Positions 1 through 64,000 of a stretch of 64,000 bases of DNA are shown here, in pieces. Both the position numbers and the translations under genes were made by a program. The stretch spans positions 186,001 to 250,000 of the forward strand of contig NZ_CP072867.1 in the NCBI RefSeq assembly GCF_017948245.1. Reading direction: 5' to 3'. The notes beneath the pieces are model-generated. The model saw nothing but the letters and a program-made list of their open reading frames with translations, ran no database searches and was not told where the DNA came from. The stretch is from Rhizobium sp. NLR16a. Lineage in GTDB: Bacteria > Pseudomonadota > Alphaproteobacteria > Rhizobiales > Rhizobiaceae. Each line of letters begins with the position of its first letter. Within the stretch, counting starts at the first letter, position 1.

Positions 1-7
1 GGTGGCG

Positions 8-898
8 CTAGTTCAACAACCGGTTTTCGCGCAGGCGGGCCGTTGCCATATCCACGAAGGCCCGTACCTTGGCAGGCGCGTGCCGCCCTTCCGGATGAAG
101 GATGTGGATGGGCATTGGCGGCTCTTCAAAGTCGCTGAGGACGATCTGCAGCTCCCCCGCCAGCAGCGCCGGGCCGATCTGGTAGTGCAGGACTCGGGTC
201 AGTCCCCAACCTGCGCGGGCGGCTGTGATGACGGCGTCGTTGGTGTTGCATTGTAGAAGCGGGTCGATCGTCACCCGCTGATCGTTTGCAAAACGCCATT
301 CCGGCGATGCCCAGGCGCTTGTGGAGGCCGCGATGCGATGGTTCTTGAGGTCGGCCGGCGTGATGGGAACGCCGTGCGTCTCGAGGTAGCTTGGAGAGCC
401 GCAGATCACATGCCGAACAGTTCCGACCTTTATCGCCGAGAAGCCTGAATCCCGCAGGTGGCCGATACGAACGGCGACGTCGACCCCTTCTTCGACAATA
501 TTGACCGGGCGATCGATGAAGAGGGTCCGTGCGTGCATGGTCGGGAAGGTGTTCAGGAACTCGGTCACGATGGGCAGCACATACATCTGCCCGAACAATG
601 CTGAAGCCGTGATCGCCAGCGTCCCCGTCGGAGTGGCGTAGGAGCCACCCGCCGCAGCCTCTGCTTCGGCGATATCCGCCAATATGCGGCGGCAATCCTC
701 GAAATATCGTGTGCCTGCCTCCGTCATCTTGACGGAGCGTGTCGTGCGAACGAAGAGGCGGGCGCCAATCAGATCTTCAAGCGCCGCGACGGCGCGGGTG
801 ACAGCCGGTGCACTCATATGCATGTGGCGCGCGGCATCTGCAAAACTTCCGGTTTCTGCAACCCTGGCAAAAATCCGCATTGCCTGCCATCGATCCAT
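8..898 (-). CDS. LysR-family transcriptional regulator
   Basis: This is a LysR-type DNA-binding regulator of about 296 residues, the usual length for the family. The N-terminal winged helix begins MDRWQAMRIFARVAETGSF and continues with the typical AAVTRAVAALE-like recognition region and LFVRTT wing. The rest is the periplasmic-binding-protein-like effector domain, with the family motif VDVAVRIG at about residue 130. The open frame extends upstream to 1111, but those residues do not resemble a LysR N terminus, so the ATG at 898 was chosen. It follows four minus-strand genes and may control them, although LysR genes are more often divergent from their targets. The effector is unknown. Confidence 0.9.
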   Translation of the reverse strand: MDRWQAMRIFARVAETGSFADAARHMHMSAPAVTRAVAALEDLIGARLFVRTTRSVKMTEAGTRYFEDCRRILADIAEAEAAAGGSYATPTGTLAITASALFGQMYVLPIVTEFLNTFPTMHARTLFIDRPVNIVEEGVDVAVRIGHLRDSGFSAIKVGTVRHVICGSPSYLETHGVPITPADLKNHRIAASTSAWASPEWRFANDQRVTIDPLLQCNTNDAVITAARAGWGLTRVLHYQIGPALLAGELQIVLSDFEEPPMPIHILHPEGRHAPAKVRAFVDMATARLRENRLLN

Positions 899-1037
899 TC
901 GCCCCTCAAAGATTGCTTGTGTTGCTCTCACGTGACCATCGGCCAGATATGTATCAATCGAGAAAGAGATCGAGCAAGGCCATTTCGAGACTGATACCAA
1001 TGACATGACTGGAAGCGTCACGAAAGGATGGCGGTGG

Positions 1038-1355
1038 CTATGCCGATCGCAACAGAGATGGGTCGATATAGGACGCCGCCAGTTTTTCGATGTCGGCACA
1101 GGTTTGCCCATCTATGCCGGCTTTCATGGCGCGCTCGCGGTGTTCGGCGTCGGGTGCGAGCGCCACGGCTATCGCCTTGGACAGTTGGAAGTCGAAGCTC
1201 GAGCCCTTGCGGGCCATATCGATTTCAGCCCCGGACATGCCGAGTGCCTTAGCGTCCTTTTCCTGCTGATGAGCGATATCGGGATCGCCACGTCCGGCGG
1301 TAAGCGCGAGCTCGATCGACAGCCGTGCGCGCGCATCGAGCTTGAACCCTGCCAT
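1038..1355 (-). CDS. Small carboxymuconolactone decarboxylase/AhpD-like protein
   Basis: A 105-residue all-helical protein. The order of motifs (LSIELALTAGRG, then a His-containing helix, then LGMSGAEIDMARKG) resembles the carboxymuconolactone decarboxylase/AhpD fold. The CxxC redox pair of true AhpD peroxidases is absent, so a peroxidase role is unlikely. An AAGGAGG ribosome site lies 8 bases before the ATG. It sits 30 bases downstream of the NTF2-like gene on the same strand, which suggests a shared transcript. The family call rests on pattern likeness only. Confidence 0.55.
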   Translation of the reverse strand: MAGFKLDARARLSIELALTAGRGDPDIAHQQEKDAKALGMSGAEIDMARKGSSFDFQLSKAIAVALAPDAEHRERAMKAGIDGQTCADIEKLAASYIDPSLLRSA

Positions 1356-1385
1356 GGTGGCGACCTCCTTGATCTGGACCTGGCG

Positions 1386-1850
1386 TTAGAAGCCGAAGTC
1401 ACTCAAGCCGGGGTGATCGTCCGGCCGGCGGCCGAGTGCCCATCGGAACTTGCGCTCGGCCTCGGAGATCGGGTGCTCGTTGATGCTGGCATGGCGCGTC
1501 CGCATCAGCCCGTCCTCGGCGAATTCCCAGTTCTCGTTGCCATAGGCACGAAACCACTGACCGCTGTCATCGTGATACTCATAGGCATAGCGAACGGCGA
1601 TGCGGTTGCCCTGGAAAGCCCACAGTTCCTTGATCAACCGGTAATCGAGCTCGCGGTTCCATTTGCGCCTGAGGAAAGCTTCGGCCTCGGCGCGATTGGT
1701 CGCGAATTCGACGCGGTTGCGCCAGCGCGTATCGAGTGTATAGGCGAGCGCCACCTTGGCGGCATCGCGGCTGTTCCAGCCATCTTCGGCAAGGCGGACC
1801 TTTTCGATGGCGCTCTGTTCATTGAAAGGGGGAAGTGGCGGACGAGACAT
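1386..1850 (-). CDS. NTF2-like/SnoaL-type protein (DUF1348 family)
   Basis: About 154 residues with the DUF1348 pattern of the NTF2-like superfamily: [16 protein letters not shown] at the start, a WRNR motif, AFLRRKW, then [13 protein letters not shown] and NENWEF. These cone-shaped folds bind small hydrophobic ligands, and some are isomerases or dehydratases. The open frame starts at 1910, but the ATG at 1850 has an AAGGAA ribosome site and begins where family members begin (MSRPPLPPF). It lies between the oxidoreductase fusion and the CMD-like gene on the minus strand. No substrate can be assigned. Confidence 0.75.
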
Positions 1851-1991
1851 GGTCGGTTCCTTTATGGGCTGGAATGGAGAGTGCGGCGGTGGTCGCCACG
1901 CGGCGACCACCGTCCGTTATTCATGTTGCAAAGACGATGAAGGTTGAAAAAGAGCAAGATGCTGTTGCGTCGGATGCATCAATGGGAACCG

Positions 1992-4058
1992 TCAGAGTTC
2001 GAGCTGGATCTGGTTTTCCTCATCACTCTCCTGTTCGGCAGGAACCGAGCAGCACAGCAGCACTTCGCCTTCGCCAATCGCTGCCGTCGGCTCCTTGATG
2101 TAGGTCACCGCACCCTTGATGAGCTTGGTCCGGCATGTGCCGCAATTGCCTTCCCGACAACTGAATTCCGGGCTGAGGCCGCGCGCTTCCGCCAGCTCCA
2201 GCAATGTGCCAGCCTCGGGTGTCCAGCGGGCTTCCTTCAACGATCCCATGAAGGCGACCGGTACGGGCTTTGTGGATGGCGGTCGACGGGCTGGCGCGGC
2301 CACCCCGACGTCCAGCGTCCGCTTCAGGGATGACGGGCCGAAAGCCTCCGCGTGAATGCGCCCATCGGCAATATTGTAGTTGCGCAGGCCATCGTAGAGT
2401 GACTGCGTGAATTGCGGCGGGCCGCAGAGATAGAAGTCATAATCGTTGAATGGCAGATGGCGGGTGAGGAGTGACATATCGATCCGCCCGGTGGCGTCGT
2501 AGTCGGCGCCTTCTTCGGCGCCTGTGACATCGCTCAAGACCCGGATCAGCCTCACGGCGCCTCGCGCGGCGTCGACAAGCTCGGCGATTTCCCGGTCGAA
2601 GGGACGCTCCTGTCTGGAACGCGCCGCGTGAAAGAGAATGATCGGGCGAATGCGCTGCTTGCGCAGCCCCTCGTAGACAACGTGGCGCAGCATGGCGAGC
2701 AGGGGCGTGATCCCCACGCCGCCGGCAAGCAGCACCGCCGGACGGGTCACGCGGACGTCAACGGTAAAGCCGCCGGCCGGCGCGCGCGCCTCGATCGTGT
2801 CGCCGACGCTGATATGATCGTGGAGATAGCTCGATACTGCGCCATCGCGCTTGACACTGATACGATAAAGGCCGTCCGAGGGTGCCACCGACAGGGTGTA
2901 GGTTCTGATGACAGGCTTGTCCGCGCCGGGAAGGCTGATGCGGATCGACAGATGCTGGCCGGCGACATGGGGCAGCAAACCTGCCCCATCGCTCGGCTGA
3001 AGGTGAAACGAACGGATGGAAGCGCTTTCCTCCACGATCCTGGTCACGGTGAGCGGGCGCCAGCGGGTGGCGAGTTCGGCAGCGCGCAGCCGGTCGGCCG
3101 CCTGCGCCCAATCGCCGGTCATCAGCGAATTGGCGGACCAGCCCTCGTCGCGGAAGGACCAGCGCAGGGCCAACGCGTTCCTCCGGCGGACGATGCGGCG
3201 TGCCTTGAACGTCCACAGTCGCTCGGCGCCCTGGAAGGCAGCTATCTCCGGTGAATCCAGGATAAGCTCGGCGTCGCCGGTCATCTGCAGCATGTCGCCG
3301 CTGGTATAATCAACGAAGACAAGCCCGGCCTTGCCGTTCAACAGGATGTTGCCGAGCGTTGCGAAAAAGAGGTTGCCGTCGAAGTCCGGGATCGTCAGTG
3401 ACCCGTCGTCGGCAACGCGAACGAAGCCGGCCTTGCCGCCGCGATGCGACACGTCGACCTGACGGCGATCTTCGCGATCGGCATAAGAGGCGACGAAGAA
3501 TGCATCCGCTGCCGCGATCATGGCGCGCGCAGCATCATCGAGGTCAGGCAGGTCTTCAACGGTGCCGGCAAAATCTTCGCCGGGATTTCGAACGAATTCG
3601 AAATCCCGGAGCTGAATGTAGCGCGGGCAGTTTCCAAAACTTTGGTCGACATCGACACGGAAGCCATCGGGCAAATTGGAGACGAAGCCGTTCATGCGGT
3701 TGCGCCGCCTTGTGTGCATCTCGATGCCAAGCAGGCCAATGGGCAGGCCCTCCGCCAAACCCTCGCTTGCCGGGTCTCTGGCATCTCTCCTGGCCGCAAT
3801 ATCCAGGGTCGTCGGCGATGGAGAGGACATGAAGCCCGGACGCCCTTCAAGGAAGGTCGCCCAGGCGTCGCCGCGGCTATCGACGCTGCCGAGCACGATG
3901 AACGGCAGCTGAGCGTAGAAGTCGCGGTGCTGGTCCGGCATGTAATCGCGAATGACACGTTGGCCGACGGCCGCCATGCGTTCGGCGACGCCCACCTTCT
4001 GCTGAATATAGGTCTCGCCTTCATGCCAGACCGGCAGCGTCTTCAAGGTCTCATTCAT
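1992..4058 (-). CDS. PNPOx-like flavin domain / ferredoxin reductase / 2Fe-2S fusion oxidoreductase
   Basis: A 688-residue fusion of three redox modules. Residues 1 to about 310 form a pyridoxamine-phosphate-oxidase-like split barrel (FIVLGSVDSRGDAWATFL). Next comes an FNR-type reductase with the flavin motif RTYTLSV, the nucleotide motif LLAGGVGITPLLAML and the terminal FYLCGPPQF. The C terminus is a plant-type 2Fe-2S ferredoxin with cysteines at about 634, 639, 642 and 669 in CREGNCGTCR. Electrons would pass from NAD(P)H through flavin to the cluster, and perhaps to the second flavin domain. The ATG at 4058 has a GAGGAGA site 8 bases upstream. The glutathione S-transferase gene ends 60 bases upstream on the same strand, so a shared detoxification role is possible. 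Confidence 0.85.
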   Translation of the reverse strand: MNETLKTLPVWHEGETYIQQKVGVAERMAAVGQRVIRDYMPDQHRDFYAQLPFIVLGSVDSRGDAWATFLEGRPGFMSSPSPTTLDIAARRDARDPASEGLAEGLPIGLLGIEMHTRRRNRMNGFVSNLPDGFRVDVDQSFGNCPRYIQLRDFEFVRNPGEDFAGTVEDLPDLDDAARAMIAAADAFFVASYADREDRRQVDVSHRGGKAGFVRVADDGSLTIPDFDGNLFFATLGNILLNGKAGLVFVDYTSGDMLQMTGDAELILDSPEIAAFQGAERLWTFKARRIVRRRNALALRWSFRDEGWSANSLMTGDWAQAADRLRAAELATRWRPLTVTRIVEESASIRSFHLQPSDGAGLLPHVAGQHLSIRISLPGADKPVIRTYTLSVAPSDGLYRISVKRDGAVSSYLHDHISVGDTIEARAPAGGFTVDVRVTRPAVLLAGGVGITPLLAMLRHVVYEGLRKQRIRPIILFHAARSRQERPFDREIAELVDAARGAVRLIRVLSDVTGAEEGADYDATGRIDMSLLTRHLPFNDYDFYLCGPPQFTQSLYDGLRNYNIADGRIHAEAFGPSSLKRTLDVGVAAPARRPPSTKPVPVAFMGSLKEARWTPEAGTLLELAEARGLSPEFSCREGNCGTCRTKLIKGAVTYIKEPTAAIGEGEVLLCCSVPAEQESDEENQIQLEL

Positions 4059-4118
4059 GTCCGTCTCTCCTCGAAAATGAAGATCGGGCGCATGCAGCCG
4101 CACGCCCGTGTGCTGGCG

Positions 4119-4730
4119 TCAGGCGGCTAGGCCAACGGGTGTTTGAACGAACGGGACGAAGCCCGGCAGCGCTTCGATACGACGAAGGAACGCGTTGACG
4201 GCGGGGTAGGTGGAGAGATCGACGTTGCCTTCCGGTGCACGGGCCACATAGCTGTAGATCGCAACATCCGCGATCGTCGGCCCATTGCCGACGAGCCAGT
4301 TGTGATCGGTAAGCTGGCTTTCGAGGTTGCGGAGCAGGGCATGGGCGCGAGCGATAACCTCTTCGGGATTATACTTGGCGCCGAAGACGGTGATCAGCCG
4401 TGCCGCTGCCGGACCATAAGCCACTTCACCGGCGGCAACCGACAGCCAGCGCTGGACGGCGGCGGAGCCTTTGGCGTCTTCGGGAAGCCAGTCCGTGCGG
4501 GTCGCTTTCTTTGCGAGGTAGACCAGGATGGCGTTGGAGTCGGCGATCACGACGTCACCATCCTCGAGCACCGGCACCTGGCCGAACGGGTTGAGCTTGA
4601 GAAATTCCGGCTTCTTGTGTGCGCCGGACTTCAGGTCGACTTCGACCAGCTCGTGAGGCAGGCCAAGCAGCGAGACGAACAGACGTGCCCGATGCGAGTG
4701 ACCCGAAAGAGGGTGATGATATAGTTTCAT
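4119..4730 (-). CDS. Glutathione S-transferase family protein
   Basis: A 203-residue cytosolic GST. The thioredoxin-like N-terminal domain starts [17 protein letters not shown], with the Ser-rich catalytic region at residues 8 to 12, a cis-Pro (QVPVLEDGD) and the SNAILVYLA glutathione-binding segment. The helical C-terminal domain carries the N-capping motif [13 protein letters not shown]. It would conjugate glutathione to electrophiles or reduce small substrates. The ATG at 4730 matches the family start; the open frame upstream to 4832 has no family likeness. It is probably the first gene of the minus-strand run down to 1038. Confidence 0.9.
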
Positions 4731-5114
4731 GATGCGCTCCTGCGAACTCTTCCGGCCGGGTCCATTCCCGATCCGCATGCCGAAGGTGCGATAGGCGGCC
4801 GTCAATGAGAACGGCCGCGTTGCGCAGTTCATAATTACAGATGACGCAATAATTCCGAAAAGCTGCCGGCGGGATCGACGCGACCTGACGTAAACTGCAG
4901 GGCCACGACTTCCTATTGATTATGACCCCCGAGCTTCGGAGCCCTTTGCGTTGTGTGATCCAGGCGTGCTGCGTGCGTTAAGAACTTTGTTCAGCGGCGC
5001 GGCCATTGCATTTCGATCACGCAACGAAATGATGTCTTGCCTGGATAACGTCTTCACCATCAGGACGCTTTGTCGGATTCTGCCGCCTGGAACGGGATTT
5101 CACGGGTGACAGAA
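4731..5114. other. Intergenic region between GST gene and small plus-strand ORF
   Basis: This 384-base stretch should hold the promoter of the minus-strand GST run on its left side. No recognisable RNA, repeat or conserved coding sequence was seen. Confidence 0.4.
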
Positions 5115-5303
5115 ATGTACGACGACATCATGATAGCCGAATGGATTGAAGCTACGCTCACGGCGCAGGCCACGCTGCCGGACGGAAATAATCTGGCAGA
5201 GCATCCCCAGGGTCCGAGCCGTAGCCCTAGCGAGCGTTTTCTGACCGACAACGATTATTTTGAACGCTTACGAAACACGTATGAGCAACTGCTAGCGCAC
5301 TAA
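5115..5303 (+). CDS. Small hypothetical protein
   Basis: A 62-residue acidic protein, mostly polar, starting MYDDIMIAEWIEATL and ending FERLRNTYEQLLAH. It has no signal peptide or membrane segment and no recognised family. The same frame opens earlier, with TTG at 5070 (AGGA five bases upstream) and GTG at 5106, so the start is uncertain. The ATG at 5115 was taken as the conservative choice. It is alone, with prc 214 bases downstream. Confidence 0.4.
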   Translation: MYDDIMIAEWIEATLTAQATLPDGNNLAEHPQGPSRSPSERFLTDNDYFERLRNTYEQLLAH

Positions 5304-5517
5304 AGCGCCAGCCGTAGCTCCGTGACTGACAATATACGCGAGATCGATGATCGCTGGCGCCGCCGCAGCAGCAGTCTGCTGCCGCGAAGTCCCGGGTCGA
5401 TCACGCCCGATACTTTTTCATCTCTTCCCAATTTTCCCACCTGCTTGCCAAAAAACCACAATTGCCTCACTTAGTTCACACATCCACCCTCGGCATTAAG
5501 AATTGGATCAAGACTGA

Positions 5518-7635
5518 ATGCGCATAGCCTATGTTTTTCTCGGTGCATTTCTTGCACTCGCCCCGTCCGCCTATGCCGAGGTCGCAGCGCCGCCGGTTTT
5601 AAAACCGTTGACGCGGCAGGCGCAGGCGGCTGAGCTCAGCGCGCAATTTCTCTCGCGATACAGCTACAAGCCGGTTCCGCTCGACGATGCCTTATCGGGC
5701 AGGGTGATGGATCAGTTCGTCAAATCGCTTGATCCCGACCGCATGCTCTTCCTGCAGGCCGACGTCGACAAGTTCATGTCCGACCGCAGCGAGATCGACG
5801 ACGCCATCGAACGACAGGACCTGAAGATCCCGTTTGCGATCTTCAACGCCTATCAACAGCGCGTCGTCGACCGCATGACCTATGCGCGCAGCTTGCTCAA
5901 GCAGGGCTTCGATTTCAGCGGCAAGGAAGATTATGCGGTGCTGCGCGACAAGGCACCCTGGCCGCAGTCGGAAGCCGAGAGCAACGATCTCTGGCGCAAG
6001 CGCGTCAAGAACGACTGGCTGCGGCTGAAGCTCGGCGGCAAGGACGACGCGGCGATTCGCGAAACCCTCGACAAACGCTATGAAAACACGCTCGAGCGCG
6101 CTTACAAGTTCAAGAGCGACGACGTCTTCCAGTCGTTCATGGATGCCTATTCGAACTCGATCGACCCGCATACGGATTATTTCGGCGCGGCGGCTTCCGC
6201 CGACTTCAATGTCTCGATGAAGCTTTCGCTGTTCGGCATCGGCGCGGTGCTGCAGGAGCGCGACGATTACACGACGATCCGCGAACTCGTGCCCGGCGGG
6301 CCGGCGCAACTCTCCGGCAAGCTCGCCGTCGGCGACCGCATCACCGGCGTCGGCCAGGGCAAGGACGGGCCGATCAAGGAAGTGGTGGGCACACGCCTCG
6401 ATGAAGTCGTGCAGATGATCCGCGGCAAGAAAGGTTCGGTGGTGCGGCTCGACATCCTGCCGGCCGATGCCGGCGCCGATGGCGTGCATCGTGTCGTCAA
6501 CCTGGTGCGCGACAAGATTAGCCTCGACAAGCAGGCGGCCAGGAAAGCCGTGCTGTCGGTGAAGGCGGGCGAGACCACGCGCAAGATCGGCATCATCACC
6601 CTGCCGGTCTTCTATGAGGATTTCGAAGCCAAGAACAAGGGCGACAAGGACTACAAGAGCGCCAGTCGCGATGTCGCCAAGCTTCTTGAGGAACTGAACC
6701 AGGAAGAGGTCGACGGCGTTCTCATCGATCTGCGCAACAATGGCGGCGGTTCGCTTGACGAGGCGATCGATCTCACCGGCCTCTTCATCGGCAAGGGGCC
6801 GGTCGTTCAGCAGCGCGCCGGCAACGGCAAGATCGAGGTCAAGAGCGCCGACCTGACAACGCCGGCCTGGACAGGTCCCTTGGGGGTTCTGATCAACCGC
6901 GGCTCGGCCTCGGCTTCGGAGATCTTTGCCGCGGCGATCCAGGATTACGGCCGCGGCGTGATCATCGGCGAGCCCAGTTTCGGCAAGGGCACGGTGCAGA
7001 CGGTCGTCGATCTCGACCAGGTGGTTCACAACAGCAAACCCGAATTCGGAGAGCTGAAGGTGACGATCGCCCAGTTTTTCCGGATCAACGGCGGCACGAC
7101 GCAGCTGCGCGGTGTCACCCCCGATATCAGCCTGCCCGCATTGTCCGATCCCGCGAGCTTCGGCGAGACCAGTTATGACAATGCCCTGCCGTGGGCGGAG
7201 ATCAAGCCGGCGAAATATGCGCCGGAAGGCGATGTTACGGCATTGCTGCCGGCCTTGCAGAGCCGCCATGATGCGCGGGTCAAGGGCGATCAGGATTTCC
7301 AGCGTCTGCTGCAGGACATCGCCGATCTGAAGGCGCAGCGCGAGAAGGGCGTCGTTTCCCTGAACGAAGCCGAGCGCCGCAAGGAAGCGGCGGCCCGGGA
7401 GGCGCGGTTCAAGGCGCGGGCCGAAGCCGGTGATGGCGAAGATCTTGCCGGCGACGACGGCCTGCAGGCGGACGAGCGCAGCCTGAGCGCCGATATCGCC
7501 ATGGAAAACGCCCGCAAGAAGGCGAAGGACGTCCTGCTCGACGAAGCCGCCGCCATTGTCGGGGACGAGGCGGATTTGCAGGGCGGCGCTGTAGAGGCCG
7601 CCACGAAGCCGTCGGGAAAGGCGGAGCAGAAATAG
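5518..7635 (+). CDS. prc: Carboxy-terminal (tail-specific) processing protease Prc
   Basis: A 705-residue periplasmic S41A protease that trims or degrades proteins from their C termini. It affects envelope lipoproteins and cell-wall hydrolases in other bacteria. Residues 1 to 20 are a signal peptide ending AYAE. A PDZ domain follows (GIGAVLQERDDYTTIREL to about residue 320). The protease core has DLRNNGGGSLDEA, and the Ser/Lys dyad lies in SASASE and FGKGTVQ, 25 residues apart as in E. coli Prc. The C terminus is a charged helical region. The length fits the long Prc class rather than the shorter CtpA type. The gene is monocistronic, with no clear terminator. Confidence 0.95.
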   Translation: MRIAYVFLGAFLALAPSAYAEVAAPPVLKPLTRQAQAAELSAQFLSRYSYKPVPLDDALSGRVMDQFVKSLDPDRMLFLQADVDKFMSDRSEIDDAIERQDLKIPFAIFNAYQQRVVDRMTYARSLLKQGFDFSGKEDYAVLRDKAPWPQSEAESNDLWRKRVKNDWLRLKLGGKDDAAIRETLDKRYENTLERAYKFKSDDVFQSFMDAYSNSIDPHTDYFGAAASADFNVSMKLSLFGIGAVLQERDDYTTIRELVPGGPAQLSGKLAVGDRITGVGQGKDGPIKEVVGTRLDEVVQMIRGKKGSVVRLDILPADAGADGVHRVVNLVRDKISLDKQAARKAVLSVKAGETTRKIGIITLPVFYEDFEAKNKGDKDYKSASRDVAKLLEELNQEEVDGVLIDLRNNGGGSLDEAIDLTGLFIGKGPVVQQRAGNGKIEVKSADLTTPAWTGPLGVLINRGSASASEIFAAAIQDYGRGVIIGEPSFGKGTVQTVVDLDQVVHNSKPEFGELKVTIAQFFRINGGTTQLRGVTPDISLPALSDPASFGETSYDNALPWAEIKPAKYAPEGDVTALLPALQSRHDARVKGDQDFQRLLQDIADLKAQREKGVVSLNEAERRKEAAAREARFKARAEAGDGEDLAGDDGLQADERSLSADIAMENARKKAKDVLLDEAAAIVGDEADLQGGAVEAATKPSGKAEQK

Positions 7636-7766
7636 GCGTAACCGGCGCCGATAAACCGTATTATGTCGCTTGGAATGCTCTAACGCTTTGATGATGCGAG
7701 ATGTCCGTTTAACGACAGTTCGATCGACTCAACGTCGCGGCGGTATCGGTTGCCTCATACTGTTTT

Positions 7767-8108
7767 CTATTCCAGTATTCTGACGGGCCGGTCCCACTGG
7801 ATGAGGACGACGCAGCCGGTTTCGCTCCAGACCGAATGCTCGGTGCCGGGGGCGTTGACGATGTAGCTGCCGCGGCCGTAGTCGCCCGCTTCATCCGATT
7901 GCACTCCGTCGAGCACGAGAATGGTTTCCAGCCCCTCATGCCGATGGCGGGGAACGCCGGCGCCGGCTTCATATTTCAGGAGCGCTACTCCTGGCTGATC
8001 GTCCTCAAAGGGTCGGATCCAGTGGATCGTCACCTGATCGCGGAAGGGTCCGAACTCCAGATCCCTCCAACCGCCCGAGGTCAGCAATTCGCGGGTGGTT
8101 TCAGGCAT
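7767..8108 (-). CDS. Cupin-domain protein (ChrR-type)
   Basis: A 113-residue single cupin barrel with the metal-binding motif [16 protein letters not shown] and the second motif APGTEHSV, so it probably binds a divalent metal. It resembles the cupin of ChrR-type anti-sigma factors but lacks the sigma-binding zinc domain. The start MPETTRELL at 8108 overlaps the stop of the upstream hydrolase gene by 8 bases, which marks it as the last gene of the biuret-type operon. Its role in that pathway is unknown; a ligand sensor or small isomerase is possible. Confidence 0.75.
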
Positions 8109-8769
8109 GGGCGATGCTTTCCAAAATGGCGTCGACATGGGCCGTCCAGCCGACGATTGCACCCTGGGCGCGGATCATGGCGATGGCTGCGGCCTTGAAC
8201 TCCGGAAAATAGCTTTCCGTAGCCTGCTCGGCGAGCAGGCATTCATAGCCGCGGTCGTTCGCCTCGCGCATGGTGGTCTGCACGCAGACTTCGGTCGTCA
8301 CGCCTGCGAAAACCAGCTGTTTGATTCCCTTCTGCTGCAGCACTTCGTCGAGCTCGGTCGCATAGAAGGCGCCCTTGCCCGGTTTTTCGATGACGACCTC
8401 GCCTTTGATCGGAGCAAGCTCCGGCAGAATTGCTGTGCCGGGCTCGCCGGAGATCAAAATGCGGCCCATGGGGCCTTCGTCGCCGATCCTGAGTGTGGGA
8501 TTGCCGCGGTCGCGTTTGGCCGGCGGCAGATCCGAAAGATCCGGCCTATGGCATTCCATCGTGTGAATGACCGGCAGCCCGGCATAACGAAAGCCCTGGA
8601 TGAGTCGTTTGACATCGGGCACGATCCTGGTGATGCGACTGACGTCGTTGCCGAGGCTTGCGCCGAAGCCGCCGGGCTCGGCGAAGTCTCGCTGCATGTC
8701 GATGACAATAAGCGCGAGCTGGTCGTGCTTCACCGGAAAGGCGAAGGGTTCTGCCTTGATCTCAGCCAT
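8101..8769 (-). CDS. Isochorismatase-like cysteine hydrolase, candidate triuret hydrolase (TrtA-like)
   Basis: A 222-residue isochorismatase-like amidohydrolase, clearly paralogous to BiuH encoded 1.5 kb upstream. The catalytic triad is visible as Asp24 (IVIDMQRDF), Lys129 (EKPGKGAF) and Cys162 ([11 protein letters not shown]). A Gln at 202 aligns with the substrate-binding Gln215 of BiuH. Known family members beside biuret hydrolase include the triuret hydrolase TrtA, which converts triuret to carboxybiuret and so to biuret. That is the favoured guess here; a second biuret-type amidase is the alternative. Its ATG overlaps the stop of the ABC ATPase gene (ATGA), so it is translated within the same operon. 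The open frame upstream to 8991 is an artefact. Confidence 0.75.
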
Positions 8770-10319
8770 CAGTGATGCCCCGCCATGTGGGCGCCGATCA
8801 TGCCGATATCGGCTGAGCGGGCCGGCGTTTCGTAGACCAGCTTGCCTTCCGAAATCACCATGATGCGATCGGACATCTCGAGCAGCTCGTCGAGGTCCTC
8901 GGAGAGCAGCAACACGGCCGCGCCCGAATTTCGCGCCTTCATGATGCGGGCGCGGATTTCGGCGACGGCGGAGAAATCGAGGCCGAAACACGGGTTCGAG
9001 ACGATCAGCAGATCCACCTTGCCTGTGAGTTCGCGGGCAAGCACGGCGCGCTGCACATTGCCGCCGGAAAGTGCCGCGATCGGCGAGGCAGACGAGGCTG
9101 TCTTCACCTTAAAGTCGGAAATCAGCGCCGCGGCGCGCTTCCTCATCTTGCCCTTGTTCAGCCAGACCGCGTCCTTGTCGTCGGTCGTGAGATCGAAGGT
9201 CCGAAAGGCGAGATTTTCGCTGACCGTCATGCGCGGCGCGCAGGCGTTCTGCAGCGGCTCCTCGGGAATAAAACGGACATTGTTCTTGCGCGTCTCCGGC
9301 CGTGACGCGCGGTAGGCGTCGCCGTTGACGATAACGCGGCCGGTCTCCGTCGGGCGCTGGCCGGCGAGGATTTCGGTCAATTCCTTTTGGCCATTGCCTG
9401 ATATTCCGGCGATTCCGACGATCTCGCCGGAGCGGACCATGAGTTCGTCGATTTCGATGGTCTTGTGCCCCGAGCGGTCGGCCGCCTTGACCTGCTCGAG
9501 CTTGAGGACCGGCTTGGCGCCCTGCGGGGTGGGAACGCGGCTGTCGAGCTCGGCGAGCTTGACGTCGCCGATCATCATCGTCGCCATCTCGGCCGTGGAG
9601 AGTTCGCCGACCATGCCTGTGCCGACCAGCTTGCCGCGCCGCAGGATCGAGACGGCATCGGCAAATTTCGTCACCTCGTGGAACTTGTGGGAGATCATCA
9701 GCACGGTCAGTTCGCCTCGGTCCGTCATCCCGCGCACGAGGCCGAGCATCTCGTCGGCTTCCGCGGGCGTCAGCACCGAGGTCGGCTCGTCGAGGACGAG
9801 AAAGGAGCGGCCGAGATAGAGCTGCTTGACGATTTCGAGCTTCTGCTTCTCGCCGGCGGCCAGTTCGCTCACCGGCCGGTCGAGCGGGATCTGGAAGGGC
9901 ATGCGCTCCATGAAGGCGGCGAGATCCTTCCGCTCCTTCGCCCAGTTGAGGATGGCAGGGACTTCAGCGCGGCTGATGACGAGGTTTTCGGCACCCGTCA
10001 GCGAGGGGACCAGCGTGAAGTGCTGATAGACCATGCCGAGCCCATAGGTCGCCGCATCCCTGGGCGAGGCAATCGCCACTTCGCGACCATCAACGGAGAG
10101 CGAACCCGATGTTGCATGATAGAAACCCATGATGCATTTGACGAGCGTCGACTTGCCGGCGCCGTTCTCGCCGAGCAGGGCATGGAAGCTGCCGGCGGGG
10201 ACCTTGATCGAGACATGGTCAAGCGCGGTGAAGCTGCCGAAGCGCATCGTCATATCCATGGTGTCGATGCCGACGGCCTTGCCGGCCTGCGGAAGGGGCG
10301 TGTCGCGGATTGTGCTCAT
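8769..10319 (-). CDS. ABC transporter ATPase, BMP/nucleoside-type (two-domain)
   Basis: A 516-residue duplicated ATPase of the family that works with BMP-type binding proteins. Domain 1 has Walker [10 protein letters not shown], signature [11 protein letters not shown] and Walker [11 protein letters not shown]. Domain 2 has the degenerate Walker [10 protein letters not shown], signature [15 protein letters not shown] and a Walker B whose Glu is replaced ([10 protein letters not shown]), as is usual in this family. The start [11 protein letters not shown] at 10319 overlaps the biuH stop by ATGA, and its own stop overlaps the next start. It powers the permeases at 11089 and 12015. By context the cargo is biuret, triuret or a related ureide. 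Confidence 0.92.
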
Positions 10320-11017
10320 GGCTGCTGGCTCACGAACGTTTCGGAATTGGAGACGGAGCCGAAGACGCCGCCCTGCATCTTCACCATCTTGATGGCGGCG
10401 AGATGATTGCCGTAATCGGTCGCCCCGCAGCAGTCTTCCAGCAGCAGGCATTCGAAGCCGCGGTCGTTCGCCTCGCGCATCGTCGTGGAAACGCAGACGT
10501 CGGTCGTGATCCCGGTCAGGATGATGTTCTCGACGCGCTTCTGGTTGAGGATCAGCTCCAGGTCGGTGGCGCAAAACGAGCCCTTGCCGGGCTTGTCGAT
10601 GATCGTCTCGCCTTCGATCGGGTAGAGTTCCGGGATGATGTCCCAGCCGGGTTCGCCGCGTGTGAGGATGCGCCCGCACGGGCCTGGATCGCCGATGCCT
10701 GCGCCGATGCGTTGTGAGCGCCAGCGCTTGTTGGCCGGCAGATCGGCGAGATCAGGGCGATGGCCCTCGCGGGTGTGGATGATGTGATAGCCCTTGGCGC
10801 GCATGGCGGCCAAAACCCGTCTGATCGGCTCGATGGGCGCCTGAACCAGCGACAGGTCGTAACCCATGTGGTCGACATAGCCGCCCTTGCCGCAGAAATC
10901 GGTCTGCATGTCGATGATGATGAGGGCCGTATTGTCCGGGCGCAGGGCGCCGTTATAGGGCCAGGGATAGGGATCAGCGTCGATATAATGTCCTTTGGTC
11001 TCGACCATGGCGTCCAT
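10316..11017 (-). CDS. biuH: Biuret amidohydrolase BiuH
   Basis: A 233-residue isochorismatase-like hydrolase that converts biuret to allophanate and ammonia. The sequence is recognisably that of the characterised R. leguminosarum enzyme, and the key residues fall at identical numbers: Asp36 (IIIDMQTDF), Lys142 (DKPGKGSF), Cys175 ([11 protein letters not shown]) and Gln215. The N terminus [19 protein letters not shown] also matches. A GGAGAAGAAG ribosome site lies just before the ATG at 11017. A 14-codon reading frame with its own ribosome site sits directly upstream. It is embedded between the transporter permeases and the ATPase, which ties import to hydrolysis. No cyanuric acid hydrolase gene is present nearby, so biuret is probably taken up rather than made from cyanurate here. 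Confidence 0.95.
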
Positions 11018-11029
11018 CGTCTTCTTCTC

Positions 11030-11074
11030 CTATTCACCCGCAAGTTTGAATGTTTTGATGCCGCGGTTGGACAT
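11030..11074 (-). CDS. Possible 14-residue leader peptide upstream of biuH
   Basis: The frame MSNRGIKTFKLAGE lies between the permease and biuH. It has a strong AGGAGG 9 bases before its ATG, and its stop codon TAG abuts the biuH ribosome site. It may be a translated coupling peptide, a remnant of a lost gene, or chance. No family is recognised. Confidence 0.3.
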   Translation of the reverse strand: MSNRGIKTFKLAGE

Positions 11075-11088
11075 CAGATGCTCCCTCC

Positions 11089-12018
11089 TCACTTCGTCAG
11101 CGAGAGCGCGCCCGGCGCACCGGCAAGCGAGCGTGTCGGTGAGGAGGTCGCGATCATGATGACGAGGGTGAGCACGTAGGGCGCGGCGTAGAAGAGGTAG
11201 TAGCCCTGGGTCACGCCGATCGATTGCAACGCCGGCCCAAGTGCGCCGGCGCCGCCGAAGAGCAGGGCGGCGAGGAAGCACCCGATCGGGTTCCAGCGGG
11301 CGAAGATGACGAGTGCGACGGCCATCAGGCCTTGGCCTGAAGAAATGCCCTCGTTCCACGATCCCGGATAGTAAAGCGAGAGATAGGCGCCGCCGATGGC
11401 CGCCAGCGACCCGCCGACGGCGGTGGCCAGCAGGCGCACCCGATCCGGATTGATGCCCATGGCGCGCGCCGCATCGGTGCTGTCGCCGACGACGCGCAGG
11501 ATGAGGCCCAGCCGCGTATTGCCGAAGGCCCACCAGAGGGTGAAGGCCAGCAAGGCGCCGAGGATGAAGAGCACGTTGATGTTCAGCGCTGCCTGAATCT
11601 GCGGCAGGCTCGACCAGAAACCGAAGGGAATCGACGGCAGATGCGGCGCTGCAGGCTGAATGAAGGACTTGCCGAGGAAGAAGGCGAGGCCCAGGCCGAA
11701 CTGCATCATAGCGATGCCGATTGCGATGTCGTTCACCTTCGGCCACTTGCAGATCCAGCCGTGAACGAGACCGAAGATGGCGCCGGTCGCCATGGCCGCG
11801 AGCACGCCGAGCCAGGGCGAATTGGTCATGACGGCGACGGCGTAGGCTGTCATCGCACCGAAGACGAGCGTACCTTCCAGGCCGAGATTGATGCGGCCGG
11901 AGCGCTCGGTAATCGTCTCACCGAGGCTGACGAAGATGAAGGGGGTTGATACGCGGATGGCGCCCGCCAGGATCGCGAGCGGCACGCCCCAGATGCCGAT
12001 GCCTGTCTCTTCCATCAT
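11089..12018 (-). CDS. ABC transporter permease, BMP-type (second subunit)
   Basis: A 309-residue inner-membrane permease with about eight to nine hydrophobic segments. It has the family motif ERSGRINLGLEGTLVFGA near residue 40 and RLGLILRVVGDSTDAARAMGI in the cytoplasmic loop that touches the ATPase. This pattern marks the YufQ/NupC-like half of nucleoside/BMP importers. The start overlaps the stop of the other permease by four bases (ATGA). It forms a heterodimeric channel with the protein encoded at 12015-13145. Confidence 0.92.
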   Translation of the reverse strand: MMEETGIGIWGVPLAILAGAIRVSTPFIFVSLGETITERSGRINLGLEGTLVFGAMTAYAVAVMTNSPWLGVLAAMATGAIFGLVHGWICKWPKVNDIAIGIAMMQFGLGLAFFLGKSFIQPAAPHLPSIPFGFWSSLPQIQAALNINVLFILGALLAFTLWWAFGNTRLGLILRVVGDSTDAARAMGINPDRVRLLATAVGGSLAAIGGAYLSLYYPGSWNEGISSGQGLMAVALVIFARWNPIGCFLAALLFGGAGALGPALQSIGVTQGYYLFYAAPYVLTLVIMIATSSPTRSLAGAPGALSLTK

Positions 12019-13145
12019 GGGCTCCTTTTCCAGAGGTCGGGATTGAAGATCTTGAAGCGCCCGTAGAAGGTCTCGCAGAAGAGGATGACGATGAAGAGTG
12101 TGCCCTGCAGCACCAGCACCGTGGCATCAGGCAGGCCCATGCGGCGCTGGATGAGGCCGCCGGAAGCATCGATGCCCCCGAGCAGGATCGCAACAGGGAT
12201 GATCGCCAGCGGATTGTGGCGGGCGAGGAAGGCGACGAGGATGCCGGTAAAGCCATAGCCCGCGGCGAGCGAGGCATTGGCGCTACCCTGGACGGCCACG
12301 ACCTCGATCATGCCGGCAAGACCTGCGAAGCTGCCGGCGATCGCGGTGAAGCCGGCGATCAGCCTTCCGACCGGCAAACCTTGGATCTGGGCGGCGCGCA
12401 CATTGCCGCCGGCGATGCGGGCGGCGAAACCGAAGCTCGTCACCTCGATCAGGATCCAGGAGAGGATGCAGGCGAGGACGCCGATCACAAGGCCCCAATG
12501 CACATCCATGCCAGGAATGTTGCCGAGCATGTATTCGGGCGGCAGCGGCTTGGTCGAGGGCTTGTTGAGACTGGCCGGATCGCGGAGCGGCCCCTCGACG
12601 AACTGATTCATCAGGGCGATGGCGATATAGGAAAGCAGCAAGGAGGAAATGGTCTCGTTGACGCCGCGGTAATGGCGCAGGAAGCCGGCAAGGCCGATCC
12701 AGATGCCGCCGACGACCATGGCGGCAATCGCCATCAGAACAAGAGCGGGAAACACGGGGGCCGCGCCGACAAGCGGCATGGCCATGGCTGCGGCGGCAAC
12801 GCCGCCCAGCACGACCGCTCCTTCCCCGCCGATGATGACGAGGCCGAGGCGGGCGGGCAGGGCGACGCAGAGTGCCGTCAGGAGAAGGGGTGCGGCACGG
12901 CTTAAGCTGTTCTGCACCGAAAACCAGCTGCCGAAGCCGCCGGTATACATGAGCTGGAAGAGCATGGCCGGCGATTTGCCGATCGCCAGGATGAAGAGGG
13001 AGAAGAGCCCGAGCCCGATCAGGATGGCCGCAAGGCCGATGACCACAGGTTCGGCCCTGCGCGCGGTCCATTCGAGCAGGGGACGCAGCGCGGCTGGTTC
13101 ACCGGACGCGACTGATATTGCGGGATCATTGGCCTGAACGGTCAT
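12015..13145 (-). CDS. ABC transporter permease, BMP-type (first subunit)
   Basis: A 376-residue membrane protein with an N-terminal cytoplasmic stretch and about ten hydrophobic segments. It shows family motifs ALPARLGLVIIGGEGAVVLGG and GGNVRAAQIQGLPVGRLI, the latter being the ATPase-coupling loop. This is the YufP/NupB-like half of the channel. It begins 21 bases after the stop of the binding-protein gene and overlaps the next permease start, so it is a tightly coupled operon member. Confidence 0.92.
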   Translation of the reverse strand: MTVQANDPAISVASGEPAALRPLLEWTARRAEPVVIGLAAILIGLGLFSLFILAIGKSPAMLFQLMYTGGFGSWFSVQNSLSRAAPLLLTALCVALPARLGLVIIGGEGAVVLGGVAAAAMAMPLVGAAPVFPALVLMAIAAMVVGGIWIGLAGFLRHYRGVNETISSLLLSYIAIALMNQFVEGPLRDPASLNKPSTKPLPPEYMLGNIPGMDVHWGLVIGVLACILSWILIEVTSFGFAARIAGGNVRAAQIQGLPVGRLIAGFTAIAGSFAGLAGMIEVVAVQGSANASLAAGYGFTGILVAFLARHNPLAIIPVAILLGGIDASGGLIQRRMGLPDATVLVLQGTLFIVILFCETFYGRFKIFNPDLWKRSP

Positions 13146-13166
13146 GGCGCTTCTCCCTCACGCGGT

Positions 13167-14294
13167 CTACGCGGTGGACCCGACGACACCCTCGACCAGA
13201 TAGTTCATGCTTTCGAGCTCGATCGCGTCTTCCGCGTAGCTCTTGTCGGCCGTCACGACGGTGTTGCCCTTGTTATCCTTCAGCGGCCCCTTGAAGACCG
13301 AGAAGCCGCCCTTCATCATGTCGGCATGCGTTGCCTCGAATGCCTTGCGGCCCGCCTCGGAAACGCCGGGGCCGAGCGCGCTCATCTTGACGAAACCATC
13401 CTTCAGGCCGCCACGCACGAAGTTGCCGAGCTTTTCGCCGGCCTGCGCCTTCTTGACGAAATCGCTATAGACATTGCCCCAGGCCCATTCAGCGCCCGTG
13501 AGGTATTTCTCGGGCGCAAGCGGGCTCTGATTGGCGTGGTAGCCGCAGACGAAGGCGCCGCGGCCGGCGGCGGTTTCGACGACCACCTTCGGACTGTCGA
13601 CATGGCAGGTGATGACGTCCGCGCCCTGATCGACCAGAGCGTTGGTGGCTTCCGCCTCCTTGACCGCAAGCGACCATTCGCCGGTGAAGATCACCTGGCA
13701 GGTGATGGTCGGATCGACTGCGCGTGCGCCGAGCAGGAAGGCGTTGATGTTCTGCAGCACCTGTGGGATCGGCTTGGCCGCGACGAAGCCGATCTTCTTG
13801 CTCTTCGTCGCATGGCCGGCAGCGATGCCATTCAGATACTGCCCCTGGAAAATATAACCGAAATAGGAGCCGGTATTGGCCGGGTGCTTGCCCTCCTGCC
13901 ATAACCCGCCGCAATGGCGGAACTGGATATCGGGATATTTGGCGGCCATCGCCAGCATATGCGGATCGAAATAGCCGAAGGAGGTCGGGAAGAGCAGGGT
14001 GGCGCCATCGAGATTGATCATCGATTCCATCGTCTTCTGAACGTCGACCGTCTCGGGCACGTTCTCTTCTTCGACGACGGTCATCCCAGGCAACGCCTTG
14101 ACGGCCGCAGCACCCTCGGCATGCGCCTGATTGTAGCCATAGTCATCCTTGGGACCGACATAGACGAAGCCGACGGTGAGAGCCGTCTGCGCAAATGCGC
14201 GCGACGAGAGGAGACCGGGCGCCGCGCCGACGAGGGTGGCGGCAGCGGAAGCCTGAAGGAAGTGGCGGCGTTTCATGGAAAGGAGTCTGGTCAT
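13167..14294 (-). CDS. BMP-family ABC transporter substrate-binding protein
   Basis: A 375-residue periplasmic lipoprotein-like binding protein of the BMP (basic membrane protein) family. The N terminus carries a twin-arginine type leader (KRRHFLQASAAATLVG, cleavage near FAQ). The mature protein begins TVGFVYVGPKDDYGYNQAH, typical of the family. The ATG at 14294 has an AGGGGAG site 7 bases upstream, whereas the inner ATG at 14276 has none. It is the first gene of the operon running to 7767, and a sigma-54 promoter match lies about 60 bases upstream. The ligand is inferred from context to be biuret, triuret or a related ureide; nucleosides are the usual ligands of the family. Confidence 0.9.
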   Translation of the reverse strand: MTRLLSMKRRHFLQASAAATLVGAAPGLLSSRAFAQTALTVGFVYVGPKDDYGYNQAHAEGAAAVKALPGMTVVEEENVPETVDVQKTMESMINLDGATLLFPTSFGYFDPHMLAMAAKYPDIQFRHCGGLWQEGKHPANTGSYFGYIFQGQYLNGIAAGHATKSKKIGFVAAKPIPQVLQNINAFLLGARAVDPTITCQVIFTGEWSLAVKEAEATNALVDQGADVITCHVDSPKVVVETAAGRGAFVCGYHANQSPLAPEKYLTGAEWAWGNVYSDFVKKAQAGEKLGNFVRGGLKDGFVKMSALGPGVSEAGRKAFEATHADMMKGGFSVFKGPLKDNKGNTVVTADKSYAEDAIELESMNYLVEGVVGSTA

Positions 14295-14347
14295 CGGAAT
14301 GCTCCCCTGACGGCGGTTCTGCCGTTTTCAAAATTGGTTACAGAAAA

Positions 14348-14357
14348 GTGTATGCAA
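14348..14357. promoter_or_regulatory. Repeated motif GTGTATGCAA, copy 1 (candidate GntR operator)
   Basis: First of three near-identical decamers in the gntR/ABC intergenic region. It overlaps the -12 box of the sigma-54 promoter, so a bound repressor would block that promoter. Confidence 0.45.
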
Positions 14358-14368
14358 TGGTCATGCCA
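14353..14368 (-). promoter_or_regulatory. Sigma-54 promoter for the biuret-type operon
   Basis: On the minus strand TGGCAT (-24) is followed after 5 bases by TTGCA (-12), one base away from the TGGCAC-N5-TTGCA consensus. The predicted start near 14342 gives a leader of about 48 bases to the binding-protein ATG. This would place biuret use under NtrC-type nitrogen control. Confidence 0.65.
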
Positions 14369-14427
14369 GATTTTATCGCATTGATTTTATGATCGAAATT
14401 CTTCTTTCGCCGACTAACGTCGGAGAA

Positions 14428-14437
14428 GTGCATGCAA
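14428..14437. promoter_or_regulatory. Repeated motif GTGCATGCAA, copy 2 (candidate GntR operator)
   Basis: Second copy, one base different from the others and closest to a perfect palindrome (TTGCATGCAC on the other strand). It lies upstream of the sigma-54 promoter. Confidence 0.4.
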
Positions 14438-14601
14438 TTTCATCTCGAAATTGGATGAAAAATATGCAGGGCCTATAAAATCGTCCGATGTCCGTACCGT
14501 TGGACTTCAAGAGCTGACTAGGCCGGCAGGGCAAAATGCATTTTTTCCAGTTACATCAATAATATATACTGCTGTTTGACTTTGCCGGCTTGAGCGGGCA
14601 T

Positions 14602-14611
14602 GTGTATGCAA
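14602..14611. promoter_or_regulatory. Repeated motif GTGTATGCAA, copy 3 (candidate GntR operator)
   Basis: Identical to copy 1 and placed 9 to 18 bases before the ATG of gntR at 14620, over its ribosome-binding region. This suggests that the regulator controls itself. Confidence 0.45.
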
Positions 14612-14619
14612 CCTCAACA

Positions 14620-15327
14620 ATGCAGAATCGGTCCTTGAAGCAAGTCAGGCGCAGAGAAATCATCAGGGCAGGGACGACCGTCGAGCAGATGGTGCGGGCG
14701 ATTGCCGACATGATCGTGACCGGGCAGATGCTGCCGGGCGAGAAGCTTGATGAAGTCTCGCTTGCTGCTCGTTTTGAAGTGTCGCGCACTCCGGTGCGCG
14801 AGGCGCTCCGTGAGCTCGGGGCGATGGGGCTTGTCGACCGCGAGCCGAACCGCAGCGCCGTCGTCACCACGGTGACCGAAACCTATCTTCATTCCATGTT
14901 CGAGGCGATGGCGGAACTCGAAGCGATCTGCGCCAGGCTCTCGGCCGAACGTATGACAGTCGACGAGCGGCGCACGCTGGAGTTGGAGCATAAGGCCTCA
15001 ATGAGGCTCGTGCATGCCGGCGCGCAAGAGGAATATTCGGCGCATAACACGGAATTCCACACCCGCCTTTACCGCGGGGCGCATAATGATCATATCTTTG
15101 AAATGGTGACGCAGACACGCGCACGGCTCGCCCCATTTCGACGGGCGCAGTTTCGGCTGCCCGGTCGCTTGGCAAAGTCCTACGAGGAACACGGTCGGAT
15201 CGTGATGGCAGTCATGCGAGCGGACGGCATCGCTGCCGCACAGGCAGCCTATTCCCATGTGGAGATGGTCAGCGATGCGAGCGCGGTGTTTGCAACAACC
15301 GAGGAGCCGAGCGCGCGCGGCACCTGA
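14620..15327 (+). CDS. GntR-family (FadR/FCD-type) transcriptional regulator
   Basis: About 235 residues. The N-terminal winged helix includes LDEVSLAARFEVSRTPVREALREL, the classic GntR recognition helix, and is followed by GLVDREPNRSAVV. The C-terminal all-helical FCD domain contains HNTEFHTRLYRGAHN and SYEEHGRIVMAVMRAD, whose His and Asp residues usually bind a metal and effector. The open frame starts with TTG at 14590, but the ATG at 14620 is preferred. It is transcribed away from the BMP/biuH operon, and three copies of a decamer lie between them. It is probably the specific regulator of that operon, with biuret or a product as the likely effector. Confidence 0.88.
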   Translation: MQNRSLKQVRRREIIRAGTTVEQMVRAIADMIVTGQMLPGEKLDEVSLAARFEVSRTPVREALRELGAMGLVDREPNRSAVVTTVTETYLHSMFEAMAELEAICARLSAERMTVDERRTLELEHKASMRLVHAGAQEEYSAHNTEFHTRLYRGAHNDHIFEMVTQTRARLAPFRRAQFRLPGRLAKSYEEHGRIVMAVMRADGIAAAQAAYSHVEMVSDASAVFATTEEPSARGT

Positions 15328-15508
15328 AGTCTTGCAGGGGCATCTGCGACTAGGCTCAAGCCATGGCGGCCGCAACTGCGGCAGCCGCCCTTTGTCCGCA
15401 ACGCAGCGAACTTCTTGTTTACGATCGTCCTCAGGCGTCGACGCAAATATGACAGGTCCTATATCGTCTCGGTCTCACCTCGTCCGGTAATCCTGTGGTG
15501 GCCGAGCC

Positions 15509-15535
15509 GCCTTGAGGCGCTTCGTGCCTCAAGGC
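15509..15535. terminator. Hairpin between convergent gntR and allophanate hydrolase genes
   Basis: A perfect 10-bp stem (GCCTTGAGGC / GCCTCAAGGC) with a 7-base loop. A run of seven T lies 20 bases further on the plus strand. It probably acts as a bidirectional terminator between the converging transcripts. Confidence 0.5.
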
Positions 15536-15574
15536 CAGCAAGTATCGCCAGCAGGATTTTTTTGAGACAATGCT

Positions 15575-17386
15575 TCATGCTCTTGTCATTTGATCTGCGA
15601 CGTAGGCGCGCCAGCCTCCCAATTCGGTGATTTCGCGCGCGCCTTCGATGGCGTGAGCCTCGCAGAGAAAACCGGAAATTTGGGAACCGTCATCGAGCGC
15701 TACCTTGCCGATTCCGAGCGGGGCCGGGATGTTCTGCACAAAGCGCCCGAAAGTTTCCGGAGTGACCTTCCAAACCTCGACTTCGAGGCCCTTGCCGTCG
15801 AAACCGGGTTCGCGGACCAGGCCTGGCTTCGGCGGGACGGTACCGGGCAGAACGAAGAGGCGATAATCCGGTGCAGTACGGCAGGATTTGATGCGCCTGC
15901 CGCCCGGTCGCGTCAGTTCATGGTTGAGAGGCATGCCGGTCAAATGTGCCCCGACGACGACGATCGGCACCAAGCCGTCATCGGCCGGCGCCACGCGGCT
16001 CGCCTCGGGAATCGCCGACAGACGGTCCATGCCCATTCCCGCGTTCGCCGCCCGGTGCATGGCGTCGGCGAAGGAGGCCACTGCGTCATCGGTGAAGGCG
16101 GGGCCGATCAGAGTCACGCCGGCGGGGAGATGACCGTCGGCGTCGAAGCCGGCTGGAACGGCAATCGCCGCGCAATCGAGCAGATTGACGAAATTGGTGT
16201 AACGGCCGAAATGGCCGTTTTTCACAATGGGATCCGCCATCATTTCTTCGACCGTGTAGGTCGTCGGCGAAGTCGGCAGCATCAGGATATCAGCCTTTTC
16301 CCATTCCTTCCCGGTCTTCTGTCGCAGCGCTTCGAGCTTGTACCGGCCTTCGAAGGCGGCGACCGCGTCATAGGCTTTCGCGCCCTCGATGATGGTGCGA
16401 ACCGTCGGGTCGAAGTCGGCGGCATTGGTGGCAAGAAAATCCTTCACCGCCGCCAGCCGTTCGGCGACCCAGGGGCCGTTATAGAGCAGTTCGGCTGCCT
16501 GCCGGAACGGCGCGTAGTCGAAGGCAACGATGGTGGCGCCGAGGGCGCGTGCCCGTTCGATTGCGGCGTCATAGAGAGCCTCGACGTGGCTGTTGCCGAA
16601 GAATTCCCGCTCGGCTCCGTCGAGCACACCGATCCGCAACCCGGAGGTGGGCAGGCTGGCTGGAACGGCCTTGCGCGAGAACGGATCGGCGGCATCGTAG
16701 CCCTCCATCACCTTGCGGATCGCGACGCCGTCGCCGACCGTTGCAGCAAAGACGGTGACGACATCGACGCTGCGGCAGGCAGGCACGACGCCGACATTCG
16801 GCACCAGTCCCGGCGTCGGTTTGATGCCGACCAGATTGTTGAAGGCCGCCGGCACACGCCCGGAGCCGGCCGTGTCCGTGCCGAGCGCGAAGCTCGCCAG
16901 GCCCGAGGCGACGGCAACCGCCGAGCCGGAGCTCGAGCCGCCCGACACATAGTCCTTGTCGAAGACCGAGCGCGGCACTCCATAGGGCGAACGCGTGCCG
17001 TTGAGGCCGGTGGCAAACTGGTCGAGATTGGTCTTGCCGATGACGATTGCGCCTGCGGCCCGCAGCCGCGCAACGACGGTAGCGTCCGTCTCCGGCTGGT
17101 AGGAAAAGGCAGGGCAGGCAGCTGTCGTCGGCAGGCCCGTCACGTCGATATTGTCCTTTACCGCGAAGGGAATGCCCCAGAGCGGCAGGCTGTTCGGCTC
17201 AGGCGCCCGTTCCATCAGAGCGCGTGCTTCGGCGCGCAGCGCTTCGTCAGGCGTCGGGGTGATGAAGATAGCGGGATCCGTCGCGTCATTGCGACGGGCA
17301 ATGACGATCTCGATAATATCGAGCGGGCTTTTGCCTGCCTCATAGGCTGCGCGAAGGCTGGTCAGATCAAGAATGGTCGGCAGCAT
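15575..17386 (-). CDS. atzF: Allophanate hydrolase AtzF
   Basis: A 603-residue cytosolic enzyme that hydrolyses allophanate (N-carboxyurea) to ammonia and CO2. The amidase-signature domain has the Ser-cisSer-Lys triad at Lys77 (AVKDNID), Ser151 (SGGSSSGS) and Ser175 (TDTAGSGR). The spacing of 74 and 24 residues is the same as in the AtzF of Pseudomonas sp. ADP. The C-terminal domain from about residue 470 (PIVVVGAHLTGMPLNHEL) is the second domain typical of full-length allophanate hydrolases. It starts 3 bases after the carboxylase stop and is the last gene of the riboswitch-controlled operon. It can serve both the guanidine route and the biuret route. Confidence 0.95.
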   Translation of the reverse strand: MLPTILDLTSLRAAYEAGKSPLDIIEIVIARRNDATDPAIFITPTPDEALRAEARALMERAPEPNSLPLWGIPFAVKDNIDVTGLPTTAACPAFSYQPETDATVVARLRAAGAIVIGKTNLDQFATGLNGTRSPYGVPRSVFDKDYVSGGSSSGSAVAVASGLASFALGTDTAGSGRVPAAFNNLVGIKPTPGLVPNVGVVPACRSVDVVTVFAATVGDGVAIRKVMEGYDAADPFSRKAVPASLPTSGLRIGVLDGAEREFFGNSHVEALYDAAIERARALGATIVAFDYAPFRQAAELLYNGPWVAERLAAVKDFLATNAADFDPTVRTIIEGAKAYDAVAAFEGRYKLEALRQKTGKEWEKADILMLPTSPTTYTVEEMMADPIVKNGHFGRYTNFVNLLDCAAIAVPAGFDADGHLPAGVTLIGPAFTDDAVASFADAMHRAANAGMGMDRLSAIPEASRVAPADDGLVPIVVVGAHLTGMPLNHELTRPGGRRIKSCRTAPDYRLFVLPGTVPPKPGLVREPGFDGKGLEVEVWKVTPETFGRFVQNIPAPLGIGKVALDDGSQISGFLCEAHAIEGAREITELGGWRAYVADQMTRA

Positions 17387-17389
17387 GGG

Positions 17390-20300
17390 TCAGCACTCCT
17401 CCAGAACAACAATGATATCGCCCGCTTTGACGTTTCGTCCGGGCCCGGCGCGCAGGTCGCGGACACGGCCTGGCGCATGTGCGGTGACGTTGATTTCCAT
17501 TTTCATGGATTCGATGATGGCAAGCGTGTCGCCGGTCGCGACCGGTGCGCCCGGCTCGACCAGCAGTTTCCAGATATTGCCGGGCACGGCGCTGGCGACA
17601 CCGAAGCAGCCTTGGGGAATGTCCCCATCCGGGCTTTCGCCGGCGCCTTCGTCGGTAACGAAGCTGTCGAGACCCGCCGCCTTCCAGCGCTGGCGTTCGG
17701 CGTCGAAGGCGGCCTGCTGGCGCATCTTGAAGGTCGCAATCGAGGCGGCATTTGCCTGCAATTCCTGCTCATAGGCGGCGTAGGAAAATTCCGTCTCCTC
17801 GATCTTGACGGGATAACCGCCATGCGGAAAGGCGCTGCGGGCCTCCGCCAATTCCTGATGGCTGGCCGGAAAGAAGCGGATCTGATCGAAGAAATCGAGC
17901 AGCCACGGCTTGCCCCTGGCAAAGACCGGCGTCTGCCGCCAGGTGTTCCACACCTGGATTGTGCGACCGAACAGCTGATAGCCGCCAGGACCTTCCATGC
18001 CGTAGATGCACATATAGGCCCCGCCGATGCCGACGGCATTTTCCGGCGTCCATGTACGGGCCGGATTGTACTTCGTCGTCACCAGCCGGTGGCGCGGATC
18101 GACGGGGGTCGCCACCGGCGCGCCGAGATAGACGTCGCCGAGACCGAGCACAAGATAGCTGGCGTCGAAGACGATGTCGCGCACGGCCTGTTCGTCGGTC
18201 AGCCCGTTGATGCGGCGGATGAACTCGATGTTGTCAGGGCACCAGGGCGCATTCGGCCGCACGAGTTCCTGATATTTGCGCATGGCAAGTTCCGCATCCG
18301 GATCGTTCCAGGAAAGCGGCAGATGCACGATGCGACTCGGCACGGTGACGTCCTGGGCCGCCGGCAGACTTGCTTCGATTTCGGCCAGCAGGCCAAGCAG
18401 GCGTTTGCGGGTCAGCGTCGTGCCGTCATAATGGATCTGTAGCGAACGGATGCCGGGTGTGAGATCGACGATGCCGGGCAGACGGGCCTGCGAGACGGCC
18501 TGCATCAGCAGGTGCACTCTCAGCCGCAGAGCGATATCGAGCGTCATCGGTCCGTACTCAACCAGCAGATTGTCATCGCCCTGGCGGCGATAGACGACGG
18601 AGACAGGCCCGTCGTCACTCTTGCCGATCACAGGTGAGCCCATTTCTTCCTTCGCCCGATGCACGACCGGGCCGGCAATCGGATCATCCGATCGCGTGAC
18701 GGGATGAAAGCGGATGCGATCGCCCGGCTTGAACTGGCCCATTTTCCACTGTTCGTCGCGCGCAATGACCGCCGGGCAGACGAAGCCGCCGAGGCTCGGG
18801 CCGTCAGGCCCGAGAATGATCGGCATGTCGCCGGTGAAATCGATCGCGCCGATTGCATAGGCATTGTCATGCAGGTTCGAGGGATGGAGACCAGCCTCGC
18901 CGCCATCGCTGCGCGCCCATTTCGGTGCCGGGCCGATGAGACGAACGCCGGTGCGGGCGCTGTTGAAATGCACCTCGTAATTTGTCGAGAACAGCGTCTC
19001 GATATCGCCGTGCTGGAAGAAATCAGGCGCGCCATGTGGACCATAGACAACGCCGACATCCCACTCGCGCGTCAGTTCCGCAGGCTCGGTTGCCGGCTTT
19101 GCGGCATCGGCGGTCGCCTGACGGGCAAGATGCAGCACATGGCCGGTCTTCAACGTCCCGGTGGCGTTGCCGCCGAACTGCCCGAGCCCGAAGGTGGCGC
19201 GTGAGCCGAGCACGACCGGAGCGGCAAAACCGCCCGCCACGGCGAGGTAAGCCCGCTGCCCCGGTCCATCGATGCTGCCGACGACGAGGATCTGGCCGGC
19301 GCGGATGGTGACGGCCTCGCCATGCGGCAATTTCACGCCGTCGACGCTCATCGCCATCCCGGCGCCGGCAAGGGCAACTGTCGTATCGGTATGGAATTTC
19401 AGCATCGGACCGGAGACCGTCAGCTCCAGCGCCGCAACCATGTCGCCATTGCCGACGAGGCGGTTGGCATGGCGGAAGGAACGTTCGTCCATCGGCCCGC
19501 TCGGCGGCACGCCGACATGCCAGAGACCAAGCCGGCCCGGCAGTTCCTGGATGCTCGATTGCGCGCCCGGCGCGATCACCTCGATGACATCGGCTACGAA
19601 GGAAAAATCACGTAGCGCCGTCGTCGCCACCTTGCCGCTCGCCAGAAGCCCGGAGCTGGCGATGGCCCTGAGATAGTCGAGATTGGTTTCGATGCCCGAT
19701 ATCGATGTTTCCGCAAGTGCCGCCTTCAGCTTTTCGATCGCAGCCGGGCGATCCTCGGCTGACACAATCACTTTGGCGAGCATCGGATCGTAGAAGGGTG
19801 TGACCTCCGTGCCGGTCTCGATCCAGCCGTCGATGCGTGCGTCCCTGGGGAACGCCACTTCCGTCAGGAGGCCGGCGCTCGGGCGGAAATCGGCATGCGG
19901 CATTTCTGCATAGATGCGCACTTCAATCGCCGCTCCCTTCGGCTGCAGGGCCTCGGCGCTCGAGAGCACGTCCTCGCCCGCCGCCTGACGGATCATCCAT
20001 TCGACCAGATCGATCCCGAAGACGGCTTCGGTGACGGGATGTTCGACCTGCAGGCGGGTATTGACCTCAAGGAAGTAGAATTCCTCGCGCAGGGGATCGT
20101 AGATGAATTCCACGGTGCCGGCGGACTCATAGGAGACGGCAGCACCAAGGTCGATGGCCGCCTTGTGCAGGCGGGCGCGGGTCGCGGCAGAAAGTCCGGG
20201 GGCCGGGGTTTCCTCGACCACCTTCTGGTTTCGCCGCTGCAGCGAGCAGTCGCGCTCGCCGAGCGCGATGACCTTGCCTTGGCCGTTGCCGAAGATCTGC

Positions 20301-20929
20301 ACTTCGACGTGCCGTGCCTCTGCCACGAAACGCTCGATATAGACGCGCGCATCGCCGAAGCTTGCCCGTGCGGTGCGCTGCACGCTTTCGAAGGATGCCT
20401 TCAGGCTTTCGGCATCGGCGCAGAGCTGCATGCCGATGCCGCCGCCGCCGGCCGTGCTTTTCAGCATGACGGGATAGCCGATCGTTTCTGCCGCAGCGAG
20501 CGCTTCATCGGCGCTCGACAGCAGGCCGGTGCCAGGCAGCAGCGGCACGCCGCTCGTCCTCGCGAGTTCCCGCGCCGTATGCTTCAGCCCGAAGGCAGAG
20601 AGGTGCTCGGGCCGTGGCCCGATGAAGGCGATGCCTTCGGCGGCGAGGCGCTCCGCAAAACCGATATTTTCCGACAGGAAGCCGTAGCCGGGATGAACGG
20701 CCTCGGCCCCCGTCGCCTTGCAGGCGGCAATGACGGCATCGACATTGAGGTAGCTTTCGCCGGCGGGCGCCGGCCCGAGGCGCACCGCTTCATCCGCCAT
20801 CAACGCAGGCTTGGCGAAGCGGTCGGCATCGGAATAGACGGCGACAGAGGCAATACCCATCCGTCGCAGCGTCTTGATGACCCGGATGGCGATTTCGCCC
20901 CGGTTGGCGATCAGGACTTTCTTGAACAT
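17390..20929 (-). CDS. Guanidine carboxylase (urea carboxylase family), biotin-dependent
   Basis: A 1179-residue single-chain biotin enzyme. The N-terminal biotin carboxylase (residues 1 to about 450) shows KVLIANRGEIAIRVI, the ATP-grasp loop KSTAGGGGIGMQ and GERDCSLQRRNQKVVEE. Next come the two KipA/KipI-type carboxyltransferase domains (GVPPSGPMDERSF from about 475; the second from about 790). The biotinyl domain carries ESMKMEIN with Lys1143 as the biotin site. This family is usually named urea carboxylase. Enzymes in guanidine-riboswitch operons with two DUF1989 genes have been shown to prefer guanidine, giving carboxyguanidine. The operon context therefore favours guanidine, with urea the alternative. 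It starts 2 bases after the upstream DUF1989 gene ends. Confidence 0.93.
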   Translation of the reverse strand: MFKKVLIANRGEIAIRVIKTLRRMGIASVAVYSDADRFAKPALMADEAVRLGPAPAGESYLNVDAVIAACKATGAEAVHPGYGFLSENIGFAERLAAEGIAFIGPRPEHLSAFGLKHTARELARTSGVPLLPGTGLLSSADEALAAAETIGYPVMLKSTAGGGGIGMQLCADAESLKASFESVQRTARASFGDARVYIERFVAEARHVEVQIFGNGQGKVIALGERDCSLQRRNQKVVEETPAPGLSAATRARLHKAAIDLGAAVSYESAGTVEFIYDPLREEFYFLEVNTRLQVEHPVTEAVFGIDLVEWMIRQAAGEDVLSSAEALQPKGAAIEVRIYAEMPHADFRPSAGLLTEVAFPRDARIDGWIETGTEVTPFYDPMLAKVIVSAEDRPAAIEKLKAALAETSISGIETNLDYLRAIASSGLLASGKVATTALRDFSFVADVIEVIAPGAQSSIQELPGRLGLWHVGVPPSGPMDERSFRHANRLVGNGDMVAALELTVSGPMLKFHTDTTVALAGAGMAMSVDGVKLPHGEAVTIRAGQILVVGSIDGPGQRAYLAVAGGFAAPVVLGSRATFGLGQFGGNATGTLKTGHVLHLARQATADAAKPATEPAELTREWDVGVVYGPHGAPDFFQHGDIETLFSTNYEVHFNSARTGVRLIGPAPKWARSDGGEAGLHPSNLHDNAYAIGAIDFTGDMPIILGPDGPSLGGFVCPAVIARDEQWKMGQFKPGDRIRFHPVTRSDDPIAGPVVHRAKEEMGSPVIGKSDDGPVSVVYRRQGDDNLLVEYGPMTLDIALRLRVHLLMQAVSQARLPGIVDLTPGIRSLQIHYDGTTLTRKRLLGLLAEIEASLPAAQDVTVPSRIVHLPLSWNDPDAELAMRKYQELVRPNAPWCPDNIEFIRRINGLTDEQAVRDIVFDASYLVLGLGDVYLGAPVATPVDPRHRLVTTKYNPARTWTPENAVGIGGAYMCIYGMEGPGGYQLFGRTIQVWNTWRQTPVFARGKPWLLDFFDQIRFFPASHQELAEARSAFPHGGYPVKIEETEFSYAAYEQELQANAASIATFKMRQQAAFDAERQRWKAAGLDSFVTDEGAGESPDGDIPQGCFGVASAVPGNIWKLLVEPGAPVATGDTLAIIESMKMEINVTAHAPGRVRDLRAGPGRNVKAGDIIVVLEEC

Positions 20930-20931
20930 GC

Positions 20932-21588
20932 TCAGTCCTCGCCGTCCCAGATCAGCACCCGGATCGGCGTCGGATCGAAGCCATTGCAGGGATTGTTGAT
21001 CTGCGGGCAGTTGGAGATGACGCAGAGCACGTCCATCTCCGCGACGAGTTCGACATAGTCGCCGGGTGCGGAAATGCCGTCGACGATCGTCATCTCGCCA
21101 TTCGGCTTGATCGGCACGTTCATGAAGAAATTGATGTTCGGCACGATGTCGCGTTTGCCCATGCCGTGTTTCGAAACTTCGAGCACAAAGTTGTCGCGGC
21201 AGGCATGCAGGTATTTCGTGCCATGACCGAAGCGCACCGTATTGCTCTCGCAGGAGCAGGCGCCGGCGGAGGTGTCATGGCGGCCGCAGCTGTCGGCCGT
21301 CATCGTCAGCATGACATTGCCTTCGTTCGACATGATCTTGGTGCCGATGCCGATATAGGCAGCACCCTGCATGCGCATCGTATCCTGATTGGAATAGCGC
21401 TCGGAGAAATCATCGGCACGGTAGAAGAGCGTGTCGATCGCCTGCTGGCCAAGACTGTCTTCGATGCGGATCGTCTGGCCCTTGCGCACAAGGCCGGACC
21501 ACGGAGCTTCGGCCGGAATGAAATGATCCTGCGCGACATTCTGCAGGGTGCGGGCAGGGGAGGTCTGAATGAAATCGGACATCGTCAT
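20932..21588 (-). CDS. Carboxyguanidine deiminase subunit, DUF1989 (UAAP2 type)
   Basis: A 218-residue DUF1989 protein long known as urea-amidolyase-associated protein 2. It is rich in Cys and His, with CGRHDTSAGACSCES near residue 100 and CPQINNPCNGFDPTPI at the C terminus, which are likely metal ligands. In guanidine-degrading operons two such proteins form the carboxyguanidine deiminase (CgdAB), which converts carboxyguanidine to allophanate and ammonia. It lies between its partner (4 bases upstream) and the carboxylase (2 bases downstream). Which of CgdA and CgdB it is cannot be settled here. Confidence 0.88.
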   Translation of the reverse strand: MTMSDFIQTSPARTLQNVAQDHFIPAEAPWSGLVRKGQTIRIEDSLGQQAIDTLFYRADDFSERYSNQDTMRMQGAAYIGIGTKIMSNEGNVMLTMTADSCGRHDTSAGACSCESNTVRFGHGTKYLHACRDNFVLEVSKHGMGKRDIVPNINFFMNVPIKPNGEMTIVDGISAPGDYVELVAEMDVLCVISNCPQINNPCNGFDPTPIRVLIWDGED

Positions 21589-21592
21589 CTCC

Positions 21593-22414
21593 TCAGGCCT
21601 GCATCAGGGTGTTGTTTTCGAAACCGCGCGCGGCTTCGGCCGTCGCCGTGCGGCAGAGATCGTCGGCAGCAGGGATTGCCGCCTTGTAGCGCGTGATGAC
21701 GACAGGCTTCGGCTGATAGGTGGGATCGGGATCGAGCGGATGCGGGCAGGTGGAAAAGCCGACCAGCATGTCCATCTCGGCACGCAGTTCGACATAGTCG
21801 CCGCTGTTGGAGCGTTTGCCTTGCCAGCCGAACCCACCACTCTCGGCCAGGCGGACGGGCGCGAAAAGATTGAGGATGCCGGGAATATCGCGCCTGTCGA
21901 GGCCGAGCTTGACGGCGACGAGGATCAGATTGTCACGGGTATTGCGTGTCTTCTCACTCGGATATTTCGCGGCATTCGAGGTGGCCGTCGAGCCGCCCAT
22001 CAGACAGTCATGGGCGCCGGAACTATCCTCGATCATCGAGAACATGACGCGGCCCATATCGGAAAAAATCACCCGCCCCTTGCCGAGTGCCGTCGTCCAC
22101 TGGACCTTGGCGGTATCGACGAGATTGATCCGCTCGCTCGTATCGCCGGCATTCCAGGCAATGAGCGCCACCGTGGAATTTCCCTCTGCCTGATCGATGC
22201 GGATCGCCTCGCCGCGCAAGAGCTTCGTCGACCAGTACCAGCCGCCGGGAATGGTCTCCTGGTGGATGACGGCGGCGGCATCGATGGCCGGCGCCGGCAG
22301 CGGGCTGGGGCCGGGCAGGACCTTGGGCGCAAATTCCAGCCCCTTCTTCTGGTGCTCCTCGTAACGCGCGCGATTGGAGGCGATTTCTTCGGGGGCGCGT
22401 CTCACATGCATCAT
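21593..22414 (-). CDS. Carboxyguanidine deiminase subunit, DUF1989 (UAAP1 type)
   Basis: A 273-residue DUF1989 protein, paralogous to the product of the next gene (both share KLGLDRRDIPGILNLF / KHGMGKRDIVPNINFF and a YVELRAEMD segment). It retains the metal-site region SSGAHDCLMGG and the terminal TCPHPLDPDPTYQPKP. It is the longer, UAAP1-type partner of the presumed heteromeric carboxyguanidine deiminase. Its ATG overlaps the ATPase stop (ATGA), coupling transporter and enzyme translation. Confidence 0.88.
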   Translation of the reverse strand: MMHVRRAPEEIASNRARYEEHQKKGLEFAPKVLPGPSPLPAPAIDAAAVIHQETIPGGWYWSTKLLRGEAIRIDQAEGNSTVALIAWNAGDTSERINLVDTAKVQWTTALGKGRVIFSDMGRVMFSMIEDSSGAHDCLMGGSTATSNAAKYPSEKTRNTRDNLILVAVKLGLDRRDIPGILNLFAPVRLAESGGFGWQGKRSNSGDYVELRAEMDMLVGFSTCPHPLDPDPTYQPKPVVITRYKAAIPAADDLCRTATAEAARGFENNTLMQA

Positions 22415-23235
22415 AGCGTCTCTCCTGATGATGCCAGGTCGTCCCGGCCATGCCCCAGGGAAGCGACCGGGCCGTCCCGGTCAGGGCTGAAGATCGATGG
22501 CTGGCCGGCAAGGCGCGGCGGCCAGATGGCAATATCCTTGGTGATGGTGGCGCCGTAGCGCTCCTTTTCCTCAGGCCGGTCGCGGCGGCGTTCGAAGGCG
22601 ACGACGCGGTTGGCCAGCGTGAAAGCCTCGCGCATGTCATGCGTGACCATGACGACGGTCATCTGCGTTTCATGCCAGAGCCGCTTCATCAGCGTGTGGA
22701 TCTCGGCGCGGATGCCGGGATCGAGCGCGCCGAACGGTTCATCGAGCAGCAGCACCTTCGGCTTCATGATAAGCGCCTGGGCGAGCGCCAGGCGCTGCTG
22801 CATGCCGCCGGAAAGCTGAGCCGGATACTTGTTCTCCGAACCGGCGAGCCCGACTTCGGCAATCAGTTGGCGTGCTTCCTCGATGGCGCTGCGGCGTGCG
22901 GCGCCGAAGAGCCTGGCCTTGTAGCGCGCGGCGGAAAATTCCCTGCCGAGCAGCACGTTGGCGAGCACCGTCAGGTGTGGAAAGACGGAATAACGCTGGA
23001 AGACGACCCCGCGATCCGGTCCCGGCTCCGCCGGCAGAGCTTCGCCGTCGAGCAGGATCTTGCCCTTCGTCGGTTGCTCCTGGCCGAGCAGCATGCGCAG
23101 GAAAGTGGTCTTGCCGCAGCCTGATGGGCCGACAAGCGCGACGAAGGCACGCGAAGCGACTGTCAGTGACACATCCTCGAGGACGATCTGGTCGCCATAT
23201 TCCTTCCAGACCCTTTCGATCTTCAACTCGCTCAT
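22411..23235 (-). CDS. ABC transporter ATPase, TauB/NrtD-like (guanidine importer)
   Basis: A 274-residue ATPase with Walker A GPSGCGKTT, Q-loop GVVFQRYSVFPHL, signature LSGGMQQRLALAQAL, Walker B VLLLDEPFGALD and the switch His in MVTHDMREA. It belongs to the taurine/nitrate/sulfonate importer family. The ATG at 23235 (MSELKIERV) overlaps the permease stop; the open frame upstream to 23463 is antisense noise. It energises uptake by the permease and binding protein encoded just upstream. Importers of this type in guanidine operons bring guanidine in as a nitrogen source. Confidence 0.92.
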   Translation of the reverse strand: MSELKIERVWKEYGDQIVLEDVSLTVASRAFVALVGPSGCGKTTFLRMLLGQEQPTKGKILLDGEALPAEPGPDRGVVFQRYSVFPHLTVLANVLLGREFSAARYKARLFGAARRSAIEEARQLIAEVGLAGSENKYPAQLSGGMQQRLALAQALIMKPKVLLLDEPFGALDPGIRAEIHTLMKRLWHETQMTVVMVTHDMREAFTLANRVVAFERRRDRPEEKERYGATITKDIAIWPPRLAGQPSIFSPDRDGPVASLGHGRDDLASSGETL

Positions 23236-24050
23236 GCCTGCTTCTCCAGTTCGGACCAGGGGAAGACGGCGATGCGCAAGCGATCGAGCAGGGCGTTCAT
23301 GACCACCGCAAGCAGGGTGATCCAGACGACATAGGGAAAGATGACATCCATCGAGAGATAGCGGCGGACGAGGAAGATGCGGTAGCCGAGACCGGAGTCC
23401 GACGAGATCGCCTCGGCCGCGATCAGGAACAGCCAGGCCGGGCCGAGCTGCAGTCGGAGGCAAGTGATCAACCGCGGCAGGATTTGCGGCAGCAGGACAC
23501 GCAGACCGATCTGCCAGGAGGAGCCGCCGAGCGTCTCGGCCTTGACGATCTGTTCGCGCGGCAATTCCAGCGCCTTCAGCGCCAGATCGCGGATCATCGT
23601 CGGCGCGACGCCGATGACGATAAGGGCGATTTTTGACGTCTCTCCGAGACCCATGACGATGAACAGGATCGGCAGCAGCGCCAGTGGTGGCACCATGGAG
23701 ATGACGGCGACGAAGGGGGAAAGCAGCGCTCTGAGATAGGGCAGCATGCCGATCAGCATGCCGATGATGAGCGCTGTCGCCGTCGAGATGCCGAGGCCGG
23801 AGAGCAGGCGGATGAGGCTCGCGCCCGTGTCCGACCAGAGCAGAAACTCGCCGGTGCGCGGGTCGGCGACGAAGGCCAGACGGTTGATCGCATCGGCAAA
23901 GCCGGCAAGGCTCGGCAGAAGCTTGTCGTTGGCGTTATCAGCCAGTCGCGCGGCCGAGCCGAAGGCATAGGCAAGGGCGAGCAGCACGAAGGGCAGCATC
24001 GTCAAGGCGAACTGGGCGCCCCGGCTCGGCCTCGTGTTGATCCAACGCAT
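23232..24050 (-). CDS. ABC transporter permease, TauC-like (guanidine importer)
   Basis: A 272-residue inner-membrane protein with about six hydrophobic segments and the coupling motif EQIVKAETLGGSSWQIGLRV (the EAA loop). The start MRWINTRPS at 24050 has GGAG 8 bases upstream and positively charged residues ahead of the first membrane segment. Its 3' end overlaps the ATPase start by four bases. It probably works as a homodimer with the ATPase. Confidence 0.9.
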   Translation of the reverse strand: MRWINTRPSRGAQFALTMLPFVLLALAYAFGSAARLADNANDKLLPSLAGFADAINRLAFVADPRTGEFLLWSDTGASLIRLLSGLGISTATALIIGMLIGMLPYLRALLSPFVAVISMVPPLALLPILFIVMGLGETSKIALIVIGVAPTMIRDLALKALELPREQIVKAETLGGSSWQIGLRVLLPQILPRLITCLRLQLGPAWLFLIAAEAISSDSGLGYRIFLVRRYLSMDVIFPYVVWITLLAVVMNALLDRLRIAVFPWSELEKQA

Positions 24051-24106
24051 GGGAAATGCTCCGCTGATGAAGGGGAGGGAGCGCGGCAGACCGCGCCCCA
24101 TTGCGA

Positions 24107-25180
24107 TCAGAGCGAACCGTCGGCGGCGGCCTTCATATAGGCATCGGTGAAGCGCAGCTTCACATTGCCGGCGTCGCCCAGCACCTTGCCGTCAGGCATT
24201 TCGATGCCGATGACGTCGGCGGACGGCGCGCCGTTGCCGAGCAGACCCTTCTCGAAGAGGAAGTTGCGCACCAGATCCATGGTCTTCGGCAGGCTGGGCG
24301 AAGCGGTGAAGGCAACGGCATCAGCCGGCTTGTCGAAGAGCTTGGTGGCGGCAAGCTGGGCTTCGAAGCCGGAAAGATCGGTGCCCGAAGCCGAGCCCAT
24401 GGCCTCGCGGGCGGCCTTACCCTCGGCGGTGTCGGCGCGCAGCAGTGCGGCCGTCTCGTACCAGATGCCGGCAAGCGCCTTGCCGAAGTTCGGATTGTCC
24501 TTCAGCACGCCGCTATTGGCGACCATCAGGTCGATGATTTCGCCCGGCACTTGCGAGCTGTCGAAAACCTTCTTGGCCGAGGGATCTTGGAGGATGGTGG
24601 AGACCAGCGGGTTCCAGGTGACGACGGCGGTGACGTCAGGCGTCTTATAGGCCGCGACCATGTCGGCGTCGGAGGTGTTGACGACCTTCACGTCGCGTTC
24701 CGTCAGCTTGATGCTTTCGAGCGCGCGGGCGAGCAGATAGTGCGATACGGAGAATTCGACGAGATTGACGTTCTGGCCCTTGATATCGGCAAGGCTCGCC
24801 TTGTCCTTCAGGATCACGGCGTCATTGCCGTTGGAAAAGTCGCCGACGATCACGGCGGTCGTATCGACGCCGCCGGCGGCCGGGATCGACAGCCCATCCA
24901 TATTGGTCAGCGTCACTGCATCGAAGGCGCCGGCCGTGTACTGGTTCATCGATTCCACATAGTCGTTGAATTGGGTGACCTCGATCTTGATGCCGTATTT
25001 GTCGGCCCATTTCTTGACGATGCCGTGGTCGGCCGCGTAGCCCCAGGGCATCCAGCCGACATAGATGGACCAGGCCACCTTGAATTCCGTCTTCTGTTCC
25101 GCCTCTGCGACGGAAGCAAGGCCAAGCATCAGCGATAGCGCCAGCGCTGTGGTGGAAACAATCTTCGAAAAAGTCTGCAT
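24107..25180 (-). CDS. ABC transporter substrate-binding protein (guanidine/urea-type, TauA-like)
   Basis: A 357-residue periplasmic binding protein. The ATG at 25180 (MQTFSKIVST) has an AAGGGGA site 6 bases upstream and gives a clean signal peptide ending VAEAE. The mature part starts with FKVAWSIYVGWMPWGYA and FDAVTLTNMDGLSIPAAGG, the pattern of binding proteins annotated as putative urea transporters beside urea/guanidine carboxylases. It is the first gene after the guanidine-I riboswitch, so guanidine is the expected ligand. The acidic and aromatic residues near the N terminus would suit a cation. Confidence 0.9.
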   Translation of the reverse strand: MQTFSKIVSTTALALSLMLGLASVAEAEQKTEFKVAWSIYVGWMPWGYAADHGIVKKWADKYGIKIEVTQFNDYVESMNQYTAGAFDAVTLTNMDGLSIPAAGGVDTTAVIVGDFSNGNDAVILKDKASLADIKGQNVNLVEFSVSHYLLARALESIKLTERDVKVVNTSDADMVAAYKTPDVTAVVTWNPLVSTILQDPSAKKVFDSSQVPGEIIDLMVANSGVLKDNPNFGKALAGIWYETAALLRADTAEGKAAREAMGSASGTDLSGFEAQLAATKLFDKPADAVAFTASPSLPKTMDLVRNFLFEKGLLGNGAPSADVIGIEMPDGKVLGDAGNVKLRFTDAYMKAAADGSL

Positions 25181-25205
25181 TGAAATTCCCCTTCTGCTTT
25201 TCTTC

Positions 25206-25242
25206 AAAAGGGATCGGCAAAGACCATCGTGCCACCAATCCC
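25206..25242 (-). terminator. Intrinsic terminator, expression platform of the guanidine riboswitch
   Basis: On the minus strand GGGATTGG and CCGATCCC form an 8-bp stem (one G-U pair) around a 17-base loop, followed directly by TTTT. It lies 5 bases after the aptamer 3' side and 26 bases before the first start codon. Ligand binding should prevent it from forming, giving an ON switch as is usual for this class. Confidence 0.75.
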
Positions 25243-25247
25243 TTGGC

Positions 25248-25364
25248 TTACGAGGTCTCCCGGGCTTTTGTCCCGCCGTGCACCCGGCGGGATTTCTCCT
25301 CCGCCGGTGGTGGCTCTCGGACCAGTCGCGCTTCAGAAAAGTGCCGGAACCCTAGCCACCAACT
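25248..25364 (-). ncRNA. Guanidine-I riboswitch (ykkC class) aptamer
   Basis: The three conserved blocks of the ykkC/guanidine-I aptamer are present in order on the minus strand: CTAGGGTTCCG (25355-25345), ACTGGTCCGAGAG (25326-25314), and GGCGGGACAAAAGCCCGGGA followed by GACC (to 25254). The only difference noted is ACAAAAG where ATAAAAG is common. TTGG/CCAA segments at the ends can pair as P1. The predicted sigma-54 start at about 25365 begins the RNA just before the aptamer. It controls the transporter, deiminase, carboxylase and allophanate hydrolase genes downstream. This supports guanidine rather than urea as the operon's substrate. Confidence 0.95.
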
Positions 25365-25376
25365 CAGCACATTCTT

Positions 25377-25392
25377 TGCAAGAGGTGTGCCA
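25377..25392 (-). promoter_or_regulatory. Sigma-54 promoter for the guanidine operon
   Basis: On the minus strand TGGCAC is followed after 5 bases (ACCTC) by TTGCA, a full match to the RpoN -24/-12 consensus. The expected start falls about 12 bases on, immediately before the riboswitch. NtrC-type nitrogen control is the natural inference; no clear activator site was identified upstream. Confidence 0.8.
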
Positions 25393-25672
25393 GCTTATAA
25401 ATCTTTGATTTTTCTAGCGCCCGTTCCTTGGTTGCCTGTTACTGTGTACACTTTGCGGCATTTGCTAAATTTTTGAGCAGCGATCGGCGCGGCCATCCAA
25501 TCGACCTCGTCCTTTCGATCGACCGGCACATCCGGTGCGCCGGCACCGACACATTTTTTGGAAGCCCTCCAATTGCCTTGGAAGTAACCAAACTTGCTTT
25601 TTTACAGTCGCAGGAATACTTTTATTTGGTCGGTCAATAAATCGTCCAACCAGTACTGTCTGCGGTGGAGCT

Positions 25673-28261
25673 ATGCCCGAGTTTCACGGAAAGAACCGCC
25701 TTGCGGCTATATTGCTGATCTTCCTGACGGCATTGGTCTTTCTCGGGCTTGACCAGCCCGCTGCCGCCGCATCCGCTGAACAGGATGGCCGGCGGGTTGC
25801 CTTGATCGTCGGCAACTCCGTTTATAAGACGCTGCCCTCATTGCCCAATCCTGCAAACGACGTCCAGGAAGTCGCAAACACGCTGCGCAGGGCCGGCTTC
25901 GACGTGACGATCGGCATCAATGTCGACCGCATCGGACTTGAGAATACGGTGCGCAGCTTCCTGCGCTCGGCGAACAATGCCGAGGCCGGTCTCATCTATT
26001 ATTCCGGCCACGGCATCCAGGTCGGCGGACAGAATTTCCTCGTGCCGGTCGATGCGACGCTGGAAACGCCCTATGACGTCGAGACGCAGACCATGCCGCT
26101 CGACCTGATCCTGAACCATCTCAAGCAGAATTCGCGCGTGCAGCTGATCTTCCTCGATGCCTGCCGCAACAACCCGTTCAATGCGCAGAAATTCTGGATG
26201 GCGGAAAAGCTGGAGCCGGTCGGCGCGACGCGCGGGCTGGCGCGCATCGACAGCGATCTCGGCAGCCTGATCGCCTTCTCGACGGAGCCGGGCCAGGTGG
26301 CGCTCGATGGCGAGGGGGCGCTCAGCCCCTATTCCGAATCCTTCATCAAGCGCGCCAGCGAGCCGAACAAGGAAATCCGCCAGGTCCTGACCGATGTGCG
26401 CCGCGATGTGATCGCCATGACCAATGGCAAGCAGGTCCCGTGGGAAAACTCCTCGCTGATGGACAGCTTCTATTTCATCCCCGCCCCACCGCCGCCGAGC
26501 GTCGAGCCGATGCAGCAGGTGAGCGTACCGGAAGGCGCCTCCGCGACCCCGCTGCCGATCGCTCCGCCGCATGACGAAACCGGCGCGGCGCTGCTCGTCA
26601 CGCTCAACCAGCTGCCCCAGACCGGCAAGCTCAGTTTCGACGGCAAGCCGGTGGACCAGGGCGCCAAGCTGCCGGCCGCGGCGCTGACGGCGCTGAGCTA
26701 TGATTCATCGGGCGTTGCCGCCGGAACGATCGGCCTGATCGGCTATACGGTCAGCGATCCCTATGGCCAGGCGACGCAGGGCGTCGTCGCCATCACCGTC
26801 TCGGCCGATGCCGGCGCCAAGCTCGCCCAGCTCGAACAGGAAAAGCAAGCGCGGCTTGCCGATGCCGGCGCCTATCTGAAGGCGCTGCCGCGCGACGTCG
26901 ATGCGACGATCGGCGTCGGTCCCATCGAAGCCCGTCTGCCTGAAGTACCGGTATCGGCCGCGGACATGACCTTCAAGGTCGCCGCCCTCCCCGACAAGGG
27001 CACGCTGCGGGCCGGCGACCGGGTGATCGGGCCCGGCCACGTGCTTGAGGCAGCCGATATTCCGGCGCTATCCTACGAGCCGCAGATCGGCACCGAAAAC
27101 CAGCCTTTCGCCCTGACGCTGCAAGCCGCCAACGACGACCTGCCGCCCGCCACCGTCACCTTCAAGCCGACGCTTGACGCCTGCGATACCGCCGCCGCCG
27201 CACCGCTCGACCTGCAGGGCGTCACCGCCGGCAAGCTGCCGAATGAAATCGATCCAGCCATCGCGGTGCCAGCCTGCACGGACGCAATAAAGACCTATCC
27301 TCAGGTGGCGCGCTTCGTCTACCAGCTCGGCCGCGCCCAGCTTGCCAACCGCGACACCAAGACGGCCTTCGCGACGATCAAAAAGGCGATGGATGCCGGG
27401 CATATCCGGGCGATTTCCGAACTCGCCTCGCTCTATCTCGTCGGCGCATCCGTCCCGGCAAACCTCGGCAAATCCAGCGAGATCGCCGCCATCGGCGCGA
27501 AGAAGGGCGATCCCTACGCGCTCTATGCCTATGGCAAAAGCCTCTATTATGGCCGCGGTGTGAAAGCCGACACCGAGGAAGGCCTGAAGCTGATGCTCCA
27601 GGCAGCCGACCTCGGCCACACCTATGCAATGAACGAACTTGGCTACATCTTCTCGAACGGCGTCAACGTCCCGGCCGACATGGAACGCGGCATTCGCTTT
27701 TACGAGTCGGGTCTCAAGAGAGACGACATCTATTCGATGAACAGCCTCGGGATGATCTATCGCGCAGGCAAAGGCGTGCCGCAGGACCTCGAGAAGGCGC
27801 TGGAGCTTTTCAAAAAGGCAGCGGACGGCGGCCAGCCTTACGCCCCGCGGAACATCGGCCTCATGTACAGAGACGGCTTGGGGGTGCCTAAGGACGAGGC
27901 CGCAGCCCTCTCCTGGCTGGAAATGGGCGCGGAACGCGGTGATTATTGGAGTGCGTTCGAGCGGGCCAAGATGGCCAAGGGCGACGGTTCGGATGCCGAC
28001 AGCCTCGTGACCGCCGCTCACTATTTCGCTCTTGCAAGCGCACTCAACAGGCCCGGAACCGGCGATCCCAAGAAGCAGTCGGACAAGGAGCTCGCATCCT
28101 TGGCTGAGCCTGCCAAAAAGAAGGCCGCAGAAGCGTTTTCGGCCGAATTGACTGCACAGGAACTGAAGGCTCTGCCGAAAACGAAGTCCCTTAACGAGAG
28201 GCTGACGCTTCTTGCGAAGGCGACGTGGGCAAAGCGAAATCCGCGATATGATCTTTTTTAA
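25673..28261 (+). CDS. Exported caspase-family (C14) protein with Sel1-like repeats
   Basis: An 862-residue exported protein. An N-terminal hydrophobic segment (residues 11 to 34, ending AAAASA) is followed by a caspase-like domain. Its dyad is His113 (YYSGHGIQVGG) and Cys164 (FLDACRNNPF), so it should be an active Arg/Lys- or Asp-directed cysteine protease. The middle region (about 280 to 500) has two cadherin-like or repeat segments (SYDSSG, SYEP). The C terminus has at least three Sel1-type repeats (YGKSLYYGRGV, LGYIFSNGVNV, LGMIYRAGKGV, IGLMYRDGLGV), a scaffold for protein contacts. The ATG at 25673 has GGTGGAG upstream; the open frame to 25535 is not needed. It opens the exported protease cluster, divergent from the guanidine operon. 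Confidence 0.88.
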   Translation: MPEFHGKNRLAAILLIFLTALVFLGLDQPAAAASAEQDGRRVALIVGNSVYKTLPSLPNPANDVQEVANTLRRAGFDVTIGINVDRIGLENTVRSFLRSANNAEAGLIYYSGHGIQVGGQNFLVPVDATLETPYDVETQTMPLDLILNHLKQNSRVQLIFLDACRNNPFNAQKFWMAEKLEPVGATRGLARIDSDLGSLIAFSTEPGQVALDGEGALSPYSESFIKRASEPNKEIRQVLTDVRRDVIAMTNGKQVPWENSSLMDSFYFIPAPPPPSVEPMQQVSVPEGASATPLPIAPPHDETGAALLVTLNQLPQTGKLSFDGKPVDQGAKLPAAALTALSYDSSGVAAGTIGLIGYTVSDPYGQATQGVVAITVSADAGAKLAQLEQEKQARLADAGAYLKALPRDVDATIGVGPIEARLPEVPVSAADMTFKVAALPDKGTLRAGDRVIGPGHVLEAADIPALSYEPQIGTENQPFALTLQAANDDLPPATVTFKPTLDACDTAAAAPLDLQGVTAGKLPNEIDPAIAVPACTDAIKTYPQVARFVYQLGRAQLANRDTKTAFATIKKAMDAGHIRAISELASLYLVGASVPANLGKSSEIAAIGAKKGDPYALYAYGKSLYYGRGVKADTEEGLKLMLQAADLGHTYAMNELGYIFSNGVNVPADMERGIRFYESGLKRDDIYSMNSLGMIYRAGKGVPQDLEKALELFKKAADGGQPYAPRNIGLMYRDGLGVPKDEAAALSWLEMGAERGDYWSAFERAKMAKGDGSDADSLVTAAHYFALASALNRPGTGDPKKQSDKELASLAEPAKKKAAEAFSAELTAQELKALPKTKSLNERLTLLAKATWAKRNPRYDLF

Positions 28262-28283
28262 CCGGTGATTTGGGGCGCCTGAC

Positions 28284-28955
28284 ATGACCAGCAAAGTCTT
28301 CATCCGCGTACTCCTCTGCTCGACCTTCATCGCCGGCTCCGGCGTCATGCTGCAGGGCTGCATCTTCGATCCGGGCGGCAAGACGCTCTTCGCCCATCAG
28401 GAGCCGGCGCAGCCGACCCGCAACAAGACGCCGACCGTCAAAAGGGTTGTCGCTAGAAGTGATGACCAGGAGTCGACTTTCGCGCGATCGGACAAGAGTT
28501 CCAGCGGCTCAAGCAGCTCATCCGGAATGGGCGGCGGCTCTGGCAATGACTCCGGCGGCAGCGACTCCGGCGGCAGCGATCCTGGGGGCGGCCCCACTGG
28601 CGGGTGGAATTCGGATCGGCGTCTGAAGACGGATATTCGTCGCCTCGGCACATCTCCTGCCGGCATCCCGATCTATGCATTCCGCTACATCTGGGGCGGA
28701 CCGCTCTTTGTCGGCACGATGGCGCAGGATCTTCTGCTGATCAGGCCGGATGCCGTGCATCAGGGTGCAACCGGATACTACACGGTGGACTACGCCAAGC
28801 TCGACATCAGAATGATGTCGATACCCGATGAGCTTTCGCTGGCCTCACCGGCGGCAGCCGCTGCAGTCGCGGCGCTTTCGATCGACGCTGCGAAGGCGCA
28901 GCCCTTGATCGGACTTGCGGATTTCGTCTTGCAAGATGTTCAGTTGGCAATCTGA
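28284..28955 (+). CDS. Lipoprotein with S74 intramolecular-chaperone-like domain
   Basis: A 223-residue protein with a lipoprotein-type signal (lipobox LQGC at about residues 23 to 26), a Ser/Gly-rich linker (residues 70 to 108) and a C-terminal domain beginning SDRRLKTDIRRLGTSPAGIP. That start, with YAFRYIWGGP and GTMAQDL, matches the peptidase S74 chaperone domain that trims phage tail spikes and some surface proteins. Here it is carried on a short lipoprotein rather than a fibre. It lies 22 bases after the caspase/Sel1 gene and is probably co-transcribed. Its substrate is unknown. Confidence 0.75.
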   Translation: MTSKVFIRVLLCSTFIAGSGVMLQGCIFDPGGKTLFAHQEPAQPTRNKTPTVKRVVARSDDQESTFARSDKSSSGSSSSSGMGGGSGNDSGGSDSGGSDPGGGPTGGWNSDRRLKTDIRRLGTSPAGIPIYAFRYIWGGPLFVGTMAQDLLLIRPDAVHQGATGYYTVDYAKLDIRMMSIPDELSLASPAAAAAVAALSIDAAKAQPLIGLADFVLQDVQLAI

Positions 28956-28966
28956 TTCAGACGCCC

Positions 28967-28999
28967 GTGCCGGGCGCAATGCTTGTTTGCGCCCGGCAC
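28967..28999. terminator. Bidirectional terminator hairpin
   Basis: A perfect 13-bp stem (GTGCCGGGCGCAA / TTGCGCCCGGCAC) with a 7-base loop. It sits exactly between the convergent genes ending at 28955 and 29024. No strong T tract follows on either strand. Confidence 0.7.
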
Positions 29000-29023
29000 G
29001 AAAACCGTGCCCTGATCCCAGTC

Positions 29024-30628
29024 TCAGCCATCCAGCCCCTTGAAGCGCACCGGCTGATAGCCGCGCAGCAGCAGGATTCCGAGTGAATAGGTGTTGCGGC
29101 AGACGCGGCCCTTGCAGGCATTGGGCGTTGCCTCCATCACCTCCACCTTGCGGTCGTCGGTGAAGCGCATGAACAGCATCACATGCGAACCCGGGCGGTT
29201 CAGCGCGTCGCCCGGCTGCAGCGACCAGGGGTCGGCAAGCCGTCTGGTAATGCTCGGGATCGCCCGGGTCGAGACATGCATCTTCAGCCCCCAGGCTTCG
29301 CTGACGAAGCCGGAGCAGTCGACGCCGAGAATATTGGTTTGCGGCGCGCTCTTGGTGCAGACATTGCCGGCCGTCTGGCCGTCGACGACACCCTCGGTGA
29401 AGTCCTCGAGCGGCGTCTTGCAGCCCCAGCAATAGGGCACGCCCTTCACCGTCTGGCCGCGTTTGCCGAACAGGTAGAACGGCCGGCGCAGCCGGTTCAT
29501 GTTGACACAAGCCGGCCCCGGATCCTTGCCGTAGGCCGCCGGCGTCACCAGCCAGTTCAGCGTCTCGAAGCCGATCGCCCGCTCGATGACGTCGCCGCGC
29601 GATTTCGGCAGGATGGCGACCTTCGGCCCCTTTCCGGGCTTGGTCGCCATCGATGGCTTTGCCGGCCTGGCGACGGCGAGCTTGCGGCCGGGTTCGCGCC
29701 CCTCGAGTCTCAGCACCTGCGCCCGGCTCTCCTGAGAGCGAAGAAAAAGCACGTCGCCGCGCGGACCGATCGCCACGAACCGCCTGGAGAAGACCGTGCC
29801 GGGTTCGATCGGCAGATCGTAGACGCGCTCCAGCACGCCGTTCGGCGTGAAGCGCACCACCAGCATGCCGGTCCGTTCCGGCCGCTCGGCGGGCACGAGT
29901 TCGACCAGCGCATAGGGCCTTCCCGTCGTGTCGATGTCGAGCAGTTCGACGGTGCCGATCCGGTTTTCCCCGGTGAGCTGAAGCGAGAGGAAATTCTCCT
30001 CCGAGCTCGCGCGCCGCAGCAGGATTTCCGCCTTGTCGTTTGCCGCCGAAACTTCTGCGACGATATCGCCGAGGCCGCGGCTCGGCACGTATTGAACAAC
30101 CGGCGGGCGGGCTTGCGGCCGGCTGGTGCTGCGGCCGATCTCGTCGATGATGCTGTTCAGCGGACCGGGCGGCACCGAGCCCATCGAGGCGAAGACCGAG
30201 CGGGTGTAGTCGTCGGCATCGCCGCCGTCGATGGCGCGCAGGGTCTGCGAGCGGCCATCGGCGCCGGGGGAGCGCTCGAGCGGCACGATGCCGTCAGACC
30301 AGAGGTAGAGTTCGTTATGAACGACGGCGAGATCCTCCGGCGCCGCATTTTCGGGCAGCGGCAGGATCTCCGGATCGGCCTGCGAGCGTTCGCCGTCGAC
30401 GGCGAGCACGCGGCCGTTATTCTGGTCGAGGATGTAGACGGTGCCGTCGTCGCCGACGGTGATCGCCGCCGGTCCGGATGCCTCGACCTCCTCATTGGCG
30501 GAGATGATGCCGACCGAACGGGCGCCGTCGCCGCTCGGAAGCTCGATCATCACCGTATCTTTTGCGAGCACAGGCCAGGCGATTGCGATCGCCGCGGCCA
30601 TCAGAATATGCGAGCTGAAACTGCGCAT
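29024..30628 (-). CDS. Exported beta-propeller-like protein with NlpC/P60-type C-terminal domain
   Basis: A 534-residue exported protein with a signal peptide MRSFSSHILMAAAIAIAW ending VLAK. The middle region has NHL/propeller-like strands (TVYILDQNNGRVLAVDG and NELYLWSDGIVP). The C-terminal 110 residues resemble an NlpC/P60 peptidase: Cys438 in GVDCSGFVSEAWG, His482 in RPGSHVMLFM, and a preceding LQPGDAL. Such domains usually cut peptide stems in the cell wall. Several extra Cys residues could form disulfides. The ATG at 30628 replaces the longer frame from 30754, which lacks a signal peptide. It is antisense to its neighbours in the exported cluster and may be functionally linked. Confidence 0.7.
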   Translation of the reverse strand: MRSFSSHILMAAAIAIAWPVLAKDTVMIELPSGDGARSVGIISANEEVEASGPAAITVGDDGTVYILDQNNGRVLAVDGERSQADPEILPLPENAAPEDLAVVHNELYLWSDGIVPLERSPGADGRSQTLRAIDGGDADDYTRSVFASMGSVPPGPLNSIIDEIGRSTSRPQARPPVVQYVPSRGLGDIVAEVSAANDKAEILLRRASSEENFLSLQLTGENRIGTVELLDIDTTGRPYALVELVPAERPERTGMLVVRFTPNGVLERVYDLPIEPGTVFSRRFVAIGPRGDVLFLRSQESRAQVLRLEGREPGRKLAVARPAKPSMATKPGKGPKVAILPKSRGDVIERAIGFETLNWLVTPAAYGKDPGPACVNMNRLRRPFYLFGKRGQTVKGVPYCWGCKTPLEDFTEGVVDGQTAGNVCTKSAPQTNILGVDCSGFVSEAWGLKMHVSTRAIPSITRRLADPWSLQPGDALNRPGSHVMLFMRFTDDRKVEVMEATPNACKGRVCRNTYSLGILLLRGYQPVRFKGLDG

Positions 30629-30876
30629 TGCCGTGAACCCCGGAACAGGATCATCTTGGCCCTGGGGGCCTCGGTCTGAAGCCTGTTCACAATTAAAGAG
30701 TGAGAGAATGATGTCGCCCGAAAACCGTTCACAACTTTCGGCATCATGCCCCAAGTCCTTAAAATGTTAGGATAGAAGCGGCTCGTCAGCAAGGCGTTGC
30801 TTTCCAAACGATTTGGAGATCGGCGTCGACAATAGTACAACTTCATCGTCTTGGAGTTTTACTGGCAGGGAAGCCG

Positions 30877-31467
30877 ATGCTGGACTGGAACGGTGACGAA
30901 GTGGCGCTCGACGTCAGCCTGCTGGAGCAGGTGCGCGCGGCAAGGATCGGCTTTTCCGATCGGGTCTGCGCCGCCTCGGCCAGCAAGGACGAAAAACATC
31001 TGGCGCAGTTGCGCTCCGAGCCGACCTATCTGATGGCCGAGTTTCTTTATTCGATGAAGGTGTTCGGCATCAACACGGCTGAAGATGTCGAGCGCTTCGC
31101 CGATCTGCACAATGATTACGTGGTGTCGCTCACCCGCGATCCGGCGAAGCTGCAACGCCTCGGGCTTTCGCAGGAGCGGGCGCTCGCTTCGATGTTCACC
31201 GCCGACACCAAGCCGCGGCTGATCCAGAACTGGGCTGAAAAATCAGGCGCCATCGATCAGTCCAATCTCGCCCGTTTCCTGGTCGCCGTCATGTCGAGCG
31301 AGACCTGCCGCAAGACGCTGATCGATTTCGAGACAGCCGGCTTCATGCAGCGCAGGCGCTCGCCCTATGGCACCATGGTCGTCTGGTCGACCGGCAGGAT
31401 CGAGGAAATCTTCGGCGAAATGCTGCGCAATCTCCGCCTCGCCCTGCAGCAGCTGAAGATCCTCTGA
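30877..31467 (+). CDS. Hypothetical protein, 196 residues, helical
   Basis: No family is recognised. The protein has no signal peptide or membrane segment and looks soluble and mainly helical. The part from about residue 120 (SGAIDQSNLARFLVAVMSSETCRKTLIDFETAGFM cut in pieces here as SNLARFLVAVMSSET and TLIDFETAGFM) ending RRRSPYGTMVVWSTGRIEEIF could be a winged-helix. That would make it a possible regulator, but this is a guess. The ATG at 30877 has GGGA 6 bases upstream. It is divergent from the NlpC/P60 gene and 150 bases upstream of the small exported protein. Confidence 0.6.
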   Translation: MLDWNGDEVALDVSLLEQVRAARIGFSDRVCAASASKDEKHLAQLRSEPTYLMAEFLYSMKVFGINTAEDVERFADLHNDYVVSLTRDPAKLQRLGLSQERALASMFTADTKPRLIQNWAEKSGAIDQSNLARFLVAVMSSETCRKTLIDFETAGFMQRRRSPYGTMVVWSTGRIEEIFGEMLRNLRLALQQLKIL

Positions 31468-31617
31468 CCTCTCTCCAGCCGATTTCACCCCTCCCAATCG
31501 ATTGGCGCCGAGCGCCGTTGCCTTCCATTCGGGCTCTCCCTATTGTCGTTCTGGAGCAATTCCAGCAAAAGTGTGCAGCGGTTGCGTTATGGCGCCCCTT
31601 GGACGGATGTGACGACG

Positions 31618-31995
31618 ATGAAGAAATCCCGGCTCATAAGCGTGTCGATCGGCCTGCTGCTTTCGCTTGGGATGGCCGGCATCGGCTATGCCGGATCGGT
31701 CGAGGATGCGCTGGCGGCGCGAAACCCCGCGCTTGCGGCGCTGCGCCGGCACGATGAAAAGGCTTTTGCCGCCGCCGTTGCTGTTATCGCCGACCATGAA
31801 CGCGCCGAGGGGCTGACGCCGGGCCAGGGCAAGCTGCCGGAGACGACCTCGCCCGGCCGCGACATGGGCTCGGGCTCCGGCAAGGAATTCACATCGGACA
31901 ATCCGGATATTCTCTGGCTCTACAATTCCTCGCCGGAGGGAATGAGCGACCTGATCTCGATTCTGAAATCCGCCGGCCAGAAGCCGAAGAACTAA
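31618..31995 (+). CDS. Small exported hypothetical protein
   Basis: A 125-residue protein with an N-terminal signal peptide (MKKSRLISVSIGLLLSLGM, cleavage near GYAGS). The mature part has a Glu-Arg-rich helix (ADHERAEGLTPGQGKLP) and ends NPDILWLYNSSPEGMSDLI. No family is recognised. The ATG at 31618 was chosen because it starts the signal peptide; the frame opens at 31543. It stands upstream of the DUF4384-OmpA gene with a 212-base gap. Confidence 0.65.
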   Translation: MKKSRLISVSIGLLLSLGMAGIGYAGSVEDALAARNPALAALRRHDEKAFAAAVAVIADHERAEGLTPGQGKLPETTSPGRDMGSGSGKEFTSDNPDILWLYNSSPEGMSDLISILKSAGQKPKN

Positions 31996-32207
31996 CCGTC
32001 TTTCTCCAATCCAGTCCGACTATAAACGGACGGCGGATATTGCCGGCCGTGGGTCTTGCCGCGCCTCTGCCTTCGCGCAATCTTTCCGGCTCCAAATAAT
32101 TTGTAACCCTCCCTCAAGCAAGACAGCCAAAGCCATCCCAATTTCACCGGTCGGTGCTATTCTCATCTTCAGCACAGTGTGAGATTGTTTCGAAGGGGGA
32201 GGTTCCG

Positions 32208-34157
32208 ATGCTCAGCCGCAAAGCCATCCTGGCCGCAGCCACATGTCTTTCGCTTTTGTCGCCGATCCCCGAGGTCGGGGCGCAGAACGAACGCACGCTG
32301 ACGGAAGCGCCGGCTCAGAGCGGGCCTGTCAGCATCACCTTCGATCGCGCCGAGGCGAGATATGCCGTCGGCGAAGTCGTCGGCCTCTTCATCCAGTCGA
32401 GCGAGAACGCCTATGTCACGGTGCTGAACGTTTCGCCGAACGGCTCCGTCACCAAGCTCTTCCCGAACAAGTACCAGACCGATGCCCTCGTTGCCGCCGG
32501 CAAGCGCGTGCAGGTGCCGGATCCGGCGAGCGGCGCCAGGCTGCAGGTTTCGGGCCCGGTCGGGCAGGAGCAGATCAAGGTCTTCTATTCCTCCAAGCCG
32601 CTGACCATCTTCGCCGATCTCGGCGGCAGCGGCAGCGGCATGTTCCGCTCCATCGACGGCGGCATGGAGGCCGTCTCCCGCAGCCTCGAAGAAGCCCGCA
32701 GCCTCGGCACCAAGATCAGCAGCAAGACGCTGACGCTGACCACTGTCGACAGCACGGCCGCCCTGCCGCCTTCCGTCGTTCCGCCCGTCGCCGCCGTTCC
32801 CGCCGCAAAACCCGCGCCGGTCGAGCAGGCGGCAAAGCCGCCGGTTGCGCCGAAACCGCCGGCCGCCCCGAAGCCGAAACCGGTCGTCAAACCTGAAGTC
32901 GCCAAGAAGCCCGAGGCGATCGAAAAGCCGAAGCCCGCGCCCAAACCGGTCGAACAGGCCGTGACGCAGCCGCCGAAGAAATACAAGATCGTCACCAACC
33001 TGGCGCCCGGCCAGCAGCTTGCCGCCGATGAGCTGCAGCTGATCGGCCCCGCCGACACCACCGCCTCCACCCGGCCCAGCCAATATAAACAACCGAGCCA
33101 ATATCAGCAGCCGTCCCAGTCTGCCCAGACCAAGATGCCGAAACTGCCGATGCCGCAGATCAAGATGCCGCAATTCAAGCTTCCCGGCGGTTTCAGCATC
33201 AAGATGCCGCCGATGAGCTTTGGCCGGTCGGCCGAACCCGGCCAGTCCGGCGAGGAGATCGAGGTCGCCAATGCCGATAGCCCGGCCTGCAACGCCCTGC
33301 TCGACAAGCTGAACACCGCCGTTGCCGCCAAGGATATCACGGCTGCCGCCTCCGAGGCTGATGCCATTGCCGTCAGCGCCGAATGCGGACAGTTCCAGAT
33401 CAACGCCCAACGTCGCGTCGCAGCCCTGAGGCTCGCCGCCGCCCAGGAAATGATGGCCGCCGACAAGCCGGTCGCCGAGTATGAACCGCTGCTCGTCGCC
33501 GCCGACAGCCCGCAGGTGCTCTGGCAGGCCTCCGCCACGCTCGGCGAGATCTATTTCTCCGCCCGCCGCTTCGCCGATGCCGCCGCCGATTACCAACAGG
33601 CGATCGAGATCATCAAGAACGAGACCCGCACGCCGAAGGCGCCGCCGGCCGAGACCATCTCCGATCTCATCCAGCGCGCCGCCCAGGCCCGCATTCTGGC
33701 CGCCAATCCCACCAGCGACAACCCGCAGGGCAGTTTCGTGCCGGCCGAGAAGGATCACCGCAGCGGCGTGCTCGGCGGCATCTATTCAGAAAATGTGCGC
33801 GGCATCGTGCCGGTCTCCATCCCGGTGCCGATCACCTTCGATTTCGACAAGTCGACCTTCACCTCGATTGGCACCGAGGCTGCCCAGGAATTGCTGCAAG
33901 CGCTGAAGGAGCAGAAGCCCGGCCGCGTCATCCTGATCGGCCATACCGATCGCAAAGGCGGCGACGATTACAATAAGAAGCTCTCCGAGCGCCGCGCCCA
34001 GGCCGTTGCCGATTTCCTGAAGAAAAACGGCATCGACGCCACGATCGACGCGGAAGGCCGCGGCGCCTCCGAACCGGTTGACGTGACCGCCACCGCCAAC
34101 CTCACCGAAGACGATATCGACGCGCTCAACCGCCGCGTCGAATGGCGCCGCGAATAG
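32208..34157 (+). CDS. DUF4384 and OmpA-like domain envelope protein
   Basis: A 649-residue exported protein. The signal peptide (MLSRKAILAAATCLSLLS, cleavage near VGAQ) is followed by a DUF4384 domain at about 30 to 150 (YAVGEVVGLFIQSSENAYV, LFPNKYQTDA). A long Pro/Ala/Lys-rich linker spans about 200 to 360, then a helical region with TPR-like character. The C-terminal OmpA-like domain (ITFDFDKSTF, LIGHTDRKGG, LSERRAQAV) keeps the Asp and Arg that bind peptidoglycan. It should tether its DUF4384 domain to the cell wall. It is the first gene of a tight run; the caspase gene follows after 21 bases. An AGGGGGAGG site precedes the ATG at 32208. Confidence 0.88.
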   Translation: MLSRKAILAAATCLSLLSPIPEVGAQNERTLTEAPAQSGPVSITFDRAEARYAVGEVVGLFIQSSENAYVTVLNVSPNGSVTKLFPNKYQTDALVAAGKRVQVPDPASGARLQVSGPVGQEQIKVFYSSKPLTIFADLGGSGSGMFRSIDGGMEAVSRSLEEARSLGTKISSKTLTLTTVDSTAALPPSVVPPVAAVPAAKPAPVEQAAKPPVAPKPPAAPKPKPVVKPEVAKKPEAIEKPKPAPKPVEQAVTQPPKKYKIVTNLAPGQQLAADELQLIGPADTTASTRPSQYKQPSQYQQPSQSAQTKMPKLPMPQIKMPQFKLPGGFSIKMPPMSFGRSAEPGQSGEEIEVANADSPACNALLDKLNTAVAAKDITAAASEADAIAVSAECGQFQINAQRRVAALRLAAAQEMMAADKPVAEYEPLLVAADSPQVLWQASATLGEIYFSARRFADAAADYQQAIEIIKNETRTPKAPPAETISDLIQRAAQARILAANPTSDNPQGSFVPAEKDHRSGVLGGIYSENVRGIVPVSIPVPITFDFDKSTFTSIGTEAAQELLQALKEQKPGRVILIGHTDRKGGDDYNKKLSERRAQAVADFLKKNGIDATIDAEGRGASEPVDVTATANLTEDDIDALNRRVEWRRE

Positions 34158-34178
34158 AGGGGCGAGGGGGAACCGGCC

Positions 34179-35795
34179 ATGTCCACATTCGCTCCCATGG
34201 CCGCCGCACTCGCCCTTCTTGTTCTGGCGGGCACGAACAGTCTCGCCAGGACGATCGAAGCTCCCGAGCGCGGCACGGTCAGAGCCGTTCTGATCGGCAT
34301 CGATCTCTATCGCAATGTCCCGCCGCTGCACGGCGCCGTCGCCGATGCCGAGGATCTTTCCCTGTCGCTGCGCTCGCTCGGGGTCGAGGACATGACGCTC
34401 TTGAAGAACGGCGCGGCCGACCGCCAGGGCATCTTCGATGCGATCGGCGCCGTCACGCAAAGGGCAGGCGAGGGCGATCTCGTCGTGCTCGGCATCGCCG
34501 GCCACGGATCGAGCGAGCCGGAGCGCGTCAAGGGCTCGAAACCCAGCGGCCGCGACGAGGTCTATGTGCTGGCCGGCTTCGATACGAGGCTGCCGGGATC
34601 GCGCGAGCGCATCTTCGGCGACGAATTCAAGGTGCTGATCCACAAGCTGGAGGAAAAAGGCGCCGAGGTGCTGTTTATCGCCGACACCTGCCATGCCGGC
34701 GGCCTCACTCGCGATGTCGACCCGCGCGGCGCCGAGATCACCTGGCGCCAGGCGCCGTCCTATACGATCGAGGAGGATGACCTGGCGCCGATTTCGACCA
34801 CGGCCGATGCCCTCTCCACCGGCTTCGATTACAAGCGGTTGACCTTTCTTGCCGCCGTCGACGACCATACCAAATCGCCGGAAATATCGATTCCCGGCAT
34901 AGCTCAGAAGCGCGGGGCGCTGAGTTATGCCACCGCCCGCGCCTTCGAAGGGGCGGCCGACCGCAACGGCGACGGCACTGTGACCCGCCGCGAGCTGTTC
35001 GAATATGTGCGCCAGTCGGTCTATCAGTTCACCGACCAGCGGCAGAACATCTTCACGCAAAGCCCGCCCGGGGCGGATCTCGACCGCGCCGTCGTCTATG
35101 CCTATGACAAAGCCGGCCCGGCGGAAGGGCAGAAATCGAATGTGCCGCCCCCGCCGCCCGAACCCGCCCCGATCACCCTTGCCGCCCTCGGTTCGGAGCC
35201 GGTGCTGGAGGCTGTCGCTCCCGCCGTCACGCCGTTCAAGCTGACGGACGATGCCAATGCCGAACTCGTCTTCGATCCGCAAAAGCGCGAGGCGATCGCC
35301 GGCGGCGATGTCGTCGCCTCCGAAGTCGGCGCCGGCGACATGCCCTTCGTCGTCGACCGGATGGCCGCGCTCGACACGCTGAAGCGGCTGTCGGAGATCA
35401 ACCCGCAAACCGTGCGGGTGACACCATCCGACAAGGTTCATCGCGACGGCGAGCGCGTCGGCGTCACGGTGTCCGAGCTTGCCGGGCGCAAGCTCGTGCT
35501 GTTCGACGTCACCGGCGATGGCACGGTGCAGTTTCTCTATCCCGGCGACAGGGAAGCCGATGCCGAGATGTCTGCGACCTTCGATCTCGATCTTTCCGTC
35601 GTCGCTCCCTTCGGCACGGACCTGCTCGTCGCGGTCACCTCCGATCAGGCGATGCCTGGTCTGGTAGAATTCCTGAAACAGAACGACCGGCGCCGCACCG
35701 CCGGCAACATCGCCAGACAGCTCGGCGAGCTTCTGCCCGAGGGCGCGCGCGTCGGATTTACGGTCCTCTATACCTCCGCCGGAGCCAGGCTATGA
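34179..35795 (+). CDS. Exported caspase-family protein with DUF4384-like C terminus
   Basis: A 538-residue protein with a signal peptide (APMAAALALLVLAGTNSLA). The caspase-like domain (RAVLIGIDLYRNVPPL from residue 35) has the dyad His109 (GIAGHGSSE) and Cys171 (FIADTCHAGG), so it should be active. After about residue 340 a Pro-rich linker leads to a DUF4384-like domain (RDGERVGVTVSEL, GTVQFLYPGD). Its last four bases overlap the start of the trypsin-caspase gene. As part of the five-gene run it is the apparently intact caspase next to one that has lost its His. The targets are unknown. Confidence 0.88.
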   Translation: MSTFAPMAAALALLVLAGTNSLARTIEAPERGTVRAVLIGIDLYRNVPPLHGAVADAEDLSLSLRSLGVEDMTLLKNGAADRQGIFDAIGAVTQRAGEGDLVVLGIAGHGSSEPERVKGSKPSGRDEVYVLAGFDTRLPGSRERIFGDEFKVLIHKLEEKGAEVLFIADTCHAGGLTRDVDPRGAEITWRQAPSYTIEEDDLAPISTTADALSTGFDYKRLTFLAAVDDHTKSPEISIPGIAQKRGALSYATARAFEGAADRNGDGTVTRRELFEYVRQSVYQFTDQRQNIFTQSPPGADLDRAVVYAYDKAGPAEGQKSNVPPPPPEPAPITLAALGSEPVLEAVAPAVTPFKLTDDANAELVFDPQKREAIAGGDVVASEVGAGDMPFVVDRMAALDTLKRLSEINPQTVRVTPSDKVHRDGERVGVTVSELAGRKLVLFDVTGDGTVQFLYPGDREADAEMSATFDLDLSVVAPFGTDLLVAVTSDQAMPGLVEFLKQNDRRRTAGNIARQLGELLPEGARVGFTVLYTSAGARL

Positions 35796-38338
35796 GCACG
35801 TCGATCAGCAAGGTCTTCAACATTGCGGCCGTCCTTCTGCTGCTGGCCGCGCCGACGTTTGCGCAGCAGGATACCGATTTTGCCGGTGAGGATGGCGGGC
35901 GGGTGATCGGCGGCCAGGCGGCGAAGAAGGGCGAATGGCCCTGGCAGGTGAAGATCCTGGCGCCCGATCCCGAGCAGCGCGGCCGCTTCGGCGGCCATTG
36001 CGGCGGCTCGCTGATTTCGCCGCGCTGGATCCTGACCGCCGCCCATTGCGTCACCAGCGGCCGTTCCGGCAAGCAGGATCTCTTCGCCCGCGACCTCCTG
36101 ATCGTCGAGGGAAAGCAGAAGATCGACAAGGTGATCTCGGTTGACGGCCCTGATAAGCCGGGGCTGTCCGTCGAGGACGTGATCATTCACGAGGATTTCG
36201 ACCGCAAGGTCTTCGCCAACGACATTGCCCTCATCAAGCTTGCCGAACCTGCCGTCTCGAAGCCGGCAATCCTCGCCTCCGCCGCCGACGAGGCCGTGGA
36301 AAGCCCCGGCCACACCGCCGTCGTCACCGGCTGGGGTTACACCAAGGCCGATCACGGCTGGGATGACAAATACCTGCCGACCGAACTGCAGGAGGTCGAG
36401 CTGCCGCTCGTCTCGCGCGAGGATTGCCGCGCCGCCTATCGCGAGAGCTCGATGCGCATGAACCCGATCGACGAGCGCAATGTCTGCGCCGGTTACGCCG
36501 AGGGCGGCAAGGATGCCTGCCAGGGCGACAGCGGCGGGCCGCTGGTCGCGCAGCGCCCCGACAAGCGCTGGATCCAGCTCGGCATCGTCAGCTGGGGCGC
36601 CGGCTGCGCCGAGGCCGAACATTACGGGGTCTATACCCGCGTCGCCGCCTTCCGCGACTGGATCGCCGCCAGGACGGACGGTGACGTGCCGAACGCGCCC
36701 GACACTTCGGCTGCTGCCGCCGAGGATCAGGTGGCGGCAATCGACACCAAGCGCCGGCCTGCTGCAAGCGAGACGACGGCCGGCACCAAGCAGAAGCAGA
36801 CGCCGGCTGCACAGCTCGAGGCCAACCTTGCAATTACGACGCCGCCCGGCAGCACGACCGCGCCTGCGGAAACGACGGAGACTCCAGCATCGCCTTCGCC
36901 CGAAGGCAGCCAGCCCGAGGTTCAGGCGCCGGCCGCCGAGCTGCCCATGGCAGTGCGTTCTCCCGGCGACCGCGCGCTTCTGATCGGCATCGACGATTAT
37001 GAGATGCGCGAGGCGAAGCTGACCGGCTCGGTCGACGATGTGAAGGCGATGCAGCTCTTCCTCGTCAAGACGGTCGGCTACCGTCCGGAACAGATCCACA
37101 CGCTCACCAATCGCAAGGCCACCCGCGCGGCGATCCTTGCCGAGATCGACGACTGGCTGGTGCGCCAGTCTCAAGCCGGCAGCCGCGTCTTCCTCTATTT
37201 CAGCGGCCAGGGCTCCGAGGAAATGGGCGCCGAGGCGACGACGAGCCCGACACTGGTTGCCGCCGATGCCAAGCTGGTGCGCGAGGGGGCCAAGGTGACC
37301 GTCACCAACCAGATCCGCGAGACCGAAATCGCCGCACGGCTGAACAGCCTCAGGGACCGCCGCGTCACGCTGCTGATCGATGCCTGCCATGTCGGCCCCG
37401 GCAGCCGCAGCGCGGTGGCCGCGCCCGCCGGCGGCACGGTGCGCTGCCTCGGCCCGGCTCTGGCGTCGCTGCAGCCGCCGAACCGCTCTGGCAAGGAAGC
37501 GAAATTCTCCTTCGGCGGCGAAACGGCGATGGTCTGGTCGGCGGTCAATGCCGGGCAATGGGCGCTGGTCGATACCGGGGCCAAACCGCCGCTCGGCGTC
37601 TTCACCCGCCGCTTCATCGAAGGCGTGCAGGAAGGGGTGGCGCGCGCTTCCGACAAGCCTGACGTCAGCAACGCCGCCCTGCTTGATTATGTCAGGCGCA
37701 AATCGGACGAATATTGCCGGGCCCATTCCGAGGACTGCCGCTTCACGCCGGTGCCGCAATTCTACGGCCTCCCGGATGCGCTTGGCCGCGACGTCGTCAC
37801 CGGAGAGGAGGCGAAGACCCCGGTCGCCGCCGTCGAAAACACGCTGAAGACCGACAATGAGGCGGGCGTGGCCGTCGACGTGCTGCCCGGCACCTCGGTC
37901 AGCATCGGCGACAAGGTGGCGATGCGCGTCTCCACCAAGAAATCAGGCTACCTGATCCTCGTCGATATCGACGCCGCCGGCAAGCTGACGCAGCTCTATC
38001 CCAACAAGCGCTCGATGGGCCTGAAGCCGACGGCGAAGGGCGGCGACAACCGGCTCGATCCGGCCCGGCCGGTGGTCGTGCCGGATGCCCGCAATCCCTA
38101 TATCGGTTTCGAATATGTGGTGGAGGGGCCGGCCGGCGTCGGCATGGTCGTCGCCATTCTCAGCGACAAGCCGATCGAAGTGCTCGACCTGCCTGACGTG
38201 CCGACACCGCTCGTCGGCCAGCGCGCCGCCTTCAACTATGTCTACGACCTCGCCCGCAGCCTCAGGATCGTCGGCGACGACGAGACCGGCGTCCAGGGCA
38301 AATGGTCGTTCGATTCCAAATTCTATCGCATCCGCTGA
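35792..38338 (+). CDS. Trypsin-like zymogen fused to caspase-like and DUF4384 domains
   Basis: An 848-residue exported fusion. The signal peptide (residues 1 to 24) and a short propeptide end at Arg37, followed by VIGG, the classic activation cleavage. The S1 trypsin domain (38 to about 295) has His85 (LTAAHC), Asp144 (NDIAL) and Ser247 (GDSGGP). Asp241 sits at the position that selects Arg/Lys (chymotrypsin 189), and paired cysteines are present. A Thr/Pro/Ala linker leads to a caspase-like domain from about 393 (DRALLIGIDDYEM). There Cys532 (IDACH) is kept, but the His is Gln473 (YFSGQGSEE, codon CAG), so this half is probably inactive. A DUF4384 domain begins near 695. The serpin gene follows 11 bases later. 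Confidence 0.9.
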   Translation: MSTSISKVFNIAAVLLLLAAPTFAQQDTDFAGEDGGRVIGGQAAKKGEWPWQVKILAPDPEQRGRFGGHCGGSLISPRWILTAAHCVTSGRSGKQDLFARDLLIVEGKQKIDKVISVDGPDKPGLSVEDVIIHEDFDRKVFANDIALIKLAEPAVSKPAILASAADEAVESPGHTAVVTGWGYTKADHGWDDKYLPTELQEVELPLVSREDCRAAYRESSMRMNPIDERNVCAGYAEGGKDACQGDSGGPLVAQRPDKRWIQLGIVSWGAGCAEAEHYGVYTRVAAFRDWIAARTDGDVPNAPDTSAAAAEDQVAAIDTKRRPAASETTAGTKQKQTPAAQLEANLAITTPPGSTTAPAETTETPASPSPEGSQPEVQAPAAELPMAVRSPGDRALLIGIDDYEMREAKLTGSVDDVKAMQLFLVKTVGYRPEQIHTLTNRKATRAAILAEIDDWLVRQSQAGSRVFLYFSGQGSEEMGAEATTSPTLVAADAKLVREGAKVTVTNQIRETEIAARLNSLRDRRVTLLIDACHVGPGSRSAVAAPAGGTVRCLGPALASLQPPNRSGKEAKFSFGGETAMVWSAVNAGQWALVDTGAKPPLGVFTRRFIEGVQEGVARASDKPDVSNAALLDYVRRKSDEYCRAHSEDCRFTPVPQFYGLPDALGRDVVTGEEAKTPVAAVENTLKTDNEAGVAVDVLPGTSVSIGDKVAMRVSTKKSGYLILVDIDAAGKLTQLYPNKRSMGLKPTAKGGDNRLDPARPVVVPDARNPYIGFEYVVEGPAGVGMVVAILSDKPIEVLDLPDVPTPLVGQRAAFNYVYDLARSLRIVGDDETGVQGKWSFDSKFYRIR

Positions 38339-38349
38339 AAGGGAGGCGA

Positions 38350-39534
38350 ATGATGTCGAGATCCATTCTGCTGGCGGGCCTTTCCGCTTCCCTGATGGCG
38401 CTGGCGCCCGCCCATGCGGGCGATGCCACCGACACCAGGGCGGTCCTTGCCGCCCAGGCCGGGCTTGCCGTCGACCTGATCGACCGCACGCTGGCGAAAG
38501 AGGGGGCGGCCAACATCATGGTGTCGCCGGCAAGCCTTGCCGCCGCGCTGGGTCTCGCGAGCCTCGGCGCCTCGGATGCGGGCAAGGCGGCCATCGCACG
38601 GGGGCTGGGTTTCGGCGATGCGGTCAAGGGGCCGGAGAAGGTGCTCGACGAGATGAACCCGAAGACGCCGCCGGCGGCGGATGCGCCGCTGGCCTCAGGT
38701 GTTGCGATCGTCTTCGACGACAAGCTGGCGCTCCTCCCCGATGCCCTCCCCATGCTGGCCGGTCACCGTATCAAGCCGTCGATCGAGGATCTCGATCAGC
38801 CCCAATCCGTCGAGCACATCAACGGCTGGGTCAGGCAGGCGACGCGCGACGCCATTCCGGCGATCCTGGAAACGCCGCCCGGCGGCGGCTTCATCAGCCT
38901 CGGCGCGCTCTCCTTCAAGGCGCGCTGGAAAACCGCCTTCGAGGCTCAGAGCCCGGCCGCCCCGTTTCGGCGGCCGGACGGCTCGACGGTCTCGGTGCCG
39001 ATGATGCATCTTGCCGGCGACGGCCAGAAATTCCGCGTCGACGATCGTTTCGCAGCCGTCGACCTCGCCTATTCTGGTGAAACCTACCGCATGGTGGTGA
39101 TCGCGGCGCGCTCGGAAAAGGGTGTCGGCGGTTCCGATCTCAAAACCCTTGCCTCCTGGCTCCAGGGCGAGAAATTCGAAGCCGCCAAGGGGGAAATCTT
39201 CCTGCCCCGCTTTTCCCTCAATGACGGGCGTGATTTGATGCCGACACTCCATGCCATGGGCCTTTCGCCTGATAAGGCGAGCGATGCGGCTTTTCCCAGG
39301 TTCACCACGGAAAACATCAGCTTGTCGCGCGTTCTGCAGAAGACGATGATCAAGGTCGATGAGAATGGCACGGAAGCGGCGGCGGCAACGGCCGTGGTCA
39401 CCGAGCGCAGCATCGATCCGAAACTGGTGCGCGTGAGCGCCGACGCCCGTTTCGCCTTCGCGCTTCGCGATACGAAGACCGGCCTGTTTCTCGCCGCCGG
39501 CCTGATCGGCGATCCGCTTCTGGCGGGTGAATGA
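38350..39534 (+). CDS. Serpin-family protease inhibitor (exported)
   Basis: A 394-residue serpin with a signal peptide (residues 1 to about 23, APAHA). Family motifs run throughout: ANIMVSPASLAAALGLASLGA at 54 to 74 (shown shortened as NIMVSPASLAAAL), INGWVRQATRDAIP, LGALSFKARWKTAF, VPMMH and EIFLPRFSL. The reactive loop hinge ENGTEAAAATAVV (338 to 350) is the small-residue type of inhibitory serpins. It is followed by TERSIDP, with Arg353-Ser354 the likely scissile bond, close to the antithrombin pattern. It would trap Arg-specific trypsin-like enzymes, and such an enzyme is encoded 11 bases upstream. GGGAGG precedes the ATG. Confidence 0.92.
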   Translation: MMSRSILLAGLSASLMALAPAHAGDATDTRAVLAAQAGLAVDLIDRTLAKEGAANIMVSPASLAAALGLASLGASDAGKAAIARGLGFGDAVKGPEKVLDEMNPKTPPAADAPLASGVAIVFDDKLALLPDALPMLAGHRIKPSIEDLDQPQSVEHINGWVRQATRDAIPAILETPPGGGFISLGALSFKARWKTAFEAQSPAAPFRRPDGSTVSVPMMHLAGDGQKFRVDDRFAAVDLAYSGETYRMVVIAARSEKGVGGSDLKTLASWLQGEKFEAAKGEIFLPRFSLNDGRDLMPTLHAMGLSPDKASDAAFPRFTTENISLSRVLQKTMIKVDENGTEAAAATAVVTERSIDPKLVRVSADARFAFALRDTKTGLFLAAGLIGDPLLAGE

Positions 39535-39575
39535 CATGCGCTTTGATGAAGACAAAATGGCAGGGGGACACGTGC

Positions 39576-41981
39576 ATGAGAAGTGATCTGATCGCCCGCT
39601 ACACGATCGGCGAGCCGGTCTATGAAAACGAGTTCATCGTCTATCCGGCTCAGGACAAGCGGATGGATCGTTCGGTCTTCATCGTCGCGCCCGATGTGGC
39701 GCTGAAACTGGACAAGGCCCGCTTCGAGCGGGTCTGGACCTCGGTCAACGAGGCCAAATCGCTGACGGCGCGGCGCTTCGTCGAGATCGAGGATCTGATC
39801 CCGCCATCGCCGGAAGACGACAACTTTTATATCGTCGAGAAGCGGCCGTCGAAGACGCTGCACCAGTATCTCGAGGAAACCGAGATGGTCGCCTATGACC
39901 GCGCCATCGAGATCGGCCGCCATATCCTCGAAGGGCTGGCGACGCTGCACGGGGCCGGTTACGCCCACAATGCCCTGACCGACCAGTGCATCTACGTGTC
40001 GGAGGATTATTCCGGCCTCTCGGTCCGGATCGGCAACCTGCACCTGATCTCCAAGATCGGCGAGCACATCATCCCGCCCTATGCGCCGGAATTCGGCGCG
40101 CCGGAGATCTATGCCAGCGGCACATTCTCGGCCTCCGCCGCACTCGACATCTATGCGATGGGCATGATCGCCTACAAGCTCTTCCTGCCGCGGCAGACCT
40201 ATGCCAGCGTCTTCGACAGCGTCATGGTCTGGGAGGACGAGCACCAGCGCGAGCAGAGCTGGAAGAACATCCATCTCGACCCCTCCAACATCTTCCCGCG
40301 CCTCGACGTGCTGATCCCCGGATTTCCCGAGGGCCTGGCCAGCCTGATCGAGAGAATGCTGAGCCGCGATCCGGCCCAGCGACCGCGCATGGGCGCCGAT
40401 GCGCTCGGCGAATTCAGCCGCGTCACCACGGGCATCCAGCCGATGGCCTGGGACCCGCGCGGCGGCATGCCGCAACAGCCGGAAGCGCCGAAGCGGAAGA
40501 AATGGACGCTGGCGCATTTCTCGATGATCGGTGCGCTGCTCCTGATCTGCATCGGTGTCGGCGTCGTCACGATCCCGAAGCTGCTGCGCCCCGATCCCAA
40601 GCTCGTCGCCGATGTCGGCACCTGGAAGAAGGAGGCCGAAAGCCGCAGGGACAAAGCCGTCGCCGCCAAGGCGCCGGAACGCCCCTCCGGCGACGAGGCG
40701 AAGCTCTCCTATGATGCCGGCGCCGCCGCACTGACCGAGGCTAATGCCGCCCTCAAGGATGAGGACTACAAGAAGGCGCTTCCGGGCTATCAGAAGGCCG
40801 CCATCAGCCTTGGCAAATCGCTGATCTCAATCTCGAAAGAAAACGCTGAAAAGGCCAAATCGGCCGCTGCCGCCGCCGGCGGCGACAAGGCCCCGAGTTT
40901 TGCCGAGGCCGACAGCAAGATGAAGGCCGCCGCCGACAGCGCCGCCGCCCAGCAGATGCATGGCGCGGTCGACAACTATGAAGCAGCGAAAACGGCTTAC
41001 GACGATCTCGCCAAGGGGCTGACCGCGCTGTCGGCAGCCGAAAAGGACGCCACGGCAAAACGCGAAACCGTCACCCGCATCGGCGCCGGCGACAGCCCCG
41101 ACGTCGCCAAGGCGAGCGGCCTGATGACCGAGGCCAAGGCCAAGGCCGAGCAATGGCAGCTGCCGGCCGCGACCTCCGGCTACGGCGACGCCGCCAAGCT
41201 CTTCGCCGCACTGATATCGGATGTGATGGCGGCCAAGGACGAGGCGACGGCGCTGAGGCAGAAAGTCACCGATCTCCACGCCTCGCTGACGACGCGCGCC
41301 GGCCCCACTGATCCGACACTTGCCGCGCTGGCGCCGAAGCTCACCGAGGCCGATGGCCGCTACACCGCCGAGGCCTACAAGCTCGCCATCGCAGCCTATC
41401 AGCCGATCCTGACCGATCTCCAAGCGCTCTCGGCGCGCGGCTTCTGCCCGGTTGCACCCAATGTCGCCTTCGAGACCATCCCTGCCGGCAGCTATCCGCT
41501 CGACAACGTCCGGCTGATGACCTCGTCGCTGAAGGAGCTCGGCGGCATGCTCGGCGTCGCCAATGGCGCCGTGAAGGTCGAAAAATCCTTCTGCATGCAG
41601 GCCAAGGCGGTCACCCGCGCCGAGATGGCCGAGTATTACACCGCCAACTCAGACCCGGCCTCCGCCCAGGCCTATGCCGGCAATCCCGAGCAGCCGGCCG
41701 ACGACGTGCCGCTCGCCGAGGCGCAGAACTATACCGCCTGGCTGTCGAAACAGCTGAACGCCCCCGTCCACCTGCCGTCGGCGACCGAATGGATGGCCAG
41801 CGCCGTCAAGCTGACGACGGAAAAACTGCCCGACAACGGCGACATCATCCTGCAATGGAGCGCCACCCCCTGCGAAGCCGGCGGCAACGTCGCCTTCATG
41901 GCCCAGGAGGGCTCCACTTTCGTCGTCTGCTCGGATGCTTCGGCCGGCGGGATTTTTCGGGTGAGCGCCGAATTGAAGTGA
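39576..41981 (+). CDS. Membrane pseudokinase with SUMF1/formylglycine-enzyme-like C-terminal domain
   Basis: An 801-residue membrane protein. Residues 1 to about 290 have a protein-kinase fold: the APE-like GAPEIYA at 174 to 180, DIYAMGMIAYKLF at 191 to 203 and RMLSRDPAQRPRM. The catalytic HRD is HNA (131 to 133), and DFG is replaced by GNL (153 to 155), so phosphotransfer is unlikely. One membrane segment lies at about 312 to 336. A long Ala/Lys/Glu helical region follows, then a C-terminal SUMF1-like domain (KSFCMQAKAVTRAEMAEYY, VHLPSATEWMA). The ATG at 39576 has GGGGGA upstream. It closes the run of five genes and could sense or scaffold the envelope proteases. Confidence 0.85.
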   Translation: MRSDLIARYTIGEPVYENEFIVYPAQDKRMDRSVFIVAPDVALKLDKARFERVWTSVNEAKSLTARRFVEIEDLIPPSPEDDNFYIVEKRPSKTLHQYLEETEMVAYDRAIEIGRHILEGLATLHGAGYAHNALTDQCIYVSEDYSGLSVRIGNLHLISKIGEHIIPPYAPEFGAPEIYASGTFSASAALDIYAMGMIAYKLFLPRQTYASVFDSVMVWEDEHQREQSWKNIHLDPSNIFPRLDVLIPGFPEGLASLIERMLSRDPAQRPRMGADALGEFSRVTTGIQPMAWDPRGGMPQQPEAPKRKKWTLAHFSMIGALLLICIGVGVVTIPKLLRPDPKLVADVGTWKKEAESRRDKAVAAKAPERPSGDEAKLSYDAGAAALTEANAALKDEDYKKALPGYQKAAISLGKSLISISKENAEKAKSAAAAAGGDKAPSFAEADSKMKAAADSAAAQQMHGAVDNYEAAKTAYDDLAKGLTALSAAEKDATAKRETVTRIGAGDSPDVAKASGLMTEAKAKAEQWQLPAATSGYGDAAKLFAALISDVMAAKDEATALRQKVTDLHASLTTRAGPTDPTLAALAPKLTEADGRYTAEAYKLAIAAYQPILTDLQALSARGFCPVAPNVAFETIPAGSYPLDNVRLMTSSLKELGGMLGVANGAVKVEKSFCMQAKAVTRAEMAEYYTANSDPASAQAYAGNPEQPADDVPLAEAQNYTAWLSKQLNAPVHLPSATEWMASAVKLTTEKLPDNGDIILQWSATPCEAGGNVAFMAQEGSTFVVCSDASAGGIFRVSAELK

Positions 41982-41984
41982 GCA

Positions 41985-42200
41985 GGCAGAAGGGTGGGAC
42001 TGAGCGGGTGAGCTGTGTGCCCCATCTTCTCCCCACTCGGGAATTCTATGGAGGGAAAGGCTCGTTCGTTTTGACAGTATCGGCGCCCCTCGCTCCCTCT
42101 TCTCCCCTCGGGGGTCCGAAGGACGGGTTGAGACCCGTGGCTCAACCCCGGTCGGTGGCCCTAGGGCGGATGAGGGGGCCACACGGCACGCCATTCATAG
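41985..42200. repeat. Rhizobial-type intergenic repeat remnants
   Basis: The 335-base gap before the NYN gene contains CCCCATCTTCTCCCC, CTCTTCTCCCCTCGGGG and GGATGAGGGGGCC. These are pieces of the CTCATCC / TTCTCCCC elements scattered between rhizobial genes. No gene was seen. Confidence 0.45.
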
Positions 42201-42316
42201 TCCCTTTAGCTGCTCTCATTCGCGATAGGCGAAACGTGATGCAACCGCATGGTTGAAGGAACTACAGAGTTAGCCAGCTTGAATTTGGGGCCTATCAATC
42301 ACCACGGAGCTTTGAC

Positions 42317-43069
42317 ATGCCTGAACCACGCTCGCCACGTCTTGCTGTTCTAATCGACGCTGACAACGCCTCCGCAAAGATCGTTGACGGTCTATTCGAG
42401 GAAATAGCCAAGATCGGCGAAGCGAGCGTGCGGCGCATCTATGGCGACTTCGCCAATGCTCGCTCCAAGGCATGGATCGACGTCCTCGCAAGACACGCGA
42501 TCATCCCTCAACAACAGTTTGCCTACACCACGGGCAAGAACGCATCAGACATCACGCTGGTCATCGATGCGATGGACTTGCTGCATAGTGGCCGCTTCGA
42601 CGGTTTCTGCCTGGTGTCATCAGATAGCGATTTCACGCGTCTCGCCTCACGCATTCGGGAACAAGGGATCGATGTCTTCGGCTTCGGGGAGCAGAAGACG
42701 CCGGAGAGCTTCCGCCAGGCATGCCGGCGGTTCATCTACACGGAAAATCTGACGCCTTCGGTCGTGTCGAACGGAACGGACGCCGCACAGGTTGCGTCTT
42801 CCCTACGGCCGCCGAGCGCCGCAACACCGATCATCAAAAGAGTAATCGCGCAGATGGAAACCGAGGATGGATGGATCCCGCTCGGCGCGGTCGGAACCCA
42901 ACTTGCCAATCTCGCATCCGACTTCGACCCACGGACGTTCGGATTCAAGAAGTTGAGCGATCTGATTAAGAAGACGAACTCCTTCGAGGTCGATCATGCC
43001 GAAGGCGGGCAATTTCGTATCCGCCTGAAACCTGCGCCAACAAAAAGCAGGGTGAAGCCGGCAACCTAA
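42317..43069 (+). CDS. NYN/LabA-type ribonuclease-like protein with OST-HTH (LOTUS) domain
   Basis: A 250-residue protein. Residues 9 to about 155 form a NYN (PIN-like) domain with acidic metal sites: AVLIDADNAS, YGDF, the helix GKNASDITLVIDAMDLLHSG and LVSSDSDFTRLA. The C-terminal part from about 175 (IKRVIAQMETEDGWIPLG, LSDLIKKTN, FRIRLKP) is an OST-HTH/LOTUS RNA-binding domain. Together these suggest RNA cleavage or RNA surveillance. An appropriate GGAG site precedes the ATG at 42317. It stands alone at the edge of the defence island. Confidence 0.9.
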   Translation: MPEPRSPRLAVLIDADNASAKIVDGLFEEIAKIGEASVRRIYGDFANARSKAWIDVLARHAIIPQQQFAYTTGKNASDITLVIDAMDLLHSGRFDGFCLVSSDSDFTRLASRIREQGIDVFGFGEQKTPESFRQACRRFIYTENLTPSVVSNGTDAAQVASSLRPPSAATPIIKRVIAQMETEDGWIPLGAVGTQLANLASDFDPRTFGFKKLSDLIKKTNSFEVDHAEGGQFRIRLKPAPTKSRVKPAT

Positions 43070-43317
43070 CGCATCGGCAGATAACGCTGATTGGATCTCA
43101 GATCCCGCGAGGGTTTGCGTTTCGATATGATTTGGATTGTCGCTCCCTCTGCTTCGGCGGCGGCCTCGTCAGCGTAAGCGCCGAATTACGGCGAACTTTC
43201 ATTCACAAATTCGCGTTCAAGCCGTGTCTAACGACAAATTTCAATTCCAAATTTTTAAATACGCGCGTACATTGAACATGGGGACTGTAGTATCCGTGCG
43301 TTGAGGGGTCGGGGAAA

Positions 43318-43629
43318 ATGTGCTGGAATACATCAACAGCATTCACGCCTGTCGGTTTTGCTTTGCGGGGTCCGAAATCTCGCAAAATCGTGTGGACATT
43401 GGGCGACGCGGCGCGTCTCCTGATGAACGACTGGCCTTGCGATGACGGCGAGGAATATATGGCTGCCGTCAAAGCCTGCGTCGACGCCATCACCGGCAAA
43501 ATTGCCCCGGAACAATTCCGCGAAGTGCTTTTGCGTGCGGCCGACGAGGCGGGTATCCGTACGCTATCGCTGGTTCCGCTGGGAATGGGAGGGCCGCGGC
43601 CGGGCCTGCCGCCGATGATGCGATCGTAG
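43318..43629 (+). CDS. DUF982 family protein
   Basis: A 103-residue protein with the DUF982 pattern common in rhizobia: a strand start, AARLLMNDWPCDDGEEYMAA (shortened here), a central VKACVDAITGKIAPEQFREV and a final AADEAGIRTL. The function of the family is unknown. The ATG follows a GGGG-rich site. A 248-base gap separates it from the NYN gene. Confidence 0.75.
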   Translation: MCWNTSTAFTPVGFALRGPKSRKIVWTLGDAARLLMNDWPCDDGEEYMAAVKACVDAITGKIAPEQFREVLLRAADEAGIRTLSLVPLGMGGPRPGLPPMMRS

Positions 43630-44003
43630 GCCGTACATCGAGCGCCCAACCTTTTAGACGTCACCGCTGAGCCTACAGAGCGCTCACTGGGCTCGGCGTG
43701 AGGAACGGCAGATTCGGGGCCGGGAGAGGCCTGTCCGCTGTTGGGGTGCCGTAAGGCGAAAGCCGACAGTCGGTCTACTGGTACTGCTGTCCGAGTTCGG
43801 GCCGTTGCGGACATAATAGTATGAACACTAAAGCCAGCTTTGCGTCCGCGTTCCGGTCGTTCACATAGGCCGCAGGGATTTCCCCGAAGCAGCCGCTCGA
43901 CATGTTTGGGCTTGAATATCCAGCTAGGCGGATGCCAGCACGTGGACAGTCCGATCGCTCGGTGCAGGGCATTGCCAAATCGGCGGTGGCGCACCGCCTC
44001 GCA
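43630..44003. other. Intergenic region on the left of the defence island
   Basis: There is no supported gene in these 374 bases. Around 43730-43772 a degenerate GTCCGCTGTTGGGG...AAAGCCGACA segment resembles a decayed repeat, and a similar piece occurs near 51180. Confidence 0.35.
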
Positions 44004-46523
44004 TTACTTCATGTCCTTGAGCTGGCGAGAGTATTTCGAGAGAAGGTCCGGAACCGACAATCCGTGGGCTTCGAGTACCTTTTGAATATGGGTTGCGGTG
44101 AGATCGTCAAGGTTCTGGTTTTCGAACGACTTGAAGAACTCGCGCGTGGCTTTTATTAGTTTCTTAAGGTCCGGCTCCCGGACGCCTTCCACGTAGTGGG
44201 TAAACGCCGCAGCGCTTTCGATCTTTCCTGCCGGATGGATAATGAGACGCTTGACCTTCATTTCCTTGTAATGCTTGGCGAACCAGGCGCTCGACCGGTT
44301 CATCTGCTCGGCTTCCCGCTTATTTATCTCGGCACGAGTCACGCCGACTTCGCTCTTGCATTCGAACAAGATGTACTGGCTGTCGTCCAATGCCCAAAGG
44401 TTGTCCGGGCCCTCCTTCCACTCTGCATCCGGCCGTTCTCCGACGAAACCAAGAGCAAAGCTCAACTCGTTAAGCGCGGCCTCAAACTTGTCTGCCTTCG
44501 TTCCGAAAACCAGTCTGCCCAGCATTTCGGTGACCACGACATTAAGGTCTGCATAATCGTTGTGGGCTCTTATCCATTTCTTGACGCGCTCTGCGCGGCC
44601 TTGGCTCACCACCGTGAGTTTGGTGACAGTAACGCCGGACGCGGGTTTAAGCAGGAGCCTGTTCCGTTTGTGCGCGGCGATCTGAAGAACATCTGCTTCG
44701 GCGCGATTGGACATGAAATTGTATCGGGCCTGGGTTTGCAAATGCCAACCCTTCTCATCATCGTCTAGGGTACCCTTATCGATGATGGCCTGAACCATCT
44801 TAACGGCACCGGCGTAGTCGCCCCTGATGTGTGCTAGTTCGGCGTCCAACTCAGATTTATAGAGCTTCAAAGCCGTTTGATCGGAGCCGGCCACTGAAAC
44901 CTTCTCCATTTGCTCGGCATAGAACGCCTTCCAGTCGTCGTCTCGCTTGATACATTTGTTCGCGAGATCGACAAAGGCCTGCAATGGCTCCATGCCGTCT
45001 TCGATATCCTGCTTGGCCATATTGGTGATTTCGAGGCCGATCTCGATCTGCGTGGCCATTTGCGACGAAAGAAACCGACGCGAAGACTTATCCCGAAGCA
45101 GTCGGACGAGATCGGAACCGATGACAACTACGACCGAGTAGTCCTTCTCGCCGCGCACGCTTCTACCCATGCCCTGCTCAACGGTCCGCACGGTACGCAT
45201 TAGGGTCGCGGCGCTATGCGGACGGCATTGCTCTTCGTAGAGGTCCGTGAGACTTTCGGCGTATGGCTTCGAATCGAAGACGAGGATGCGGCACGTCTTG
45301 TCGGGTAGATCAACCCCATCATAGCGGTTCGCGAGGACGACGGTCTCGTCGAACTCTCCTCGAGAAAGCGCGTCGATCGCCGTGCCGATAGTCTCTGTCT
45401 TCGGGACTAAGGCGCCACCGCTTTCCCAAGGTTTCGCCTTTTCAAAGCTGGGCACGAGCGCCACGCGTCCGTAAGTTCGCCTCTTGCTGCTTTTGGCAAA
45501 TTTCTCGACGATGAAACCGTGGTCCAAATCCTCGTGGATGAGCGACGGCAACAGGACCATCTTTTCGCCCGACCACTTTTCCCCGTCGTACGTCAGCGGT
45601 TTGACGATCGTTTCCGGCGAAAGCCGTAAGCCTTTGACTAGGAATGCGTCGTCGGTGACGGTGGCGGACATGAAGATGCGATGTCTGGCCTTGTCGTAAG
45701 AACCGAAGGCGTCGAGCGGCGGGATGTAGGGCTCGATCTCGACGGCATTCCCTGAAATGACGCACTGGCAATGGGTCAAAAGATTTTTGAGCAGGGGCCA
45801 GGCGAACTTGATCGACTTGCGGTCGGAATTCTTCGAAAGGATGCCGGCTACCTCTGCTTCTCGCGGGATCCATGCCCAGTAAGGCACAGGCAGGAACGCG
45901 TCTCGTTTCTCGTTCTCTATATCGGCGTAGGTGCCCATACCCTGCTGTTCCAGATCGGCGGAAAACAATGCCTTCAATAGGCTGTAGGCTTCCTCCTCGC
46001 GGGGGATGTGGATTCGGCACTGGTTGCGAATCGTGTCCGAACAGGCATGCGCGTCGTCCATCAACATGGTGTCGACCGGTACCGACTGCTTGTTGAGTCC
46101 GAACTTAGTCAGGCCATTGAATACCTTCTGCACCGATGTGACGAAGATGGATCGGCCGTCGATGAAATCCTCTGGCAGATCACCGTCCGAAGTACACGTC
46201 CGTATTCCAAATTGGCGTGCCTGCTCACATGTCTGGTCGACCAGGAAGTTGTTCGGACAGATATAGACCACTGGTCCATGGCCGGCGTTCAAACGCGACT
46301 GCAGCATGAGAAGGCCGATCAGCGTCTTGCCTTGACCCGTATGCAACTTGACGATCGTGTCGCGCTTGTCAGTGTCGATCTCGAACCATTTTGTGAGCAC
46401 GGCAATCTGTGCAGGGCGCAAAGGGCCTTTGTCCGCTTCGCGATCCAAAGTGTCGTAAAGCTTGACGGGGTCCGTCGGTTTCTCGACGGCCTTGCCGCCA
46501 AGTTTCTTCTTGAAGTCAACCAT
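44004..46523 (-). CDS. SF2 DEAD/DEAH-like helicase with nuclease-like C terminus
   Basis: An 839-residue protein. The SF2 helicase core has Walker A TGQGKT near residue 62 and Walker B LMDDAHA near 155. Motif III-like FMSATV and a motif VI-like [18 protein letters not shown] point to XPD/DinG-like or type III restriction-like enzymes. The C-terminal part has [17 protein letters not shown], which fits the D...ExK pattern of PD-(D/E)xK nucleases. A phage-defence or DNA-processing role is inferred. The ATG at 46523 was chosen; a TTG two codons earlier is weaker. It is downstream of the UvrD-like gene on the same strand with a 250-base gap that holds a hairpin. Confidence 0.8.
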
Positions 46524-46666
46524 GTGCAATCACCGAAAAAGAGAGCGGACAATCAATATTCTTATTGGGATTACACGCGGCACTCACGGTCGTAAACAGC
46601 TTATCCGGGTGTTGCAGCTAGAATAGTTTCCGTGCTCTCTGGTAGCCTTGTCGCCCCGCCCTTCAG

Positions 46667-46717
46667 TAGCGGACGGTCCCCCCAAGTCACGCTCTCGGTT
46701 CTGTGACGGGGCCGCTA
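46667..46717 (-). other. Structured hairpin between UvrD-like and helicase genes
   Basis: An imperfect long stem pairs TAGCGG with CCGCTA, CCCC with GGGG, and GTCAC with GTGAC around a small loop. It lies 64 bases after the UvrD-like stop. It may be a terminator or a small RNA fold. Confidence 0.35.
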
Positions 46718-46780
46718 GAGGAAGTCGGCTCATCAGCTTACAGGTGGCAAAGCCGACGTTCTTAAAGCTAGTCGTCGCTC

Positions 46781-48688
46781 CTAGACGATCAGTTCTATCT
46801 CACCTGGCTCGAACCACTCCTGCCTAATCATTGCGTCGCGTGCCAACGTCGGATCAGCAGTGTAGTAAACGACGGCAAGGCTTTGCTCGGCACGGCTGCA
46901 GGTCACGTAAAATAGTCGCCGCGTCCGATCGATGGTCGTCTCCTTCCCGGCCGCTTCATTCTCAAGATCCGTCTTGCTCTTCGCCTTCGTCGCGAAAAGC
47001 TTGTCATAAGCGAACATGAAGCCACGGGCTTCATCGTCACTAACGACAACCATTACCCTTGGAAATTCCAGCCCCTTCACCCCCTGGTGCGTGTCGAACT
47101 GCGAGACGCCGCGAACGTAGCGATCATATCGCTCGATCTGATCGAAGGGCGCCTCAAGCGCCAACCGCCAACCGCCCAACTCGCTTTTGACATCGATTTC
47201 TTCTTCCCGGTCGTCGGCGTCGCCTGCAGCGTCAATCTCGCCTTCCGCGACTACGGCATCGGCGGCGGAAAACGGGACTAACACCTCGGGTATGGTGAAG
47301 AGGTTAGTTTCGGCGACGTAGCGCAAGACCGTGCGCGCGGTCGGCTTCTCATCCGCATTCACCAGAGCCAGCAGGCCATCGCAGGCGGCCTTTACCTTGC
47401 TGAGAATCTCGACCTGCTTCTGGTCTGCAGCTTCAAGCGCTTCGCGCTCGAGGAGTGGCGACGTGCGCCGAACGACTGCGGCGACAGCAAACCGATCTCC
47501 CGTGCGCAGGGCTGTGACCAGCGGCAGTATCTCGCGCGTGAAAAGTCCGATGCCCGCTCCGGTCCCTTGCAGAAAGCTCGTGCGGATGCGCTCGACAGCG
47601 TAGAGAGGCTCGAAGAATTGTTCGAAGCCAAACCTGCGCGCGGACATCAGGTGCTCCAGCGCCAGCGTCTTGACCGCTTCGGCTCCCTCCGCCCAACTCG
47701 GATCGCCCGTGATCTCCGCCATCCGTGCAGCTACGGTGGCCTCGGCCGCGCTCTTGTCGGCTACCGCGTGCGAGACGACGAACAGCCGAACAACGCCCTG
47801 TTCAGCATCGCTCCGCGGCTGCTGTTCCTCACCATCCTCATCCCGTCTAATTTTGTTGATGAGCGTGATGACGCGCGTGGGGCAACGATGGTTCATCCGC
47901 TTCCTCGGCCTGGCCCAGGCCTGCGGGATCGCCTCCGCTAAACGCTCCTTACCGTCGGCGTAGATTCGCTGCATCGTGTCGCCAAAGAGTCCCAGGCAAA
48001 AGGCCTCGCGGTATCCCGCCTCGACATCGAGCAGCGCGTCCATGAGCCTTCGGCTCGTATCCTGACTCTCGTCGATCAGCAGGATTGGGAAACGGGTCAC
48101 TAGCAGCCGGCGCAAACCAGGCTTCGAGCAGAGAAAATCGGCGGTCATGGCGATGACCTCCGCGTGGCTCAGAGAGTCCCTCGTGCGGTTGTCGCCCGTC
48201 GGACTGTAAACGAATCGCGTAATTTCGGCGAGGTTCTCGCGGCGACGCCGCTTGCTTTCTATCGAGCGAGCGCGGTCCGACGCGGCTTTGCTGGTTGCCC
48301 GACCCTTCGCCTGTGCTTCTTCCAACTCCGCGATATCCGCCAGGAGCCGGGTCGACAGCCACCCTCTAATATCAGCGTCGTAGCCGGCAATCAACGACCA
48401 CGCGAACGCGTGAATGGTCGATACTTCCACGCGAGGATCGAACTCGAGGCGTTGCTTGATCTCGTCGCAGGCGGCATTGGTGTAGGTAATCACCCCGATC
48501 TTCTGACCGGATAGCGACAACCGCCGGCCCTGCTCCTTGCACACTGTCCGGATCGCCTCGACGAGCGACCGGGTCTTGCCCGATCCGGCGCCAGCATAGA
48601 GAAAGAAGCTCCTCGGCTTCTCGACGTTCAGGCAGGCGAGGATCATCTCATCGGCTTCGGAATCGAATTTGTCGTCGACCGCGCTCAT
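46781..48688 (-). CDS. UvrD/Rep-like SF1 helicase (GajB-like)
   Basis: A 635-residue SF1A helicase with Walker A YAGAGSGKTRS, motif Ia ITYTNAACDEIK, motif II LIDESQDTS, motif III GLFGDTMQRIY, motif V GVKGLEFPRV and motif VI YVTCSRAEQSL. Such helicases pair with OLD-type nucleases in the Gabija defence system, where GajB acts with the nuclease GajA. The start overlaps the stop of the OLD-type gene by ATGA, showing coupled translation. It is longer than typical GajB (about 500 residues), so the system may be a variant. Confidence 0.88.
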   Translation of the reverse strand: MSAVDDKFDSEADEMILACLNVEKPRSFFLYAGAGSGKTRSLVEAIRTVCKEQGRRLSLSGQKIGVITYTNAACDEIKQRLEFDPRVEVSTIHAFAWSLIAGYDADIRGWLSTRLLADIAELEEAQAKGRATSKAASDRARSIESKRRRRENLAEITRFVYSPTGDNRTRDSLSHAEVIAMTADFLCSKPGLRRLLVTRFPILLIDESQDTSRRLMDALLDVEAGYREAFCLGLFGDTMQRIYADGKERLAEAIPQAWARPRKRMNHRCPTRVITLINKIRRDEDGEEQQPRSDAEQGVVRLFVVSHAVADKSAAEATVAARMAEITGDPSWAEGAEAVKTLALEHLMSARRFGFEQFFEPLYAVERIRTSFLQGTGAGIGLFTREILPLVTALRTGDRFAVAAVVRRTSPLLEREALEAADQKQVEILSKVKAACDGLLALVNADEKPTARTVLRYVAETNLFTIPEVLVPFSAADAVVAEGEIDAAGDADDREEEIDVKSELGGWRLALEAPFDQIERYDRYVRGVSQFDTHQGVKGLEFPRVMVVVSDDEARGFMFAYDKLFATKAKSKTDLENEAAGKETTIDRTRRLFYVTCSRAEQSLAVVYYTADPTLARDAMIRQEWFEPGEIELIV

Positions 48689-51072
48689 GCGTCGACCTCC
48701 TCGATTTCGGCGACGACATGCTCTTCGACCAGCGGGCCAGCCTCGACCTCCTCCTCGGGCGGTGCCTCCTTGACCAGAGGCAGAATCTCAACCTGCTTTT
48801 TCTTGAGCTGCGCGAGTAGCCACTCAAGTCCCTCGGCGATGTAGCGCGGCACGACAATCGTGTCGAAATTCTCAACCTCCATCACGTCAAGCGCAAACTC
48901 AGCCTTCTTACCGTTCTTGAGGGCGAGGTACATCTTCCCACTGATCGCGGCCACCCCGCCACCATCAGCGATCGCATCGCGAAACTTGCGGACCAGGCCG
49001 GTCCCATCCAGTTCGGCGAAGAAGCTGAGGTTGTCGAACGCCAGCGCGTCCTCAAACGTATACGGATATGCGATCTCCGGCCCGACAATACCCGGTGACG
49101 TCAGACCCATCGGGATCTGATACGCGGCTCGCACAGCAAATAGCGGATCGCCGTCCTCATGCAGCGTCTTCGTCGCGGCATCAGCTCGCATCAGCTCATC
49201 GACGTCGTCGAGCTTTGGCACCCATGTCTTCAACGTCGCATTATTGGTCTTCTGACCAGCGCCTTTTGCGGGTTGGACCGAGGCGCCGCCCGTTTTATCC
49301 AGCGTATCCAGGTCAGTGATGATCAGCGTCAGCAAGCCGAGGTGATCAATCAAAGGCTTGAGACGATGCGCGTGGCTTCCTCCGATCTCAAGTAGGGTGA
49401 TGTAGCACTGGTTGAGCTCGTCGTAGTGCGCTCGGATGAAATTGGGGACGAGCATGCGCTCCGCTGGCCCCTCCACCAAAATGGCCGCGTCGGCGAAGAA
49501 CAGATCCGCGTGCTGTGCCCGAAGATATCGGGTCACGAAACGCTCGGTCTCACTGCCCGGACCAAAAACCTCCGACAGATTGATAACAGTGGAGACCGGC
49601 ACTTTCGCGGCCATACCCGCAGGCAGCCGCCGGAAGTAGCGCAGGCAAGAGAACGACGTCTCATGCGCGACATGACTCGAATGGGTGCTAACAACCAATT
49701 GGGTGCGCAGCTTTTGGCTGTCACCTAGGTCCTCGTGCGCACGCAGCACTGCATAAGCCTTCTTGATGAAGACTTGCTGGACCTGCGCGTGCAAATGCGC
49801 TTCCGGTTCCTCGACCAGGACGAGATGGAGGGGCTCGGTCGTGGCCACCGTCGCACCGGTTGATGCCTTCCCGACGCGCATCCAGGCGTCTCGAAAGCTC
49901 ATCAACCGGAATATCATCGAGATCAGGTTTTGATAGCCGAGGCCGTTATTTGCCTCGGGCAACCGCAAAACGGGCGTCGTCGCGCCGTCCTCGGCAATGA
50001 CGTCCACCTCGAAGCTGATCGCCGCATTGTGGTTGAGACCGTCGATAGCCTTCAAGCGCGTCGAGACGCGCGGACGCGGATCGGTCACGCCAGGGTATCC
50101 CATACCCTCGACTTCTGTGAACGCCACCTTGAAACTCTCGGTCAGCCGCTTGTCGAACGCGTCCTGGGCGGCTTCTATCGCCTGCAACGCGCCGAGGTCC
50201 TTCGGGTCAGGTCCCTTCGTCGGGTCGAGGTGTTTAGCGTAGTAGCTTCTGAGCTGATCGGACAGCCGACTGCCACTTGCCGACACAGGGGCATCGTCCT
50301 CCTCCGCCGCCTGCTGCTCCTCACCGAAGCCCCTCTGCGCCGGTATGTCGTGGACACGAATCAGGCCGCTCAGCGGGTCGCCATCGATCGGCCGAGAACT
50401 GCCCGGAAGGACCTGCGGGCGCGCCAGAGATTTCGCAGGAGCGATAAGCTGACCCGGATCCAGCGAATAGGCCCGGATGGTGAAGTGCGTCGACAAACGC
50501 TTGCTCAGGAAATCGATCAGACTCTCAGGCCAGATCGTCAGTTTGTGCGGAGTGGCAGGCGGATCAGCGTCAGGATTCTCCGCCTCAGCGGCCGCGACGG
50601 CCGCCGCCCTCATCGTCTCGGCATCGCTCACCGCACCCATGTACTCCTTGTACAAGAGCGCAAGGTCCTTCGGCTCGTAGCGCAGTCGGACACCGAGTCG
50701 TCCCCCCTCCCAATCCAAGGTCGGGATGAGGTCGCGAACGTGGTGCATTTCTCCCGCTTCGACATGCAGCCACAGATCCAGAGTCGGCAATGCGCTAACC
50801 CAGGGATCAACGACTAGGTCGACGATTTCCTCCGCGTTCCGGGCAGCAATCCACGCCTCACCCAAAGCGATGATCGTGGGCCAATGGCACAACGTGAAAT
50901 CGTGCATCTCGAACGGGCAGCGGCGCGGCGACAGGAAGCGTCGTAGCGCAAGCATCGCCGACGTCTTGCCGCTATTGTTCGCTCCGACGAAAAGTGTGGT
51001 CGTGGTCGAAAGATCGACCCGCGTCGACAACAACTTCCGGAAATTGGTGATCTCCAAGAATTCAATATGCAC
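48685..51072 (-). CDS. OLD-family ATPase-TOPRIM nuclease (GajA-like)
   Basis: A 795-residue ABC-type ATPase of the overcoming-lysogenization-defect family. The N-terminal half-ATPase has Walker A GANNSGKT at residues 30 to 37. A large helical insertion follows, then Walker B LVLVEEPEAHLHAQ and the switch VVSTHSSHVAHE. The C-terminal TOPRIM nuclease starts ILVEGPAERMLVPNF and continues LIITDLDTLDKT. Paired with a UvrD-like helicase this is the class 2 OLD/Gabija arrangement, which cuts invading DNA when nucleotides drop. The start is a GTG at 51072 with a strong AGGAGG site 8 bases upstream. It is longer than typical GajA. Confidence 0.87.
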   Translation of the reverse strand: MHIEFLEITNFRKLLSTRVDLSTTTTLFVGANNSGKTSAMLALRRFLSPRRCPFEMHDFTLCHWPTIIALGEAWIAARNAEEIVDLVVDPWVSALPTLDLWLHVEAGEMHHVRDLIPTLDWEGGRLGVRLRYEPKDLALLYKEYMGAVSDAETMRAAAVAAAEAENPDADPPATPHKLTIWPESLIDFLSKRLSTHFTIRAYSLDPGQLIAPAKSLARPQVLPGSSRPIDGDPLSGLIRVHDIPAQRGFGEEQQAAEEDDAPVSASGSRLSDQLRSYYAKHLDPTKGPDPKDLGALQAIEAAQDAFDKRLTESFKVAFTEVEGMGYPGVTDPRPRVSTRLKAIDGLNHNAAISFEVDVIAEDGATTPVLRLPEANNGLGYQNLISMIFRLMSFRDAWMRVGKASTGATVATTEPLHLVLVEEPEAHLHAQVQQVFIKKAYAVLRAHEDLGDSQKLRTQLVVSTHSSHVAHETSFSCLRYFRRLPAGMAAKVPVSTVINLSEVFGPGSETERFVTRYLRAQHADLFFADAAILVEGPAERMLVPNFIRAHYDELNQCYITLLEIGGSHAHRLKPLIDHLGLLTLIITDLDTLDKTGGASVQPAKGAGQKTNNATLKTWVPKLDDVDELMRADAATKTLHEDGDPLFAVRAAYQIPMGLTSPGIVGPEIAYPYTFEDALAFDNLSFFAELDGTGLVRKFRDAIADGGGVAAISGKMYLALKNGKKAEFALDVMEVENFDTIVVPRYIAEGLEWLLAQLKKKQVEILPLVKEAPPEEEVEAGPLVEEHVVAEIEEVDA

Positions 51073-51401
51073 AACTAGCGCCTCCTACCCCGGTATGGAT
51101 CGACAATAACCTCAGAGAGGGACTACAATCTAGGGGTGTCTTGAGCGTCCGCCTCTGGGTGGAAACGAATTCTATCTGAACGTCCGTTATGGGGCGCAAA
51201 GCCGCCATCTCCCACATCAACGAAGAGTCCCTCTTAGGACAGACTCGGTCGGTTCAGATGCAAGAGAAGCCAGAATCGCCGGCGAAGCCGGCTACCCGGA
51301 GGCTTGCAGGTGTTGTATGCGGCAGCCGATAAGGTTCCGGTCAGGGCCGGAGCCGAGGTCCTGGCTATGGCCCGCCGCCCGCCGATCGCTCCTTCGGCCT
51401 C
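51073..51401. other. Intergenic region on the right of the defence island
   Basis: The 329 bases include the promoter region of the OLD/UvrD genes. They also include GTCCGTTATGGGGCGCAAAGCCG near 51180 (shown to 20 bases: GTCCGTTATGGGGCGCAAAG), similar to the segment near 43731. A GCCGGC-GAA-GCCGGC hairpin lies at 51278-51292, downstream of the tautomerase. No gene was seen. Confidence 0.35.
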
Positions 51402-51587
51402 TCAGCCCTCGGATTTCAGCTTGCCGCCGACCCCCCAGGAATCCTTGGCAATCTCCGTGATCAGGATTTCCAGCGATTCCGGCGGGCAGGCCAGGGTTTC
51501 GACGGCGGCCTTGGTTGCTTCGCGCACGAAGGCGCGTTTCTGCTCGTCGGTGCGGCCGGGATGCATCTGCAGGTGAAGAATGGGCAT
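51402..51587 (-). CDS. 4-oxalocrotonate tautomerase family protein
   Basis: A 61-residue tautomerase. After removal of Met the N-terminal Pro (MPILHLQMHPGRT) is the catalytic base of the family. The pattern DEQKRAFVREATKAAV and the final LITEIAKDSWGVGG also fit. It probably interconverts enol and keto acids, but the substrate is not known. It is divergent from the LysR gene at 51711, which may control it. Confidence 0.88.
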   Translation of the reverse strand: MPILHLQMHPGRTDEQKRAFVREATKAAVETLACPPESLEILITEIAKDSWGVGGKLKSEG

Positions 51588-51710
51588 GTTTTTTCCTTCG
51601 TTTTTGGCAATGTCCTTCGCCTTGCGGCGGGCATCACGACTATGTTGTAAATGCTGAGGTTGATAAATAAGCTGCCGGTATCGTCATTCGAAACCTGTGA
51701 GTAGGCAATC

Positions 51711-52595
51711 ATGGACAAGCTGGCCGGCATGGCGATGTTCGTCAGGGTCATCGACAATGGCAGTTTCGCGGCCGCCGGGGAGATCGCGCGGGTGTCGCCG
51801 GCCATGGTTGCCAAGCACATCAAGACGATCGAGACCCGGCTCGGGGCGAAGCTCATCCATCGCACCACGCGGCGCCATCAGCTAACGGAGGTCGGCCAGC
51901 TCTATTACGAGCGCTGCAAGCGGGCGCTTGCCGAAGTGGCGCTGGCCGAAGCTTCGGCAAGCGAGCTGCAATCGGCGCCGCGCGGCCGGCTCCGGCTGGT
52001 GGCACCCGTCAGCTTCGGCACGCAAGTCCTGGTGCCGGCGCTGATCGAATACCAGAACGCCTATCCCGACGTCAGCATCGAGCTGTCGCTCGACAACAAT
52101 GTCCATGATCTCGTCGGCGAGGGGTTCGAGCTCGGCATCCACATCGGCCCGCTCTCAGACAGCAACCTCGTCGCTCGACCGCTCACGCCCTATCGGCGCA
52201 TTCTCGCGGCCTCGCCGGATTATCTTGCCCGCCATGGTCGGCCGGCCGCGCCGGAGGATCTGACCAACCATCTCTGCCTCGGCCATTCCTATTGGCGCAT
52301 GCATGACCGCTGGCACCTGGTCGGGCCGGGCGGCGAAATGCGCGATGTGCCGATCTCCGGAAAATTTTCCACCAATCAGGGCGCAGCACTGCGCATCGCA
52401 GCGCTCAGCGGCGCCGGAATCGTGCTTCAGCCAGAACTGCTGCTGGCTGCCGATATCGCCGACGGGCGGCTTGAGCAGGTGCTGCCGGAATGGTCCTACA
52501 GACCTGTGCCGATGTACCTCATCTATGCCCCAAACCGGCGTCCGACAGCGATGCTGCGGACGGTGATCGATTTCCTGGTGGAACGATTCGGCTAA
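51711..52595 (+). CDS. LysR-family transcriptional regulator
   Basis: A 294-residue LysR protein. The helix-turn-helix runs from MDKLAGMAMFVRVIDNGSF to HRTTRRHQLTEVG, and the effector domain has ELGIHIGPLSDSNLV. It belongs to the CrgA/aromatic-type branch often placed beside small enzymes. It is divergent from the tautomerase gene with a 123-base gap, so mutual regulation is likely. The P-loop kinase-like gene begins 94 bases downstream. Confidence 0.9.
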   Translation: MDKLAGMAMFVRVIDNGSFAAAGEIARVSPAMVAKHIKTIETRLGAKLIHRTTRRHQLTEVGQLYYERCKRALAEVALAEASASELQSAPRGRLRLVAPVSFGTQVLVPALIEYQNAYPDVSIELSLDNNVHDLVGEGFELGIHIGPLSDSNLVARPLTPYRRILAASPDYLARHGRPAAPEDLTNHLCLGHSYWRMHDRWHLVGPGGEMRDVPISGKFSTNQGAALRIAALSGAGIVLQPELLLAADIADGRLEQVLPEWSYRPVPMYLIYAPNRRPTAMLRTVIDFLVERFG

Positions 52596-52689
52596 GCCGA
52601 TCGATGTCGACATAGTGACGGGCGTGCCGGCTCATCCTCCGTCCGGTGAGACTCTTCTCACCGGATCAAAGCCCGTGATAAGAGCGCTC

Positions 52690-53199
52690 ATGGGCATCAA
52701 GAACTATTTGATCGAAGGCAGTTCGGGCACTGGAAAAACCTCTGTCGCTTCCGAACTGGAGCGGCGGGGCTACCATGTTGTCCATGGCGACCGCGTCCTG
52801 GCATATGTGGGCGACCCCGAGACAGGCCAGCCACTCGCGGGACCACCTGAAGGCGCCGATCGCCTTGTCTGGGGATACGCGCATTGGATCTGGCCTGCCG
52901 AAAAGGTCCGGGCCATTGCTGCCGACACCACCCACCCTGTCACTTTCTTCTGTGGCGGCTCGCGCAATTTCCACAAGTTCTTGCACCTGTTCGATAAGGT
53001 TTTCGTGCTCGACATCGACGTTGAGACTTTGAACCGGCGATTGGATGGGCGGCCCGATGAGCCTGGCTTCGAGCCGGCCGAGCGGGCTCTGGTGCTCCGT
53101 TACCATAAGACCCGGGAGTATCTTCCCGTCGGCATCAATATCGACACGGCGGGTAGCATTACAGGTGTCGTCGACGATATCCTCGCTCAGCTCACCTAA
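52690..53199 (+). CDS. P-loop nucleoside/shikimate-kinase-like protein
   Basis: A 169-residue P-loop protein with Walker A EGSSGTGKTS near residue 7, HGDRVLAYVGDPETGQPLAG, and a lid region (RRLDGRPDEP). This order resembles small-molecule kinases or AAA-type ATP-binding proteins of unknown substrate. The frame opens with GTG at 52615, but MGIKNYLIEG at 52690 puts the P-loop at the expected place. It is not clearly part of an operon. Confidence 0.7.
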   Translation: MGIKNYLIEGSSGTGKTSVASELERRGYHVVHGDRVLAYVGDPETGQPLAGPPEGADRLVWGYAHWIWPAEKVRAIAADTTHPVTFFCGGSRNFHKFLHLFDKVFVLDIDVETLNRRLDGRPDEPGFEPAERALVLRYHKTREYLPVGINIDTAGSITGVVDDILAQLT

Positions 53200-53387
53200 A
53201 GTCCTGAAGCTGAATCGGATGCGAAGCGCTCGATCATTGTTCGAAGTGCGCTAAGCCGCGTGAAAGCTGATCAGCTGGATTTCCGTTCGTAGGCACCGGC
53301 AGCCGCCGCGGTGCATGACCTCGAGTGGCCGGTCTTCGGCGGGGAAAGTTCGGGGACGCTTGCGCTACCTGCGCGAGCAGGTTATAC

Positions 53388-53407
53388 ACTGAACCATATG
53401 GTTCAGT
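53388..53407. promoter_or_regulatory. Palindromic operator over the ArsR start codon
   Basis: A perfect palindrome, CTGAACCATATGGTTCAG at its core (20 bp in all), spans the ATG at 53398. Bound repressor would block initiation of the ArsR/SRPBCC pair. Confidence 0.8.
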
Positions 53408-53745
53408 ATGAAAGTCCTCCTCTCGATCTCTCATTCGCGGCGCTGTCCGATGCGACCCGACGCGGGATCATCGATCAGCTTGGGCGAGGGGACGCGTCGA
53501 TCACCAGTCTGGCGGATAAGTTCCAGATGACGCTGACCGGCATGAAGAAGCACGTCCAGGTTCTCGAGCGGGCGGGGCTCGTCGTCACGCAGAAGGTCGG
53601 ACGGGTGAGAACCTGCAAGCTTGGGAAACGCGGCCTCAAGGCGGAGGCCGAGTGGATCGAGGCGCATCGCCAGCTGTTTGAGGCCCGCTTCGAAGCATTG
53701 GATGAAATCATCAGCGAAATGAAACGGGAGGGAAGCGATGACTGA
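53398..53745 (+). CDS. ArsR-family transcriptional regulator
   Basis: A 115-residue winged-helix repressor with FAALSDATRRGIIDQL, LADKFQMTLTGMKKHVQVL as the recognition region and GLVVTQKVGRVRTCKL as the wing. No metal-binding cysteines are seen, so it belongs to the non-metal ArsR group usually paired with SRPBCC genes. The frame opens at 53311, but the ATG at 53398 matches family starts. The 3' end overlaps the SRPBCC gene by 8 bases. Confidence 0.92.
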   Translation: MVQYESPPLDLSFAALSDATRRGIIDQLGRGDASITSLADKFQMTLTGMKKHVQVLERAGLVVTQKVGRVRTCKLGKRGLKAEAEWIEAHRQLFEARFEALDEIISEMKREGSDD

Positions 53746-54241
53746 GCAAGTTGAGAGGACAGGTGACGCGCAGAACCGCACGTCGGTCGAGCGCAGAGGA
53801 GATCGCGAACTCGTCGTAACCAGGACATTCGATGCGCCGCCGAGCACGGTTTACAGGGCGTGGAGCCAGCCCGAGCTGTTCCAGCGCTGGTGGGTGCCGA
53901 AATCGGGGCCCGGCATTTCGCTGGTATCATGCGAAATGGACGTCCGCACCGGCGGCAAATATCGGCTGGAATTCGGCGCCGGCGGTTCGGATACCATGGC
54001 CTTCTATGGCAAGTATCTCGAGGTGGCGCCGAACGAGCGCATCGTCTGGACCAATGATGAGGGCGAAGAGGGCGCGATCACGACCGTGACCTTCGAAGAC
54101 CAGGGCGGGAAGACACTTGTGGTTTTCCACGAAGTCTATCCGTCCAGGGAGGCGCTTGAGGAAGCACTCCAGGGCTCGGCTGTCGCATTGCCGGAGCAGT
54201 TGGAACAGCTCGACCAATTGCTTTCCAGCCTGACCGAGTAG
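53738..54241 (+). CDS. SRPBCC/AHSA1-domain protein
   Basis: A 167-residue START-like hydrophobic-ligand protein of the AHSA1 family: RELVVTRTFDAPPSTVYRAW, WVPKSGPGISLVSCEMDVR (shortened), FYGKYLEVAPNERIVWT, and VTFEDQGGKTLV. It is translationally coupled to the ArsR repressor, a common pairing in which the repressor responds to an unknown ligand. The ligand is not predictable. A VOC-family gene follows. Confidence 0.9.
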   Translation: MTEQVERTGDAQNRTSVERRGDRELVVTRTFDAPPSTVYRAWSQPELFQRWWVPKSGPGISLVSCEMDVRTGGKYRLEFGAGGSDTMAFYGKYLEVAPNERIVWTNDEGEEGAITTVTFEDQGGKTLVVFHEVYPSREALEEALQGSAVALPEQLEQLDQLLSSLTE

Positions 54242-54338
54242 CGGACGGCCCTTCAGACCGCCCTTGCCGCCATCCACGCAGGTTTGGAACGCACCTCGTC
54301 CTGTTTCATTACCGTGGAGGCGGTAAGCAAGGGGAGTT

Positions 54339-54710
54339 ATGGCAATGCTGATCCAGGGAATCTACGCCGCGCTCGCAACGGCAGACATGGATAAAGCGGA
54401 GCAGTTTTACACGCAGCTGTTTGACCGGGAGCCTGATGATCGTCCGATGGAGGCGTTGATCCAATGGCGCAATGTCGCCCGGGGGAACATTCAAATCTTC
54501 CTCGACAAGCAGAATGCCGGGTTCGGCAGGCTGACCATTGTGGTGCCGAAAATGGATGAAGCCCGCAGAGCGCTCGAAGAGATTGGGGTGACGCTCACAG
54601 GTGAATCCGAGGGTGACTACGGAAGGATTGCCCAGATCGCGGACCCCGACGGCAATCGCATCACCCTTGCGGAGCCGCCCTCCCGTCCATTCGATACGCA
54701 GCGAAGATAG
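54339..54710 (+). CDS. VOC-family (glyoxalase/bleomycin-resistance-like) protein
   Basis: A 123-residue protein of the vicinal-oxygen-chelate fold: a beta-alpha-beta unit (IYAALATADMDKAEQFYTQLF), then GRLTIVVPKMDEARRALEEIG and the terminal IADPDGNRITLAEPP with its conserved metal-ligand position. It may be a dioxygenase, glyoxalase or resistance protein. A second ATG at 54345 has better spacing from GGGGAG and may be the true start. It follows the SRPBCC gene by 97 bases. Confidence 0.85.
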   Translation: MAMLIQGIYAALATADMDKAEQFYTQLFDREPDDRPMEALIQWRNVARGNIQIFLDKQNAGFGRLTIVVPKMDEARRALEEIGVTLTGESEGDYGRIAQIADPDGNRITLAEPPSRPFDTQRR

Positions 54711-54810
54711 CGCCGCTGCTTGACGCTCTGGTTTGCGCGCGCCTAACGGCAATGGAACCTTCGGCAGCGCCGAAGTGTTGTGCTCGGCATGATTGCGGGA
54801 GGCATGACCG

Positions 54811-55671
54811 ATGTACATCATTGTTGGCGGGACGGGGCGCGTTGGCTCAGCAGTGGCGAAGACGCTGCTCGACGGGGGCGAAGCCGTCACCATCGTCACC
54901 CGAAACCCTGAGAAGGCGGGCGCATGGCGACAGCGGGGCGCAGAGGTTGCGATCGCCGACGTCCACGACGTCACCTCGCTGCGGACCGTGTTCCGCCGCG
55001 GGAAGCGGGCCTTCCTGCTGAACCCGAACGCTGACATCGCGAGCGATACGGACCGGGAGGAGCGCGAGACCGTGCGCTGCCTGCTCGAGGCGATCGAAGG
55101 GTCCGGGCTGGAGAAGGTGGTGGCGCAATCAACCATGGGCGCGCAGCCGGGCGAGCAATGCGGCGATCTCAATGTCCTTTACGAACTGGAGACGGGCCTG
55201 AGAGGCCAGCCGATTCCCGCCAGTGTCATCCGCGCAGCCTATTACTACAGCAACTGGGACACGATGGTGGGACCTGTCGCGAAGGACGGGGTGCTATCAA
55301 CCATGCTCCCGGCCGACCTCACGCTGCCGATGGTCGCGCCCGAGGATCTGGGAAGTGTGGCTGCACAGCTCCTGCGGGAGCCGATCGACCGGATCGGCAT
55401 ATACCCAGTCGAAGGGCCGGAACGATACTCTCCCAATGACGTTGCCGCAGCCTTCGCCGCCGCCCTCGGCCGGGCCGTTCGCGTCGAGGTGATCCCGCGC
55501 GAAACCTGGGAAGACGCATACCGCAATTTGGGCTTCTCCGACGCGGCGGCGCACTCATATGCCAGGATGACGGCGCTCACCGCCGATGGCCCCGAATATC
55601 CCGAGGACTCAATTCGCGGATCGATCTCGCTCCAGACATACATAGATGGGCTCGTTCGGGACTCGTCCTGA
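54811..55671 (+). CDS. NmrA-like NAD(P)-binding protein
   Basis: A 286-residue Rossmann-fold protein of the atypical SDR/NmrA group, with the nucleotide motif IVGGTGRVGSAV at residues 4 to 15, RNPEKAGAWRQRGAEV and a substrate domain including PASVIRAAYYYSNWD. It lacks a complete Tyr-x3-Lys catalytic pair, so it may be a redox sensor or quinone oxidoreductase rather than a dehydrogenase. GGGAGG precedes the ATG by 8 bases. A paralogue lies at 55763 on the other strand. Confidence 0.87.
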   Translation: MYIIVGGTGRVGSAVAKTLLDGGEAVTIVTRNPEKAGAWRQRGAEVAIADVHDVTSLRTVFRRGKRAFLLNPNADIASDTDREERETVRCLLEAIEGSGLEKVVAQSTMGAQPGEQCGDLNVLYELETGLRGQPIPASVIRAAYYYSNWDTMVGPVAKDGVLSTMLPADLTLPMVAPEDLGSVAAQLLREPIDRIGIYPVEGPERYSPNDVAAAFAAALGRAVRVEVIPRETWEDAYRNLGFSDAAAHSYARMTALTADGPEYPEDSIRGSISLQTYIDGLVRDSS

Positions 55672-55762
55672 CGCGCCTTCGTATGGGACTTGTGCCGGGG
55701 CAGGCGCCTCGTCTTCAGGTGGCGACCTCCATGGGATCGCTGAAGCCGCCACGGCGTTTTCA

Positions 55763-56626
55763 TCAACCGCGTTCGACCAGTTTGCGGATAGCGGTCTCAA
55801 AGGTCGTTGTGCCCTTGCGCGATCGGGCCTCGCCATCTTCGAACTCGATCCAGCCTTCGTTGAAGCCGTCAAGCATGCGCATACGGGGTCGGGGGTTCTG
55901 CATGCCCTGGTTCAAAAACAGCGCTTCCCATGTCTCCCTTGCCACCGGCTCGGCACGGACCCTCTTGCCGAGCACGGCAGAGAAGGCCTCCGCCATCTGC
56001 AGCGGCGTGATGCGGAGCGGACCCTCAAGCTCGACGATGCGTTTACCGGTCCAGTCCTCCTGCAGCATTTCAGCCGCAGTTGCGCCGACATCGCGCACGG
56101 AAACCATTGGCACCGGTTTGGTGACCGGCTGCAGAAAGCTTGGCATGATGCCGCTCTCCCTTGCCGGCGCGATGTCCCAGGCTGAATTCTCCATGAACCA
56201 GCAGGCGCGCAAGAACGCTACCGGCATCGGGAGTGTCGACATTGCCCGCTCGACGAGGCCGAGCTGGCTCAGCAGATTCTCCTGCTTTGCCTGCGCGCCG
56301 ATCGTCGACAGGCACACCACCTTCTTCGGTGACGCCTTTGTGAGCGCCGTCTTGAGCACTTCTATGATTGCTTTCACCTCCGGGAAACCCGGCGCAGGAT
56401 CGAAGCTTGGCGGCAGAAGCAGGAAGACGCCCTCGGCGCCTTCGAAGGCTTGGGCGAGACCCGCCGCGTCCGTCATGTCGGCAATGGCGACTTCCGCACC
56501 TCGATCCCGCCAGGCGCCTGCTTTTTCCGCGTTGCGCAGGACTGCACGGACAGCAAGACCCTGATCTATCAGTTTCGCGCCGACCACGGCGCCGACCTGA
56601 CCTGTTATTCCAGTGACAGCAAACAT
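55763..56626 (-). CDS. NmrA-like NAD(P)-binding protein
   Basis: A 287-residue paralogue of the protein at 54811-55671, sharing VTGITGQVGAVVGAKL and RNAEKAGAWRDRGAEVAIAD. It carries the NmrA-type substrate half with FLRACWFMENSAWD. The start MFAVTGITG at 56626 was chosen; the frame continues to 56941 only in the LysR antisense. It is divergent from the LysR gene at 56742, and repeated CTTTTGTCA motifs lie between them. The two paralogues converge. Confidence 0.88.
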   Translation of the reverse strand: MFAVTGITGQVGAVVGAKLIDQGLAVRAVLRNAEKAGAWRDRGAEVAIADMTDAAGLAQAFEGAEGVFLLLPPSFDPAPGFPEVKAIIEVLKTALTKASPKKVVCLSTIGAQAKQENLLSQLGLVERAMSTLPMPVAFLRACWFMENSAWDIAPARESGIMPSFLQPVTKPVPMVSVRDVGATAAEMLQEDWTGKRIVELEGPLRITPLQMAEAFSAVLGKRVRAEPVARETWEALFLNQGMQNPRPRMRMLDGFNEGWIEFEDGEARSRKGTTTFETAIRKLVERG

Positions 56627-56703
56627 TATCGGACTCCTTTTGTCAGCGGCTTTCGCCGCGCCGAGTGAATGATGCGCCAAAGTCGCCTTTGACTGAATTG
56701 CCC

Positions 56704-56728
56704 TTTTGTCAGATAACTCATGACAAAA
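56704..56728. promoter_or_regulatory. Inverted repeat TTTTGTCA-N9-TGACAAAA between NmrA-like and LysR genes
   Basis: A perfect inverted repeat with a 9-base spacer, typical of LysR binding. A further direct copy, CCTTTTGTCAG, occurs at 56636-56646 close to the NmrA-like start, suggesting a multi-site LysR operator. Confidence 0.65.
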
Positions 56729-56741
56729 TATCAGGAACCGA

Positions 56742-57644
56742 ATGATGTTCGACGGACGATTGCTGAATGGGGTCAGCGTGCTTGCCGCCGTCGTTGAGAG
56801 CGGCAGTTTCGTGAGGGCAGGCGAGGCGCTGGGGCTGACACCTTCCGGAGTCAGCCGGGCGGTGGCGCGACTTGAGAGCCGTATCGGCGTGCGGCTGCTC
56901 GAGCGGACGACCCGTTCCCTGAGGCTCACCGATGACGGCACGCGTTTCTACGAGCAGGTCGTGCCGTTACTCGGTGGCATCGAAGAAGCCGCTGCCTATG
57001 CGGCCGGGACGACGCAGACGGTGCGCGGGAGGCTGCGGATCAATGTAGATCCCTATTTTTCGCGGCTGATCCTCGCGCCGAAGCTCGGCACCTTTCTCGA
57101 CCGCTATCCCGATCTTCAGCTCGAGGTGGTTACAAGGAACGAGATCGGCGATCTTGTCGCCGACGGCATGGATGTGGCGGTGCGCTTCGGCGAAATCCCG
57201 GCCAAGAGCTCGCTGATTGCCCGGCAACTCTTTCGCACGAGGGTGATCACGGTTGCCGCGCCGTCCTATCTCGCACGGCATGGCACGCCGACGCTGCCTG
57301 CCGACCTGACCGATCATACCTGCATCCAGTATGAGGACCCCTTGACGGGCAGGCCTTTCGAATGGGAGTTGCGGCGCGGAAAGAAGGTGGTGCCGATCCA
57401 AACGCATGGGCGCATCCTCGTCAATGATGCCGGTACGGCCCTTGCCACCTGTCTCGCCGGGATCGGGATTGCCCAGGTCTTCTCGCTCGGAATGAAGCCC
57501 TATCTTGACAGTGGCCAGTTGGTCGCTCTCTATCCCGATTGGCCCGATGAGACCTTTCCGTTGCACTGCTTCTACACCTCCCGCCATCATGTGCCGGCCA
57601 AGGTTCGCGCCTTTATTGATTTTTGCTTCGAAATCGTCAGCTAG
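56742..57644 (+). CDS. LysR-family transcriptional regulator
   Basis: A 300-residue LysR protein: the winged helix LNGVSVLAAVVESGSFVRAG to LLERTTRSLRLTDDG, then an effector domain with MDVAVRFGEIPAKSSLIAR and HGRILVNDAG. It is divergent from the NmrA-like gene with candidate operator repeats between, so it is the probable regulator. AGGAA precedes the ATG. Confidence 0.92.
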   Translation: MMFDGRLLNGVSVLAAVVESGSFVRAGEALGLTPSGVSRAVARLESRIGVRLLERTTRSLRLTDDGTRFYEQVVPLLGGIEEAAAYAAGTTQTVRGRLRINVDPYFSRLILAPKLGTFLDRYPDLQLEVVTRNEIGDLVADGMDVAVRFGEIPAKSSLIARQLFRTRVITVAAPSYLARHGTPTLPADLTDHTCIQYEDPLTGRPFEWELRRGKKVVPIQTHGRILVNDAGTALATCLAGIGIAQVFSLGMKPYLDSGQLVALYPDWPDETFPLHCFYTSRHHVPAKVRAFIDFCFEIVS

Positions 57645-57746
57645 ATGCCGCTGCGAGGATCGGCTCGGAGGCTTTTACCGGGCATCTTCAGCGGCTTCCA
57701 AAAGCGCCATAAGTCGCATTACAATTGCCGGCGATGTGGCCTTGCC

Positions 57747-58520
57747 TCAGGCGACGGACCAGCCACCGTCCACCAGCAGGTTCGCGCCGGTGATCAGGCT
57801 CGCAGCCGGCGATGCCAGGAAGACGACGGCGCCCACGACATCATCGGTTTCACCGATCCGGCCGAGGGGAATGTGATCGAGCGTCGCTTGGCGATTGGCG
57901 GCGTCGGATAGAAAGGGTGCCGTGCCATCCGTATGGATGAAGGTCGGCGATACGGTGTTGACGGTGATATTGTAGCGTGCCCACTCGGCCGCAAGGCAGC
58001 GCGAGAGGTGATTGATGGCCGCCTTGCTCATGCAATAGATGGCCTCGCCGCGCAGGGCCACGGTGCCGGCCTGTGAGCTGATGCTGATGATCCGGCCGCC
58101 ATTCTGCTTGATCATCTGGCGCCCGACCGCCTGGGTCATCAGGAAGGTGCCCTTGACGTTGACATCGAGGATCTCGTCGAGGTCCTTCTCCTCGACGAGC
58201 TCGGCGAGATTGCCGGGAGCCACGCCGACATTGTTGACGAGGACGTCGATCCGATCAAACGTCGTCAACGCCGCGTCGACGGCTTGTGCGATATGGGCTT
58301 TGTTGGGAATTTCCAGTTCAACAGCGAGGACTTTTCGTCCCGTGCCCTCGAGCTCGGCGACCAGGTCCGCCGAGGCTGCGACGTCACGGACCCCCAAGAC
58401 AATATCGGAGCCTGCCGCGGCACAGGCAAGCGCGCAAGCTCGCCCGATGCCACGGCTCGCGCCTGTTACCAAAGTCACTTTGCCCTCAAGGCTGAAGTCC
58501 GGCGCGTTCCTCTGCATCAT
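57747..58520 (-). CDS. Short-chain dehydrogenase/reductase (SDR)
   Basis: A 257-residue classical SDR with nucleotide motif TGASRGIGRA at about 19 to 28, NNVGVAP, the catalytic Ser and Tyr-x3-Lys (SISSQAG and YCMSKAAIN) and the terminal SLITGANLLVDGGWSVA. It resembles 3-oxoacyl-ACP reductases and polyol or gluconate dehydrogenases; the substrate is not known. GGGAGG precedes the ATG at 58520. It converges with the LysR gene at 56742. Confidence 0.9.
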   Translation of the reverse strand: MMQRNAPDFSLEGKVTLVTGASRGIGRACALACAAAGSDIVLGVRDVAASADLVAELEGTGRKVLAVELEIPNKAHIAQAVDAALTTFDRIDVLVNNVGVAPGNLAELVEEKDLDEILDVNVKGTFLMTQAVGRQMIKQNGGRIISISSQAGTVALRGEAIYCMSKAAINHLSRCLAAEWARYNITVNTVSPTFIHTDGTAPFLSDAANRQATLDHIPLGRIGETDDVVGAVVFLASPAASLITGANLLVDGGWSVA

Positions 58521-58610
58521 GGTGCCTCCCTTGATGAAATCAATTTATGCCAGAGTCGGCGCGGCTGCCAGATACTCTGCGCATGTGCAGCGGCCTCCCC
58601 GCCGGACCGC

Positions 58611-58672
58611 AGCGCCGGGGTTCAAGAGAGCCTCATCATGAGTTGCCCCGCAGGGGGCCTCGAAGGACGAGG
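58611..58672. repeat. Rhizobial intergenic palindromic repeat, copy 1
   Basis: AGCGCCGGGG-TTCAAGAGAGCCTCATC and the following GCCCC...GGCCTCGAAGGACGAGG form a palindromic unit. It is shared with copy 2 near 61061 and is of the CCTCATCCTGAGG type widespread in rhizobia. Confidence 0.7.
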
Positions 58673-58762
58673 CGGGTGCTCAGCCATTGTTACCTGCAAG
58701 AAGCAGCGTTGCGGCATTCGGTAGCAAACGCCACCATCGGTTCTCGAGGACAATCCGACCCG

Positions 58763-60520
58763 TCAATTCAGGCCGGCACGGGTAAGTCCTTCGATCAGAC
58801 GCGCCCGATCCTCGGCGCGGACGAAAGAAGATGTTGCTCCGACCGCGTCCCGTGAGATATCAGGAACCAGCGATTTAAGCCGTCCGAGCAAGTCCATGGC
58901 AGCCTCCCGGTTGTCGAGAAGTCCGGCACAGGCCGTGCCAATGATCAGCGGAACCGCATGGCCGGACCGCAATCGATGCGCCTCCCGTGCGTAACTCAAT
59001 CCAAGTTCGTAATTCGCGCCCTGGAAATGAGCCATGGCGTAGTAAAACTGAAAGTCGCCGAGAAAGGCCTCGCGCGGGCTCAGTCTGAGGGCGTAGTCGA
59101 TGCAACGAATGGCGTCCGCCGCGCGGCCCCCGTTGGCATGCGCAAGTCCCAACTGGCCGTGTGCAAACGCGGAGTTGGGGTTGATCGCGACAGCCTGGCT
59201 GATCGCTGCCACCGCCAGGACATTGTCGCGCGTCCCAAAGGCTATCATCGCCTGCGCAAGGTAAGTCCACGGTTCCTTATCGTCCGCGGCCATGGCTTGT
59301 TGAACGACATCCCTGGCAAGGCCCAAGGCATATCCCATGTCCTCCCACCCCTGGAACGCGCGCCACATGGTAATCCAACCTTTCATGGCGAGCGCCTGGG
59401 CATAGCCGGGGGCCAGTTCGATTGCCCGATCGAGCAGCGGGAGCATCTTCCTGCTGCTCTCCTCAGATAGTTGGGAACACAGGAACACCGCCCGCACGAC
59501 ACATTCCCAGGCATCAAGGCCATGATGCGGCTTGGGGCTTTCGCGAGCATGCTCCGCCGCCAGGAGTTCCGGCCCGATGCGGCCGACGACGCTTGCGGTA
59601 ATTTCGTCCTGAATGGCGAAGATGTCGCCGAGGTCGCCGTCGTACCTCTCGGCCCAGAGATGGACGTCGGAGGCCGCATCGATGAGCTGCGCGGTCACCC
59701 TCATCCGGCTGCCGGACTTGCGGACACTCCCCTCGAGAACATAGCGGACCCCGAGTTCGTGCCCGATTGCGCGCACATCCACGGGCTTTCCCTTGTAGGT
59801 GAACATCGTGTTGCGGGCGATCACGAAGAAGCCCTTGAGCTTGGATAGCGCGGTGGTGATGTCCTCGGTCAGCCCATCGCTGAAGAAGTCCTGCTCCGGT
59901 TCGGCGCTCAGGGCGTTGAACGGCAGCACGGCAATGGATGGCCGCTCCGGAAGTGCAGACCTCAACGATGCCGTTCCTGCGGCCGTCCTTTCCTGAAGGG
60001 GGCGGTACAGTCGCACCGGCCTTTCCATATTCTTCAGCGCGCGCTCGCCGAGGTATTCGTAGTCGCAGTCAAGCTTGCCCGGGAGGTGATCGTAGGCCGT
60101 GCCGGAAATGCAAATGCCGCCCGGATCCGCCAAGGTCTGGAGGCGGGCCGCGATGTTCACGCCATCGCCGTAGAGATCCCCATCGAGCTCGTGGACCACA
60201 TCACCCAGATTGACGCCGATCCGGAAGACGATGCGTCGCTCCGTCGGGATATCGGCCTGGTTCTCGGCAACCCCCTTCTGGATCGCGACCGCGCACGCGA
60301 CGGCATCGACGACCGAGCCGAACTCCACGAGCGCACCGTCGCCCATCAGCTTGACGATACGGCCCTGATGCTCGGTCAGCAGCGGATCGATCACCTCCCG
60401 ACGCAGAACCTTGAGGGCCGACAACGTCCCAGTCTCGTCATGTTCGACGAGGCGGGAATAGCCGACGACGTCAGCGGCCAGGATCGCGGCCAGCCGCCGC
60501 TCTGCTCTTGCGGTTGCCAT
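58763..60520 (-). CDS. Adenylate/guanylate cyclase-domain protein with TPR-like C terminus
   Basis: A 585-residue protein. The class III cyclase domain begins RRLAAILAADVVGYSRL with metal-binding Asp residues, KLMGDGALVEF and RIGVNLGDVV. The middle region (about 190 to 320) is the SPFNALS/QDFFSDGLTEDITTALSKL-type domain common in rhizobial cyclases. The C terminus has TPR-like repeats (AIELAPGYAQALAMKG, AVAINPNSAFAHGQLGLAH). It could make a cyclic nucleotide in response to a protein partner. GGGGAG precedes the ATG. Many copies of this architecture exist in rhizobia, so the exact role is open. Confidence 0.88.
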   Translation of the reverse strand: MATARAERRLAAILAADVVGYSRLVEHDETGTLSALKVLRREVIDPLLTEHQGRIVKLMGDGALVEFGSVVDAVACAVAIQKGVAENQADIPTERRIVFRIGVNLGDVVHELDGDLYGDGVNIAARLQTLADPGGICISGTAYDHLPGKLDCDYEYLGERALKNMERPVRLYRPLQERTAAGTASLRSALPERPSIAVLPFNALSAEPEQDFFSDGLTEDITTALSKLKGFFVIARNTMFTYKGKPVDVRAIGHELGVRYVLEGSVRKSGSRMRVTAQLIDAASDVHLWAERYDGDLGDIFAIQDEITASVVGRIGPELLAAEHARESPKPHHGLDAWECVVRAVFLCSQLSEESSRKMLPLLDRAIELAPGYAQALAMKGWITMWRAFQGWEDMGYALGLARDVVQQAMAADDKEPWTYLAQAMIAFGTRDNVLAVAAISQAVAINPNSAFAHGQLGLAHANGGRAADAIRCIDYALRLSPREAFLGDFQFYYAMAHFQGANYELGLSYAREAHRLRSGHAVPLIIGTACAGLLDNREAAMDLLGRLKSLVPDISRDAVGATSSFVRAEDRARLIEGLTRAGLN

Positions 60521-61109
60521 GGCTGTCTCCCCTCAGGAGATGCGCCGAATGAAGCCCAGGCGATTGACGCGACATGCACCATCCGGCTGCCCGACACCGC
60601 GACCGTGCCGGTTCATGATACCACTGAGACGCTCATATGGCGACGATTCACAAGGGTGCCGCCTGCAACGGAACTGGAGCCGCGAAGCGGTCAACGCAAA
60701 GGTCTGTTGCCGCCCCATGGAAGAACGGCTTTATTCGAAGGAAGGTCCGTTTCGGAATTTGGAACCCACTGGCGTGGCGTGCTGAGCAGATCCTCGATCC
60801 GGGCATCGATCTCACCCAGGTTCGCTTCCAATTCGTCTACGACTTCGACCATACGCGACGCTCCCGAGGCACCCTTAGGAGATAACATCGGCCTTCATCG
60901 GAAACTTGTGGCACTTGCTCCATAATGCCGCAGCGTTGCGGCGCGCTTCGGGGCTTCGCCCCTTCGGGCTTTGCACCTCGGCGTGAGGGACGTTGGAGGA
61001 TGCCGCGCTCCGATAACAGGCTCTTGGAGATGCATTACAAATCACGCGGTGGGAGAATGTAGCGCCGGGTTTCAAGAGAGCCTCATCCTGAGGCGCCCCG
61101 AACCGCCAA
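60521..61109. other. 589-base intergenic region
   Basis: No gene is strongly supported. A minus-strand frame of 65 codons at 60691-60888 (MLSPKGASGASRMVEVVDEL) has a helical look but only a weak ribosome site. Palindromic CTTCGGGGCTTCGCCCC sequence lies near 60950. Confidence 0.35.
61061..61104. repeat. Rhizobial intergenic palindromic repeat, copy 2
   Basis: AGCGCCGGGT-TTCAAGAGAG-CCTCATCCTGAGGCGCCCC repeats the core of copy 1 with a few changes. It lies just downstream of the FHA gene. Confidence 0.7.
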
Positions 61110-61988
61110 TCACCGCCGCGCCGGCGGCTTGGTAGCGGCGCGCCGTTGCAGCGCGAAACGCGCGGCCGAGCAGTTGACGTCGGGAACGAGATCGTAGGTC
61201 TGCTGGTAGAGGCTCTGGGCCAGCGTGTTGTTGCCGCGGTTTTCAGAGGCGAGGGCGGCGAGCGCCGTGCGCTTGTAGGCCTCGACGATCGGCTCCGCCG
61301 CCTTTGCCAGCGCCGCGTCGTCGGCGGGTTCGGTGCTAAGCGCCAGTGCGGCATAGGTGACATCGCCGTCCCTACCGACGCGGCCGCCGACGGCACCGTT
61401 GAAACTCTGCTCGGAAACCTGGCGCATCCGCCGGGCGTTCTTGATGCAGGTCGGAATGCGGGCGGCTTCGGCATTGATGCGCTCGGCCGTCGGACCGGCC
61501 TCCGTGCTGCCGCCGCCGGAAAGGATCACATAGCCGATGATGCCGACGACCGCGAGGTAGACGAGGCCCATGCCGGCGAGGAAGGCCGGCTGCTTGAAGA
61601 GCGGCTTTTTCGGCTTGCCGTCGTCTGCCTTGGCAGCAGCCTCCTTTTTCGGCGCCTCCTTGGTCGGCGCCTTCTCCACGAACTGGAATTCGACATCCTT
61701 GCCGAGGCGGAAGCTGTCGCCTGTTTTCAGTGAGGCCGTCTGCAGCAGCGCCTCGCCGCGCAGCATGATCGGGTTCAGCCCCATGCGGCGGATGATGAAG
61801 CCGCCGTCGCTCTGCTTTTCGATGCGCGCATGGATCGGCGCCAGGAAGGGATCGTCGACGACGATATCGGCATTGGCTGCCCGGCCGATCGACATTTCCG
61901 CCCGGTCGAGCACATGGCTGCGGCTCTGGCCGCCGGGGCCGGTCTGCAGAAGGCTGGGTTTGTTGCCGCGAAAGAAGGAAAACACCAT
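61110..61988 (-). CDS. FHA-domain membrane protein of the Tad locus
   Basis: A 292-residue protein with an N-terminal FHA domain at about 25 to 105 (MSIGRAANADIVVDDPFLAPIHARI, shown shortened as SIGRAANADIVVDDP), which binds phosphothreonine peptides. A Lys/Ala linker leads to a single membrane segment at about 148 to 172 (AGMGLVYLAVVGIIGYVIL) and a periplasmic tail with TPR-like content. It starts 2 bases after the tadC stop, so it belongs to the Tad pilus operon. It may link kinase signalling to pilus assembly. Confidence 0.8.
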   Translation of the reverse strand: MVFSFFRGNKPSLLQTGPGGQSRSHVLDRAEMSIGRAANADIVVDDPFLAPIHARIEKQSDGGFIIRRMGLNPIMLRGEALLQTASLKTGDSFRLGKDVEFQFVEKAPTKEAPKKEAAAKADDGKPKKPLFKQPAFLAGMGLVYLAVVGIIGYVILSGGGSTEAGPTAERINAEAARIPTCIKNARRMRQVSEQSFNGAVGGRVGRDGDVTYAALALSTEPADDAALAKAAEPIVEAYKRTALAALASENRGNNTLAQSLYQQTYDLVPDVNCSAARFALQRRAATKPPARR

Positions 61989-61990
61989 GA

Positions 61991-62896
61991 TCAGAACATC
62001 CCACTCGACATCATCTCGACGATAGCCGGCGCCAGCACCAGAAGCAGGATCGAGACGACGATCATCATCGCCGGCATGACGATCTTGGCTTTCAGCTTTT
62101 CACTGGCCCTGTCGGCCTTCTCCCAGCGGCGGAAGCGCAGGTCGCGCGCATGCTCGCGCAGCAGCTCGACGCGGTTGCTGCCCTCGACCTCGCCCTGGAT
62201 GACGGCGCGGATGACGCGCACCACCTCCTCGGCCGTCACGCGTGCTTCCAGGCGCTGCAGCGCCTCGATCATGCCGGTGCCGAGCGCCACGTCCTTCAGT
62301 GTCTGCTCGATCTCCTCGCTCATCACGGTGCCGGGTGCTGCCTCGGCATAGAGCCGCAGGCTTTCCGGCAGGGTCGCCTGCGCCTGCTGCGTCATGACGA
62401 CGAGATCGAGGAAATAGGGAAATTCGCGCGAGATGCGTTCCTTGCGGTCCTGCATCTTGTCGTCGGCGACGACCCAGAAATAGATGGCGGGGATGAAGCC
62501 GAGGATCAGGCCGGCGACCAGCCCGCCGATGATGCTGCCGCTCGCGATGCCGAACAGCACACCGAGCAGGATGAAGCCGAACAGGCTCAAGACGATGAGA
62601 AGGGCGATATATTCACGCCCCGTCACGCCGCCGAAGGGCCGGCCGCCATAGATCAGCTTCTTTTCGAGCTGCGCGCCGAAATCGGCGAGGAGCGGCTCGA
62701 AGTGTCTCAGCACGAATTCGACGGGCGTGCGCATGCCGATGCTGTCGACGATATTCGGCGGCGGCCCGTCGCCGCCGGCCTTTCGCCGCACCACCTGGAT
62801 GCTGCCGAGCAGGTCGCCGAGCCACCAGACGATGAGCGCCGCGGTGATGCCGGCAAGGACGATGATGATCGGGGCGAGCGGGATTTGCGACATCAT
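61991..62896 (-). CDS. tadC: Tad pilus assembly platform protein TadC
   Basis: A 301-residue GspF/T2SF-type inner-membrane protein, with hydrophobic segments near the N terminus (PLAPIIIVLAGITAALIVW), in the middle and at the C terminus (IVMPAMMIVVSILLLVLAP). The cytoplasmic T2SF domain carries EFPYFLDLVVMTQQAQATL and LGTGMIEALQRLEARV. It pairs with TadB as the platform that moves Flp pilin during assembly. The ATG at 62896 overlaps the tadB stop by ATGA; the frame to 63673 is antisense to tadB. Confidence 0.92.
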   Translation of the reverse strand: MMSQIPLAPIIIVLAGITAALIVWWLGDLLGSIQVVRRKAGGDGPPPNIVDSIGMRTPVEFVLRHFEPLLADFGAQLEKKLIYGGRPFGGVTGREYIALLIVLSLFGFILLGVLFGIASGSIIGGLVAGLILGFIPAIYFWVVADDKMQDRKERISREFPYFLDLVVMTQQAQATLPESLRLYAEAAPGTVMSEEIEQTLKDVALGTGMIEALQRLEARVTAEEVVRVIRAVIQGEVEGSNRVELLREHARDLRFRRWEKADRASEKLKAKIVMPAMMIVVSILLLVLAPAIVEMMSSGMF

Positions 62897-63756
62897 ACCG
62901 ACACCTTCATCATCGAGCGCATCCAGAAGAAGCCGGTGGCGTAGAGAATGGCGCCGACGATCGCGATAACGATGCCGATGGCGTTGCCGAACACCTTGTC
63001 GATCAGCTCCGGCTGGCCGAAGAAGATCATCAGGATCATGAACAGCGCGCCGCCATTGACGACGCGGAAGTTCATCCGCGCCTGCGACGACGAGGTGCTG
63101 ATCTTCTGGTCGAGCTTCCAGATCTCCTTGAAGGATTTCGACATTTCCGTCAGCGGCTCGGATATGTCGCCGCCCTGGCGGGCAAACAGGCCGAGGGCGG
63201 CGTCGACCATCTTGAAATGCAGGCTCGGCACGGTGCGGCCGTGGCGGTCGAGCGCCTCGACCAGGCCGATGCCGAGCTTCTGCTCGCGGGCGATGCGCTC
63301 GAACTCGCGCGAGGACGGCATCTGGCCGGTGTCGGCGACCGCATTGACGGCGACGGCGAGCGGCTTGCCGGTGCGCACCGCCGAGACGATCTGGTCGACG
63401 GCATAGGGAAGCTGCGATTCGATCTGCAGCCAGCGGCGCTGCAGGAAATAGCGGATCGTCGCCTTGGGCAGGAAGAAGGCGACGGGAACGGCGACGACGA
63501 TGCCGACGATCGGCCCGAAGATTAGCGAGATCAGGGCAAAGACGACGATGGCGGTGATGGCATAGGCGAGGATCATCGTATAGGGCGGCACGGCATCGCG
63601 GCCGAAGACCTGGGCCGCTTCGCTGGCGAGCGCGATATCCCGTTCGGTGGCGCGCAGCAGCGGCGCCGGCCATTGCACCGGTGCGCCCCAGACGAGCAGT
63701 CCCGCCGTCACCGCGCCGAGGGCGATCGTCAGGATCTGCAGAATGCTGATGTCCAT
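62893..63756 (-). CDS. tadB: Tad pilus assembly platform protein TadB
   Basis: A 287-residue GspF-type membrane protein with N-terminal membrane segments (ILTIALGAVTAGLLVWG and YAITAIVVFALISLIFG) and a cytoplasmic T2SF domain with LPYAVDQIVSAVRTGKPL, SLHFKMVDAALGLFARQGG and LTEMSKSFKEIWKLDQKI (shortened). It lies between the CpaF ATPase gene and tadC, the standard Tad order. The start MDISILQIL at 63756 is 10 bases after the upstream stop. Confidence 0.92.
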   Translation of the reverse strand: MDISILQILTIALGAVTAGLLVWGAPVQWPAPLLRATERDIALASEAAQVFGRDAVPPYTMILAYAITAIVVFALISLIFGPIVGIVVAVPVAFFLPKATIRYFLQRRWLQIESQLPYAVDQIVSAVRTGKPLAVAVNAVADTGQMPSSREFERIAREQKLGIGLVEALDRHGRTVPSLHFKMVDAALGLFARQGGDISEPLTEMSKSFKEIWKLDQKISTSSSQARMNFRVVNGGALFMILMIFFGQPELIDKVFGNAIGIVIAIVGAILYATGFFWMRSMMKVSV

Positions 63757-63766
63757 GGTTCCACCC

Positions 63767-64000
63767 TCAAACAAACATATCCAGGTTCTTGATCTCGCCG
63801 TCTTCGCCGAAGGCGACGAGCTCGGCGACGAAGCTCGGCAGATAGCCGGTGAAGGCATGCACCGCCTGGCCGCCGGCGCGGCCGACGAGATTGAAGATCG
63901 GCTCGACGATGATCAGGCCGGTGTCCGGATCGATGCCGATGACCTCCGATATCTCGGTGACGGCGCGCCGGCCGCTTTCCAGGCGGTTGAGCTGCACGAC
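63767..64000 (-). CDS. CpaF/TadA pilus ATPase, C-terminal fragment (runs off window)
   Basis: The last 77 or so codons of the VirB11-like secretion ATPase of the Tad locus are visible: LNRLESGRRAVTEISEVIG, DTGLIIVEPIFNLVGRAG and the terminal KNLDMFV. This ending is characteristic of CpaF. The N terminus, with Walker motifs, lies outside the window. It powers pilus extension through TadB and TadC, which follow on the same strand. Confidence 0.9.
   Translation of the reverse strand, partial: VVQLNRLESGRRAVTEISEVIGIDPDTGLIIVEPIFNLVGRAGGQAVHAFTGYLPSFVAELVAFGEDGEIKNLDMFV

Follow-up and report, generated by a model that had tools for sequence, protein, structure and literature searches.

We found that five genes lying on the forward strand at 32208..41981 of the window, the 64,000-nucleotide stretch of Rhizobium sp. 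NLR16a DNA analyzed here, travel as a unit and encode a candidate zymogen protease, an orthocaspase, a pseudo-caspase, a serpin and a pseudokinase. Judged from the sequences, this tightly conserved gene set of root-nodule bacteria, placed next to pilus genes, looks like a miniature clotting-style envelope system. Our preferred reading, which we hold tentatively and to which we give a little less than an even chance, is that the block encodes a relay of zymogen proteases in the periplasm, restrained by a serpin and linked to a Tad-type pilus machine. What the data show in its favour are the domains, the catalytic residues, a unit conserved in content and gene order, and direct Tad adjacency in three relatives.

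Organization and conservation of the five genes

Recomputed gaps between the five genes were 21, -4, 11 and 41 bases, as given in the first-pass annotation. Gene 1 (32208..34157, +) encodes a DUF4384 domain (Pfam, 4.7e-22), a linker, a TPR-like stretch that scores below cut-off, and an OmpA peptidoglycan-binding domain (1.2e-16), and is the DUF4384 protein for which a tie to the cell wall had been proposed. Gene 2 (34179..35795, +) combines an orthocaspase domain (Peptidase_C14, 7.5e-13) with an EF-hand-like loop below cut-off and a degenerate DUF4384-like C-terminus, and gene 3 (35792..38338, +) joins trypsin (2.6e-55), a pseudo-caspase (Peptidase_C14, 5e-15) and DUF4384 (1.7e-16). Gene 4 (38350..39534, +) encodes a serpin (Pfam, 2.7e-53), and gene 5 (39576..41981, +) a protein with a cytoplasmic pseudokinase (Pkinase, 3.7e-12), one membrane span, a periplasmic helical region and an FGE-sulfatase-like C-terminus, the last below its Pfam cut-off in gene 5 and above it in the homologue P0028. 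Read by eye from the sequences, genes 1-4 have apparent signal peptides and gene 5 its single span, which agrees with the envelope location proposed earlier.

The earlier claim that DUF4384 recurs in three proteins held at the level of Pfam for genes 1 and 3 (PF14326, 78.3 and 60.5 bits; cut-off 27), and for gene 2 by profile-profile comparison only. PF14326 was absent from the Pfam matches of gene 2 even at E 10, and the gene 2 C-terminus (about 35394-35669, +) aligned by hhalign with a probability of 84.3% to gene 1 and 68.3% to gene 3, compared with 0.1, 0.1 and 10.2% when it was aligned to other domains (three comparisons). In the structure model of gene 2, fold matches did not reveal this DUF4384-like part. 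The available text of PMC7475262 mentions DUF4384 on cyanobacterial orthocaspases, there without trypsin or serpin.

Each of the five genes was present in the same 30 of 100 genus genomes (its own included), a count made without a comparison gene from the same replicon, and none had a match in the other 70. In all 30 carriers the genes are contiguous, in the same order and on the same strand, which together with their shared distribution argues that they form one unit; scattering among relatives, named beforehand as evidence against the proposal, was not seen. The carriers appear, from the taxonomy of those that are named, to belong mostly to one clade and thus do not represent 30 independent events. 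Beyond the genus, genes 1-5 and the three genes preceding them stay in order in C. rhizosphaerae at 47-67%, one of the three (P0154) being preserved only in part. The order OmpA-caspase-trypsin/caspase/DUF4384-serpin recurs at about 23-34% identity in two loci from one genus of another family (L056, L057), and a further locus, L053, has the order DUF4384-OmpA-trypsin/caspase-serpin, with no gene 2 between the OmpA and trypsin genes. When the window was compared with 5-7 of 29 relatives, purifying selection was evident in the pseudokinase (dN/dS 0.05-0.09) and the pseudo-caspase (0.09-0.13), and only linkers were looser (up to 0.70).

The block sits on large plasmids or chromids of the type of p42e (R. 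etli CFN 42) and pRL11 (R. johnstonii 3841), a location that would also fit a linked but functionally mixed neighbourhood whose genes ride a conserved replicon and share no single job. The apparent concentration of the carriers in mostly one clade points the same way. We nevertheless regard such a mixed neighbourhood as very improbable, since the gene order persists in another genus at 47-67% identity, whereas among the genes further left an ABC-ATPase alone has matches, generic ones at 43% (C. albigriseus) and 28-30% (R. lusitanum), and since the core is found again in other lineages of the alphaproteobacteria.

Catalytic residues of the proteases and the serpin

The trypsin domain of gene 3 carries the triad H85, D144 and S247, an S1 Asp (D241) and a predicted zymogen activation site at Arg37/Val38 (GGR, cut, VIGG; 35900..35905, +). 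The triad, the S1 Asp and the activation Arg were kept in 30/30 sequences, with R-V-[IV]-G-G at the site in all 30, and likewise in 120/120 among the best 120 matches of the window protein. Among the best 120 matches of the gene 3 protein of L053, we counted 113 His (7 gaps), 114 Asp (6 gaps) and 119 Ser (1 gap) in the triad, 114 S1 Asp (4 Ser, 1 Ala, 1 gap) and 111 activation Arg (7 gaps, 1 Lys, 1 Ser); summed over both sets, 231 of the 240 wider homologues thus have the activation-site Arg, with 7 gaps, 1 Lys and 1 Ser making up the rest. With a triad, an S1 Asp and an Arg before V-[IV]-G-G, the domain is predicted to be a chymotrypsin-fold (S1A) zymogen. Its best PDB matches were plasma kallikrein and factor XI, zymogen proteases that are controlled by serpins.

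The effector caspase of the first-pass annotation was recovered, with the correction that the five genes carry two caspase-like domains, not one, and that a third caspase gene lies upstream. Gene 2 unites the p20 fold and the His-Cys dyad (H109/C171) that define an orthocaspase, and the dyad was intact in 30/30 aligned sequences. A structure model of moderate quality (pLDDT 68.0) matched Geobacter GSU0716, metacaspases and MALT1 (metacaspase/paracaspase) in Foldseek with E down to 9.6e-08; at the level of this model, these matches confirm the caspase core only. At the corresponding position gene 3 has Q473/C532 and so lacks the catalytic His of the orthocaspase dyad. His was replaced by Gln in 29/30 sequences, being kept only in C. 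rhizosphaerae, and Gln was found in 119/120 best matches of the window protein, as against His in 119/120 best matches of the L053 protein. The arrangement is reversed in L056 and L057, where the gene 2 caspase is dead and the gene 3 caspase intact. From their sequences, most carriers therefore appear to have one active and one dead caspase, with lineage deciding which, and this swap of the dead partner constitutes a natural experiment on caspase/pseudo-caspase pairs.

In the gene 4 protein, the hinge and reactive loop (VDENGTEAAAATAVVTERSIDPK; 39355..39423, +) place a putative bait Arg before Ser, which we take to be P1 by alpha-1-antitrypsin numbering. The loop reads -ERS- in 29/29 aligned sequences, and the hinge, ExGTEAAAA or a close variant in 29/29, is at or near the inhibitory consensus. 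Conserpin and miropin are among the closest solved structures. A small-residue hinge (P17-P9) is the consensus of inhibitory serpins in the available text of PMC8233489, and its presence together with the fold match marks gene 4 as a predicted inhibitory serpin. Exceptional conservation of the loop was rejected, given that 128/361 ten-residue windows of the serpin equal or exceed it, and the loop showed no acceleration (dN/dS 0.03-0.10).

Several characterized bacterial serpins target host proteases, according to the available text of PMC8233489, and gene 4 might similarly face outward, blocking plant or competitor proteases, with the linked trypsin serving as an independent nutrient or processing protease. 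A reactive-loop Arg is not specific to the cassette, as it occurs in 4/4 serpins taken as unlinked (L016, L017, L019, L020), so the Arg does not prove that the serpin and the linked trypsin are partners and was rejected for that purpose. The flanks of three of these serpins (L059, L054 and L055 for L017, L019 and L020) showed no trypsin-caspase match; the sequence available around L016 was a 3.9 kb contig (L058), which lay outside this flank comparison. In addition, no serpin was detected in the C. albigriseus assembly examined, in which the trypsin is intact. These observations would suit an outward serpin, which we nonetheless consider improbable: the gene adjoins trypsin/caspase genes in divergent lineages, and a class search found it beside a trypsin-caspase gene in 3/5 other serpin genomes (a single genus accounting for two of these three), and the loop, as noted above, shows no acceleration. 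Of the regulated machine proposed by the first-pass annotation, the zymogen, the caspases, the inhibitor and the membrane protein can all be recognized. C. albigriseus, however, counts against the brake as it was worded: it indicates that the serpin is not obligatory and weakens the case for it as an obligatory brake.

The wider block, the pilus locus and a proposed relay

The conserved block is larger than first reported: the five genes are as given, and it extends left beyond them to the third caspase gene at 25535. This gene (25535..28261, +; Pfam) encodes Peptidase_C14 and Sel1 repeats with the dyad H159/C210 (ORF numbering), probably starts at an internal ATG, and has counterparts, equally ordered and oriented, in C. 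albigriseus (52%) and R. lusitanum (63%). The block also holds an NlpC/P60-like candidate, a protein without a signal peptide and a small secreted protein. The first of these, P0154 (29024..30628, -), is a divergent secreted protein with a weak NHL beta-propeller signal, a profile match to solved propellers and a weak NlpC/P60-like C-terminus (PF00877, E=0.15, 12.5 bits, below the cut-off of 23); it is present in the same 30/100 genomes, and its Cys (VDCS) and His (PGSHV) are kept in 15/15 sequences aligned. Its structure model was poor (pLDDT 44.8), and no fold search was made from it. The second, of 196 aa (30877..31467, +) and assigned to no family, has no visible signal peptide and is a possible regulator; it occurs in the same 30/100 genomes, at 61-78% in Chthonobacter and R. 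lusitanum, and has a 41% homologue in L053. The third (31618..31995, +) has an apparent signal peptide, no Pfam match and a homologue in 28/28 loci compared. Promoter-like sites (2 found, 1.5 expected) and terminator-like sites (8 found, 9.2 expected) were at chance level, and no RNA family reached gathering score within 28000-43000.

The pseudokinase assignment of gene 5 was borne out by the loss of the HRD Asp in all 14 homologues aligned. In the register of the kinase alignment, this Asp is replaced by Ala and the catalytic-loop Asn by Cys in 14/14, so that both residues expected of an active Ser/Thr kinase are missing. Residual nucleotide binding is possible, as Lys44 is unchanged throughout and 3/14 still have a DFG-type Asp.

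Caspases beside a divergent candidate wall hydrolase (P0154) could suggest a programmed death or anti-phage device, in which envelope damage fires the proteases, the NlpC/P60-like neighbour lyses the cell and the serpin sets the threshold. Consistent with this, the PADLOC caspase model matches gene 3 (5.7e-24) and gene 2 (8.5e-12), several PADLOC defence-kinase models match gene 5 (best 8.1e-18), and the adjoining cargo contains a Gabija pair and a PDC-S28 helicase. We think such a device decidedly improbable, because the defence genes lie in variable cargo outside the conserved block, the PADLOC models are domain-type, single-protein models, and the NlpC/P60 assignment is below cut-off.

To the right, an FHA-domain protein (61110..61988, -; Pfam) is the first gene of a Tad-type locus and is present in the same 30/100 genomes as the five genes. 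It is the next match after gene 5 in three loci (L048, L049, L051) and is 150 bp away in genome G004; in R. lusitanum and two Chthonobacter species the FHA-Tad pilus locus lies directly right of the block, and in the present genome 19 kb of cargo separates the two. We infer that the FHA gene was the ancestral right-hand neighbour of gene 5. The T2SSF inner-membrane platform protein or proteins follow (61991..63673, -; Pfam), and then a T2SSE ATPase and TadE in Chthonobacter (Pfam), also annotated on pRL11 and p42e, which together identify a Tad-type pilus. No Tad match was found within 12.7-19 kb around L053, L056 and L057 (39 window proteins compared), and Tad coupling may therefore be a local feature.

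The adjacency in three relatives and the co-occurrence also fit a contact-dependent weapon, whose Tad-type machine, FHA protein and kinase-like partner would deliver or trigger the proteases at neighbours while the serpin shields the producer. The serpin, trypsin and caspases appear exported, and the Myxococcus Kil system is a Tad-like killing apparatus rich in FHA proteins in which, its authors propose, a signalling cascade related to contact may operate (PMC8460266, in the text available). Nevertheless, there is no toxin or export signal except the apparent signal peptides, a domain of gene 1 would anchor the complex in the wall of the producer itself, the reactive loop is not accelerated, and no Tad match was found near the distant relatives, and a weapon consequently seems to us improbable.

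In the periplasmic relay that we prefer, activation, inhibition, docking, coupling and output can be pictured as follows. The gene 3 protein would be exported as a trypsin zymogen and become active through cleavage behind Arg37, performed autocatalytically or by the gene 2 caspase, which would be of Arg/Lys type. The gene 2 caspase would pair, as the active partner, with the pseudo-caspase domain of gene 3, and the serpin would be a one-shot trap for mistimed trypsin (or caspase) activity. The DUF4384 domains of genes 1, 2 and 3 are likely docking modules that would gather the proteases on gene 1, itself holding peptidoglycan through OmpA. Gene 5 would span the inner membrane, connecting the periplasmic complex with the cytoplasm and, together with the FHA protein, linking it to the adjoining Tad-type machine. 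On surface or root contact, the likely output would be regulated proteolysis of components of the envelope or the pilus. By our own mapping through accession offset, gene 1 corresponds to pRL110591 of R. johnstonii 3841, which is reported in the available text of PMC11103875 to be specifically required for lentil root colonization; through this mapping, a published screen links gene 1 to that process.

A bolder version, which we consider rather unlikely, gives the Alphaproteobacteria a true self-contained periplasmic cascade with the logic of clotting or complement, which in the Rhizobium/Chthonobacter lineage would have become wired to Tad by the pseudokinase and the FHA protein and fired by surface contact. 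The parts of such a cascade would be an Arg-activated trypsin zymogen, an active/dead caspase pair with roles exchanged between lineages, a serpin acting as its own brake and a scaffold anchored in the wall.

Relation to known systems

Our literature search returned no paper combining serpin, Rhizobium, caspase and DUF4384, and the five genes are not mentioned in the available text of PMC5118466, PMC4149787, PMC2275737, PMC5758756 and PMC2853523. The closest single proteins are the alphaproteobacterial 'QC' pseudo-orthocaspases (PMC6426788), which, in the text available, share with gene 3 an N-terminal trypsin, a C-terminal DUF4384, the Gln-Cys dyad and an intact triad; that text treats single proteins, mentions neither operon partners nor a Tad link, and does not contain the word 'serpin' in its main part. 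EACC1-associated caspases and the PADLOC caspase model likewise have caspase domains in common with the block, but the PADLOC matches are to single proteins, and the sole match of the EACC1 model (NCBIfam) is the upstream caspase-Sel1 protein, whose 46 bits fall short of the cut-off of 140.

The T6SS PpkA-Fha pair is a phosphorylation switch and resembles the block in having a kinase-like membrane protein and an FHA protein in one neighbourhood. The kinase of the block, however, lacks the HRD Asp, and no T6SS family was found among the 30 window proteins scanned by Pfam, on which ground a T6SS-associated kinase module was rejected. The Myxococcus Kil system (PMC8460266) is alike in its Tad-type machine with FHA proteins and unlike in that 'protease', 'kinase' and 'OmpA' do not occur in the main text, nor was 'caspase' among the terms that a literature search returned for it.

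Miropin, the siropins and the bifidobacterial serpin have the serpin fold and inhibitory hinge in common with gene 4 but target host proteases (PMC8233489, available text), whereas gene 4 adjoins a bacterial zymogen and caspases. According to the text of PMC8233489, complex proteolytic signalling pathways are absent from prokaryotes; the block, which brings together a zymogen, caspases and a serpin, is a strong candidate for an exception. Because it is present in the tractable rhizobia R. etli CFN 42 (p42e) and R. johnstonii 3841 (pRL11), the native target of a bacterial serpin becomes a directly testable question. With the metazoan plasma kallikrein and factor XI cascades, the block shares a predicted Arg-activated chymotrypsin-fold zymogen with an S1 Asp, and it has a serpin in the same unit; it differs from them in being bacterial and apparently periplasmic and in the fusion of trypsin to caspase and DUF4384, and inhibition in the block would, by analogy, fall to the serpin.

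Co-occurrence of the five genes

The first-pass annotation placed five genes at 32208-41981 on one strand, separated by 21, -4, 11 and 41 bases, and we confirmed both positions and spacings, on the forward strand. Pfam assigned DUF4384 and OmpA domains to gene 1, a caspase domain to gene 2, trypsin, caspase and DUF4384 domains to gene 3, a serpin to gene 4 and a protein kinase to gene 5. The claim of three DUF4384 proteins stood by Pfam for genes 1 and 3, whereas the candidate domain in gene 2 lies below the reach of Pfam and was seen by profile-profile comparison only (84.3% against gene 1 and 68.3% against gene 3, versus 0.1, 0.1 and 10.2% against three other domains). Inspection by eye agreed with signal peptides on four of the products (genes 1-4) and with a membrane protein encoded by gene 5, whose single span, also judged by eye, covers approximately residues 312-337. 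The closest named relatives are R. etli-like Rhizobium, with 97-98% for gene 5.

Each protein was sought separately in 100 genomes of the genus, drawn from a larger group. The E-value limit was 1e-3 for gene 4 (serpin), 1e-30 for gene 1 and gene 2, and 1e-50 for gene 3 and gene 5, and in the larger of these searches scoring was restricted to the best candidates from a first look. All five were present in an identical set of 30 genomes (the source genome counted), and the remaining 70 gave no match to any of them at these limits. The expectation that the genes travel together was borne out: all 30 carriers have them on a single contig and strand, in the same order. Because most carriers seem to belong to one clade and the count included no control gene from the same replicon, this co-occurrence does not represent 30 independent events. 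A rival explanation is that the genes are joined by mere replicon linkage; the block resides on large replicons, p42e in R. etli CFN 42 and pRL11 in R. johnstonii 3841, and gene 5 occurs in 88 plasmid records (87 Rhizobium, 1 Neorhizobium). Stronger evidence for one unit than the 30-genome count is the depth of conservation among 28 named loci that a profile of gene 5 retrieved. Genes 1, 2, 3 and 5 are present in all 28 and the serpin in 27, and these loci include R. lusitanum, with the five genes at 60-73%, and two Chthonobacter species, at 47-65%.

More distant relatives were sought in wider genome searches. Among 385 genomes of the class, six had a serpin match, our own and five others, and in three of these five (L053, L056 and L057) the serpin adjoins trypsin-caspase-DUF4384 genes. 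L056 and L057, from one genus, have the order OmpA, caspase, trypsin-caspase-DUF4384, serpin at approximately 23-34% identity, and L053 has DUF4384, OmpA, trypsin-caspase-DUF4384, serpin. No trypsin-caspase-DUF4384 genes were seen within the 19 kb fetched around the other two serpins. A search of 247 genomes of the family returned two serpins of another genus: one (L059) has no trypsin-caspase-DUF4384 genes nearby, and the other lies on a 3.9 kb contig. The gene 3 protein of L053 had 254 relatives at 1e-60 among 7,993 candidates scored. Two divergent genes adjoin the L053 cassette (L053:1-3829). One encodes a CHAT-domain protein and the other, where the fetched stretch ends, a further caspase that shares 42% identity with gene 2 across 315 residues.

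Flanks of the block

The conserved unit is larger than five genes. To the left, a predicted secreted protein (P0154; 29024-30628, minus strand) and a 196-aa protein at 30877 occur in exactly the 30 genomes that carry the five genes, a small, probably secreted protein at 31618 has homologues in all 28 named loci, and a caspase-Sel1 gene at 25535 is found in the same position and direction in both C. albigriseus (52%) and R. lusitanum (63%). Beyond that gene, an ABC-ATPase alone has matches, of a generic kind (43% in C. albigriseus, 28-30% in R. lusitanum); its transporter partners and the urea carboxylase had no match in either stretch. These belong to a cluster for urea carboxylase/allophanate hydrolase (15575-25207) that also encodes DUF1989 proteins and an ABC transporter and is also on p42e and, the ABC-ATPase excepted in the last two, had no match in the compared stretches of pRL11, R. 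lusitanum and C. albigriseus. Beside the caspase-Sel1 gene lies a lipoprotein-like gene (28284-28955) with a sub-threshold match to Peptidase_S74 (endosialidase chaperone); it is present on p42e, partial on pRL11 and in R. lusitanum, and unmatched in the stretch compared from C. albigriseus. In three genomes (G005, G061 and G007) the 196-aa gene stands 2.5 to 6 kb from gene 1, compared with 0.7-0.9 kb in the other 27, and their five genes are still contiguous.

To the right, the first matches past gene 5 in the two Chthonobacter species and R. lusitanum are homologues of the FHA and T2SSF genes at 61110-63673, which open a Tad-type pilus locus; in Chthonobacter, T2SSE ATPase and TadE genes follow. 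Among the 100 genomes, the FHA gene is again confined to the 30 carriers of the five genes. It lies 150 bp from gene 5 in a genome taken as R. lusitanum and 1.2 to 26.7 kb away in the other 26 genomes with both on one contig; in three of the 30 carriers the two are on separate contigs. The adjacency of gene 5 and the FHA-Tad locus is probably ancestral; in the window, 19 kb of cargo separates them. No Tad match was seen in the stretches fetched around L053, L056 and L057.

This interval appears to be an insertion hotspot in Rhizobium genomes. On pRL11 it carries IS91, IS5 and integrase genes, and at 42317-51072 in the window there are an NYN/OST-HTH gene, a PDC-S28 helicase and a complete-looking Gabija pair (GajB, 46781-48688; GajA, 48685-51072). 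The T2SSF frame at 61991-63673 is a single one of 560 aa, compared with two T2SSF genes annotated on pRL11 and p42e. Partial second copies of the FHA gene with internal stop codons occur at G026:C3:532743-532946 and G089:C5:433021-433494.

Active-site residues and the serpin

The trypsin triad, S1 Asp and Arg-V-[IV]-G-G start of gene 3 were found in all 30 sequences, and the best solved matches of this domain are plasma kallikrein and factor XI. The caspase dyad of gene 2 is likewise present in 30 of 30. In the gene 3 caspase, the His is replaced by Gln in 29 of 30 and kept in C. rhizosphaerae, the sole member of this set with both caspase dyads intact. Gln was found in 119 of the best 120 of 499 matches of the window protein, the named ones being Rhizobium, and His in 119 of the best 120 of 254 matches of the L053 protein. 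L056 and L057 are reversed, with both dyad residues gone from gene 2 and gene 3 intact. Therefore, at least one caspase is intact in each locus where both genes were read, and the dead one varies by lineage.

The kinase-like domain of gene 5 has Ala for the HRD Asp and Cys for the catalytic-loop Asn in all 14 sequences, Asn (11) or Asp (3) at the DFG Asp, and an invariant Lys44; from these residues we call it a pseudokinase.

The serpin hinge agrees with the inhibitory consensus, and its loop reads Glu-Arg-Ser in 29 of 29 sequences. Controls and contrary results bear on the proposed brake. The loop Arg is also present in all four serpins treated as unlinked (flanks checked for three), so this bait residue is nothing special to the linked serpin. 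The loop is not exceptionally conserved, nor is it accelerated (dN/dS 0.03-0.10 in five comparisons, versus 0.10-0.27 across the full gene in seven). No serpin was detected in the C. albigriseus assembly searched, whose completeness is not given, and the trypsin is intact there despite this. A rival reading is that the serpin faces outward.

A possible protease relay and its known parts

The architecture, residues, order and conservation of the block are observed. We propose that it may form a periplasmic zymogen-protease relay, in which the serpin would be the brake, the DUF4384/OmpA protein a wall-bound scaffold, and the inner-membrane pseudokinase would wire the relay to the FHA-Tad machine; how the relay is activated and inhibited, how its parts dock, and its coupling and output are what we infer. 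Contact killing, or a death or anti-phage switch, are rival explanations of the block. One published phenotype may bear on gene 1. PMC7105596 gives pRL110598 as L-fuconate dehydratase, whose gene on pRL11 is WP_011655321; gene 1 is WP_011655314. If the old tags run parallel to the accession numbers, gene 1 is pRL110591, an outer membrane protein for which PMC11103875 reports a specific requirement in the colonization of lentil roots, in a study whose authors state that samples were pooled and independent replicates lacking.

Every recognisable part of the block is a member of a known family, and the architecture of gene 3 with its Gln-Cys dyad was already described in 2019 (PMC6426788). A literature search, judged from its listings and with most subscription papers outside its scope, returned no paper that describes the unit as a whole, and according to a 2021 serpin paper (PMC8233489) proteolytic networks of this kind are absent from prokaryotes. 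On these two grounds we call the proposed system new and its parts familiar.
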